From Alphaproteobacteria bacterium (GTDB taxonomy: Bacteria > Pseudomonadota > Alphaproteobacteria > Rhodobacterales > Rhodobacteraceae), in the NCBI GenBank assembly GCA_030431935.1, contig JAUIIC010000006.1:1-41812 (forward strand): 41,812 nt of DNA, read 5' to 3'. The position numbers were made by a program, and so were the translations under genes. Positions within the stretch are counted from its first letter, which is position 1. Every line of letters starts with the position of its first letter. Below, piece by piece: positions 1-41,812 of the stretch. The notes under the pieces were generated by a model, which saw only the letters and a list, made by a program, of their open reading frames with translations, was not told the DNA's origin and searched no databases.

Positions 1-2
1 TT

Positions 3-1541
3 GCCGGGGGCCGCGGCGAGCTGCCCTGGCTGGGCGAATGGATGCCGGGCATCCTGAACCACCGCGGCTATTCGCTGGAGCGCCTGGCCAGCCAGCTGAC
101 GCTGGGGGCCGAGGGCATCTTCGGGATCCCGCTGGGCGTCGCCTCGACCTTCGTGTTCGTCTTCGTGCTGTTCGGCGCGTTCCTGGAGGTAACGGGCGCC
201 GGCAAGTTCTTCATCGACCTCGCCTATGCGGCGACCGGGCGCCAGCGCGGCGGCCCGGCCAAGGCGGCGGTGATCGCGTCGGCGGGCATGGGCTCGATCT
301 CTGGCTCTGCCATCGCCAATGTCGTCACGACCGGCGCCTTCACGATCCCGCTGATGAAGAAGCTGGGCTACCGCCCTGCCCAGGCCGGCGGGATCGAGGC
401 CGCAGCTTCCACCGGCGGGCAGATCATGCCGCCGCTGATGGGCGCGGGCGCCTTCCTGATGAGCGAGTTCACCCAGATGCCCTATGTGGACATCGTGCTG
501 GTCTCGATCTTTCCGGCGATCCTCTACTTCGGGGCGGTCTACCTGCTGGTGCATCTTGCCGCCGTAAAGCAGGGCATGACGGGCCTCGCGGCAGAGGATC
601 TGCCCAGCGTGCGGCGGGTGCTGATCGACGGGTGGCATTTCCTCTTGCCGCTGGTGGTGCTGACATGGCTGCTGATCGCGGGCTATTCCCCGATGCGCGT
701 GGGCTTCTACGCCATCGTGTCGGTCGTGGCGGCGGCAGGGGCGCGGTCGCTCTGGACCTTCCTGCGCGGCACGCCCAGCGCGTCGGGCTTCGTCGCGCTG
801 TGCTGGCGCGGGGTCGAGATGACGCTGAAGGCGCTGGAACTGGGCGCGCGCAACGCGGTCGCCGTGTCGATGGCCTGCGCCGTGGCGGGGATCATCGTGG
901 GGGTCGTGGGGCTGACGGGCCTTGGCCTCAAGTTCTCGGGCATGATGATCGCCTTCTCGGGCGGCAACCTGCTCCTGGCGATCCTTCTGGTCATTATCGC
1001 CAGCCTGATCCTTGGCATGGGGCTGCCGGTGACGGCGGCCTATATCGTTCTCATCATCCTCGTCGGCCCGGCCCTGACCGAGGAATTCGGCGTGCCGATC
1101 CTGATCGCGCACCTGATGGTGTTCTGGTACTCGCAGGATTCGAACGTCACGCCCCCTGTGGCTTTGGCGGGCTTTGCCGGCGCGGCAATCGCCGGGTCGA
1201 AGCCGATGGAAACGAGCCTTCAGGCCTGGAAATACGCCAAGGGGCTCTACCTGATCCCGCTCTTCATGGTGTTCAACGAGGCCATCATCCTCGGCGGGCC
1301 GCTGCCGCTGGTGCTCTGGAACGGGCTGATCGCGATCATCGCGCTCGTGGCTTTCGCGGCGGTGCTGGAGGCTTACCTCTGGGCGCCGATCCCGCTCTGG
1401 CAGCGCGCGGCACTGGTGCCGGCCATCATCGCCGTGTTCTGGCCGGACCTGCGCGTCGAGGCTGCCGGGGCCGTGGCCATCGTGGTGCTTCTGGCGCTCA
1501 ACCGCCTGGCGCTGACACGAGGCGCTGCGGCACCCTCTTGA
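3..1541 (+). CDS. TRAP transporter fused permease (4TM/12TM), 5' truncated by window edge
   Basis: Membrane permease of a tripartite ATP-independent periplasmic (TRAP) transporter, in which the DctQ-like and DctM-like parts are fused; it imports an organic acid with a sodium or proton gradient. The frame is open from base 3 with no stop, and the first ATG (42) falls inside conserved sequence, so the real start lies upstream of the window. About 513 residues are visible; fused permeases usually have 620-680, so roughly the first 110-160 are missing. Family signatures are SISGSAIANVVTTGAFTIPL, a GGQIMPP turn and QDSNVTPPVALAG in the C-terminal half, with many hydrophobic helices. An aminotransferase-like gene follows after 80 bp. 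The substrate cannot be read from sequence; the downstream enzymes suggest an amino or hydroxy acid. Confidence 0.9.
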   Translation, partial: AGGRGELPWLGEWMPGILNHRGYSLERLASQLTLGAEGIFGIPLGVASTFVFVFVLFGAFLEVTGAGKFFIDLAYAATGRQRGGPAKAAVIASAGMGSISGSAIANVVTTGAFTIPLMKKLGYRPAQAGGIEAAASTGGQIMPPLMGAGAFLMSEFTQMPYVDIVLVSIFPAILYFGAVYLLVHLAAVKQGMTGLAAEDLPSVRRVLIDGWHFLLPLVVLTWLLIAGYSPMRVGFYAIVSVVAAAGARSLWTFLRGTPSASGFVALCWRGVEMTLKALELGARNAVAVSMACAVAGIIVGVVGLTGLGLKFSGMMIAFSGGNLLLAILLVIIASLILGMGLPVTAAYIVLIILVGPALTEEFGVPILIAHLMVFWYSQDSNVTPPVALAGFAGAAIAGSKPMETSLQAWKYAKGLYLIPLFMVFNEAIILGGPLPLVLWNGLIAIIALVAFAAVLEAYLWAPIPLWQRAALVPAIIAVFWPDLRVEAAGAVAIVVLLALNRLALTRGAAAPS

Positions 1542-1573
1542 ATCCGCCGACCGGCGGGATAAGCCATGGCGCG

Positions 1574-1597
1574 GCGGCCTGAATGGCCGCGCGCTTT
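1574..1597 (+). terminator. Possible weak terminator hairpin after TRAP permease
   Basis: An inner stem GCGGCC/GGCCGC (1574-1579 with 1585-1590) around a TGAAT loop is followed by GCGC and then TTT at 1595. It lies 32 bp past the permease stop. The U tract is short, so partial read-through into the next gene is plausible. Confidence 0.35.
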
Positions 1598-1621
1598 CCC
1601 TGACAGGCAAGGACGCCCCAG

Positions 1622-2884
1622 ATGTTCGACGACAAACCCGGTCTTATGGACGAGGTCCGCGCACGGTTCGCGCATGTGGACAGCTGCCCCTTCGAGGGCG
1701 AGCGCGTGTTCTTCGAGAACGCGGGCGGCGCGCTGACCCTGAACGCGGTCGTCCAAAGCTCTGCCCGCATGGCCGCGATCCCCGACAACCAGGGGCGCGA
1801 CAACCCCGCCGCCCATGCTCTGGTGGCGATGATCGACAAGTCCAAGGCGGACATGCGCGATTTCTTCGGCGCCTATTCGGGGCAGTTCTTCGTCGGCGAA
1901 AGCGGCACGGAGCTTCTGTTCCGCCTGATCCGCACGGCTTGCCTCGGGACACCCGAGGGTGGGCAGGTTCTGGGCAGCACGCTGGAACACCCCGCGACGC
2001 GCAGCGCCTGCGACCGTTGGGCCGGCATCGCGGGCAAGCCGCATGTGCTGGTGGCCCATGACGACGCGACCGGCACCGTGGGCCCGGACCAGTACCGCGC
2101 CGCCCTGACGCCCGAGACGCGGGTGGCCACGATCCTTCACACCTCTCCGGTGACGGGCATGGGCGTGGACGTGGCCGCCATAGCGGCCGAGATCCGCCGC
2201 GTGGCGCCCGACTGCATCATCATCGTGGACGGCATCCAGCATGCCGCGCACGGTCGGCTCGACATCGACAGCTACGGCATCGACGGCTACGTGGTGTCGC
2301 CCTACAAGGTGTTCTCGCGCCATGGCTACGGCGTCGCCTGGATGTCCGACCGGCTGGCCGCCCTGCCGCACGACCACCTTCTGAACGCCCCTGGAGAGCC
2401 CTGGGAACTGGGGACCCGCGACACCGGCGCCTATGTCACCTTCTCGGACGTGGTCGATTATTTCGACTGGCTGGGCGGGCAGGTGTCCGACGCCAGCGAC
2501 CGCCGCGCCCGTATCCGTGCCGCCGGAGAGGCGATCCATGCGCAGGAGTCGCGCCTGACCCAGGCGATGCTGCACGGCACCGGCAACCTGCCCGGACTGG
2601 CCGACATGCCGGGCGTGACCGTGCTGGGCGGTATCGACAACCCCGCGCGCGAGGGCCTCGTGTCGATGAATGCCGAGGGCTGGGCGGCGCCCGACCTGGT
2701 GACCGCCCTGCGCGAACGGGGCATCCGCACCCATACGCGCAAGGCCGACCACTATTCGGGCAACATCCTTACGCCCCTGGGACTGGACAGCTGCGTGCGC
2801 GTGTCCATGTGCCACTATAACTCCGAGGCAGAGGTGGCGAAGTTCCTTGCCGCGATGCAGGATATACTTGGCCTGACGGACTGA
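1622..2884 (+). CDS. Class V aminotransferase / cysteine desulfurase-like PLP enzyme
   Basis: 420-residue PLP-dependent enzyme of the class V aminotransferase (fold type I) superfamily. The PLP lysine is most likely Lys229 in SPYKVFSRHGYG. The pyridine-nitrogen Asp203 lies in IIVDGIQHAAHG, with His207 nearby. The catalytic cysteine loop typical of true NifS/IscS desulfurases is not evident, so an amino acid lyase, epimerase or aminotransferase role is as likely as sulfur transfer. The start is supported by AAGGA at 1609-1613, 8 nt before ATG. The gene sits between a TRAP permease and a 2-hydroxyacid dehydrogenase, which suggests it acts on an imported amino acid or its derivative. The exact substrate is unknown. 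Confidence 0.85.
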   Translation: MFDDKPGLMDEVRARFAHVDSCPFEGERVFFENAGGALTLNAVVQSSARMAAIPDNQGRDNPAAHALVAMIDKSKADMRDFFGAYSGQFFVGESGTELLFRLIRTACLGTPEGGQVLGSTLEHPATRSACDRWAGIAGKPHVLVAHDDATGTVGPDQYRAALTPETRVATILHTSPVTGMGVDVAAIAAEIRRVAPDCIIIVDGIQHAAHGRLDIDSYGIDGYVVSPYKVFSRHGYGVAWMSDRLAALPHDHLLNAPGEPWELGTRDTGAYVTFSDVVDYFDWLGGQVSDASDRRARIRAAGEAIHAQESRLTQAMLHGTGNLPGLADMPGVTVLGGIDNPAREGLVSMNAEGWAAPDLVTALRERGIRTHTRKADHYSGNILTPLGLDSCVRVSMCHYNSEAEVAKFLAAMQDILGLTD

Positions 2885-2888
2885 CACG

Positions 2889-2911
2889 GGCCCCCGCCAA
2901 GTCCGGGGGCC
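2889..2911 (+). terminator. GC-rich hairpin just after aminotransferase-like gene
   Basis: A perfect 8-bp stem GGCCCCCG/CGGGGGCC (2889-2896 with 2904-2911) with a 7-nt loop starts 5 nt after the stop codon. There is no T tract. It may attenuate transcription or stabilise the upstream mRNA rather than terminate, since the next gene begins at 2932 on the same strand. Confidence 0.4.
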
Positions 2912-2931
2912 GGACACCCGGGGGATGCGGG

Positions 2932-4329
2932 ATGACCTTCACCGAGCGCGCCAAGACGATCCTGGGCCCCGGCGGCTGGCTATCGCCTGAGGACGCCACG
3001 GGCTATCTGGCCGACGTTCACGGACCCGGCGGCGCGGCCCTTCTGGTCGCGAGGCCGGGCAGCACCGAGGCGTTGGCCGGCCTCGTCGCGCTTTGCGCCG
3101 CACATGGCGTGGCCGTCATCCCCCAAGGCGGCAACACGAACCTCTGCAGGATGGCCGTGCCGACGGAACCCCGCGAGGCGGTCGTCGTCTCGCTGTCGCG
3201 CATGGCGCGCGTGGTCGAGGTCAACACCGCCGCCGCCACCATGACGGTCGAGGCAGGCTGCACCATCGCGGCCGCGCAGGAGGCGGCCGCCGCCCATGGC
3301 CTTGTCTTCGCGCCGGACTGGGGTGCGCGGGGCACGGCAACGGTGGGCGGGGCGGTGGCCACCAACGGCGGCGGGCTGAACGTGCTGCGCTACGGGACCA
3401 CCCGCGAACAGGTTCTCGGGGTGGAGGTGGTGCTGCCCGACGGGCGGGTCTGGAACGGGCTGCGCGGGCTGATAAAGGACAATTCGGGCTATGACCTGAA
3501 GCACCTCTTCATCGGGTCCGAGGGCACGCTGGGCCTTTTCACGCGGCTGGTCTTCCGCCTGCACCCCGCGCAGCCTGTCAGCCAGTCGATGATGGCGGTG
3601 CCCTCGGACATGACGCGGCTGATGGAGCTGTTCGCGCTGGCGCGCGAGGTCGGCGGCGAGCGGCTGACGGCCTTCGAACTGATGCCGGGCATTGGCGTGG
3701 AGAAGGCGCTGGAGAAGTACCCGGCGCTGACCCGCCCGCTGGACACGCGCGCCGACTGGTACCTGCTGATCCGCCTGTCCGACCGCGACAGTGTCACCGA
3801 TGTGCTGGCCGACCTCTTCGAGCAGGCGTTCGAGGCGGGGCTGGTGTCGGACGCCGTGATGGCCGGGTCGGGCGCGCAGGAGGCCAACCTCTGGGCGCTG
3901 CGCGAACAGATGATCCCGATCCAGTATTTCGACGGCGCGATGCTCAAATGGGATGTGTCCGTGCCGCTCGACCGGATCGCGGCCTTTCTCGACGCTGCCC
4001 TGCCCGCGGTGCGTGAACTCGCCGACGACGCGATCCCCTATGCCGCCGGTCATGTGGGCGACGGCAATATCCACTTCGCCGCCTTCCTGCCCGATGACAT
4101 CCGGCTCCCCGCCCGGCGTGCGGCACTGTACGAGCGGATCGACCGGCTGATCTGGGATCTCGGCGGGTCCATCGTGGCCGAACACGGGGTGGGGGCCCTG
4201 TTCCGCGACCGGATGCGCGGCCAGAAGGACAGTGTCGAGATCGACCTCATGCACCGAGTAAAGGCTGCGCTGGACCCTCGGGGGCTCATGAACCCGGGCA
4301 AGCTTCTGGCGGATGACGAGAGCCGCTAG
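2932..4329 (+). CDS. FAD-binding 2-hydroxyacid dehydrogenase (GlcD / D-2-HGDH type)
   Basis: 465-residue flavoprotein of the FAD-linked oxidase family (PCMH-type FAD domain followed by the FAD-oxidase C-terminal domain). It likely oxidises a D-2-hydroxyacid to the 2-oxoacid. The FAD-contact segment IPQGGNTNLCRM and the GGAVATNGGG loop lie in the first 150 residues. The C-terminal domain carries HVGDGNIHF, the usual metal/substrate histidine motif, and AEHGVGALFRDRM near the end. Full length for the family. No GlcE or GlcF partner is present, so it is a stand-alone enzyme rather than a glycolate oxidase complex. It follows the aminotransferase-like gene by 47 bp, with a GGGGGA stretch serving as ribosome site. 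Together they could turn an imported amino or hydroxy acid into a keto acid. The substrate is unassigned. Confidence 0.88.
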   Translation: MTFTERAKTILGPGGWLSPEDATGYLADVHGPGGAALLVARPGSTEALAGLVALCAAHGVAVIPQGGNTNLCRMAVPTEPREAVVVSLSRMARVVEVNTAAATMTVEAGCTIAAAQEAAAAHGLVFAPDWGARGTATVGGAVATNGGGLNVLRYGTTREQVLGVEVVLPDGRVWNGLRGLIKDNSGYDLKHLFIGSEGTLGLFTRLVFRLHPAQPVSQSMMAVPSDMTRLMELFALAREVGGERLTAFELMPGIGVEKALEKYPALTRPLDTRADWYLLIRLSDRDSVTDVLADLFEQAFEAGLVSDAVMAGSGAQEANLWALREQMIPIQYFDGAMLKWDVSVPLDRIAAFLDAALPAVRELADDAIPYAAGHVGDGNIHFAAFLPDDIRLPARRAALYERIDRLIWDLGGSIVAEHGVGALFRDRMRGQKDSVEIDLMHRVKAALDPRGLMNPGKLLADDESR

Positions 4330-4345
4330 CGGGCCCAGAACAGAG

Positions 4346-4374
4346 GAACGCCGCGGCTTGTGACCGCGGCGTTC
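4346..4374. terminator. Bidirectional hairpin between convergent genes
   Basis: A perfect 11-bp inverted repeat GAACGCCGCGG/CCGCGGCGTTC (4346-4356 with 4364-4374) with a 7-nt loop. It lies between the convergent ends of the dehydrogenase (stop 4329) and the halogenase-like gene (stop 4402). There are no T tracts, as is common in high-GC genomes, but position and stem strength fit a shared terminator. Confidence 0.7.
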
Positions 4375-4401
4375 GGCTTGGATACCAGGCCAGGTGCGGT
4401 G

Positions 4402-6150
4402 TCAGGCCGCCGGGGCGACCTGGCGCGCCTCGTCCGGTTCGGTCGGCTCTGGCACGTTGAACATCGCGTAGAGCGGGTCGGTCAGGTAGGACAGGTCCCG
4501 CGGCTCGGACCGCGGCTTGAACAGCCCACGCTCTTCCCATTCGTCGGGGTTCAGCGAGATCGCGAACGGGTTCAGCCAACGGCCCTCGAGCTTGTGCGCA
4601 TGTTCCGGCAGGCAGTCCGCAACAGCCATCCTGAACATGACCAGCGTCATGTCCTCCATCAGGCGCATGTTCAGATGCTGATCCTCGACCAGGTCCTCGA
4701 TCGACTTGTTGGGGATCAGGTTCCGCTCGCGCATGGCGCGGATCTCGGGAACTTCGAGATAGTCGATGAAGTCGAAGTTCAGGATGCCCTTGCCCTTGTC
4801 GCGCCAGTCCGAGAACAGGGTGTTCATCTGGAGCGACATGAAGAAAAAGTTCTTCGAGGCTTCGCGGATTTTCGCGTGCTTCGCGCTGTCGAGGAAGGTC
4901 TGCCCGAACATCAGAGGCTGCACGAAGGCCCAACCCGCGGTGATGTCCCAGAACAGCTTGGTGGCCATCGCCTGGGGATTGCCGAGAATGTGGTAGTTGA
5001 CCTGAAGCGACCGCGTCAGAAGCTCGCCCAGCGTGATGATGAAACGGCTTTTCTCTTCCGCCATGGCAGGCGTCAGACGGCCGGCCATGTCCTCGGCCAC
5101 CAGCCAGGACGTGCAGCAGCAGGCAAAGGACACAAGGTCCGCGCCGGGCGCATACATCGGGTCGGCAAAGACGCCTGCATCCCCGATACAGGCCCAGCCG
5201 TCGGCCGAGAACACGCGCGACGACGTGTGGCTGTAGTTCTTGATCGCCCCGAAATCGAGCAGTTCGAAGTTCTCGAGGTGCCGCGCCAGCGCGGGCTCGT
5301 GCTTTGCAAGCCATTCCAGCGCGCGCGGACGGGTCTGGAAGGTCTCCAGCGGATGATAGTTCTGATCGGCAACAATGCCGATGGAGGTCTTGCCGGACGC
5401 CAGAGGGATGATCCAGACCCAGTAGCCGTTCCCGACGAAGTGGTTGGTCGAGAACCAGCGCTTGCGGCCCGGAACGCGATCGTGCCACGCGGTATCGGAG
5501 GCGGGCACGAGGTCATCGACGTTGAACTCGCCGTCGACGCGGAACCACACGGCGTTGTGGTCGGCCTCGCGCCGCTTGCTCAGGCCCAGCTGCCGCTGGA
5601 TCATCTGCTTGCGTCCCGAGGCGTCGATCACCCAGCGGGCGGTCATTGTCTGCGGCTCTTCACCCTCGCGCTGGTAGGTCACCACATGCGGCGCCTCGCC
5701 TTCGTTGATCTCGACGCCGAGTATTCGGGTTCCTTCCATCAACTGGGCGCCATCGGCCACGATCATGTCGCGCATATCGTTTTCGAACCGTCCCCGGTCG
5801 ATCTGGTAGGACGGTTTGGTGGCGAAGTTGCTCAGCCCGTATTCGGGACGCCCGGCAACGTCCGCATTGCCCTTGTCGTCCGAGAAAAAGAACCGCAGGC
5901 CGAGTTTGCGCAGATGCGCCTGGTCCATGTAGTCCGCCATCTGCAGGATGTCGCGCATGTAGTACGAGGCAAGCTCTACCGTGGACTCGCCGATCTTGAA
6001 CGCCGCCTCGGGCAGCGGACGCGTCAGACGGTCGATCACCGCCACGGTCGCTTCAGGGTTCTGAAGCCGCATCTGGCGCGCCAGCAGCAGCCCGGCAAAT
6101 CCACCGCCGCAAATGGCGACGTCAACATCCGTATTCCAGTGTCCAGCCAT
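4402..6150 (-). CDS. Flavin-dependent halogenase-like FAD oxidoreductase (tryptophan halogenase family)
   Basis: 582-residue FAD protein of the tryptophan-halogenase family. Visible features are the dinucleotide motif GGGFAG at residues 15-20, a KIGEST motif at 52-57 (GES loop of the family), a candidate catalytic lysine Lys82 in HLRKLGLRF at the position of the halogenase lysine, and the diagnostic WxWxIP box as W244-V-W-I-I-P249. The GDAGVFADP segment contacts FAD. All these are intact, so halogenation of an aromatic or phenolic substrate is plausible, but family members also include uncharacterised monooxygenase-like proteins. The enzyme would need reduced flavin, and no flavin reductase gene is visible here. 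It lies 330 bp downstream of a P450 on the same strand. GAGGGG precedes the ATG by about 12 nt. Confidence 0.75.
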   Translation of the reverse strand: MAGHWNTDVDVAICGGGFAGLLLARQMRLQNPEATVAVIDRLTRPLPEAAFKIGESTVELASYYMRDILQMADYMDQAHLRKLGLRFFFSDDKGNADVAGRPEYGLSNFATKPSYQIDRGRFENDMRDMIVADGAQLMEGTRILGVEINEGEAPHVVTYQREGEEPQTMTARWVIDASGRKQMIQRQLGLSKRREADHNAVWFRVDGEFNVDDLVPASDTAWHDRVPGRKRWFSTNHFVGNGYWVWIIPLASGKTSIGIVADQNYHPLETFQTRPRALEWLAKHEPALARHLENFELLDFGAIKNYSHTSSRVFSADGWACIGDAGVFADPMYAPGADLVSFACCCTSWLVAEDMAGRLTPAMAEEKSRFIITLGELLTRSLQVNYHILGNPQAMATKLFWDITAGWAFVQPLMFGQTFLDSAKHAKIREASKNFFFMSLQMNTLFSDWRDKGKGILNFDFIDYLEVPEIRAMRERNLIPNKSIEDLVEDQHLNMRLMEDMTLVMFRMAVADCLPEHAHKLEGRWLNPFAISLNPDEWEERGLFKPRSEPRDLSYLTDPLYAMFNVPEPTEPDEARQVAPAA

Positions 6151-6480
6151 GGCGCTTTGCCCCTCAGGTCTGAAAGTTATCGGTTTTGATCGGTGCGATT
6201 ATGCCATCACAGGATCTTCGGGTTAAGGCGAAAAGCCCTCCCGATCAGAGGCCAGTCCACCCGAAGGATAACGCTGCGGGCACGGTTCACACGCAACCGT
6301 CACGATGTCATGAATGAACAAATATGTGTGATTTCAAGCTTTCAAGTCTTGAATGCCTGACCTTGCGGCGCCCAACAGGTGCATCATCGGGCGTCATCGT
6401 GCTTGTTCCCTTGGCTTACGGGCGTACTGGACTTGCTCTCCTTGGAGCGGGCGTCAAAACGCCGCGCTTGGGTCCTGTGC
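6151..6480. other. 330-bp intergenic region between P450 and halogenase-like gene
   Basis: It holds no convincing gene; the small frame at 6324-6506 has no family features and runs into the P450 end. The region is AT-richer than its surroundings. It contains a 6-bp inverted repeat ACGGTT/AACCGT (6282-6287 with 6295-6300) and a TTCAAG repeat cluster at 6333-6353. It probably carries the halogenase promoter and the end of the P450 transcript. Confidence 0.5.
6333..6353. promoter_or_regulatory. TTCAAG repeat / inverted repeat, possible operator or promoter element
   Basis: TTCAAG occurs at 6333-6338 and 6341-6346, then as its complement CTTGAA at 6348-6353. The last two form a perfect palindrome with a single-base centre. 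On the minus strand, CTTGAA resembles an alphaproteobacterial -35 element facing the halogenase gene, but no convincing -10 was found. Confidence 0.35.
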
Positions 6481-7680
6481 CTAGTTCAGCGTCACCGGCA
6501 GGTTGATGGGCCCGCGAAACCCGAAACCGCGCCATGTCACGGCGTCCGGATCGGGCAGGGTCATGCGCGGGAAGCGGTCAAACAGGATCGGCAACATGAC
6601 CTGCCCGATGGCGCGCCGGGCGACATGGGTGCCCTGGCAGAAATGCGGGCCGTTTCCGAAGGCCTGGTGCGGGGCGCGGTCGCGGTAGACGTCGAAGACC
6701 TCGCCGTTCTCCCAGATGTCCTCGTCCCGGTTGGCCGAGGCCTGAATCGTCATGACCGTGTCGCCCTTCGGAATCAGGCAGCCGCGGATCTCGACATCCT
6801 CGGTGACGAGGCGCGAGGAGGCCTGGATCGGGGCGACCCAACGCACGCCTTCCTCGAAGGCGCGGTCCCAGTCGCCATCCCGCGCCACCTGCACCATCTG
6901 GTCGGGATTGGAGAGCAGGCCGAAGAGGATCGTACAGAGCGCATCGCGAGGTTCGTTGATTCCCCCGCCGATGGCGACCTTCAGGTTGGCATGGATCTGG
7001 GACAGCGGGATCGGGTCCTCCGCAGTCAGCATCACCGACAGGGCCGAGGGGTTCGGATCGGCAACGTGACGATCGTGCAGGCGGTGGAACAGGGCGTCCA
7101 TTTCCACGTTGGCCCGGTCCGAGACGGCAAAGGGCTCGGGCCGCCAGCCGAAGTTTCCGGAGCCGTCGATCAGGGCCTGACTCCACCCCTGCATCTGGTC
7201 GTCCGTCGCCTCTTCCAGACCCAGCAGCACGGCCAGCCCGCGCGCGGCATAGGGGCCGGCCAGCAGGCGGTAGAGGTCGACGGTTTCCCCGCGCGGCAGG
7301 CGCGACACGTAGTCCTTCGCGATCTCGGTGTACTTCGGAACCCAGACCGACTGGATGACCTTGGGGTTGAACGCCGGGGCCATCGCCATGCGCTCGCGCC
7401 GGTGCTCGGCGCCGTCCTTGCGCATCAGGGTATGCGCGCGGAAAGCGCGTTTCATCGGGGTCTCGGGATCGTCGGAACTGAAAAGCTCGGGCCTGTCCTT
7501 GACGTACTTGCAGTCCTCGGCGCGGGTCAGGAACGTCCGCCGTGCCGCCTGCACCCGCAGCACGGGGGCGTCCCGGCGCACTCGGCGGTAGATCGGGTAG
7601 GGCGCGCGATCGAGCGCGTCCAGGGTGATCCCGGTGTCCAGAGGCGCAAGGCCCGGGGCGATCCTGCTGGCGATGTTCAT
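6481..7680 (-). CDS. Cytochrome P450 with variant I-helix (CYP255/GcoA-like?)
   Basis: 399-residue soluble bacterial P450. The heme loop is FGNGPHFCQG with ligand Cys348, and the K-helix ExxR lies in EEGVRW. The I-helix reads GGGINEPRDAL, with no acid-threonine pair; Glu-Pro replaces it. From memory, the guaiacol O-demethylase GcoA (CYP255A) has a comparable xEP I-helix and a C-terminal GFRGP segment, which is also seen here, so aryl-ether O-demethylation is a reasonable guess but not proven. No ferredoxin or reductase gene is adjacent, so electrons must come from elsewhere. The gene is divergent from a GntR regulator across a region with four GTATAC-like palindromes, suggesting substrate-responsive control. 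Only a weak GGGA lies upstream of the ATG. Confidence 0.9.
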   Translation of the reverse strand: MNIASRIAPGLAPLDTGITLDALDRAPYPIYRRVRRDAPVLRVQAARRTFLTRAEDCKYVKDRPELFSSDDPETPMKRAFRAHTLMRKDGAEHRRERMAMAPAFNPKVIQSVWVPKYTEIAKDYVSRLPRGETVDLYRLLAGPYAARGLAVLLGLEEATDDQMQGWSQALIDGSGNFGWRPEPFAVSDRANVEMDALFHRLHDRHVADPNPSALSVMLTAEDPIPLSQIHANLKVAIGGGINEPRDALCTILFGLLSNPDQMVQVARDGDWDRAFEEGVRWVAPIQASSRLVTEDVEIRGCLIPKGDTVMTIQASANRDEDIWENGEVFDVYRDRAPHQAFGNGPHFCQGTHVARRAIGQVMLPILFDRFPRMTLPDPDAVTWRGFGFRGPINLPVTLN

Positions 7681-7723
7681 GGTAGTGCGTCCCGCTGGAA
7701 ATGAAGGTCAATCCGCCCTGCAG

Positions 7724-7750
7724 TGTACAGGACTCTTTCAAAATGTATAC
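7724..7750. promoter_or_regulatory. Paired GTGTAC/GTATAC palindromes (putative GntR operator, P450 side)
   Basis: CAGTGTACAG (core 7724-7729) and ATGTATAC (core 7745-7750) have cores 21 bp apart, two helical turns, 44 bp or more upstream of the P450 start. Such GT-N2-AC palindromes are typical of FCD-type GntR operators, and such a regulator is encoded next door. Confidence 0.5.
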
Positions 7751-7870
7751 CGTTAAAGGGCGCGCGGCACCTTCGCGCTGTACGATTTCCCGACTCTGGC
7801 GTCAGAATGAGAACGAAAATGGAGGATTCTGTGAGATTCGCAGGGCGATCTGTCCTTGGTCATATTTGAA

Positions 7871-7911
7871 CTGTATACATAAATTCTGCTTTGACTGATT
7901 TCAGTATACAG
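7871..7911. promoter_or_regulatory. Paired GTATAC palindromes (putative GntR operator, regulator side)
   Basis: CTGTATACAT (7871-7880) and CAGTATACAG (7902-7911) have their GTATAC cores 31 bp apart, about three helical turns. They lie directly upstream of the proposed GTG start of the regulator, consistent with autoregulation of the regulator-TRAP operon. A TTG start at 7891 would place the second site inside the coding region. Confidence 0.55.
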
Positions 7912-7943
7912 GATATCAACCCACGAGGCGCGGCGCAGACTTT

Positions 7944-7950
7944 GGGAGGA
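7944..7950 (+). promoter_or_regulatory. Ribosome binding site deciding the GntR start
   Basis: GGGAGGA lies 3 nt before GTG 7954. Spacing is short, but no Shine-Dalgarno sequence precedes the upstream TTG at 7891, so this site favours the GTG start. Confidence 0.5.
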
Positions 7951-7953
7951 GTC

Positions 7954-8730
7954 GTGGCGACATACGCAGGTGCTGGAAAGAAGCTTCAGTCCGAGCGTGC
8001 CGTGCGCGTGCTCCGGTCGCGGATTCTATCCGGCGAGTTCGGGCCCGACACCCACATATCCGAGACCGCTGCAGCCGAGATGATGGGCATTTCGCGGACA
8101 CCGACGCGCGAGGCGCTTGCACAGCTTGTGGATGAGGGGCTGCTGGACCGCACCAGCTCCGGGCGTTGCACCGTGCGCAGCTTTTCCGCCGACGACGTTA
8201 TCGACGCGATCGAGTTGCGCGGGGTCCTCGAAGGAACGATCGTTCGCCTTGCGGCAGAGCGCGGCCCGTCAAGGGACGACTTCGACCGCTGCATGGAACT
8301 TGCCGACCTGATCGACATCGCGCTGGGCGATGCCGAGCCCGAGATAGATTTCGAGCGCTACGCGGATCTCAACGCCGAATTCCACCGCACGCTGATCGGG
8401 TTGTCGGGATCGGTGACGCTCCGGCGCGAGGCAGAGCGTGCCTACCGGATGCCGCTGGCCTCTCCGAGTGCGTTCCTGCAGTCGCAGGAACACCTCGTTC
8501 CGGTGCGGCGGTCGCTTTACGTCGCACAGGCCCAGCACCGGGCCCTTCTTGACGCGATCGCCGCGCGGGAAGGGGCAAGGGCCGAGATGCTGGCGCGCGA
8601 ACACGCGCGCCTTGCCCGGCAGAACCTCGACGCGCTCATGCAGTCTGAAGACCGGCATGTGCATGACATCCCCGGCCTGTCGATGCTGGCCGGAACACCC
8701 CAAGTGAACACCAAAGGGAGGACTCAATGA
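7954..8730 (+). CDS. GntR-family transcriptional regulator, FCD (FadR) subfamily
   Basis: About 258 residues from GTG 7954 (a TTG start at 7891 would add 21 residues). The N-terminal winged helix-turn-helix reads ISETAAAEMMGISRTPTREA, then EGLLDR. The C-terminal all-helical FCD ligand domain shows the usual metal/ligand residues in NAEFHRTL, in AQHRALLDAI and in the terminal REHARL helix. Such proteins bind small carboxylates or aromatic acids and usually repress the adjacent catabolic operon. The stop overlaps the ATG of the TRAP binding protein (ATGA at 8727-8730), so regulator and transporter are translationally coupled. GTATAC-type palindromes upstream are the likely operators for both this operon and the divergent P450. 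Confidence 0.9.
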   Translation: MATYAGAGKKLQSERAVRVLRSRILSGEFGPDTHISETAAAEMMGISRTPTREALAQLVDEGLLDRTSSGRCTVRSFSADDVIDAIELRGVLEGTIVRLAAERGPSRDDFDRCMELADLIDIALGDAEPEIDFERYADLNAEFHRTLIGLSGSVTLRREAERAYRMPLASPSAFLQSQEHLVPVRRSLYVAQAQHRALLDAIAAREGARAEMLAREHARLARQNLDALMQSEDRHVHDIPGLSMLAGTPQVNTKGRTQ

Positions 8731-9764
8731 AACTCAACGGCATTCTGACCGCAGTCGCGGGCAGCGTCCTGGCGCTTGGCATGGCCACGGCGGCGGCGGC
8801 GCAAGAGTATACCTTCAAGCTGCACCACATGCTCGGCGCGCAGGCCCCGGCACAGCGCAACATGCTGGAACCCTGGGTCAAGCAGGTCGAGGAGAACTCG
8901 GGCGGGCGCGTGAAGATCGAGATCTTCCCGGCCATGACCCTGGGCGGCACCCCGCCGGAACTGGTCCAGCAGGCCCGTGACGGAGTGGTCGACCTGGTCT
9001 GGACGGTCAACGGCTACACGCCCGGACAGTTCCCCCGCACCGAGGTGTTCGAACTGCCCGGCGTCTTCCTGAACGACATCAAGGCCGCAAACCTGGCCAT
9101 GTACGACATGTTCGAGGATCACCTGTCCGAGGACTACCGGGGTCTCGAGGTGATGTGGCTGCACGTCCATGCGGGTCAGGCCCTGATGACGGTGGACAAG
9201 GAAGTCCGCTCGCCCGCCGATCTGAGCGGCATGAAGATCCGCATCCCGACGCGCACGGGCGCATGGGTTATCGAGGCGTTGGGTGCCTCGCCGCTGGCGA
9301 TGCCGGTTCCCGAGGTGCCTTCGGCGCTGTCCAAGAAGGTGGTTGATGCCACTCTTCTGCCCTGGGAGATCATCCCGCCGCTGCAGCTTCACAACCAGAT
9401 CAACTATTTCATCGAGGGCGCCGACGAGACCCGCTTCGGCACCACCAGCTTCCAGGTTTCGATGAACCAGGCCCGCTGGGATGGCCTGCCGGACGACATC
9501 AAGAAGGCCTTCCGCGACGCGTCGGGCCGTGACTGGTGGGGCACCGTGGCCGATGCGTGGCGCGGCGGCGACGACTTCGGCATCAAGATGGCGACCGATG
9601 CGGGCAAGACCCACATCATGTTGAGCGAAGCCGAGACGCAGGCGTTCCTCGACGTCCTGGCCCCGGTCCAGCAGCGCTGGATCGACGAAGTCAACGGCAA
9701 GGGACTTGACGGCGAGGCCCTGGTCGCGCGCGCCAGGGAACTGATCGCGGCGAACGCCCAGTAA
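8727..9764 (+). CDS. TRAP transporter substrate-binding protein (DctP family)
   Basis: 345-residue periplasmic receptor that delivers an organic acid to the DctQ/DctM membrane pair encoded next. An N-terminal signal peptide of about 26 residues ends at AAAAQ. The ligand-binding region contains MKIRIPTRTGAW, whose arginine normally binds the substrate carboxylate, followed by PVPEVPSALSKKVVDAT, a typical DctP segment. GGGAGGA at 8716-8722 is a strong ribosome site inside the end of the regulator gene. The stop overlaps the next ATG (TAATG, 9762-9766). Carboxylate specificity cannot be set from sequence; the nearby feruloyl-CoA-synthase-like ligase suggests an aromatic acid. Confidence 0.93.
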   Translation: MKLNGILTAVAGSVLALGMATAAAAQEYTFKLHHMLGAQAPAQRNMLEPWVKQVEENSGGRVKIEIFPAMTLGGTPPELVQQARDGVVDLVWTVNGYTPGQFPRTEVFELPGVFLNDIKAANLAMYDMFEDHLSEDYRGLEVMWLHVHAGQALMTVDKEVRSPADLSGMKIRIPTRTGAWVIEALGASPLAMPVPEVPSALSKKVVDATLLPWEIIPPLQLHNQINYFIEGADETRFGTTSFQVSMNQARWDGLPDDIKKAFRDASGRDWWGTVADAWRGGDDFGIKMATDAGKTHIMLSEAETQAFLDVLAPVQQRWIDEVNGKGLDGEALVARARELIAANAQ

Positions 9765-10276
9765 TGGACGCCGCTACTGCAACGACGGGGACGGGGCCTT
9801 CGGGCCTCGTCCTTCGCATCTGCACCGCCTGGGCCGTGCTGGGCGGGCTGGTGCTGTTGGCCGTGGTCACGGTCAACGTGGTCTCGGTGGCCGGGGCCGC
9901 GCTGTTCAATGCGGCGGTGCCGGGCGATTTCGAGCTGACCGAAATAGGGGTCGCCATCGCGGCCTTCTCGTTCTTGCCCTATTGCCAGATCGCCGGGCTG
10001 AACGTCACGGCCGATATATTCACGGCGCGGGCCTCGAAATTCTGGCTGTCTCTCTTTTCCCTGGCCGGCTCGCTGGTGGCGCTGATCTTCGGCGTGATCC
10101 TCCTGTGGCGGATGTACCACGGGATGCTGGACCAGCGGACCTATGATTCCACGACCGCGATCCTGCAGATCCCGCTATGGTGGGGCTATGCCCCCTGTCT
10201 GATTTCCCTTGCGCTGCTGGCGCTGGCGAGCCTTGCCTCGCTGGTGGACGCCACGCGCGACATCCTGCGGGGCTAG
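9764..10276 (+). CDS. TRAP transporter small permease (DctQ family)
   Basis: 170-residue inner-membrane protein with four predicted hydrophobic helices (about residues 20-43, 58-75, 88-110 and 132-155), the normal size and layout of a DctQ subunit. It pairs with the DctM subunit that begins 6 bp after its stop and is translationally coupled to the receptor gene by a 1-nt overlap. DctQ subunits vary greatly in sequence; the call rests on size, topology and position between dctP- and dctM-type genes. Confidence 0.88.
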   Translation: MDAATATTGTGPSGLVLRICTAWAVLGGLVLLAVVTVNVVSVAGAALFNAAVPGDFELTEIGVAIAAFSFLPYCQIAGLNVTADIFTARASKFWLSLFSLAGSLVALIFGVILLWRMYHGMLDQRTYDSTTAILQIPLWWGYAPCLISLALLALASLASLVDATRDILRG

Positions 10277-10282
10277 GCCGAG

Positions 10283-11638
10283 ATGGATCCGATCACCCTT
10301 GGTATTCTGGGCCTCGTCGTGCTGGTGGGGCTTATCGCAATCCGCATTCCCATCGCCTACTCCATGATCCTCGTCGGCGGCGTCGGCACCGTGCTGGTGA
10401 ACGGCTGGCTGCCGGTGCTGAGCCAGCTCAAGACGCTGGGCTGGGGGGTGTTCTCGAACTACGGCCTGTCGGTCGTGCCGATGTTCGTGCTGATGGGCGC
10501 GCTGGCGTCTCGCGCGGGGCTGAGCCAGGCGCTCTTTCGCGGGGCAAACGCCTGGCTCGGCTGGATGCGCGGCGGCACGGCGATGGCGGCGATCGCGGGC
10601 TGCGCGGGTTTCGGCGCGGTCTGCGGATCGTCGCTGGCCACGGCGTCCACGATGGGCAAGGTCGCGCTGCCGGAACTCAAGCGCTACAACTACTCGGGCG
10701 CGCTGGCGACCGGGTCGCTGGCTGCGGGCGGCGTTCTGGGCATCCTGATCCCGCCCTCGGTCGTGCTCATCATCTACGCCATCATCGTCGAGGCCAACAT
10801 CGTCACGATGTTCGCCGCCGCGATGATCCCCGGCATCCTGGCCGTCCTGCTCTTCATCGTCACGATCGCGATCTATGTCGCGATCAAGCCCGAGGCCGGG
10901 CCCAAGGGCGGCGCCGCCGACAGGGCAGAGTTCATGTCGGCCACCTTGGGCGTGATCCCGGTGCTGGTGATCTTCGGGCTGGTGCTGGGCGGGATCTACG
11001 GCGGCTTCTTCAACCCCACGCCGGCGGCGGCGGTCGGTGTCGCGCTGGTGGGCATCTACGGTGTGGCGCGCGGGTCCATCCGCTGGGCCGAACTCAAGGA
11101 CTCGCTCAAGGAAACGGCGGGCACGACGGGGATGATCTATCTCATCATCCTGGGCGCCGAACTGATGAAGATCTTCATGAGCCGGATCGGCCTGCCGCAG
11201 GCCACCGCGGACTGGATCGCGGGGTCCGGCATCGCGCCCTTCCTGGTCGTGGGCCTCCTGCTGGTGGCGCTGATCGCGCTGGGCTGCCTGATGGACAGCC
11301 TGTCGATGATCCTGCTGGTGATCCCGTTCTTCTGGCCCGTGCTCGTGGAACTGAACGGCGGGCTCTACATGCCGGCAGAGGGTTCGGGCTTTGGCATGTC
11401 GACCGAAGAGCTGAAGATCTGGTTCGGGATCCTCGCCTTGATCGTGGTGGAACTGGGTCTCATCACGCCGCCCGTGGGGATGAACGTCTTCGTCATCTCG
11501 GCGCTCGCCAAGGACACCCCGATGATCGAGACCTTCAAGGGCGTGTTGCCCTTCTTCGGGGCCGAGCTTGTGCGGGTCTCGATCCTGTTCGCGTTCCCGG
11601 CCATCACGCTGTGGCTGCCGTCGTTGCTGAATGGTTAG
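10283..11638 (+). CDS. TRAP transporter large permease (DctM family)
   Basis: 451-residue inner-membrane transport subunit, with about 12 hydrophobic segments over its length. Typical DctM motifs include GGVLGILIPPSVVLIIYAII near residues 150-170 and the LITPPVGMNVFVISALA hairpin near 390-410. It forms the sodium-coupled channel for the substrate captured by the receptor encoded two genes upstream. Length is normal. A 77-bp gap with small GC hairpins separates it from the methyltransferase-like gene, which may therefore be partly co-transcribed. Confidence 0.93.
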   Translation: MDPITLGILGLVVLVGLIAIRIPIAYSMILVGGVGTVLVNGWLPVLSQLKTLGWGVFSNYGLSVVPMFVLMGALASRAGLSQALFRGANAWLGWMRGGTAMAAIAGCAGFGAVCGSSLATASTMGKVALPELKRYNYSGALATGSLAAGGVLGILIPPSVVLIIYAIIVEANIVTMFAAAMIPGILAVLLFIVTIAIYVAIKPEAGPKGGAADRAEFMSATLGVIPVLVIFGLVLGGIYGGFFNPTPAAAVGVALVGIYGVARGSIRWAELKDSLKETAGTTGMIYLIILGAELMKIFMSRIGLPQATADWIAGSGIAPFLVVGLLLVALIALGCLMDSLSMILLVIPFFWPVLVELNGGLYMPAEGSGFGMSTEELKIWFGILALIVVELGLITPPVGMNVFVISALAKDTPMIETFKGVLPFFGAELVRVSILFAFPAITLWLPSLLNG

Positions 11639-11715
11639 CGCCTCTCGGGGCGTTTCAAACTCCGGCCTCCCGCTCTGTGGGCGGGCCTGTTCCATCTTGA
11701 TGAGAAAGGATACCG

Positions 11716-12831
11716 ATGACTGACATGACCCCGCCGTTTCGCGCCGACCACGTCGGCAGCCTGTTGCGCCCGGCCTCGGTGACGGCGGCGCGCAAGAAGT
11801 TCTTCGAGGAGAAATCCATCTCGGCGGCCGAGCTGAAGGCGGCCGAGGACGCGGCCATTCCGGACCTCATCAAGATGCAGGAAGAGGTGGGCCTGAAGGC
11901 CGTCACCGACGGCGAGGCGCGCCGGTCCTTCTGGCACTACGACTTCATGGGCATGCTGACGGGCCTCGACCTCGAAGAGCGCGACGAGGGCGTGCAGTTC
12001 GCCGGCGTCAAGCTGCGCCCGATCTTCCCCACGATCACCGCGCCGCTCGATTTCCCCGACGATCACCCGATGCTGGAGCATTTCACCTTCGTGAAGGATC
12101 ACTCGAACGTGGTGCCCAAGATCTCGATCCCCGGGCCGTCCTGCTGCCACTTCCGCACCGCGCTCGACGACATCCACGTCAAGGAATACCGCGAGGATGT
12201 CGAGGCGTTCACCGCCGCCATCGCCGCCACCTACAAGAAGGCGGTTAACGCGTTCTATGCTGCGGGCTGCCGCTACCTGCAGATGGACGACATCTTCTTC
12301 GCCTATCTGTGCGATCCCAAGCACCGCGCCGACAAGCAGGCGGCCGGCCAGGATCCCGACTGGCTGATCCAGCGCTATTCCTGGATGATGCGTGAGGCGA
12401 TCAAGGACCGCCCGTCCGACATGGTGATCGGCATGCACATGTGCCGGGGCAACTTCCGCTCGACCCACGCGGCCGAGGGCGCCTACGACCTGGCCGCAGA
12501 GGCGATCTTCGACACCGGGGTGGACGTGTTCTTCATGGAATACGACACCGAACGCTCGGGCGGGCTGGAGCCGCTGAAGCTGCTGCCCAAGGGCAAGCAG
12601 CGCGTGCTGCCGGGCTTCATCACCACCAAGACCGGTGACCTGGAAGACATGGACTGGCTCAAGTCCAAGTTCGACGAAGCGTCGAAATACGCCGACATCG
12701 ACCAGCTGGGCATCGCGCCCCAGTGCGGCTTCGCCTCGACCGAGGAAGGCAACGCGATCACCCCAGATGACCAGCGCCGCAAGCTGGACCTGGTGGTGCG
12801 CTGCGCCGAGGAAATCTGGGGCGGCGTCTGA
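11716..12831 (+). CDS. MetE C-terminal-domain-like cobalamin-independent methyltransferase
   Basis: 371-residue protein corresponding to the catalytic C-terminal half of cobalamin-independent methionine synthase, without the N-terminal MetE domain. The zinc ligand set appears complete: His241 and Cys243 (HMCRGN), Glu275 (FMEYDTERSG) and Cys337 (APQCGF), aligning with H641, C643, E665 and C726 of E. coli MetE, with a roughly 10-residue insertion between Cys243 and Glu275. Stand-alone homologues transfer methyl groups to thiols, often from unconventional donors. Following a TRAP operon and near a possible O-demethylating P450, it may handle one-carbon units or a methylated substrate; that is inference. 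GAAAGGA precedes the ATG. Confidence 0.82.
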   Translation: MTDMTPPFRADHVGSLLRPASVTAARKKFFEEKSISAAELKAAEDAAIPDLIKMQEEVGLKAVTDGEARRSFWHYDFMGMLTGLDLEERDEGVQFAGVKLRPIFPTITAPLDFPDDHPMLEHFTFVKDHSNVVPKISIPGPSCCHFRTALDDIHVKEYREDVEAFTAAIAATYKKAVNAFYAAGCRYLQMDDIFFAYLCDPKHRADKQAAGQDPDWLIQRYSWMMREAIKDRPSDMVIGMHMCRGNFRSTHAAEGAYDLAAEAIFDTGVDVFFMEYDTERSGGLEPLKLLPKGKQRVLPGFITTKTGDLEDMDWLKSKFDEASKYADIDQLGIAPQCGFASTEEGNAITPDDQRRKLDLVVRCAEEIWGGV

Positions 12832-12841
12832 GCCGCCCCCG

Positions 12842-12865
12842 GCGCGCCGGGTCTGTCCGGCGCGC
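12842..12865. terminator. Bidirectional hairpin between convergent genes
   Basis: A perfect 9-bp stem GCGCGCCGG/CCGGCGCGC (12842-12850 with 12857-12865) with a 6-nt loop, reaching the last base of the convergent ligase stop codon. It separates the methyltransferase-like gene (stop 12831) from the ligase. No T tract. Confidence 0.6.
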
Positions 12866-14700
12866 TACCGCGCCAGCGCGATGACGCGCGGATCGTCGGT
12901 CCAGAGCGCCTCGACCAGGTCGGCGCGGCTGCGCAGGACGGCGCGCTGGTTGATCGAGCCCTTGTCGGTGACCTCGCCCTTGTCGAAGGACAACGGCGCC
13001 TCGATGAACAGGATGCGGCGCACTCGCGTGGCCGATCCGGTCGCGGCGGCGGCATGGGTGGCGAGGCATTCGCCCGCAAGGCGCCGCACCTCGGGGTGGG
13101 CCAGCAGCGCCTCGCCCTCCAGCGAGGGATCGCCCGCGACCTGACGCAGCGCGGCCCAGTCCGGCACGACAAGCGCGCCCAGTTCATGATGACCTTCGCC
13201 CGCGATCACGACATCGCTCGCGATACCCTTGAGCGCATTGGTGACCTGCGCCCGCAAGGGGCCCACCGCAACCCAGGTGCCCGAGGCCAGCTTGAAGTTC
13301 TCGGCCAGGCGGCCGTCGAAGAGGAACCCGCGCGACGCGTCACCGGGCACGGCGAAACGGAAGGCATCGCCGAACCTGTAGAAGCCTTCCTCGTCAAACG
13401 CCTCGGCGGTGAGTTTATCGTTGCGCCAGTAGCCGGGCGTGACCGAGGGACTTTTCACCCGCGCCTCCAGCTTGTCGCCCTGCGGCACCAGCTTCAGCGT
13501 GACGCCATGCCCCGGGATGCCGATGTTGCCCGAGGTCTTGTCGCGTTCCACCCAGCCCATCGCGAAGGGGCCGGTTTCGGTCGACCCGAAGCCGGTGCCC
13601 ATGATGACCCCGCCCGGCACCGCCGCGTCGGCGATGCGCGCCACACGGTCCCAGACAGGCTGGCTCATCCCCGCGCCGGCGTACCACATGAGCGAAAGAC
13701 GGGCGAAGAACGTCTCGCGCAGTGCCGCGTTGCCCTCCATCGCGTCCAGCAGCATCTGGTAGCCCAGCGGGACATTGAAATACCAGGTGGGGGAAATTTC
13801 ACGCAGGTTGGCGACGGTGCGCCCGATCATTCCCGGCGTCGGGCGGCCATCGTCGATGTAGTAGCTGCCGCCGTGATAGAAGGCGATGTTGAACGCCTTG
13901 TTGCCGCTGGCGGTATGGTTCCATGGCGCCCAGTCCACCAGCACCGGCGGCGTGTCGCGCAGGAACGCCATGCATTGCGCGACCATTTCCATGTTGGAAC
14001 ACAGCATCCGCTGGGTCTGGATCACCGCCTTGGGCGTTCCCGTGGTGCCGGAGGTGAACAGGAACTTGGCCACGGTGTCCGGCGTGATCGCCGCATGCGC
14101 GGCCTCCATCGCCGCGTCGGGGACGGTGCGGGCCAGATCGTCGAAGGCCAGCATCCGGCAGCCCGGCACCGCCCCCTTGACCGACACCACCGGAAGATCG
14201 GTGCCGAATACAGCCTCGATCGCGGGGGCGAACCCCGCCACGTCATCGGCAAAGATCATGCCGGGGGTCAGTTGCGCGGCCACATCGCGCAGTTTCAGGT
14301 AGTCGCCGCCTGACAGGGCATAGGCCGGCGCCAGGGCGGCCGACGGGATGCCCACATGCTGCGCGCCAAGGGCCATCAGCGCGTGAACCGTGCTGTTGCC
14401 CGAAAGGATCAGCAGAGGGCGCTCCGTGGTCAGCCCATGCGCCAGCAAGGCGGTGCCGATCGCGCGAATCATCCGGCCGGCCTCGCCGTATCGCGTCTCG
14501 ATCCAGCCGCCATCGGGGCCACGCTCGGCCATCCACAGCGCATCCGGCGTCCGTTCGGCCCAGTGCATGAAGCGTTCGGTGATGCAGCGCGGATAGGGGC
14601 GCAGCGGTTCGGCCTGCCAGACGAGGATGGACCCGTCGTCGCGGGTCTCGCTTTGCACCGTCGGCATCCAGAGGGAGGGGGCGGATCTGGTCTGTGTCAT
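12865..14700 (-). CDS. fcs: Feruloyl-CoA synthase-like acyl-CoA/AMP-forming ligase
   Basis: 611-residue adenylate-forming enzyme that would activate a hydroxycinnamic or related aromatic acid with ATP and CoA. The AMP/phosphate loop is LFTSGTTGTPKAVIQTQ. The following block VLVDWAPWNHTASGN and DDGRPTPGMIGRT matches the feruloyl-CoA-synthase subfamily as I remember it. The C-terminal domain retains DKGEVTDKGSINQRAVL, where the catalytic lysine of the second half-reaction is expected. Length (about 610) fits. No feruloyl-CoA hydratase/lyase or vanillin dehydrogenase gene accompanies it, so the downstream steps must lie elsewhere, and the true acid may differ from ferulate. It is convergent with the TRAP-methyltransferase operon and has its own promoter in 14701-14808. 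Confidence 0.8.
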   Translation of the reverse strand: MTQTRSAPSLWMPTVQSETRDDGSILVWQAEPLRPYPRCITERFMHWAERTPDALWMAERGPDGGWIETRYGEAGRMIRAIGTALLAHGLTTERPLLILSGNSTVHALMALGAQHVGIPSAALAPAYALSGGDYLKLRDVAAQLTPGMIFADDVAGFAPAIEAVFGTDLPVVSVKGAVPGCRMLAFDDLARTVPDAAMEAAHAAITPDTVAKFLFTSGTTGTPKAVIQTQRMLCSNMEMVAQCMAFLRDTPPVLVDWAPWNHTASGNKAFNIAFYHGGSYYIDDGRPTPGMIGRTVANLREISPTWYFNVPLGYQMLLDAMEGNAALRETFFARLSLMWYAGAGMSQPVWDRVARIADAAVPGGVIMGTGFGSTETGPFAMGWVERDKTSGNIGIPGHGVTLKLVPQGDKLEARVKSPSVTPGYWRNDKLTAEAFDEEGFYRFGDAFRFAVPGDASRGFLFDGRLAENFKLASGTWVAVGPLRAQVTNALKGIASDVVIAGEGHHELGALVVPDWAALRQVAGDPSLEGEALLAHPEVRRLAGECLATHAAAATGSATRVRRILFIEAPLSFDKGEVTDKGSINQRAVLRSRADLVEALWTDDPRVIALAR

Positions 14701-14772
14701 GGCCGTCCTGCGGGGCTGGGTCGCTGCGGCCAGTCTACCCCTTTTGTTTCCTGGGAAACAATGCGAATCTGT

Positions 14773-14798
14773 CCGCCCCGGCCGTGACGCCGGGGCGG
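14773..14798 (-). terminator. Terminator hairpin downstream of rfbA
   Basis: A perfect 10-bp stem CCGCCCCGGC/GCCGGGGCGG (14773-14782 with 14789-14798) around a 6-nt loop. It lies 11 nt past the rfbA stop in the direction of transcription and probably ends the polysaccharide operon. A mildly T-rich stretch follows on the minus strand. Confidence 0.65.
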
Positions 14799-14808
14799 TC
14801 GGGCCCTG

Positions 14809-15711
14809 TCAGGCCGCGAGGCGGGGCAGACCGGCGCGGTCCGCCCGGTCCTCCAGCGACGCGCCTATGCGGGCGCCGTAGCCGGACTTGCCGTAGCGGG
14901 CCGCCGCCTCGCGCAACTGGGCGTCGGACATCCAGCCGCGGGCATGGGCGATTTCCTCGGGCGCACCGATCAGAAGCCCCTGGCGGTCCTGCAGCGCCTG
15001 CACGAAGGTTCCGGCCTCGAGCAGCGAGGCATGGGTGCCCGCGTCGAACCAGGCATAGCCCCGGCCCATCTTCTCGACGCCAAGCTGCCCGTCCTCCAGG
15101 TACATCTCGAGCAGCGACACGATCTCCAGTTCGCCGCGCGCCGAGGGCTGCACGTCTCGGGCGCGCCGGGGGGCGTCGCCGGGCAGGAAGTAGATGCCCG
15201 TGACCGCATAGTTCGACGGCGGCACGGCGGGCTTCTCGACGATGCCCGTGACCCGATCGCCCTCGAAGGCCACCACGCCATAGCGCTCGGGGTCAGAGAC
15301 GCGGCAGGCAAAGACCGTGGCGCCTGGGTTTGCGTCGGCGCGGGCCAGCCGTTCCGTCAGGTCGTTGCCGAAGAACAGGTTGTCGCCCAGCACCATGGCC
15401 GAGGGCGCCCCGTCGAGGAACTCCTCTGCCAGCAGGTAGGCCTGTGCCAGACCATCCGGCGAGGGCTGCGCGATCCAGGTCAGGGACACGCCAAGGTGGC
15501 CGCCGTCGCCCAGGACGCGCTGGAAAAGGTCCTGGTCCTCGGGGGTCGTGATGATGGCGATCTCGCGTATCCCGGCAAGCATCAGGACGCTGAGGGGGTA
15601 ATAGATCATCGGCTTGTCGTAGACCGGCAGGAGCGCCTTGCTAAGGCCGATGGTCAGGGGATGCAGGCGGGTGCCGCGGCCCCCGGCGAGGATGATGCCT
15701 TTGCGTTGCAT
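14809..15711 (-). CDS. rfbA: Glucose-1-phosphate thymidylyltransferase
   Basis: 300 residues from ATG 15711 (MQRKGIILAGG); AAGGAA lies upstream at good spacing, and the longer open frame is not supported. It makes dTDP-glucose from dTTP and glucose-1-phosphate, the first step of dTDP-L-rhamnose synthesis. The nucleotide-binding signature GGRGTRLHPLT, then SKALLPVYDKPMIYYPL, sits at the N-terminus, with VLGDNLFFG and EKPAVPPSNYAVTGIY further on, all typical of RfbA/RmlA. It is the last of four rhamnose genes in order C-B-D-A, with a 17-bp gap after rfbD. A strong hairpin follows. Cytosolic; normally a homotetramer inhibited by dTDP-rhamnose (family knowledge). Confidence 0.96.
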   Translation of the reverse strand: MQRKGIILAGGRGTRLHPLTIGLSKALLPVYDKPMIYYPLSVLMLAGIREIAIITTPEDQDLFQRVLGDGGHLGVSLTWIAQPSPDGLAQAYLLAEEFLDGAPSAMVLGDNLFFGNDLTERLARADANPGATVFACRVSDPERYGVVAFEGDRVTGIVEKPAVPPSNYAVTGIYFLPGDAPRRARDVQPSARGELEIVSLLEMYLEDGQLGVEKMGRGYAWFDAGTHASLLEAGTFVQALQDRQGLLIGAPEEIAHARGWMSDAQLREAAARYGKSGYGARIGASLEDRADRAGLPRLAA

Positions 15712-15728
15712 GGACTTGTTCCTTCGTT

Positions 15729-16610
15729 TCAGGCCGCGGCTTGGCCGCCAGCATTGCGGGGGGCAGAGCCAAGCTCTGCCAGGGTACGGGTCAGGGCCTC
15801 GCGCCAGTCCGGGCGCGCGATGCCGAAGACCGCTGTCGTGCGGCGGCAGTCGAGGCGCGAATTGAGCGGGCGCAGCGCCGGGGTGGGATACTCTGCCGTC
15901 GGAATGTCGGTGACGGCGCAATCGGCCCCTGCCTCGGCAAGGATCGCGCGGGCGAATTCCGCCCAGCTGACATCGCCGGCACCGGCAAGGTGATAGGTGC
16001 CCGCGTCCTGCGGGCGCTGGTGTAGATGTGCCGCGATGCGCAGCGCGGCGTCGGCCAGGGCGCTTGCGGGGGTTGGCGCGCCGATCTGGTCGGCCACGAT
16101 GCGCAGCTCCGGGCGTTCCGTGCCAAGGCGCAGGATCGTCTTTACGAAGTTCTTGCCATGGGCCGAGAACACCCAGCTGGTGCGCAGGATGACGTGCCGG
16201 CCACCGGCGGCGCGGATGGCCTCTTCGCCGGCCAGCTTGCTTAGCCCGTAGACGTTGAGGGGTGCCATCCGCGCGCCGGGGGTCCGGGCCCGGTTGCCCG
16301 ACCCGTCGAACACGTAATCGGTGGAGAAATGGACGAAGGGAATGCCCAGCGCCGCGCAGGCGCGCGCCATGGCCCCCGGCGCGCGGGCGTTCACGGCCAT
16401 CGCCTCGGCGCTGGCGGCTTCGGCCCCGTCCACGTTGGTGTAGGCGGCGGCATTGATGACGGCGGTGGGACGATGGCGCGCGATGGCATCGGTGACCGCG
16501 GCGCTGTCCGCCAGGTCCACGTCATCGCGCCCCAGCAGGATCGCGTCAGGGCAGAGCCGCGCAAGCTCGCGCGCGACCTGCCCGCTCTTTCCGAACACAA
16601 GCATCGTCAT
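15729..16610 (-). CDS. rfbD: dTDP-4-dehydrorhamnose reductase
   Basis: 293 residues from ATG 16610, which overlaps the rfbB stop (ATGA). It reduces dTDP-4-keto-L-rhamnose to dTDP-L-rhamnose with NAD(P)H. The N-terminal Rossmann motif is [12 protein letters not shown], and the short-chain reductase YxxxK is in [11 protein letters not shown]. The motifs [12 protein letters not shown] and [10 protein letters not shown] are hallmarks of RfbD/RmlD. It completes the rhamnose donor pathway together with rfbA, rfbB and rfbC. Full length. Confidence 0.95.
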
Positions 16611-17647
16611 GCCGCCATCCCCATGCGCTGGCCCACCCCGTCGCGCGTGCGCAGCGCGTCGAGCCACGGGCCGTTTTCCAGGTACCAGGTCACCGTGCGC
16701 TTCAGCCCGTCCTCCAGGCCGACGGCCGGACGCCATCCCAGGTCGGCGCGGATGCGCGCGGGGTCGATCGCGTAGCGGCGGTCATGCCCGGGGCGATCCG
16801 CGACGAAACGGATCAGCCTGTCGTGCGGGGCCCCGGCGGGGCGAAGGCCGTCCAGCAGGGTGCAGATGGCGCGCACGATGTCGATGTTGCGCGCCTCGGC
16901 CTCACCGCCGATCACGTAGGTGCTGCCGGGGGCGGCGCGGGTCAGGACCGCCAGCAGCGCGCGCGCGTGATCCTCGACGTAAAGCCAGTCGCGCACGTTC
17001 TCGCCCGTGCCGTAGACCGGCAACTCGCGGCCCGACAGGGCGTTCAGGATCGTAAGGGGGATCAGCTTTTCGGGGAAGTGGTACGGCCCGTAGTTGTTCG
17101 AGCAGTTCGTGACCAGCACGGGCAGTCCCCAGGTCTCGCCCCAGGCGCGCACCATGTGATCCGACGCAGCCTTGGATGCCGCGTAGGGCGAATTGGGCGC
17201 ATAGGGCGAGGTCTCGGTGAACTTGCCGGTCGCGCCGAGGCTGCCGAAGACCTCGTCGGTCGACACATGCAGGAACCGGAAGTCCGCCGGGCGGCCGCGG
17301 GTCTGCCAATACGCCGTCGCGGCCTCCAGCAGGGTGACCGTGCCGCGCACGTTGGTGTCGACGAAGGCGGCGGGCCCGTCGATGGACCGGTCCACGTGGC
17401 TTTCGGCGGCAAGGTGCATCACCGCGTCGGGGCGATGCTCGGCGAAGGCGGCGTCGAGCCGGGCGCGGTCGCGGATATCGGCGTGAACGAAGCCGTAACG
17501 CGGCGAGGCGGCCACATCGGCCAGGTTCGCGAGGTTTCCCGCATAGGTCAGGGCGTCGAGGTTGATCACCTCATGTCCGTCCGCGACGGCCTGGCGCACG
17601 ACGGCGGACCCGATGAAGCCCGCGCCTCCGGTGACAAGGATCTTCAT
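16607..17647 (-). CDS. rfbB: dTDP-glucose 4,6-dehydratase
   Basis: 346-residue extended short-chain dehydrogenase that converts dTDP-glucose to dTDP-4-keto-6-deoxyglucose. It has the NAD motif TGGAGFIGS near residue 6, [15 protein letters not shown], the [11 protein letters not shown] segment carrying the active-site Thr-Asp-Glu, and [10 protein letters not shown] with the YxxxK pair. [15 protein letters not shown] is a further RfbB signature. Start and stop overlap rfbC and rfbD, so the three are translationally coupled. Length is normal for RfbB/RmlB. Confidence 0.96.
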
Positions 17648-18216
17648 GCTGCCTGCTCCTCGATCTCGAAGGGCGACCAGAAGTCCGAGAGCGGCACCGC
17701 CTCGGCGTCGCGGCGGCTCAGGATCGCGTCCTCGGGCGAGATGCCCCAGTCGATGCCGATCTGGGGATCGTCCCAGCGCACCGCGCCCTCGTGGTCAGGG
17801 GCGTAGAAGGTGCTGCACTTGTAGACGATTTCGGTGTCCGGCTCGCGCGTGACGAAGCCATGCAGAAAGCCCGCCGGGATCAGCAGTTGCCAGCCGTTCT
17901 CGTAGGACAGTTCCGCGCCGGTCCAGCGGCCGAAGGTCGGGCTGCCGCGGCGCACGTCCACGGCCACGTCGAACAGCCGCCCGCGGCCGCAGCGCACCAG
18001 CTTGGCCTGCGCGTGCGGCGGCGCCTGGAAGTGCAGGCCGCGCACGGTTCCCACCTCGGCGGACAGCGAGTGGTTGTCCTGCACGAAGTCCGTGTCGATG
18101 CCGTGGGCGGCCATCGCGCGCTGGTTCCAGGTCTCGGCAAAGAAGCCGCGGTTGTCGCCGTGGCGGGTCGGAATGATGAGCTTCACCCCGGGAATGTTCA
18201 TGTCGTGGATCTGCAT
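17644..18216 (-). CDS. rfbC: dTDP-4-dehydrorhamnose 3,5-epimerase
   Basis: 190 residues from ATG 18216, preceded by AAAGGAG at good spacing; upstream in-frame sequence belongs to another frame. A small cupin enzyme that epimerises dTDP-4-keto-6-deoxyglucose at C3 and C5. The segments [36 protein letters not shown] (with the catalytic histidine) and FLHGFVT are the standard RmlC signature. Its stop overlaps the rfbB start. Second enzyme group of the rhamnose pathway; cytosolic dimer by family. Confidence 0.95.
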
Positions 18217-18245
18217 GGCGAGTTCTCCTTTCGGTCCGGGGTGGG

Positions 18246-18896
18246 TCAGTAGGCGCCGCGCGCGGTCAGAACCGCGGTCACGGTGCGCAGAAGGATCGAG
18301 ATGTCGGTGCGCAGCCCGGCGGTGCGGGCATAGGCGATGTCGAGCGCCACCATCTCCTCGAAGCCGAGGTCGGCGCGGCCGGACACCTGCCACAGCCCCG
18401 AGATGCCGGCCGGAACGCTCAGCCGTTCCAGCGCCGCGCGCGGGTAGGCGGCGACCTCTTCGGGCAGGGCCGGGCGCGGGCCGACAAGCGACATCTCGCC
18501 CTTCAGCACGTTCAGAAGCTGCGGCAGCTCGTCCAGCGAGGTGCGGCGCAGGAGACGGCCCACGGGTGTCACGCGCGGATCGCGGCGCGCCTTGAAGCAA
18601 ACGCCGTCACGGTCGCTGCCGGCAAGGACTTCGGCGCGGCGCGCCTCTGCATCGGCGTACATCGAGCGGAACTTGATCATCCGGAAGGGCACGCCGCCCT
18701 GGCCGATACGGGTCTGCACGAAGAAGACCGGGCCGGGGCTGGTCAGGCGCACGGCCAGCGCGGCCACGGCACCCACTGCGAGGGCGGGCAGCGCCAGGGC
18801 GCCGACAACGGCCAGGTCCAGGGCGCGCTTGGCGGTTAGCGGACGGGCGTCGGCAAAGGGCAGCGGGATCGGCGGGTTGGTGGATTGCATCGTCAT
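18246..18896 (-). CDS. Priming sugar-phosphate transferase (undecaprenyl-phosphate, WcaJ/ExoY type)
   Basis: 216 residues from ATG 18896, with GAGG upstream. Transfers the first hexose-1-phosphate to undecaprenyl phosphate to start repeat-unit assembly. It is the short form: one N-terminal hydrophobic segment (about residues 30-50) and the catalytic bacterial sugar-transferase domain. Motifs are KRALDLAVV at the membrane entry, TSPGPVFFVQTRIGQGG, MIKFRSMY, SLDELPQLLNVLKGEMSLVG with PRP following, and GISGLWQVSGR. The sugar (glucose, galactose or another) cannot be decided from sequence. It lies between the chain-length gene and rfbC in the operon. Confidence 0.92.
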   Translation of the reverse strand: MTMQSTNPPIPLPFADARPLTAKRALDLAVVGALALPALAVGAVAALAVRLTSPGPVFFVQTRIGQGGVPFRMIKFRSMYADAEARRAEVLAGSDRDGVCFKARRDPRVTPVGRLLRRTSLDELPQLLNVLKGEMSLVGPRPALPEEVAAYPRAALERLSVPAGISGLWQVSGRADLGFEEMVALDIAYARTAGLRTDISILLRTVTAVLTARGAY

Positions 18897-18930
18897 TTTC
18901 GGATCCTCGTTACGAAACGAATGGGTTGGG

Positions 18931-20985
18931 TCAGGCGGGCAGGCCGGGATCGGCGCGACGGACGCCGCGCAGGGCCAGGGCACCGCCCTGGCGGGGCAGG
19001 CTGTCGAGGCGGTCGAGCAGCCGTTCGAGGCGGCTGCGGCGGTCGCCGACATGGAGTTCGGCCAGCCCGAGATCGGACACCGACAGCACAAGCTCGGCGG
19101 TCAGCGTGTCGCTCAGGCTTCCGGCGTGGATCACCACCACGTCGGCATCCTTGGCCAGGGTGGCCACGACGTCGCGCAGCGCGCCCACGGAAACCGTCTC
19201 TTCGGCGGCGCCAGCGTCCGTGCCGGCCGGCAGCACCTGCAGGCCGTCGCAGCCGGGCACCGGCAGCGCGCGGGCCGCCGCACCGGCGAGGCGCTCGCGC
19301 CAGCCGGGTGTGCCGGTCAGCCCCATCTCGGCGGTAAGCCGGCCGCCCGTCGCGTCGGCATCCACCAGCAGGGTGGCCAGCCGGGCGCGGGCAAAGCTTT
19401 CGGCCAGCGCGCGGGACAGGGCGGCGGCGTCACCCGCTTCCGGGCGGACGACACCGATCACGCGGGCCCGGCCCACCAGGTGCGGTGCGCGCAGCCGGTG
19501 CAGTTGCAGCGCGTTGCGCAGCCGGTCCGCATCGGCGGCGGTCAGGGTCTTGCCGCGGGTCAGCGACAGCAGCGGCAGGCGCGACACCTGGCTGCCCAGG
19601 TCGTCGGAAAAGCGCAGGCGGCGCGACGTGATGGCAAGGACAAGGGCAATGGCAAAGCACAGTGCCCCGCCCGCGCCGAAGCCGCCCGCCGCCAGCATCT
19701 TGGAGCTGTCCTCGGCCACTTCCGTGGGCACCGACGGCGGCGACATCACGACCGTGAACCCGGGCAGGGCGCGGCCGGCCTCCAGCCGGATGATCTCCAG
19801 CGCCTTGCGGGTTTCGTCCAGAAGGTCCCGGGTTTCCTCGGCGCTGTCTTCCAGCGCGCGCAGCTCCAGCTGCTTGGCGTTCAGGACGCGGGCCTCGTCC
19901 CGCACCGCGGCCAGCTGCGTGCCCAGCTTTTCCAGCAGGGCGCGCAGTTCGTTGATGCTTTCCTCTGCGTTCGCCTCGCTCTGGTCGGTCAGCGCGCCGG
20001 TCTGGCTGAGAACCTTGATCTGCTCGCGCCGTTCTGCCATCGCGCGCTCGATCACATCGAGTTCGCGGCGCTTGTCCTGCACGATCGGGGCCTTGTCGGT
20101 ATAGCGGGTCAGCAGGGTCGTCAGGTCCGCCAGTCGCTTGGCCCGCTCGAAGTTCAGATCGGCAAGCGCCCGGTCCAGAAGCGTGGCGCGCAGGATCTCC
20201 TTGTCGCCCATGTCGGCCGTGGTCGCCCCGGCCTCGGCCTCGAGCGCGACGAGCGTCGCCGCAACCTCGGCCTTGCGTGCCGTCAGGGCGTCGATCTGCG
20301 CGATCTTCTCCACATGGGCCTTGGCGATCGCCGAAAGGCCGAATTCGCCGCCGACGGCCAGGATCTGGTCCTTGGTCTCGCGCTGGCGGTCCAGAAGCTC
20401 GGCCTCCCGGTCCAGCAGCTCGGAAAGGCGCACGGCGCTGCGCTTTTCCTCGGTCTCGGCCTTCAGCGCCATGTAGGCGCCGATCACCGCGTCCAGCTTT
20501 CCGGCTGAAAACACGGCATCGCGGCTCATGGTCTTGAGAATGATGAGGCTGTCGTTGCGGCGGATCTCGATGGACCCGGCCAGATCGCCTATGGACATCT
20601 CTTCGGTCAGGTGGGGAAAGCGCGTGCGCAGGTCGTCGGCGGCGCGCTGCATCACCGGGTCCGTCGCCACGTAGGTCGTTTCCGCCTTCACGAAGCTGTC
20701 GAACGTCTTGAGGACCGAGCCGTCGCCGGTCTGGTAGAGGATGTTCGATTCCTGCGGAAAGACCCGCAGGATGGCCTGCGCCTGGTACAGCTGGACGCCG
20801 CTCGCCAGGCCAACGAGGCCCAGCCCCGGCGCGACCACGGCGGCGGCCAGCGTCGCCGCCAGCCAGCGCCCGCGCATCATGCGCATCAGCGACCCGATGG
20901 GGTTCGCCTCTGGCGCGGCGATGCCGGTCTCGGGCGTCGCCTGAGCATAGGCCTCTTCGGCGTGGATGTCCGCGACGGCGTGCAT
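18931..20985 (-). CDS. Wzz/Wzc-like polysaccharide chain-length protein with degenerate kinase domain
   Basis: 684-residue inner-membrane polysaccharide co-polymerase. A Wzz-type domain begins with a membrane helix (about 42-65), followed by a long periplasmic region with coiled-coil heptads (about 195-420), a second helix (about 430-452) and a cytoplasmic P-loop-like domain. In bacterial tyrosine kinases the Walker A reads GxxGxGKST; here the matching stretch is RPEAGDAAALS (residues 514-524) with no lysine. LLVDAD (Walker A') is kept, but the Walker B position reads VVVIHAG. The C-terminus (RRADPGLPA) lacks the usual tyrosine cluster. It probably controls chain length or export without kinase activity. 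Start and stop are coupled to the neighbouring GT2 gene by a TGATG overlap. Confidence 0.85.
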   Translation of the reverse strand: MHAVADIHAEEAYAQATPETGIAAPEANPIGSLMRMMRGRWLAATLAAAVVAPGLGLVGLASGVQLYQAQAILRVFPQESNILYQTGDGSVLKTFDSFVKAETTYVATDPVMQRAADDLRTRFPHLTEEMSIGDLAGSIEIRRNDSLIILKTMSRDAVFSAGKLDAVIGAYMALKAETEEKRSAVRLSELLDREAELLDRQRETKDQILAVGGEFGLSAIAKAHVEKIAQIDALTARKAEVAATLVALEAEAGATTADMGDKEILRATLLDRALADLNFERAKRLADLTTLLTRYTDKAPIVQDKRRELDVIERAMAERREQIKVLSQTGALTDQSEANAEESINELRALLEKLGTQLAAVRDEARVLNAKQLELRALEDSAEETRDLLDETRKALEIIRLEAGRALPGFTVVMSPPSVPTEVAEDSSKMLAAGGFGAGGALCFAIALVLAITSRRLRFSDDLGSQVSRLPLLSLTRGKTLTAADADRLRNALQLHRLRAPHLVGRARVIGVVRPEAGDAAALSRALAESFARARLATLLVDADATGGRLTAEMGLTGTPGWRERLAGAAARALPVPGCDGLQVLPAGTDAGAAEETVSVGALRDVVATLAKDADVVVIHAGSLSDTLTAELVLSVSDLGLAELHVGDRRSRLERLLDRLDSLPRQGGALALRGVRRADPGLPA

Positions 20986-21824
20986 CAGCGGGCCTCCCGC
21001 GTGGTCAGGTCACGCTCCCAGCGGCGGGCGCTGTCGGGGCGTTCCATGGCCAGCGCCAGGCGCACCGCCGCGCCCAGGGCGGCGAACACCAGCATGTCGG
21101 CCCAGCGCGAGGGACGGCGCATCGCCGCCCGCAGCATCCCGCCGGCGCTGCCCGCCGCGTGGCGCGCGCCGAGGCGCGCCCGCACCGCCCGCGCACCGCG
21201 CAGGCTGCGGCGGCGCACCGCGAAAAGCGCGGGCAGGCTGCGCGGCGCTGCGGCGGTGAAGGCACAGGCCGGGACAAAGGCCGTTTCATGCGGGGCAAAG
21301 GAGCGGCGGATATACTCGTCGTCGGCGGTCACTTGCGGAAGGGGAAAGACTCGCGCGGCACCCATTGGCGACAGGGCGAAGAGCCCGCCGAACTTGCCGT
21401 TGGCGAAGTAGGGGTTGAGCGCCCAGGCCCGGTAGTAGGCGCGCACCGCCGCGCTGGCACCGGCAGTGTCGGCCCGCATCCGGCCGCAAGCGGCCAGGGC
21501 CGCGCCGGACAGAAGCGGCGCGATCAGCGCATCGAGCGACTGCGGCGTGACGACGAGATCCGCGTCAAGACAGATCAGCGGCAGGTCGGCCGCCGCCTTT
21601 GCCCGGCCCAGGTTCAGCGCGTGCGTCTTGCCCGGGATCGCGGTCTCCAGAACCGTCGCCGAGGGCAGGGCCGCGCGGGCCACCCGTGCCGTGGCATCGG
21701 TGCAGCCGTTGGCGATCACGATCACATGAAAGCGCGACACCCCCCGGAACGGGGCCAGCGTGCGGGCGATCACCGCCGCCTCTTCATTGGCGGGCACGAG
21801 GATGGTGGCGAGACGCGTGCTCAT
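20985..21824 (-). CDS. Family 2 glycosyltransferase
   Basis: 279 residues from ATG 21824, overlapping the previous stop (ATGA). A GT-A fold transferase that adds a sugar to the lipid-linked repeat unit at the cytosolic face. The N-terminal VPANEEAAVIARTL, ICLDADLVV (DxD-like) and TADDEYIRRSF are GT2 marks. A C-terminal hydrophobic stretch (about residues 240-262) may anchor it to the membrane. The donor and acceptor are not predictable. The longer open frame extending to 22766 is a run-through of another gene's antisense frame and is not part of this protein. Confidence 0.87.
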   Translation of the reverse strand: MSTRLATILVPANEEAAVIARTLAPFRGVSRFHVIVIANGCTDATARVARAALPSATVLETAIPGKTHALNLGRAKAAADLPLICLDADLVVTPQSLDALIAPLLSGAALAACGRMRADTAGASAAVRAYYRAWALNPYFANGKFGGLFALSPMGAARVFPLPQVTADDEYIRRSFAPHETAFVPACAFTAAAPRSLPALFAVRRRSLRGARAVRARLGARHAAGSAGGMLRAAMRRPSRWADMLVFAALGAAVRLALAMERPDSARRWERDLTTREAR

Positions 21825-22399
21825 GCGCGTGCCCCCCGCGGCCAGCCCGTGCGCACCGGCAGCGCGGGCGCCTCGCGGTCCCAGATGAAACCGCGCAGGG
21901 CGAGGATCAGTTCTTGCGCGGCGGTTTCGTTGCCGCGGTCCCGAAGCGCCGGGATGGCGCGGGTTTCGGCCAGCCTGTCGAGCGCCGCAGCAAGCGCTGG
22001 CGCATCCCCGGCGACCGTCACGTTCGACAGGTGCGCCATGCGGCGGGCGGTGTCCGCCTGGTGGTCGTTGCGATGCTCGGCCTGGCTGGCAAGGCGCGGC
22101 ATCACGACCAACGGCTTGCCCAGTTCTGCGCAGGACAGGATCGTGCCCATGCCGGCATGGGCGACCACCAGGTCGGCCTCGGCGAGGCAGGCGTCGAAGC
22201 GGCGCTGGTCGATGAAGTCGACGGCGCTCAGGTGACTGTAGCGGGCGTGATCCCGGCCGGTCTGCGCCAGGACCGCGGCATCGCAACGGCGCGCGGCCCA
22301 ATCGTTCAGTGCCATCATCAGGCGCGGGAAGGGCAGCTGGGTGCCGGCAATCGCGAACACGCGCAGGCTGCCCGAGGGATAGCGGATGACTTCGGTCAC
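21821..22399 (-). CDS. PssE/Alg13-like catalytic half of split glycosyltransferase
   Basis: 192 residues from GTG 22399; the GTGA junction with the upstream PssD-like stop supports this start over the longer reading. It corresponds to the C-terminal, donor-binding half of a GT28-type enzyme, with AHAGMGTILSCAELGKPLVV and the following MPR as the diagnostic sugar-nucleotide binding stretch. In rhizobial PssD/PssE and eukaryotic Alg14/Alg13 the two halves form one enzyme. Rhizobial pairs add glucuronic acid, so a uronic acid in this polymer is possible but unproven. It is coupled downstream to a GT2 gene. Confidence 0.85.
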   Translation of the reverse strand: MTEVIRYPSGSLRVFAIAGTQLPFPRLMMALNDWAARRCDAAVLAQTGRDHARYSHLSAVDFIDQRRFDACLAEADLVVAHAGMGTILSCAELGKPLVVMPRLASQAEHRNDHQADTARRMAHLSNVTVAGDAPALAAALDRLAETRAIPALRDRGNETAAQELILALRGFIWDREAPALPVRTGWPRGARA

Positions 22400-22869
22400 A
22401 GCACGGACCCCCGGAACTCGGCGCCCTGTGCGGCGGCCACATCGGGCCACTGCGACAGCACGCGGTCGGCGACGCCGAGGGACAGGCGCGCCGAAACCGA
22501 CAGCTGCCGCGCATTGGCGATGGAATCGATGAAGATCGTCCGCGCGCCCAGCAGACGGGCGATGCGGATGGCCATGTAGCCCCCGGCGGCGCCGGTCGAG
22601 ACCACGACGTCCGGACGCACCCGAAGCACGATGCCCAGCATGGTCGCGGCAGAGAGGAGCAGCCGGAGCGGCGTTCGGGCGTTCGCGTCAGGGTAGAGAT
22701 GTAGAGGGGCTGGTGCCACGACTTCCGCCGCGCTTGGATCGACGGTCGCGAAGTGGACGTCGGCACCCTCGAAGGCAGCGCGCAGGCGCATCAGCTGGGC
22801 CCAATGCCCGCCGCCGGAGGCGACGGCGAGCACGCGGGGGGAACGATTGCGGATCTTGGCGGAAAGCAT
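22396..22869 (-). CDS. PssD/Alg14-like membrane half of split glycosyltransferase
   Basis: 157 residues from ATG 22869 (AGAGG about 8 nt upstream). The N-terminal LAVASGGGHWAQLMRL is the typical Alg14/PssD opening. The central hydrophobic segment around LRLLLSAATMLGIVL could bind the membrane, and VVSTGAAGGY is family-typical. It would recruit the PssE-like partner, encoded with a 4-nt overlap, to the membrane and bind the lipid acceptor. It is preceded by a 104-bp gap, one of the few real gaps in the cluster, which contains a CTATCC/GGATAG palindrome that may drive a secondary promoter. Confidence 0.85.
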   Translation of the reverse strand: MLSAKIRNRSPRVLAVASGGGHWAQLMRLRAAFEGADVHFATVDPSAAEVVAPAPLHLYPDANARTPLRLLLSAATMLGIVLRVRPDVVVSTGAAGGYMAIRIARLLGARTIFIDSIANARQLSVSARLSLGVADRVLSQWPDVAAAQGAEFRGSVL

Positions 22870-22973
22870 GCTCTGGCCTCTGGACTGAATTTCGTGCCAC
22901 GCTGTTGTGGCCCTTCCGCGCAAGGATTGCGCGGGTCCAAAGGTTTGATTCCACGTCGATTCCGAGGTTCGAA

Positions 22974-22989
22974 CTATCCCTTGGGATAG
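22974..22989. promoter_or_regulatory. CTATCC-N4-GGATAG palindrome, copy 1 (inside polysaccharide cluster)
   Basis: CTATCC-CTTG-GGATAG overlaps the stop codon of the GT4 gene and lies 105 bp upstream of the pssD-like start. It shares spacing and half-sites with sites at 31369 and 32292. It is either a regulator site for an internal promoter or a small hairpin; the shared sequence favours the former. Confidence 0.45.
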
Positions 22990-24206
22990 GCCGTGGCGCA
23001 TTCGCGCGGCGCGACGATACCTTGGTAAAGGTCGACCATACGGTCGGCCTTGTGTGGCCAGAGGCCGTCGCGCGCGATCTTGGCGTGCGCGTTCTCGCCC
23101 AGGGCTTCGCGCCGCCCGGGGTCCAGGGCAAGAGCCCGCGCGGCCTGGGCGATTCGCCGGGCGAAATCGCCGGGCTCGGTCACCGGGATGCGCAACCCGC
23201 AGCTGTCGTCCACGATCCAGTCCGGGCCGCCCCGCGCCGCGGTGATGACCGGCAGGCCGTGGCGCATCGCCTCGTAGAGAACGCCGCCCGCAGGCTCGCG
23301 GAAGGACGGAAAGCAGAAGACGTCGTGGGTCTGGTAGAGCGTTTCGATCTCGTCGCGCGGGCGGCGGCCAAGGAACGTCACCCGGTCCTCCAGACCCAGG
23401 CGTTGCACCTCTGCCCGGCAGGGGGCCAGCTCCTCGCCGTCGCCGGCGCTGGTCAGGGTGATCCCGGGCAGGTCGCGCAGGTGGTCGAGCGCGCGGATGG
23501 CATCGCGAAGCCCCTTGGTGCGGACCCCGCGCCCGACATGCAGAAGGCGCAAGGCCCTCGGCGTGCCGTTCCGGGCGACCTTTGGCGCGATGTCGTCGGC
23601 CCCAAGCTCCAGCACCGGTTCGAACCGGCGCAGGGGGATGTCGCCCAGGACGTCGCGCACGTAAGGCGCCACCCCCAGCACAAGGTCGGCGTCGGCATAG
23701 CTGGCGCGCAGCCACGGATCGTGGCGAAAGCGGAAGCCGTCGAGCTGGCGCATGCGGGTGAAGGCGGGGGCAGAGCCGGCCTCGTCCCGAAATGCCTCGG
23801 GCGTGTCCAGTGCCCCGCCAAGAGGGCCGATGACATAGGGAATGCCCGACTTGTGCAGGGGCGAGGCATAGCGTGCGGCCTGCGGCATCAGCTGGTGCGC
23901 GACGTCAAAGGCCTCTCCCCGCGCGCGTGCGTCCTTCAGCCAGTTGCGGACGTGGCGGGAAAACACCGGCCAGGCGGGCTTCAGCATCGCGTTCAGGCGT
24001 TCGTGCTTCAGCGCCCAGCCGGGTTCGGGCCAGCTGACCACGCGGGCCCCGGGCAGTTGGCCCGCCGGATCGGGGCGCCCCGGCCGGTGGAACGTAAGTA
24101 GCGTCAGGTCGGTTCGCGCGGCCAGCGCCTCGACCCATTTGAAGGCGACATAGGCCTCGCCCACGTCGGTGGCGTCGACGTTCGGCGCGATGACAAGCAG
24201 TTTCAT
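22974..24206 (-). CDS. Family 4 (GT-B) glycosyltransferase
   Basis: 410 residues from ATG 24206, overlapping the GT2 stop (ATGA). A retaining GT-B enzyme. The C-terminal nucleotide-sugar domain has RLLHVGRGVRTKGLRDAI and the EX7E motif in FREPAGGVLYEAM, then HGLPVITAARGG. The N-terminal acceptor domain starts MKLLVIAPNVDATDVGEAYV. It would add one sugar of the repeat unit on the cytosolic side; specificity is unknown. Much longer upstream in-frame sequence exists but overlaps the well-supported GT2 gene in another frame. Confidence 0.88.
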   Translation of the reverse strand: MKLLVIAPNVDATDVGEAYVAFKWVEALAARTDLTLLTFHRPGRPDPAGQLPGARVVSWPEPGWALKHERLNAMLKPAWPVFSRHVRNWLKDARARGEAFDVAHQLMPQAARYASPLHKSGIPYVIGPLGGALDTPEAFRDEAGSAPAFTRMRQLDGFRFRHDPWLRASYADADLVLGVAPYVRDVLGDIPLRRFEPVLELGADDIAPKVARNGTPRALRLLHVGRGVRTKGLRDAIRALDHLRDLPGITLTSAGDGEELAPCRAEVQRLGLEDRVTFLGRRPRDEIETLYQTHDVFCFPSFREPAGGVLYEAMRHGLPVITAARGGPDWIVDDSCGLRIPVTEPGDFARRIAQAARALALDPGRREALGENAHAKIARDGLWPHKADRMVDLYQGIVAPRECATAYPKG

Positions 24207-25126
24207 GCCGCGACACTCCGGGGCCAGGTGCGGGCAAGGTCGGCCACGACGCGGCGGAAGTGGCGCGCGCGGTCCGCGGCGCCGGGGCGCACGGCGCGCG
24301 CCAGCGTCCAGAAGATGGCACGCGAAAGGTTGAACCCCGCCAGCAACAGCCAGCAGGCCAGCCCGGCCGCGAACCCGCCGTGCTTGCGATGCAGGCGCAC
24401 GGTGGCCTCGGTCAGCATCGTGTCGCGCTTGTGGTTCAGCCGCCGGACCGACCCGCCGCCGAAATGGGTGATCTCGCCCACCGGGGCGAAGACCAGCTGC
24501 CAGCCCGCATCGGCGAAGCGGCGGCACCAGTCGGTTTCCTCGCCGTAGAAGAAGAACGCCTCGTCCAGCAGTCCCACACGCTCCATCGCCGCGCGGCGCA
24601 CGAACATCGCGCAGCCCGACACGACCTCGACCGCGCGGGTGTCGCGCCGGTCCCAGCCGGTCATGCGGTAGCCGTCGAAGGCGGCGATGCGCGTCAGGCC
24701 GAGGGTTTGCAACGCCAGATGGCGCAGCGAGGGAAAGCGCGACGTCGAGGCCTGCGTTGTCCCATCGGTGTTCAGCACGCGCGGCCCCATCACGCCGGCT
24801 TCGGGATGGGCGTCGAGCCAGGCGACGGACCGTTGCAGCACGTCGCCATGCACCAGCGTGTCCGAGTTCAGAAGCAGCACGTGCCGCCCCGTGGCCATCG
24901 CCAGCGCCTGGTTGTTGGCGGCGGCAAAGCCCCGGTTCTTGGCATTCACGATGACGCGCGCCTCGGGGAAGTCGCGGGCGACCATCTCGGGCGAGCCGTC
25001 TTCGGATGCGTTGTCCACGACCCAGATTTCGGCCTTCAGATCGCCAAGGCCTTCGCGGACAGAGGCAAGGCAGTCGGACAGCATCTGGCGGGTGTTCCAG
25101 CTGACGATGACGATGGACAGGTCCAT
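24203..25126 (-). CDS. Family 2 glycosyltransferase (rhamnosyltransferase-like)
   Basis: 307-residue GT-A enzyme with SIVIVSWNTRQMLSDCLAS at the start, VVDNASEDGS, the NAKNRGFAAANNQAL block, NSDT (the DxD-type metal motif) and FFFYGEETDWCRR. This combination is typical of WbbL-like rhamnosyltransferases, which fits the dTDP-rhamnose genes in the same operon, though specificity is inference. AAGGAG lies 8 nt before the ATG. It is 12 bp downstream of the polymerase-like gene and coupled to the GT4 gene. Confidence 0.88.
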   Translation of the reverse strand: MDLSIVIVSWNTRQMLSDCLASVREGLGDLKAEIWVVDNASEDGSPEMVARDFPEARVIVNAKNRGFAAANNQALAMATGRHVLLLNSDTLVHGDVLQRSVAWLDAHPEAGVMGPRVLNTDGTTQASTSRFPSLRHLALQTLGLTRIAAFDGYRMTGWDRRDTRAVEVVSGCAMFVRRAAMERVGLLDEAFFFYGEETDWCRRFADAGWQLVFAPVGEITHFGGGSVRRLNHKRDTMLTEATVRLHRKHGGFAAGLACWLLLAGFNLSRAIFWTLARAVRPGAADRARHFRRVVADLARTWPRSVAA

Positions 25127-25138
25127 GTGCGGGCTCCT

Positions 25139-26470
25139 TCAGAACAGGCGTGCGGGTTGGGTGGGCGCGACCCGCCGTGCGGCGGCGCGGCCCTTGAATG
25201 GCGGGCGTGGTTTCGCGGGCCGGGCGTCGAGCAGCCATGCCCCCGACCCGATGAGAAAGATGAACAGCACGAACAGCGCGTTCCACAGGTGCACCGTGCC
25301 CGCGGCGACGGTGATCCCGAACAGCGTGAAGGCCCAGGCATGGCGCGCCCGCTTCCAGTCGTCGGGCAGGCCCTTGCGCTGGGCCACGGCATAGATCAGC
25401 CCCAGCATCAGCGCGACAAGGAAGACCAGCGCCGGCAGGCCATAGCGGACCGCGATCAGCAGCCAGAAATTGTCCATGCTGTCCGACATCCAGACGGGCC
25501 GCACCCAATCGCCCAGCCCGATGCCGAAGACCGGGTGCCGGACGACCTCTGCCGTGCCGTATTCGAAGATCAGGATGCGGTTATAGGCGGACTGCGGCGA
25601 GAAGGTGAAGTTCTCGACGAAGATATGAAAGGGCGTGCGGTTCGACAGAAGGTCGATGCCCAGGTAGATCGCGCCGAAGATCGCGAAAAGGATCGTCCAG
25701 CGCCCCTTGATGCCGTTCAGCGCCCGCTCCCACCCCGCGACGAAGCCCTGCATCATCAGGACGACATAGGGACCGCCGGACGCCGACATGAAGGTGGCGA
25801 CCCCGACCCCCAGCACCTTGGCCATGCCGCCCATGTTCATCAGCCGCCGCTCGGCCACCACGAAATAGGCCAGCGAGAAGGCGGCGGCACAGAAGACCCC
25901 GTAAAGGATCGGGTGATCGAACGGGCCGAAGGTGCGTTCCAGCCCCATGCGCTTCTCGATGAAGGGCGCGGCGGGCCCGCCGGTGGGAATGGACAGCGTG
26001 TCGTGCAGGATATGGATGCCGGTCAGCGCCTCGGGGATGGTGAAGGGCAGGGTGGCCAGCACGATCCCGACATAGGCGCGGGCGAAGGCGGCGAAATCCT
26101 CGTAGCTGCGGATATAGACCCGGCCCAGCAGGTAGGCGCCAAGGAACTCCACCGTGTAGATGCCGCCCGACTCGATGCCCTGCGCCAGCCCGCCCCACTT
26201 GATGAGCGCCATCACCGCCCAGGCCGCGTGCGCCATCGCGAAGGCGTCGAAGATCGTGACCCGCCCCGCGGCGCCCGAAAGAAGCCGCAGCAGCATCGGA
26301 AAGAACATCACGATCAGAAGGACCCGGTAGACCGAAAGGCGCAGGCCCCCCGCGCTGACGCCGACCGAGGTGGGCAGCATCATGCCCAGGAAGAACAGCG
26401 CCACCACCACGGGCACCCCGAAGATGCGGCGCGGTTGCCGGTGCGCAGGAAGGGCGGCGGAAACGGTCAT
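25139..26470 (-). CDS. Wzy/O-antigen-ligase-like polysaccharide polymerase
   Basis: 443-residue integral membrane protein with about 10-12 hydrophobic helices and a larger periplasmic loop before HPVFGIGLGDW, a motif position shared by O-antigen polymerases and ligases. It is the only candidate in the cluster for polymerising lipid-linked repeat units at the periplasmic face (Wzy-dependent pathway, with the flippase and Wzc-like gene nearby). The basic, proline-rich tail (about residues 415-443) is cytosolic or disordered. The ATG overlaps the acyltransferase stop (ATGA at 26467-26470). An O-antigen ligase cannot be excluded. Confidence 0.78.
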   Translation of the reverse strand: MTVSAALPAHRQPRRIFGVPVVVALFFLGMMLPTSVGVSAGGLRLSVYRVLLIVMFFPMLLRLLSGAAGRVTIFDAFAMAHAAWAVMALIKWGGLAQGIESGGIYTVEFLGAYLLGRVYIRSYEDFAAFARAYVGIVLATLPFTIPEALTGIHILHDTLSIPTGGPAAPFIEKRMGLERTFGPFDHPILYGVFCAAAFSLAYFVVAERRLMNMGGMAKVLGVGVATFMSASGGPYVVLMMQGFVAGWERALNGIKGRWTILFAIFGAIYLGIDLLSNRTPFHIFVENFTFSPQSAYNRILIFEYGTAEVVRHPVFGIGLGDWVRPVWMSDSMDNFWLLIAVRYGLPALVFLVALMLGLIYAVAQRKGLPDDWKRARHAWAFTLFGITVAAGTVHLWNALFVLFIFLIGSGAWLLDARPAKPRPPFKGRAAARRVAPTQPARLF

Positions 26471-27471
26471 TCGGCGGCCTGCATCCGTGGTGTGCGCACC
26501 GCGCGCAGCGCGGGGGCCTCGACAAGGGTCCAGCTCAGCCAGGCCACCGGCAGCACCGTCAGAAGGCTCGCGGCGGCCAGCGCCGGCGGCGACATGTTAC
26601 CGGCAAGGTGGACGATCATCTGGGCCACCGGCCAGCCGTAGATGTAGATGCCGAAGGACAGGTCCGCGGGAAGCGGGCGTGCGGGCAGCCGCCAGCCCAC
26701 CAGCAGGGCGGCATAACCCAGCGCGATCACGCCGAAGGCCCAGCCGCCGATCGTCAACGCGAAGACCCACAGCAGAGCCCCGATCTCCCAGCGCAGCGGA
26801 AGCACCGCCCGGCAGCGCCAGGCCACCATGCCCAGCGCGAAGGCCAGCCAGAGCGGGGCGAAGACGTCGACCCGCGGCAGGTAATCGGCCATCCACGAGG
26901 CATTCGCCCAAAGGATCACGGCCATGAGCAGGAAGGCATCCGGCGCGCCGCGCGGACGCAGGACACCCATGCGGACGGCAGCGAAGGCCAGCACATAGGC
27001 GGCGACCTCGTAGAACAGGCTCCACAGCGGGCCGTTCACGGCCCCCGGATAGGGGTTGGCGGCCCATGCGCCCGGCAGGTTGTGCTCGATCGACACCAGC
27101 GTCAGGCCCCGCAGCACATATGCCAGCGCCAGCCCGGGGTCGGCATGACCGCCCGAAAGTACGGCCAGCGCAAGCCCCAGCACCAGCGCGACGAACAGCC
27201 CGGGCAGGATGCGCAGGGCGCGGCGGCTCCAGAAGGCGGCGGCGGCATGGGTCTCGGCGCTGGCGGTGATCAGCACGCCCGACAGGAAGAAGAACAGGCC
27301 CACCGCCCAGCCGCCCAGCGAATGGCCGGTCAGGGCCTTCAGCGGTTCCGCCGTGCCGGGGCCCATCGCCAGGGGCCAGGCATGGCTGACGACGACGGCG
27401 GCGGCGGCGGCAAGCCGGATCAGGTCGAGGTTGTTGTGCCGGCCCGTGCCGCGCACCTGCTCAAACGTCAT
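26467..27471 (-). CDS. OafA-type membrane acyltransferase (acyltransferase 3 family)
   Basis: 334 residues from ATG 27471. A polytopic inner-membrane enzyme that transfers acetyl or another short acyl group onto a sugar. The N-terminal NNLDLIRLAAAAAVVVSHAW carries the family's conserved Arg and active-site His. FFFLSGVLI and NGPLWSLFYEV are further acyltransferase-3 marks, and about ten hydrophobic helices follow. It overlaps the FrhB-like stop by 11 nt and the polymerase start by 4 nt. It predicts O-acylation of the polymer. Upstream extension to 27738 lies inside the preceding gene and is rejected. Confidence 0.88.
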   Translation of the reverse strand: MTFEQVRGTGRHNNLDLIRLAAAAAVVVSHAWPLAMGPGTAEPLKALTGHSLGGWAVGLFFFLSGVLITASAETHAAAAFWSRRALRILPGLFVALVLGLALAVLSGGHADPGLALAYVLRGLTLVSIEHNLPGAWAANPYPGAVNGPLWSLFYEVAAYVLAFAAVRMGVLRPRGAPDAFLLMAVILWANASWMADYLPRVDVFAPLWLAFALGMVAWRCRAVLPLRWEIGALLWVFALTIGGWAFGVIALGYAALLVGWRLPARPLPADLSFGIYIYGWPVAQMIVHLAGNMSPPALAAASLLTVLPVAWLSWTLVEAPALRAVRTPRMQAAE

Positions 27472-28723
27472 GGCCCGGCTCCATCCGGATGGGGCGCCAA
27501 AGCGCCTGCGACAGGATGCGCCGCAGGCTGCCCGCGACCGACTGCACCTGTGCGCGAAGGGGCAGGTGCCGCCAGAAGCGGAAAAGAGGCAGGCCCTTTT
27601 CCTTGGGCACGGGAAGCCCGGCGACGCGCATCGCCAGCCGACGGCCCCATACCGCGCCCATGGTGGCGGCCAGGTTCGGCTGGGCCCGGGCGACGACATC
27701 GCGCGCGCGGGGCTCCGCGACCAGAGCACCCGCGGCAATCGCGGCCTCGATCAGGCGGCGGCCGCGCGGCGTGCGCGCCAGGATCAGCGAGCGGCCCGGT
27801 TCCGGCGCACCGTTAACGGGCGGGGCGTGCCAGGGATCGCCCACGGCAATGTCGGCAAAGGCCGCGGTATGATCGGTGCAGATCCTGCAGCGCCATTGGC
27901 GGCCCTTTTGCAGCAGGTCCCAGCCCGTGGCATAGCTGACGCGTTCGCTGTCATGCGCTGTGCCGTCCGCGTCGATCCAGCGCGCCTGCATCGTGCCGGG
28001 CCAGCCTTCGCCGCGATAGCGCAGCGCGGTGATCTGCGCGCCCTCGGGCACGCCCAGTTGGCACAGCAGGGTTTCGGACGAGCTGCGGTTGGGGGCACCG
28101 GCGCAGAAGATGCCGATGGTCAGGGCCAGGCTGTCGGCCAGCTGCGGATCGGCTGCGGCGGCGCGCGCGGCAGAGGCGATGTCGCAGGGCTTGCCGATCA
28201 GCGCGGCGCTGCGGCCGGCCTCGGCGATGGGGCCAAGCGCCTCGCACGGGCTGGCCTGGGCATAGCGAGAGCCGGAACCGCGCAAGAGACCGGCGCGGTT
28301 GGTGCTTTGAACGGCAACATTTTCAAGGGGATCGGCCTCGCTTGCCGCGATATGGGCGACGCTGTCCACGGCACCGGTCTCCAGCGCGAAGAGCGCCAGC
28401 GCGGTGACCGCGCCGCCCGAAGATCCGCGATAGCGGATCTCGGGGTCAGCGGCCCAGCCTTCCCATGCGGCCAGCACGGGCCCCCACATCTCGTCCACGG
28501 CATCGCGGCGCGGCAGCGCGGTATGGTCCGTTTCGGCGCCAGCGCACAGGCCGATGGCGGCCTCTGCCGCAGCGCGCCCGGCGGGGCCGGAGGCGACGAC
28601 GGGGCGGCGCCCGTGAACCGGGTGCTCGATCATGCGGATGGCCTCGGGAAAGGCGCCGGCGCAGGCGCCGCAGCCGGTGCAGAGGTTGCAGGCGACGGCG
28701 CGGGTGATGGGATCGGTCGTCAT
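27461..28723 (-). CDS. FrhB/F420-hydrogenase beta-subunit-like Fe-S protein in polysaccharide cluster
   Basis: 420 residues from ATG 28723, which overlaps the flippase stop (ATGA). It resembles the coenzyme F420 hydrogenase/dehydrogenase beta family. The N-terminal ferredoxin-like stretch is CNLCTGCGACAGAFP with Cys12, 15, 18 and 21; the usual fourth cysteine of CxxCxxCxxxCP is Phe25, perhaps replaced by Cys12. RYRGSSGGAVTALA and the CRICTDHTAAFADIAVGD block are family hallmarks. Such proteins recur next to polysaccharide pyruvyl transferases in many bacteria. They are often annotated as oxidoreductases of unknown substrate; F420 itself is unlikely to be the only cofactor here. Cytosolic by sequence. 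Function unassigned. Confidence 0.82.
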   Translation of the reverse strand: MTTDPITRAVACNLCTGCGACAGAFPEAIRMIEHPVHGRRPVVASGPAGRAAAEAAIGLCAGAETDHTALPRRDAVDEMWGPVLAAWEGWAADPEIRYRGSSGGAVTALALFALETGAVDSVAHIAASEADPLENVAVQSTNRAGLLRGSGSRYAQASPCEALGPIAEAGRSAALIGKPCDIASAARAAAADPQLADSLALTIGIFCAGAPNRSSSETLLCQLGVPEGAQITALRYRGEGWPGTMQARWIDADGTAHDSERVSYATGWDLLQKGRQWRCRICTDHTAAFADIAVGDPWHAPPVNGAPEPGRSLILARTPRGRRLIEAAIAAGALVAEPRARDVVARAQPNLAATMGAVWGRRLAMRVAGLPVPKEKGLPLFRFWRHLPLRAQVQSVAGSLRRILSQALWRPIRMEPGHDV

Positions 28724-29955
28724 GCAGGGCACTCCTTGGTCAGGGGGTGGCGCAGGATGTCGCGCGCCAGAAGATGCGCGCGCAGAGTGGCGGCGGCCTC
28801 TCCTGCGGCGGCGGCAAGGGCGAGGACGGCAAGCGGAAGGCCGGCGGCGGCAAGCGCCACGGCGGGAAGGATGGCGGCCGCCCGCCAGAGATTGGCGCGT
28901 GCCGGATCGCCGGTGCGGCCGGTTGCGACCGCAAGCTGGGAGTAGGGCGCGCGCAGGATGCGGAACGCCGCAGCGCCCGCGAGGCCGGCGGCGAGCAGAG
29001 CGTCGGGGCGGAATTCCGCGCCATAAATCAGTGCGATAGCGCCCGGTGCGGTCAGCGCGAAGCCCCAGGCGAACAGGACGGCAAGGGCCGCGTGAGCGCG
29101 CACCGAATGGCGGGCGGCGGCGGCGAGATTGCCGCTGGCGATGGCATCGGCGAAGACCGGGGCCAGCAGCGAGTTGGCCGCGCGCGAGACGATCTGCGCG
29201 GGAAGAAGCGCCAGTTGGAGGGCGATGCCATAGAGCGCCACCTCGGCCCAGCCATAGCCCGCCGCGACGATCAGCCGGTCCGCCTGGAAGGTGAGAAACA
29301 TCAGTCCCGCGTTCAGCAGAAGCGGCGCGCCGAAGCTCCAGCATTCCGCCAAGACCTTGCGATCGAACGATATTTCATAGCGGCGCCGGGCGACGGTGCG
29401 GGACAGGAGCAAGAGTGCCAGGCCCTGCGCGATGAGGGCGGCGGCCATGGCCCAGTGGGTGCCGAGGATCAGGGCGGCGGCCAGGGCTCCGGCAAGCATG
29501 GCAAGGGTGCCGCCCAGTTCGACGACGGCGAAGGCGCGGTAGTCGCGGCGGCGTTCGGCACGGCGATAGTCGAGGTGCAGGACCGACCGGAAGAGCGGGA
29601 CCAGCGCCAGCGACAGGTAGGCCCAGGCGGACGGGCCGTCTGCGAAGGCCAGCGCCATGGGCAGGGCCAGCGCCGCCATCAGCGCCGCCATCGCCAGCCC
29701 GCGCAGGATCACCGCGCCGTGCAAAGCTGCTTGAAAATCAGGGTCTTCGCCGCGTGGCGAGCGGATCAGGAGGCGTTCGATTCCGATGTCGCTGGCCATC
29801 TCCACAAGGCGCAGGGTCAGCGCCAGGAGCATGGCGCGGCCAAGCTCCTCGGCGCCGATCAGGTGCGCAAGCAGCAGGGACCGGGCGAAGGCCCCGGCCT
29901 CTGCCGACAGCGGCACGATCCAGGCCAGAAGCCGAGATGACAGGCGGGTGTTCAT
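28720..29955 (-). CDS. Wzx-like polysaccharide flippase (MATE/PST superfamily)
   Basis: 411-residue inner-membrane protein with about 12 hydrophobic helices, typical of oligosaccharide flippases that turn undecaprenyl-linked repeat units to the periplasm. Family marks include SDIGIERLLIR in the first loop and FQADRLIVAAGYGWAEVALY in the centre, where the Asp-Arg pair sits in a helix. It is the only flippase candidate in the cluster. The gene starts 3 bp after the pyruvyl transferase stop and overlaps the FrhB-like start. Length is normal for Wzx. Confidence 0.87.
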   Translation of the reverse strand: MNTRLSSRLLAWIVPLSAEAGAFARSLLLAHLIGAEELGRAMLLALTLRLVEMASDIGIERLLIRSPRGEDPDFQAALHGAVILRGLAMAALMAALALPMALAFADGPSAWAYLSLALVPLFRSVLHLDYRRAERRRDYRAFAVVELGGTLAMLAGALAAALILGTHWAMAAALIAQGLALLLLSRTVARRRYEISFDRKVLAECWSFGAPLLLNAGLMFLTFQADRLIVAAGYGWAEVALYGIALQLALLPAQIVSRAANSLLAPVFADAIASGNLAAAARHSVRAHAALAVLFAWGFALTAPGAIALIYGAEFRPDALLAAGLAGAAAFRILRAPYSQLAVATGRTGDPARANLWRAAAILPAVALAAAGLPLAVLALAAAAGEAAATLRAHLLARDILRHPLTKECPA

Positions 29956-29958
29956 GGC

Positions 29959-31218
29959 TCAGACCTGTGCCTCGGCGATCTGCGCGACGATGGTGTCCAT
30001 CTGCGAATCGGCACGTCGGCGTAACGTCGGCAAAACGTCGGCAAGACGTCGGCGCAGCGCGTCGCGGTCGCGGTAGGAGGCGGCGACGCGTTCGGCCAGC
30101 GCCGCGGCGTCATGGGTGCGCAGGTCGGCGACCTCTGCCCCGATCCCGCATTCGGCGAAGACGCCCGCCGCCTTGTCCGAATAGCCAAGACCGAGCGTCG
30201 GCGTTCCGGACGAGAAGGCGCCGATGGTGGCGTGCATCCGCGCGCCGGCGAACCAGTCGAACCGGGCGAGGCACCATTTCAGCTGCATCGCGTCTAGCGG
30301 CGCGTCGAGCACGCGCACGCGGCCCGGGTAGTCGCCGGCGAGGCGCAGCTGAAGCTTCCACGCCGCGCCAAGGTCGCTTTCGGCATCGGTGGGCGGGCGG
30401 TGGACATGGGGCAGCAGCACGAGACGCAGCGCCTGGTCGCTGTCGAGGAGCGCGCGCGCGGCGGCCTCGATCTGGGTGGGGTGGTTCTGGGCAAGGCCAA
30501 AGCGGATCTGTGCCGCGGCGGGCTCCAGCGTCAGCAGGCCCGAGACGTTCAGCCCGGCGACCGGCGCATCCCGGTCCTCGGCCAGCCACTTGCGGACCGA
30601 GGGGCAGAGCCGGTCACCCGGGTCGGCGCTGGGCAGGCCCACGGCCATGTCGACGCCAAGCCGGTGGCGGTCCGGGTCGAAGGCATCGCCGAGGATGTCC
30701 TGCAGAAAGGCGTGGCTGGCGGCGTCGCGCACCCAGACGGCATGGGCAGCGCGCAGGATGCGCGCGGCCTCGGCCCGGTTGCGCGGATCGACGAAGGGCC
30801 CCAACGTCTGCGGCAAGAGGATCAGCGGGCGGCGGGCATCGAGTGCCAGCCGCTTGGTCAGCACCATGGCGCGAAACCGCTTGGGCCCGTAGAGGTCGGT
30901 AAAGCTGTCGCCGCCCGATACGTCGAGGATGGCGCGCGATCCGGCGATGGTGCGCGCGGTCGGGCTGAACCCGCCGCCGACGCGGATCAGGGCGTGCACG
31001 GTGCGCAGCGTGTCGGCGCGCCAGATCCGGCGGGAATGGGTGAGGCCGATGCGCTGGGCGCCCTCGATCCCCCAGGTGCCCGGACGCAGGCCGCGACCGT
31101 GGTCGGCGACGGCCACCGGGCCGGCATCGCGGGCGGCAAGGCCCGAGAGCGCCGAGAGGCAGAGGGCGGTGACGCCCTGGTTTCCGGTGTCGGGGGCGGC
31201 GTTGAGAAGCGTGATCAT
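29959..31218 (-). CDS. Polysaccharide pyruvyl transferase family protein
   Basis: About 419 residues from ATG 31218 (MITLLNAAPDTGNQG); an earlier ATG at 31260 is possible because no strong ribosome site decides. The family (CsaB/ExoV/WcaK) transfers pyruvate from PEP to form a ketal on a sugar. Visible marks are NAAPDTGNQGVTAL at the start, DVSGGDSFTDLYG, ILLPQTLGPF and, near residue 330, GARMHATIGAFSSGTPTLGL followed by GYSDKAAGV. It is probably the first gene of the polysaccharide operon, 340 bp downstream of the response regulator gene. Four 11-bp tandem repeats lie near its 3' end, where length change would shift the reading frame. Confidence 0.87.
   Translation of the reverse strand: MITLLNAAPDTGNQGVTALCLSALSGLAARDAGPVAVADHGRGLRPGTWGIEGAQRIGLTHSRRIWRADTLRTVHALIRVGGGFSPTARTIAGSRAILDVSGGDSFTDLYGPKRFRAMVLTKRLALDARRPLILLPQTLGPFVDPRNRAEAARILRAAHAVWVRDAASHAFLQDILGDAFDPDRHRLGVDMAVGLPSADPGDRLCPSVRKWLAEDRDAPVAGLNVSGLLTLEPAAAQIRFGLAQNHPTQIEAAARALLDSDQALRLVLLPHVHRPPTDAESDLGAAWKLQLRLAGDYPGRVRVLDAPLDAMQLKWCLARFDWFAGARMHATIGAFSSGTPTLGLGYSDKAAGVFAECGIGAEVADLRTHDAAALAERVAASYRDRDALRRRLADVLPTLRRRADSQMDTIVAQIAEAQV
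30013..30056. repeat. Four tandem 11-bp repeats (ACGTCGGCxxx) in the pyruvyl transferase gene
   Basis: ACGTCGGC recurs at 30013, 30024, 30035 and 30046 with an exact 11-bp period (units ending GTA, AAA, AAG and GCA). The array lies about 54 nt before the stop codon of the pyruvyl transferase. Since 11 is not a multiple of three, gain or loss of a unit changes the frame of the C-terminus. Confidence 0.9.
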
Positions 31219-31558
31219 GTTCGGCGGGTCCGGGGCTGATGTATGGGTTGGCGCCTGCATACCCCTGGCGGCCCGCACACGTCTCGGTGGTAGGCGGATA
31301 GGTCGGGTATACACACGGCGGGCGGCATGGCCGATGGCAGCGCTCCGCTAGCCCAAGGCAGGGCCGGGCTATCCGTTCGTATAGGGTTTTCCGGGGCAGG
31401 GAGGGGCTGCGGCGGCGCCATGCCGACGCGCGCGGGCCCGGCATGGGACCGCGACGCGTGGGTCGGGAAAGGGGGCGGGGCCCGGTCAAGGCCCGGTGGA
31501 TGCCCGCGGATCGACCGAGGCGGCGCGCCGGGTCAGGGCATCGCGCCGTGCCGCGGGA
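31219..31558. other. 340-bp intergenic region upstream of the polysaccharide operon
   Basis: No supported gene. It should hold the operon promoter and the end of the response regulator transcript. Visible items are the CTATCC-N4-GTATAG site (31369-31384), a GTATAC at 31307-31312, and an 8-bp inverted repeat CCATGCCG/CGGCATGG (31418-31425 with 31439-31446, 13-nt loop) that could be the response regulator terminator. The open frame at 31327-31638 has no family features. Confidence 0.5.
31369..31384. promoter_or_regulatory. CTATCC-N4-GTATAG near-palindrome, copy 2 (upstream of polysaccharide operon)
   Basis: CTATCC-GTTC-GTATAG is identical in spacing to the sites at 22974 and 32292, with one mismatch in the right half. 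It is 151 bp upstream of the pyruvyl transferase ATG, a position suited to an activator site for the polysaccharide operon. Confidence 0.5.
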
Positions 31559-32176
31559 TCAGACGATCCCGGCGTCCTTGGCAATCATTGCGGCATGGGT
31601 GCGGTTGCGGGCGTCGAGCTTGCGCGACAGGGTCTTGACGTGCAGCTTGACGGTGACCTCCTGCAGGTCTAGCTCGCGCGCGATTTCCTTGTTCGAGAGC
31701 CCCTGCGCCAGCCCTTCGAGCACCTGCAGCTCGCGCTCGCTGAGCTGTTTTGCCAGCGGGTGCTGGGGGGCCGGTTCCTCGGCCTCGCGCATCACCGACA
31801 TCGGCATGTAGGTCTCGCCCGCCAGCATGAAGTTGATGGCATGCACCAGCGACTTTCCGGCGATGGTCTTGGGCAGAAAGCCGATGGCGCCGGCGTCGAT
31901 GGCCTCGCGCGCGACGGTGGCCGGGGCGTTGCCCGAGAGGATCGCCACGGTGCGGGGGCCGTTCAGTTCGATCATGCGGGCCAGACCGTCGAGGCCGTTC
32001 ATGCCCGGCATGGTGTAGTCGAGGAGCACGAGGTCGTACGTGCCGTCTTCCTTGACGCGGGCGATGGCGTCGTCGAGCGAGACCGCCGTGCGCGTTTCGA
32101 ACCCGCCGCCGTTGGCGAGGTAGGCGGCAACGGTATCGCGGACCAGATCGTGATCGTCGGCAACCAGAACTTTCAT
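31559..32176 (-). CDS. NarL/FixJ-type response regulator (LuxR HTH)
   Basis: 205-residue two-component regulator. The receiver domain (1-120) has the acidic pair in VADDHD, phospho-acceptor Asp53 in LLDYTMPGMNG, and Lys103 in GFLPKTI. A LuxR-type helix-turn-helix (about 143-200) reads LSERELQVLEGLAQGLSNKE then IARELDLQEVTVKLHVKTLS. It would be phosphorylated by a histidine kinase or HPt domain, dimerise and bind DNA. The only kinase in view is the hybrid kinase encoded divergently, whose C-terminal HPt makes a phosphorelay to this regulator plausible. A perfect CTATCC-N4-GGATAG palindrome lies 115 bp upstream, compatible with autoregulation. No clear ribosome site is seen. Confidence 0.93.
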   Translation of the reverse strand: MKVLVADDHDLVRDTVAAYLANGGGFETRTAVSLDDAIARVKEDGTYDLVLLDYTMPGMNGLDGLARMIELNGPRTVAILSGNAPATVAREAIDAGAIGFLPKTIAGKSLVHAINFMLAGETYMPMSVMREAEEPAPQHPLAKQLSERELQVLEGLAQGLSNKEIARELDLQEVTVKLHVKTLSRKLDARNRTHAAMIAKDAGIV

Positions 32177-32290
32177 AGGTTGTTATTCCAGCCTTCCGTT
32201 TTCCCCCCTTACCGGGGTGGTGAGATAAGCGCGTGTCGTGGAACTGTCACGTGCGAAAAGGCATTGCGGCGGTCCCGATCGAGACATGAT

Positions 32291-32308
32291 ACTATCCTTT
32301 CGGATAGT
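32291..32308. promoter_or_regulatory. ACTATCC-N4-GGATAGT perfect palindrome, copy 3 (divergent promoter region)
   Basis: Perfect 7-bp inverted repeat around TTTC in the 217-bp gap between the response regulator (115 bp away) and the molybdopterin-fold protein gene (86 bp away). It is the best copy of the motif also found at 22974 and 31369 and is the likely operator of this control block. Confidence 0.55.
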
Positions 32309-32370
32309 CCGCTATGCGAATGCGCACCTGACGCAACTCGCGCCTTAGCGTATCTGGAGGCGCAACAGTG

Positions 32371-32383
32371 TTTCCGTCGGAAA
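32371..32383 (+). promoter_or_regulatory. Inverted repeat overlapping ribosome site of molybdopterin-fold gene
   Basis: TTTCCG-T-CGGAAA is a perfect 13-bp palindrome whose right arm runs into AAAGGGA, the probable Shine-Dalgarno sequence of the gene starting at 32394. The one-base centre disfavours an RNA hairpin; it could be a protein site or chance. Confidence 0.3.
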
Positions 32384-32393
32384 GGGATTTGCC

Positions 32394-32921
32394 ATGTCGA
32401 GCGTGCTGGGGTTCGTCAGGAACGGAGTGATCGCGGCGGCCTTCGTGCTGGGCGCCGGAGCGGTGGCGTTTGCGCAGGACGCGCTTCCCGCGCCGCAGGG
32501 CGACGTGGTCCTGACGGTGTCGGGGGCGATTGCCGTGACCAATGACGGCGAGACGGCGACGTTCGATCGGGCCATGCTCGAGGCGATGCCGGCCGAGACG
32601 TTCCGCACCACCACGATCTGGACCGAGGGCGAGCAGGAATTCACCGGCGTGCCGCTGGCCGCGCTTCTGGAGCGGCTGGGCGTGAGCGCGGGCACGCTGG
32701 TTGCCACGGCGATCAACGATTATTCGGCAGAGATGCCGGTGGCCGATGCGTTGCAGGCCGGGCCGGTGCTGGCCTACCTGCAGAATGGCGCGCCGATGTC
32801 GCGCCGGGGCAAGGGGCCGCTCTGGATCGTCTATCCCTATGACGCGAGCGCGGACTTCCAGACCGAGGTGGCGTATTCGCGCAGCGTCTGGCAGCTCGAC
32901 CGGCTGACGGTGGTTCCATAG
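32394..32921 (+). CDS. Exported sulfite-oxidase/molybdopterin-fold protein without cysteines (PruR-like?)
   Basis: 175 residues with a signal peptide (hydrophobic core about 10-25, cleavage near AVAFAQ). The mature part resembles small oxidoreductase-molybdopterin-binding (SUOX-fold) proteins: VLTVSGAIAV, FTGVPLAALLERLGV, then RGKGPLWIVYPYD and the terminal SVWQLDRLTVV. The protein contains no cysteine, so the thiolate that ligates molybdenum in true enzymes is absent and catalysis is unlikely. In Agrobacterium the periplasmic PruR has this fold, binds pterins and controls the membrane protein DcpA. Here the gene is 13 bp upstream of a hybrid histidine kinase, so it is probably the ligand-binding partner of that kinase. 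The ligand is not known. Confidence 0.78.
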   Translation: MSSVLGFVRNGVIAAAFVLGAGAVAFAQDALPAPQGDVVLTVSGAIAVTNDGETATFDRAMLEAMPAETFRTTTIWTEGEQEFTGVPLAALLERLGVSAGTLVATAINDYSAEMPVADALQAGPVLAYLQNGAPMSRRGKGPLWIVYPYDASADFQTEVAYSRSVWQLDRLTVVP

Positions 32922-32934
32922 GGCCCGGATAGGA

Positions 32935-35529
32935 ATGCAGCCGGGACCTCCAAAACCCAACGGATACCGGCTGAAGCGCGCCGCGGCAACGCGGCGCGCA
33001 TGTATCGTTCTGGGCGCCTTGTTCGGCCTGATCCTCGGGCTGATCGCCATGTCGGCGCTGGACACGGTGCGCAAGGTCGATGCGCTGGCGACCGCCAATT
33101 CCGACAACGTCCAGTGGACCCTGTCGCAGGTCGAGGTCGAGCTTGTGCGGCTCGAATTCGCGATCCTGAGCGCGCATGACGGGCTTGCGACGCTGGGCGA
33201 CGTGCGGCGGCGCTTCGATGTCTTCTACGATCGCGTGGACATCATCACCAACGGGTCGGTCTATGCCGGGGTGCTCGATGCAACCGACGCGCGGGAGGCC
33301 AAGAACGACCTGTGGCTGATCCTGGAGTCGTCGGTGGCCCTGATCGACGGGCCCGACGACGTGCTGCGCGGCGCCCTGCCGGACCTGGCGGATGCGTTCC
33401 GTGACCTGCGCCCGGCCGTGCGCGAGATCGCGCTGGAGGGCGTGCGCGCGCTGGCCGAGCGATCCGACCAGCAGCGCGAGGCGGTGGCGGGCACGCTGGT
33501 GCGTCTGGCGTTCCTGACCACGGCGCTGTTCTTCCTGCTGGGGCTGGGCCTGTTCGTTCTGGCCCAGATGAACCGGCAGGTGCAGCGCCGGCAGATGGAA
33601 TACCAGGTCACCGCCGCGCGGTTGAACGCCATCGTCGCCACCTCGCAGGACGCGGTGGTTGTCGCCGATGTCGAGGGCCGGCTGCTGGATTTCAACGGCG
33701 CGGCGGAAAAGATCTTTGGATATCAGGCGGCCGAGGTGCTGGGGCGCAGCATGTCGGATGTGATCGTGCCCCACCACATGCGCGACGCCCACGAGGCCGG
33801 GATGGACCGCTACCGCCGCACCGGACAGCGCAAGGTCATCGGGCGCGGCCGCATCCAGCTGGAGGCGCGGCGCCGCTCGGGCGAGGTCTTTCCGGTCGAG
33901 ATGTCGATCAGCAGCACCGAAAGCGAAGAGGGCGAGATCTTCGTGGCCTTCATCCGCGACATCTCGGCCCGCAAGGCCGCCGAGGCCGAGTTGCTGAAGG
34001 CGCGCGACGACGCGCTGGCGGGCGAGAAGGCCAAGGCGCATCTGCTGGCGGTGATGAGCCACGAGATGCGCACGCCGCTGAACGGGCTTCTGGGCACGAT
34101 GGACCTGATCCGCGACACGGCGCTGAACGAGAAGCAGCGCGAATACCTGCGCATCATGGAAACCTCGGGGCAGTTGCTTCTGCATCACGTGAACGACGTT
34201 CTCGATGTCTCGCGCCTCGATTCCGATCGGGCAGAGGCCTATCGGGTGGGCTTCGACCTGTCGGCGCTTGTCCGGCAGGTGGCCGAGATGCAGCGCCCCC
34301 TGGCCGCCGTGCAGCGCAATGCCCTGACGCACCGGGTTCAGGATGGGCTGGCCTCGGTCGTGGGCGATCCGGCCAAGGTGCGGCAGATCGTGGTCAACCT
34401 GCTGGCCAACGCGATCAAGTTCACCGTCGACGGGCATGTCGGCATCGAGGCGGAACGCCTTGGCGACGGCGACATGGTGGAAATCCGCGTGACCGACGAT
34501 GGAATCGGCATCGCCGAGGAGCACCTGGAGCGCGTGTTCGAGGATTTCTACACCATCGATTCCACCTATGGCCGGTCCGCCGGGGGCACCGGCCTTGGCC
34601 TTGCGATCACGGCGCGACTGGTGCGGCTTCTGGGGGGCGAGATCGGCGTCGAGAGCGAGCCGGGCGAAGGCAGCCTGTTCTGGGTGCGGCTGCCCCTGCC
34701 CGCGGCGGACACGGGCGGAGCCGGGCGGGAAACCGTGGTCGTCGACGTGCAGGGGCCGCCGACGCGGTCTCTCTCGGTGCTTGTGGTCGAGGACAACGCC
34801 ATCAACCGTCAGGTCGTGCGCGAGATGCTGGTGGCGCTGGGCCACCGGGTGACAGAGGCCGTCGACGGCGCCAAGGGCGTGGCGGCGGCGGAGGCGGAGG
34901 CCTTCGACCTGATCCTGATGGACATCAGCATGCCGCAGATGGACGGGCTTGAGGCGACGCGCCGGATCCGCGCCGGGGGAGTGTCCCAGGACGCGCCCAT
35001 CGTGGCGCTGACCGCCCATGCGATGCCGTCCGAGGTGGCGCGCTTTCGCGAGGCGGGGATGACGGACGTGGTGACCAAGCCGATGACACGCCGCCGCCTG
35101 GCCGAGGTGCTGGGCATGGTTTCGGCCGATCGGGGCGGCGCCGGGGGTGCGGCGGAGGCGCCCGGCGAGGACGCGTTCGCAGAGCTTGTGGCGACGCTTG
35201 GCGCCGAGGCCGCCGCAGCCGCCTGGGCGCGATTCGTCGAGGAGGGCGACCTCCTGGCCGGTCGGCTGCGGACGCTGGCCGGGGGCGCGGAGGCCGCGCC
35301 CGGCGACCGCGACGAGGTGCACCGCATCGCCGGGTCGGCGGCGGTGCTGGGGGCCGGTGCGATGGCCGCCGCGCTGCGGCGCTTGGAAACGGCCCTGCGA
35401 CAAGGGGGGCGGGTGGCAGAGGCCGCGGCCGCCGCGGTCGCGGCATGGGAACAGGTGCGCGGCAGGCCCGTCGAGGCCGGGACCCCGGACGACGCTTCGG
35501 CGGCCGCCGACGCGGACGAGGGGCGTTGA
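32935..35529 (+). CDS. Hybrid sensor histidine kinase (PAS-HisKA-HATPase-REC-HPt)
   Basis: 864-residue membrane kinase. Helices at about 22-42 and 192-212 flank a periplasmic, apparently all-helical sensor region (43-190). Then come a PAS domain (about 228-345), HisKA with phospho-His376 in MSHEMRTPLNGLLG, a HATPase domain (VVNLLANAIKF N-box, DDGIGIAEE, GGTGLGLAIT), a receiver with Asp663 in LILMDISMPQMDG, and a C-terminal HPt with His796 in HRIAGSAAVLGA. All phosphotransfer residues are intact, so a four-step relay ending on a separate regulator is expected; the divergent NarL-type protein is the obvious candidate. The ATG follows GGATAGGA with very short spacing. It probably senses the exported molybdopterin-fold protein encoded just upstream. 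Confidence 0.93.
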   Translation: MQPGPPKPNGYRLKRAAATRRACIVLGALFGLILGLIAMSALDTVRKVDALATANSDNVQWTLSQVEVELVRLEFAILSAHDGLATLGDVRRRFDVFYDRVDIITNGSVYAGVLDATDAREAKNDLWLILESSVALIDGPDDVLRGALPDLADAFRDLRPAVREIALEGVRALAERSDQQREAVAGTLVRLAFLTTALFFLLGLGLFVLAQMNRQVQRRQMEYQVTAARLNAIVATSQDAVVVADVEGRLLDFNGAAEKIFGYQAAEVLGRSMSDVIVPHHMRDAHEAGMDRYRRTGQRKVIGRGRIQLEARRRSGEVFPVEMSISSTESEEGEIFVAFIRDISARKAAEAELLKARDDALAGEKAKAHLLAVMSHEMRTPLNGLLGTMDLIRDTALNEKQREYLRIMETSGQLLLHHVNDVLDVSRLDSDRAEAYRVGFDLSALVRQVAEMQRPLAAVQRNALTHRVQDGLASVVGDPAKVRQIVVNLLANAIKFTVDGHVGIEAERLGDGDMVEIRVTDDGIGIAEEHLERVFEDFYTIDSTYGRSAGGTGLGLAITARLVRLLGGEIGVESEPGEGSLFWVRLPLPAADTGGAGRETVVVDVQGPPTRSLSVLVVEDNAINRQVVREMLVALGHRVTEAVDGAKGVAAAEAEAFDLILMDISMPQMDGLEATRRIRAGGVSQDAPIVALTAHAMPSEVARFREAGMTDVVTKPMTRRRLAEVLGMVSADRGGAGGAAEAPGEDAFAELVATLGAEAAAAAWARFVEEGDLLAGRLRTLAGGAEAAPGDRDEVHRIAGSAAVLGAGAMAAALRRLETALRQGGRVAEAAAAAVAAWEQVRGRPVEAGTPDDASAAADADEGR

Positions 35530-35617
35530 GCCGTCAATTCCTTAGCATGTGAAGGAAAGGGCTTCGCAGAGCGGGCGCCGGGCACTAGGCTGGCCGCAGG
35601 GTCTGGGAGGACAGGGC

Positions 35618-37306
35618 ATGGCACAGGCGGAGGGGTACGCGCCCATGGCGGGCGAGGCGATCCTGCGGGCGATCAAGGCGGCGGGGATCGACCATGTCCT
35701 TGCCAATCCCGGCACCGATTTTCCCTCGCTGATCGAGGCGCTGGCCGATCCCGCGCTGGCGCGCGCCTTGCCGGTGCCGCTGGCGGTGCATCACGAATCG
35801 GTCGCGATGGGGATGGCGCACGGGCATTACCTTGTGTCCGGGCGGATGCTGGCGGTGATGGTGCATGTCAACGTCGGGCTGGCCAATTGCGCGATGGGAG
35901 CGTTGAACGCCGCGGCCTCGCAGGTGCCGGTGCTGATGGTCTCGGGGCGGACGCCGGTGACGGAAACCGGCCGTCCCGGAAGCCGGGTGTCGCCGATCCA
36001 CTGGGGGCAGGAGATGTTCGACCAGGCGGGGCTGGTGCGCGAGGCGGTCAAGTGGGACTACGAGCTGCGCTTTCCCGAACAGGCGGCCTCGGTCGTGGCG
36101 CGCGCGGTGTCGGTGGCGCGCTCTGCCCCCTGCGGGCCGGTCTACCTGAGCCTGCCGCGCGAGGTCCTGGCCGAGCGGGTGACGCTGGAGCCGCCGGTCC
36201 CGGGGGCGGGCCCCGCCGATCCGCCGCCGCCCGATCCGGGGCTGATCGACCGGGCGGCGGCGCTGCTGGCGGGGGCGCGGGCGCCGCTGATCGTGGTGCA
36301 GCGCAGCGCGCCTGCGGGGCATCTGGACGCGCTGGCGCGGCTGGCCGAGGCCGCGGCGATCCCGGTGGTGGAGTTCTGGGCGACGGCGGGCGCCTTGCCC
36401 AACACCCACCCGATGCACGCGGGCTTCGATCCGGCGCCGCTGATCGGCGAGGCGGACGTGGTGCTGGGCATCGGCGCCTCGGTGCCCTGGGTGCCGTCGC
36501 TGGCCGGGCCGGTGGCGCCCAAGGTGATCGCGCTGGGGCCTGATCCGCTGGACCTGGGCACGCCTTACCGGGGGTTCGCGGCCGATATCGCGCTGACCGG
36601 CGATGCCGGGCGCGGGGTGGCGGCGCTGGCCGATGCGCTGGAGGGCCGGGTGCCCGGAGAGGTGCTGGCCGCGCGCCAGGCGGCACAGGCGGCACGGCGG
36701 GCGGCGCAGGCCGAGGCCGTGGAGGCGCAGATCGCCGCCGGGGCGAAGGGGCCGATGACGGCGGCCTATGTCAGCCGCGTCCTGTCCGAGGAGGCCGGGC
36801 CCGAGGCCGCGATCTTTGCCGAACTGGCCTCGCTTGGCGCGGCCCTGCGGCTGGAGCGGGCGGGACAGCTGTTCTGGACGCCGCATTCGGGCGGGCTCGG
36901 CTGGGGGCTGCCGGCGGCGCTGGGGGCCAAGCTTGCGCAGCCCGAGCGCACGGTGATCGCGACCGTGGGCGACGGGTCCTACCTGTTCGCCAACCCCGCG
37001 GCCTGTCACCAGGTATCGGCGGCGCACGGATTGCCGGTGCTGACGGTGGTGTTCAACAACGGGCTCTGGAACGCGGTGCGGCGGGCCACGCTGGGCATGT
37101 ACCCCAAGGGTCACGCGGCGGCGGCCAACGAGATGCCGCTGACCGGGCTGGGGCCCTCGCCCGACTATGCGGCGATGGCGGCGGCGCATGGGGCGCACGC
37201 GGTGCGGGTGGCCGATCCGGGGGCGCTGCGGGCCGAGGTGGCGCGCGCGTTGCAGGTGGTGCGCTCCGAGGGGCGGCAGGCGCTGATCGAGGTCGCGGTC
37301 GCCTGA
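35618..37306 (+). CDS. Thiamine pyrophosphate-dependent enzyme (acetolactate synthase/benzoylformate decarboxylase-like)
   Basis: 562 residues from ATG 35618, with GGGAGG at 35605-35610; the frame opening at 35549 has no ribosome site. It has the three-domain layout of the family: an N-terminal pyrimidine-binding domain with the activating Glu60 in VHHESVAMGMAHG, a central domain, and a C-terminal PP-binding domain with GDGSYLFANPAACHQVS and then NN as the GDG-NN metal/TPP motif. It cleaves or ligates a 2-oxoacid, but the active-site residues that would separate acetolactate synthase, benzoylformate decarboxylase and oxalyl-CoA or sulfopyruvate decarboxylases were not resolved by eye. No small regulatory subunit follows. 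It is co-oriented with an AhpD-like gene 25 bp downstream. Confidence 0.85.
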   Translation: MAQAEGYAPMAGEAILRAIKAAGIDHVLANPGTDFPSLIEALADPALARALPVPLAVHHESVAMGMAHGHYLVSGRMLAVMVHVNVGLANCAMGALNAAASQVPVLMVSGRTPVTETGRPGSRVSPIHWGQEMFDQAGLVREAVKWDYELRFPEQAASVVARAVSVARSAPCGPVYLSLPREVLAERVTLEPPVPGAGPADPPPPDPGLIDRAAALLAGARAPLIVVQRSAPAGHLDALARLAEAAAIPVVEFWATAGALPNTHPMHAGFDPAPLIGEADVVLGIGASVPWVPSLAGPVAPKVIALGPDPLDLGTPYRGFAADIALTGDAGRGVAALADALEGRVPGEVLAARQAAQAARRAAQAEAVEAQIAAGAKGPMTAAYVSRVLSEEAGPEAAIFAELASLGAALRLERAGQLFWTPHSGGLGWGLPAALGAKLAQPERTVIATVGDGSYLFANPAACHQVSAAHGLPVLTVVFNNGLWNAVRRATLGMYPKGHAAAANEMPLTGLGPSPDYAAMAAAHGAHAVRVADPGALRAEVARALQVVRSEGRQALIEVAVA

Positions 37307-37331
37307 GGCCAGAGCAAAAGGGGAAACCACG

Positions 37332-37895
37332 ATGAGCCGACTGGAAGACCACCCCGATATCGCGACACTGGGCGATCTCTATTCCCGCTTTCCCGAGCCG
37401 TTCCTGAAGGTCAGCCCGCTGGGCCACGAGATCATGCGCGGGGACGCGCCGTTGACGCCTGCGGAACGCGAACTGGTGGCGGCGTATGTCTCGGCCCTGA
37501 ACGGGTGCCGCTATTGCCACGGCATCCATGCCGAGGTGGCGCGGGTCTTCGGTGTCGACGCTGACCTTCTGGCGGCGCTGGCGGACGACCCCGACAGCGC
37601 GCCGGTCGAGGCGCGGATGCGCCCGATCCTTGCGCTGGCACGGCAGCTGACGGAGGCGCCCGCGCGCATGACCGACGCCCATGCGCAGGCGGTGCGGGAT
37701 GCGGGCTGGGACGACCGCGCGGTGGTCTTCACCGTGGCCGTGACCGGCTATTTCAACATGATGAACCGGCTGGTCGAGGGCTTTGGCCTTGTCCATTCGG
37801 ACGCCAACGCGGCGCGGGCGGGCGCGTTCCTGGCCGGGGCGGGGTACCTGGGGATGCGCGACGCGGCGGCCGCGCGCGCGGGGCGCGAGGGCTGA
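37332..37895 (+). CDS. AhpD-like carboxymuconolactone decarboxylase family protein
   Basis: 187-residue all-helical protein. The redox motif NGCRYCHGIHAEVA carries Cys59, Cys62 and His66, the arrangement of AhpD-type (peroxidase-related) alkylhydroperoxidases rather than of true carboxymuconolactone decarboxylases, which lack the CxxC. It may detoxify peroxides or reduce a disulfide. AAAAGGGGA precedes the ATG. It is likely co-transcribed with the TPP enzyme; whether it serves that reaction is unknown. It ends 7 bp from the convergent amidohydrolase, with no obvious hairpin between. Confidence 0.88.
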   Translation: MSRLEDHPDIATLGDLYSRFPEPFLKVSPLGHEIMRGDAPLTPAERELVAAYVSALNGCRYCHGIHAEVARVFGVDADLLAALADDPDSAPVEARMRPILALARQLTEAPARMTDAHAQAVRDAGWDDRAVVFTVAVTGYFNMMNRLVEGFGLVHSDANAARAGAFLAGAGYLGMRDAAAARAGREG

Positions 37896-37902
37896 GCCTG
37901 TT

Positions 37903-38865
37903 CTAACCCAGGAGGCGCGCGCCGCCCGACAGGATCGTTTGCTGTGCCTCGGCGCCGATGGTGGTGGCGGCGATCGCCTCCAGCCGCTCGGACAGGCCGA
38001 AGATCGGCTGGTCGGTGCCCAGCACGATGGCGTCGGCGCCGAAGACGCCCACCGCGATCTCGATCGCGCGCGGGCCCATCGAAGCGACGTCGAAGACCAT
38101 GCGGCGGCCGCGCAGGTCCATGTCGGGCGCGTCGAGGCCGCGGCCCGCGATCACCTCGGATATCCGTTCGCTGACCATGGGCAGCACGCCGCCCAGGTTG
38201 GCCACCTGCACGGTGAGGGTCGGGTAATCGTCCAGCAGGTCGGAATAAAGCAGCGTGACGGCGGCCTCGGCGATCTCGGCCTGGATGTCGATCTGGCGGC
38301 GCGCGTGGGCAAGGTCAGGGTAGGGGTCGGGCGCCGGTTCGGGCTGATCCGGCGCGCGGCCGGGGTGGACGAAGACATGCCCGCCGCCGCGCCGGTCCAT
38401 CAGGTCGAGGATCGGGCCGGCGGCGGCGCGGGCGCGTGCGACCGAGGTCATGGCGCCACAGGGCAGGATCACGCCCCGGGCTCCATCGTCCATCGCGCGG
38501 GCAAGTTCGATCATCGCCGCGCCGGGATCGGCCAGCGGCAGGCTGGCGAGCCAGGCGAAGCGGTCGGGATGGGCGGCGGCGATCTCGGCCATGCCCTCGT
38601 TGAAGGTCCGTGTCAGCGGCGCGGACTGGTCGGCCGACAGGCTGTCGATGCCGAAGAGGCCCGGCAGCGACAGAAGCTGGCGGTCGACGCCCGCCGCGTC
38701 CATCGCGGCAAGCCGTTCGGCGGGGTCCTCGTAGGCGCTGGCATAGGCCAGCGCGCCCACGGGCATCACCAGCCGCGCCCCGTCGATGCGGGGCGCGGTG
38801 GTGCGCCCGCGCAGCGCCTCGGCCAGCGCCGGGGGCAGCAGGTGGGCGTGCAGGTCGACGATCAC
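37903..38865 (-). CDS. Amidohydrolase family protein (ACMSD-type metal-dependent hydrolase/decarboxylase)
   Basis: 320 residues from GTG 38865; the HxH motif DLHAHLLP (His6, His8) is so close to the N-terminus that no later start is possible. An amidohydrolase-2 TIM barrel; later ligands are probably in HVFVHPGR and the Asp in VLGTDQPIFG. Members include 2-amino-3-carboxymuconate-6-semialdehyde decarboxylase and gamma-resorcylate-type decarboxylases. It is the last gene of a minus-strand operon with a TauD-type dioxygenase (1-nt gap) and a TRAP permease, so it probably acts on the dioxygenase product. Substrate not assigned. Confidence 0.87.
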   Translation of the reverse strand: MIVDLHAHLLPPALAEALRGRTTAPRIDGARLVMPVGALAYASAYEDPAERLAAMDAAGVDRQLLSLPGLFGIDSLSADQSAPLTRTFNEGMAEIAAAHPDRFAWLASLPLADPGAAMIELARAMDDGARGVILPCGAMTSVARARAAAGPILDLMDRRGGGHVFVHPGRAPDQPEPAPDPYPDLAHARRQIDIQAEIAEAAVTLLYSDLLDDYPTLTVQVANLGGVLPMVSERISEVIAGRGLDAPDMDLRGRRMVFDVASMGPRAIEIAVGVFGADAIVLGTDQPIFGLSERLEAIAATTIGAEAQQTILSGGARLLG

Positions 38866-38866
38866 G

Positions 38867-39826
38867 TCAGCGTTCGAACTGGCGCCTGGCGGTCTCGCCG
38901 GTGCCCTCGGTCAGGCCCTTGGTGCGCAGCGCGGCGATCTTGTCGCCGCCGACCGTCTCGGCCGTCTCGACGCCGAAGGGGCGGTCGCCCATCAGCGTCA
39001 CACGCTCCATCCGGCGGCGCTGGGGCCAGTAGTCGTGGACGGCGTAGTGCTGGGTGGCGCGGTTGTCCCAGAAGGCCATCTGCCCCGGCTCCCACCGGAC
39101 GCGCAGCTGGTAGTCGGGGATCAGCGTCTGCTGGTAGAGGAAATCGAGCAGCGCCTGGCTTTCGCTCTCTTTCATGCCGACGATGCGGGCGGTGAACTGG
39201 GGGTTCACGTTCAGGATGCGGCGCCCCGAGACGGGGTGGATGCGCACCACCGGATGGGTGGGATTGGGGAACTTGTCCTCCATCTCGCGCAGCTTGGCGC
39301 GGTCCTTGTCGGTGCCGGAAAAGAGCGTGCGGAAGGGCTTGAAGTCATGCACCGCCTCCAGCCCGTCGATGTGGCGCTGCATGCGGTCCGACAGGCCTTC
39401 GTAGGCGCAGGTCATCGAGGCGAAGAGCGTGTCGCCGCCGATCTCGGGCGTGATCCGGCACAGCAGCATGGTGCCCAGCGGCGGGTCGTCGCGGAAGGTC
39501 TCGTCCGAGTGCCAGACATCGGTCAGCCGCGGCGGGTTGTCCTTGTGGTTGTCCAGCACGATGACCTCGGGCTTGTCGCCCATGTTGGGCGAGAAGGGGT
39601 GCACCGTGAGTTCGCCGAAGTTGCGGGCGAACGCGATCTGATGGTCGACGGTGATGTCGAGGTTGCGGAAGACCAGGACCTCATGCTCCACCAGCGCGTC
39701 GGTGATGGTGGCCACCTCTGCCGCGGTCTGGGCGCGGGTCAGGTCGGCGCCGACGATTTCCGCCCCGATGTTGGGGTTGATGCGGCGCACGGCCAGGTCG
39801 GTGCGCGAAAGCGTGTCGGTGGTCAT
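38867..39826 (-). CDS. TauD/TfdA-family Fe(II)/2-oxoglutarate dioxygenase
   Basis: 319 residues; the ATG overlaps the TRAP permease stop (ATGA). A 2-oxoglutarate-dependent oxygenase that hydroxylates, and thereby often cleaves, a sulfonate, aryloxy acid or similar compound. The iron triad is His106 and Asp108 in VWHSDETFRDDPP with the distal histidine His260 in NRATQHYAV. The 2-oxoglutarate-binding arginine is likely in the RRRMERV segment. Its place between a TRAP permease and an amidohydrolase suggests attack on an imported organic acid. Taurine itself is not specifically indicated. Confidence 0.9.
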   Translation of the reverse strand: MTTDTLSRTDLAVRRINPNIGAEIVGADLTRAQTAAEVATITDALVEHEVLVFRNLDITVDHQIAFARNFGELTVHPFSPNMGDKPEVIVLDNHKDNPPRLTDVWHSDETFRDDPPLGTMLLCRITPEIGGDTLFASMTCAYEGLSDRMQRHIDGLEAVHDFKPFRTLFSGTDKDRAKLREMEDKFPNPTHPVVRIHPVSGRRILNVNPQFTARIVGMKESESQALLDFLYQQTLIPDYQLRVRWEPGQMAFWDNRATQHYAVHDYWPQRRRMERVTLMGDRPFGVETAETVGGDKIAALRTKGLTEGTGETARRQFER

Positions 39827-41754
39827 CCGGTGTCTCCCTGTGTCGGACGGTGAAGGGCCGGGGTGGGCCGGAACAGCGACGGCCCCCCGAACCAGGCGAA
39901 GACCGCAACGGCGGCGGCAAGGGCGAGTGCCACGGGCGAGGTGGTGCCGAGCCAGAGCGTGGCGGTGCCCACGATGCCCGCGGCGGCGACAAGCGCGGCC
40001 TGAACGCCGATGGCGCGCGCCCCCGAGCCGATGCCGACGAGCGCCGAGGCCAGCAGATAGCTGCCCGCGACGACGGTGGTGATGGCCACGGCATCCTCGA
40101 ACAGCGTCCCGTAACCCAGAAGCGCGGGGTTCAGTGCGAAGAGGAACGGCAGGATGAAGGCGCCCGCGCCAAGCCGCATGCCCGCGAGCCCGGTCTGCCA
40201 GAGCCCGGCGTTGGCAAGTGCTCCGGCGGTATAGGAGGCGACGGCCACGGGCGGGGTCAGCATCGACAGGAGCCCGAAGTAGAAGATGAAGAGATGGGCT
40301 GCCATCGGCACCATGCCCATGCGCGTCAGCGCCGGGGCGAGGATGATCGACAGCACGATGTAGACCGCCGCCGTGGGCATCCCCATGCCGAGGAAGATGG
40401 CGATCACGGCGGTCACGGCCAGCATCGGGAATATGCCGAAGGTCTCGCCCACGCCCGAAAGCGCGTTCGTCATCAGGAACCCAAGGCCCGTCAGGTTGAG
40501 CGAGCCGATCACGAGCCCCGCCGCGCCGCAGATCAGCAGCAGCGTGACAAGCGTCGTGCCGGCCTCGTGGAACACCCGCAAGAGCGCGCGCCAGTCACGG
40601 CCCGGCCCGCCGGCGACGACACCCGCCACGATCATGCCGAGCGCGGCGTAGAGAGCGGACTTGCCCGGCTGGTAGCCCTGCCAGAACAGAAGCCAGATCA
40701 GCAGGCCGATGGGCACAAGGTAGACCCAGCCGCGCGCCAGCACGCGCCAGATCGACGGAAGCTCGGATTTCGGCAGGCCGTGCAGGCCCTCGCGCGCGGC
40801 GATCAGGTCGACCTGCAGGAACAGCACGAGGTAGTAGATGGCTGCCGGAATGGCCGCGGCCATCACCACCTCGGAATAGGGCACCTGCAGGAACTCGGCG
40901 ATCAGGAAGGCGGTGGCGCCCATGACGGGCGGCGCAAGCTGCCCGCCGTTCGAGGCGACGGCCTCGATCGCGGCGGCGACATGGGGCTTGAAGCCCGTGC
41001 GCTTCATCAGCGGGATGGTGACGACGCCGGTGGTCATCACGTTGCCCACGGTCGAGCCCGAGATCGAGCCGAAGAGGGTGGAGGCCACCACGGCCACCTT
41101 GGCCGGGCCGCCGCGCCGCCCGCCCATCAGGCCAAGGGCGGCATCGGTGAAGAAGGCCGAGGCGCCGACCGCGCCCATGACCGCGCCCATGACGACGAAG
41201 CCCAGAACCACGGTCGATGCCACGCCCATGACGAGGCCGGGCACGCCGTTGGTGTCGGAATACATGTAGAGCACCACGCGCGCGGGCGCGGTGTAGGGCG
41301 CTTCGAGGTTGCCGGGCAGGTTGTGGCCGACGAAGGCGTAGACAAGGCACACCACCGCCACCAGCGCCACCGGCAGGCCGCAGACCCGCCGCACGCCTTC
41401 CAGCAGCAGCACGATGCCCACGACACCCGGGCCCCATTTGCCGATGCCGCGGTTGGCGAAATCCACCAGCCAGTCGGCATGGTTCCAGGCGCCCCAGAAC
41501 CAGGCCGCCATGCCGGCGAGCGCCAGCAGGATCTCGATCCAGCCCGGGCGTTCGCCGAAGGGTTTTATCAGGAAGGCGAGGGCGGTGGAGACCCCCGCCA
41601 TCACCGAGAGAAAGGCCGCCGTCACCACCGCGAGACCCAGGTGGAACGGGGCATCCATCAGCCACAGGATGCCGAGGATCGGCAACGCGGGAAGCAGGAG
41701 GGCCCGAAGGCCCTCTGCCAGGCGCGTGCCGGGAGAGACGGCGGCGGTGGTCAC
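39823..41754 (-). CDS. TRAP transporter fused permease (TAXI-type system)
   Basis: 643 residues from GTG 41754 (no ATG gives a fuller protein; no clear ribosome site). Full-length fused 4TM-12TM TRAP permease. Motifs are SISGSTVGNVMTTGVVTIPL, ASNGGQLAPPVMGATAFLI, FLGMGMPTAAVYIVL and LTPPVAVASYTAGALA. It follows the end of a probable TAXI-type receptor gene by 4 bp, the standard arrangement for receptor plus fused permease. Downstream coupling to the dioxygenase suggests that it imports that enzyme's substrate. It differs clearly from the partial permease at the window start, so two distinct fused TRAP systems are present. Confidence 0.93.
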   Translation of the reverse strand: MTTAAVSPGTRLAEGLRALLLPALPILGILWLMDAPFHLGLAVVTAAFLSVMAGVSTALAFLIKPFGERPGWIEILLALAGMAAWFWGAWNHADWLVDFANRGIGKWGPGVVGIVLLLEGVRRVCGLPVALVAVVCLVYAFVGHNLPGNLEAPYTAPARVVLYMYSDTNGVPGLVMGVASTVVLGFVVMGAVMGAVGASAFFTDAALGLMGGRRGGPAKVAVVASTLFGSISGSTVGNVMTTGVVTIPLMKRTGFKPHVAAAIEAVASNGGQLAPPVMGATAFLIAEFLQVPYSEVVMAAAIPAAIYYLVLFLQVDLIAAREGLHGLPKSELPSIWRVLARGWVYLVPIGLLIWLLFWQGYQPGKSALYAALGMIVAGVVAGGPGRDWRALLRVFHEAGTTLVTLLLICGAAGLVIGSLNLTGLGFLMTNALSGVGETFGIFPMLAVTAVIAIFLGMGMPTAAVYIVLSIILAPALTRMGMVPMAAHLFIFYFGLLSMLTPPVAVASYTAGALANAGLWQTGLAGMRLGAGAFILPFLFALNPALLGYGTLFEDAVAITTVVAGSYLLASALVGIGSGARAIGVQAALVAAAGIVGTATLWLGTTSPVALALAAAVAVFAWFGGPSLFRPTPALHRPTQGDTG

Positions 41755-41758
41755 GTCG

Positions 41759-41812
41759 TCACTTCATCAGCGCGGCGTCGCGCGCGTCGTTCTCGTCGGT
41801 CCAGAGGCCGAT
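41759..41812 (-). CDS. C-terminal end of an upstream gene, probably TAXI-type TRAP receptor (partial)
   Basis: Only the last 17 codons are visible: the frame encodes IGLWTDENDARDAALMK and ends with TGA at 41759-41761; the start lies beyond the window. Position directly before a fused TRAP permease suggests a TAXI-family or DctP-type periplasmic receptor. The family call rests on context alone. Confidence 0.5.
   Translation of the reverse strand: MGLWTDENDARDAALMK

Follow-up and report, generated by a model that had tools for sequence, protein, structure and literature searches.

What does the kinase of a PruR-kinase pair control? Such pairs have already been described as 'PruR-DTB' (DTB for DcpA-TorS-BaeS) in a 2026 review (PMC13259868), with an example in Ruegeria pomeroyi DSS-3 (WP_011045932.1; PMC13259868 and its ref. 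28). The part of the review that deals with DTB credits it to a 2024 PNAS paper (Greenwich et al.), calls PruR-kinase pairs widespread and gives no output for them; it mentions no response regulator, operator, target or C-terminal HPt. The question is raised anew by a 41,812-nucleotide stretch of a Rhodobacteraceae genome (contig JAUIIC010000006.1, hereafter the window), in which such a pair lies beside a response regulator gene and a polysaccharide cluster (Table 1). The initial annotation took the arrangement to be undescribed. This does not stand for the core pair, which is the PruR-DTB of R. pomeroyi; no account of the regulator, the operator or the polysaccharide regulon turned up in the literature searched, the primary 2024 PNAS paper lying outside that search.

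Table 1. Genes and putative operators of the locus, by position in the window
Feature	Coordinates	Strand	Remarks
RmlA	14809..15720	-	PF00483; start approximate
RmlD	15729..16616	-	PF04321; start approximate
RmlB	16607..17647	-	
RmlC	17644..18213	-	PF00908; start approximate
Priming sugar transferase (EPS_sugtrans-like)	18246..18899	-	PF02397 2e-59; start approximate
Chain-length determinant / tyrosine-kinase-like protein	18931..20985	-	weak: NCBIfam EpsG 7e-8, under its cutoff
GT2 glycosyltransferase	20985..21833	-	start approximate
GT28 C-terminal-domain (Alg13-like) subunit	21821..22450	-	start approximate
PssD/Alg14-like glycosyltransferase subunit	22396..22869	-	
GT4 glycosyltransferase	22974..24210	-	start approximate
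Putative operator 3, CTATCCCTTGGGATAG	22974..22989		overlaps last GT4 codons; about 112 bp before PssD/Alg14-like start codon
GT2 glycosyltransferase	24203..25126	-	
443-aa protein, cluster marker	25139..26470	-	without Pfam or NCBIfam match
Acyltransferase 3	26467..27738	-	PF01757
FrhB/FdhB-like protein	27461..28723	-	PF04432/PF04422; start approximate
Polysaccharide flippase (Wzx-like)	28720..29955	-	PF13440
Polysaccharide pyruvyl transferase	29959..31314	-	PF04230; true start possibly internal
Putative operator 2, CTATCCGTTCGTATAG	31369..31384		ahead of polysaccharide operon
NarL/LuxR-type response regulator	31559..32176	-	Pfam REC+GerE; divergent from pruR-kinase
Putative operator 1, CTATCCTTTCGGATAG	32292..32307		in the regulator-pruR intergenic region; 94 bp before pruR ATG, 123 bp before regulator ATG
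pruR-like gene	32394..32921	+	periplasmic SUOX-fold pterin-binding-type protein, Cys-free, N108/Y110/W166
DTB-type hybrid histidine kinase	32935..35529	+	Pfam; conservation in 118 kinases; periplasmic profile

Is the exported protein a PruR? Its 175 residues include no cysteine, begin with a Sec-type signal ending AFA-QD and contain an Oxidored_molyb domain (Pfam). Among PDB sequences it matches 7rkb (3e-35), 7kos (4e-33) and 7kp2 (6e-25), and the closest structures are those of the A. tumefaciens-type 'pterin binding protein' (E 4e-33 for 7kos); this similarity to solved structures settles the predicted fold. N108, Y110 and W166 align with the PDB PruR sequences and are invariant in 16 homologues, and N, Y and W are the positions at which PruR contacts the pterin (PMC13259868). 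The protein thus has the length (about 170 residues), secretion signal and SUOX-like domain of a PruR, lacks the Mo-ligating Cys and keeps the pterin-site Trp, Tyr and Asn. The missing Cys and the PruR-type match led us to reject a molybdenum enzyme. As the initial annotation had it, the gene ends 13 bp before the kinase ATG on the same strand.

The kinase is comprised of a transmembrane segment, a periplasmic domain with a WX7E motif (W61, E69), a second transmembrane segment, and PAS, HisKA (H376), HATPase_c, REC (D663) and HPt (H796) domains. All five cytoplasmic domains are found by Pfam, the HPt at 28.4 bits against a cutoff of 24.6; GGDEF and EAL output domains were sought in the same way and are absent, with kinase domains in their place. 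The three phosphotransfer residues, earlier claimed to be intact, are indeed His, Asp and His; among related kinases, 118/118 share the first, 118/118 the second and 114/118 the third. In the same set the W of the WX7E motif is present in 113/118, and its E in 100/118 with D in a further 15. Searched against a small target set, a profile of the periplasmic domain also matches PruR-linked EAL proteins (4e-16 and 1e-12). Together with a pruR gene directly 5' of the kinase in one operon, a gene order kept in relatives, the DcpA-type periplasmic domain and the TorS/BaeS-like cytoplasmic part mark the pair as a PruR-DTB. The best NCBIfam match of the kinase is TorS, with a score of 343 that is far under the cutoff of 676.5.

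Would the signal be a pterin? The wiring might be right and the signal another: PruR could carry a different small molecule, or PAS or redox sensing could be the main input with PruR modulating it. The PAS domain is strongly predicted, and some relatives (L131-L134) have the regulator and kinase with no pruR gene between them. However, the pterin-contact residues are invariant, the nearest structures are pterin-binding proteins, and related PruR-EAL pairs adjoin the pterin-synthesis genes folE2 and 6-carboxytetrahydropterin synthase, so that we consider a non-pterin signal unlikely. A search with E. coli FolM as the PruA query found a PruA-like SDR in the genome (G000:C280), with the TGX3RXG motif as TGAGRRIG; it has 27% identity to FolM and falls under the cutoff of the pteridine-reductase model.

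Divergent from the pair is the NarL/FixJ-type regulator that had been noted before, which has a REC domain with phospho-acceptor D53 and K103 and a GerE DNA-binding domain with the recognition helix TVKLHVKT. The linkage of the three genes, a check proposed with the initial annotation, is conserved: the regulator-pruR-kinase triad is present at 101 of 136 distinct PruR loci. An orthologue of the regulator occurs in 47 of 100 family genomes. It also adjoins other PAS hybrid kinases that have no PruR, and is therefore not tied to the PruR sensor.

What might this regulator bind? A palindrome shared by the control regions had been claimed and is real, at putative operators 1 and 2; a third copy, absent from the initial annotation, is present within the polysaccharide genes. 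The generalised form of the three copies is the 16-bp CTATMC-N4-GKATAG (CTATMCNNNNGKATAG). This fixed pattern replaced a free listing of palindromes in long intergenic stretches, which was dominated by GC-rich chance palindromes. The 4.03-Mb genome contains only three exact matches, all within this locus, and zero matches to the reversed pattern. Upstream of pruR, a site with at most one mismatch is present in 85/101 distinct triads compared with 0.05 in shuffles, and at 6/32 pruR loci without the regulator. Some relatives carry the variant CTACCC-N4-GGGTAG. The 69 named triad loci hold 31 further exact sites, of which 29 precede either the regulator gene or exopolysaccharide genes by 86-195 bp.

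Another regulator, such as a global factor, could bind the palindrome while the kinase uses a different partner and the neighbouring regulator is a passenger. Exact sites are found in 7/53 genomes without the regulator as well as in 32/47 with it, yet this is a strong association (p 1.5e-8) that extends to genomes lacking pruR (G004, G035), and the 8 sites across the 53 regulator-free genomes are few enough for chance. In addition, T175, K177, L178 and H179 of the recognition helix show no variation across 95 site-bearing triads. The same invariance made a comparison of the CTACCC and CTATCC variants with helix residues uninformative. We regard a passenger regulator as quite improbable, and the adjacent NarL-type protein as the probable reader of the palindrome.

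The polysaccharide cluster that adjoins the triad does consist of 16 genes, as was claimed, which have now been assigned one by one and suggest a polymer with rhamnose and pyruvate. Its 443-aa marker protein is found at 66% identity or more in 8 other genomes, adjoining the triad in 4 of these. At least three EPS marker families are near 41/101 triads and 0/40 random regions, although the window and two relatives supplied the markers and the loci share ancestry, so these counts are not independent. Surface-polysaccharide islands and plasmids gather many genes, and 44/101 triads have no EPS marker family within about 10 kb. Could the triad then lie among polymer genes by mere accumulation, without regulating them? 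Putative operators at polymer-gene promoters argue against this, including one at an unlinked exopolysaccharide cluster in G006 that is among only three in its genome, as does the lack of exact sites in 40 random control regions (796 kb). We give this explanation very little weight. Nevertheless, since 16/101 triads have no site within one mismatch and 44/101 no EPS markers, the target may be something other than polysaccharide at some loci.

The promoter signature common to sensor and polymer genes recurs in many marine relatives and points to a known type of sensor as the probable switch of the surface polysaccharide genes here. We consider it probable that the locus encodes a sensory system of the PruR-DTB kind that has an output branch of its own. 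Exported PruR would bind reduced pterin in the periplasm and dock on the WX7E domain, shifting the kinase/phosphatase balance. We infer that phosphate would then pass from H376 to D663, to H796 and on to D53 of the regulator, a dimer of which would bind the palindrome ahead of its own gene, pruR-kinase, the operon for the rhamnose-containing pyruvylated polysaccharide and an internal promoter, and so set polymer synthesis. The direction of control is weakly suggested to be activation because the operator is upstream of the presumed core promoter. The relay to a polysaccharide target proposed by the initial annotation is well supported at the sequence level, by PruR homology with its pterin-contact residues, the WX7E domain, triad linkage and putative operators at polysaccharide promoters in many genomes. 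With less assurance, we also lean towards a wider reading for the Rhodobacteraceae, that PruR-DTB sensors and a dedicated regulator of the NarL type, whose operator code is its own and often includes a third half-site, form a pterin-responsive phosphorelay over diverse exopolysaccharide clusters; other kinases would also drive the regulator-operator module, making sensors interchangeable.

If true, a transcriptional output would for the first time be defined for a kinase that senses pterins, and pterin control of surface polymers would extend from c-di-GMP to two-component transcription control. The locus and its relatives offer PruR-kinase pairs a partner regulator, a putative operator sequence and target promoters, which makes such output directly testable in culturable marine bacteria.

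How does the locus compare with known systems? As at other PruR-DTB loci, pruR immediately precedes the gene of a kinase that combines a DcpA-type periplasmic domain and WX7E with PAS, HisKA, HATPase and REC; the locus adds the C-terminal HPt, the divergent NarL-type regulator, the shared putative operator and the predicted polysaccharide target. With PruA-PruR-DcpA of Agrobacterium tumefaciens it shares a periplasmic SUOX-fold protein of the pterin-binding type and, as predicted here, the action of that protein on the periplasmic domain of a membrane protein and a surface polysaccharide output. The output there is c-di-GMP synthesis and breakdown, whereas here it would be a phosphorelay and a transcription factor. 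Phosphorelays of the TorS, BarA and ArcB type with NarL-family regulators also combine a HisKA-REC-HPt kinase with a REC-GerE regulator, but here sensing would fall to PruR and a periplasmic WX7E domain. NarL family operators are tail-to-tail palindromes of short half-sites, as is the putative operator of this locus, which differs in its CTATCC half-sites, 4-bp spacing and a third half-site conserved 20 bp on.

The PruR-like gene, the hybrid kinase gene that starts 13 bp after it and the divergent NarL-type regulator gene have the reading frames, strands and order given in the initial annotation. This triad, with a regulator akin to that of the window, was found in 101 of 136 distinct PruR loci. 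The set consists of 80 named genome contigs taken from a single scan together with the relatives' loci, less four duplicates; triad and operator counts are not independent, as the loci are related. The regulator is divergent in nearly all of the 101. The three-gene linkage on which the initial annotation had staked its proposal is conserved. Two genes 3' of the kinase do not recur there among the relatives compared. In L099 and L100, loci of genomes G004 and G035, the regulator, operators and EPS genes adjoin another PAS hybrid kinase and no pruR was detected, an apparent sensor swapping. At L130-L134, L137 and L101 the regulator and a DTB-like kinase are present without a detectable pruR in between.

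Features of the window and their positions
Feature	Position	Strand	Location	Basis
NarL-type regulator	31559-32176	-	divergent from pruR	
PruR-like gene	32394-32921	+	before kinase	
Hybrid kinase	32935-35529	+		
Operator site	32292-32307		between regulator and pruR	pattern match
Operator site	31369-31384		between regulator's end and pyruvyltransferase operon	pattern match
Operator site	22974-22989		inside polysaccharide cluster, before PssD/Alg14-like gene	pattern match
Extra half-site, ctatgc	32312-32317		pruR promoter	
Thiamine-diphosphate enzyme (PRK08327-type) and AhpD-like peroxidase-related genes	35549-37895	+	3' of kinase	

A palindrome shared by the control regions had also been proposed, and it was confirmed: CTATMCNNNNGKATAG has exactly three matches in the genome, all inside the window. 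Were the sites placed at random, the other two would fall in the same 17.6-kb stretch with a probability of about 2e-5. The general form, CTATMC-N4-GKATAG, was set after the first relatives had been seen, and these partly overlap with the named loci; it occurs upstream of pruR as an exact site in 60 of the 101 triads and with one mismatch in 25, compared with a mean of 0.05 at up to one mismatch in shuffles. PruR loci lacking the regulator have a site with at most one mismatch upstream of pruR in 6 of 32 cases. The median distance from the site to the estimated pruR start downstream is 73 bp, and an extra half-site, CTATCC, about 20 bp past the palindrome start is conserved in most pruR promoters.

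Which protein binds this operator? Among 100 family genomes, 47 have a regulator orthologue, and 32 of these carry an exact site; of the 53 that lack the orthologue, 7 do (p 1.5e-8). In G004 and G035, sites are still found near the regulator. The recognition helix, TVKLHVKT, hardly varies, with T175, K177, L178 and H179 in 95/95 site-bearing triads. Because of these three observations we favour the NarL-type regulator as the inferred binder.

Besides the genes for dTDP-rhamnose synthesis, the 16-gene cluster contains those for a priming sugar transferase and several glycosyltransferases, a flippase, a chain-length/tyrosine-kinase-like protein, a pyruvyl transferase and an acyltransferase. The 69 named triad loci contain 31 exact sites at places other than before pruR, and 29 of these are 86–195 bp upstream of a gene: a chain-length-determinant-like gene, the regulator or a WecG/sugar transferase gene divergent from it, or a Wza-type export and flippase pair. 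Control DNA (40 random 20-kb regions, 796 kb) contained no exact site. At least three EPS marker families were near 41 of 101 triads versus 0 of 40 random regions, and 44 of 101 had no EPS marker within ~10 kb, with markers drawn from the window, L138 and L058 and so biased towards those cluster types. The window's cluster type adjoins the triad in 4 of 8 other genomes having its marker gene. On annotated plasmids from Sulfitobacter faviae and Ruegeria sp. B32 the triad sits within exopolysaccharide clusters, and at L058, as at other triads, it adjoins a mannose-guanylyltransferase/UDP-glucose-dehydrogenase cluster. In G006 the exopolysaccharide cluster and the triad are on different contigs, and the cluster has one of the genome's only three sites. 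RTX calcium-binding repeat proteins, possibly associated with surface polymer, adjoin operators or the regulator at L058:11189-13801 and L107:8390-10177. In three genomes (L103, L104 and L109; G073, G031 and G038) an exact palindrome precedes an rluD-type gene and, after it, a sigma-70/RpoH-like gene, a possible extra target or conserved coincidence.

The 175-aa PruR-like protein is a cysteine-free Oxidored_molyb domain protein with an N-terminal export signal. As a query it matched the solved structures 7rkb (3e-35), 7kos (4e-33), 7kp2 (6e-25) and 7kom (2e-18), all deposited as pterin-binding or Oxidored_molyb proteins. 7KOS is Agrobacterium tumefaciens PruR and 7KP2 is Vibrio cholerae PruR with neopterin (PMC13259868). 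N108, Y110 and W166, kept in 16/16 homologues, agree in spacing with N102/Y104/W160 named for A. tumefaciens PruR (PMC13259868). A pterin ligand is independently supported because PruR-EAL (DcpA-type) pairs adjoin pterin-synthesis genes: 6-carboxytetrahydropterin synthase in Paroceanicella profunda (L141:7312-10853) and folE2 in Paracoccus liaowanqingii (L143:6714-10399) plasmids. The window's genome has a PruA-like reductase with a TGX3RXG motif, its family assignment not being firm.

Most likely, by analogy with A. tumefaciens (PMC13259868), periplasmic PruR would take up a reduced pterin and then engage the kinase WX7E domain. Going by domain order, phosphate would most likely pass from H376 to D663, H796 and regulator D53. 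The operator evidence makes it most likely that the regulator would act at its own promoter, the pruR-kinase promoter and the polymer promoters. That the operator lies 5' of the presumed core promoter weakly suggests activation of polymer genes.

The kinase is arranged TM-periplasmic-TM-PAS-HisKA-HATPase-REC-HPt, with WX7E as W61-X7-E69. Among 118 related kinases, the first position is W in 113, the last is E in 100 and D in 15, H376 and D663 are kept in all and the HPt His in 114. Its N-terminus profile also matches the PruR-linked EAL proteins of Paroceanicella and Paracoccus (4e-16 and 1e-12, small target set). The initial annotation knew of no description of this arrangement, but a PruR gene followed by one for a regulator that combines a two-component kinase with the DcpA-type periplasmic domain (WX7E) has already been named PruR-DTB, with Ruegeria pomeroyi DSS-3 as an example (PMC13259868, a 2026 review). 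From gene order, WX7E, conserved kinase residues and the EAL-protein match, the window system belongs to PruR-DTB on every sequence feature tested. The term 'response regulator' is absent from that review, and the primary 2024 paper may still mention a linked one. The PruR-DTB example drawn in PMC13259868 ends in a receiver domain without HPt, whereas the window kinase carries a C-terminal HPt.
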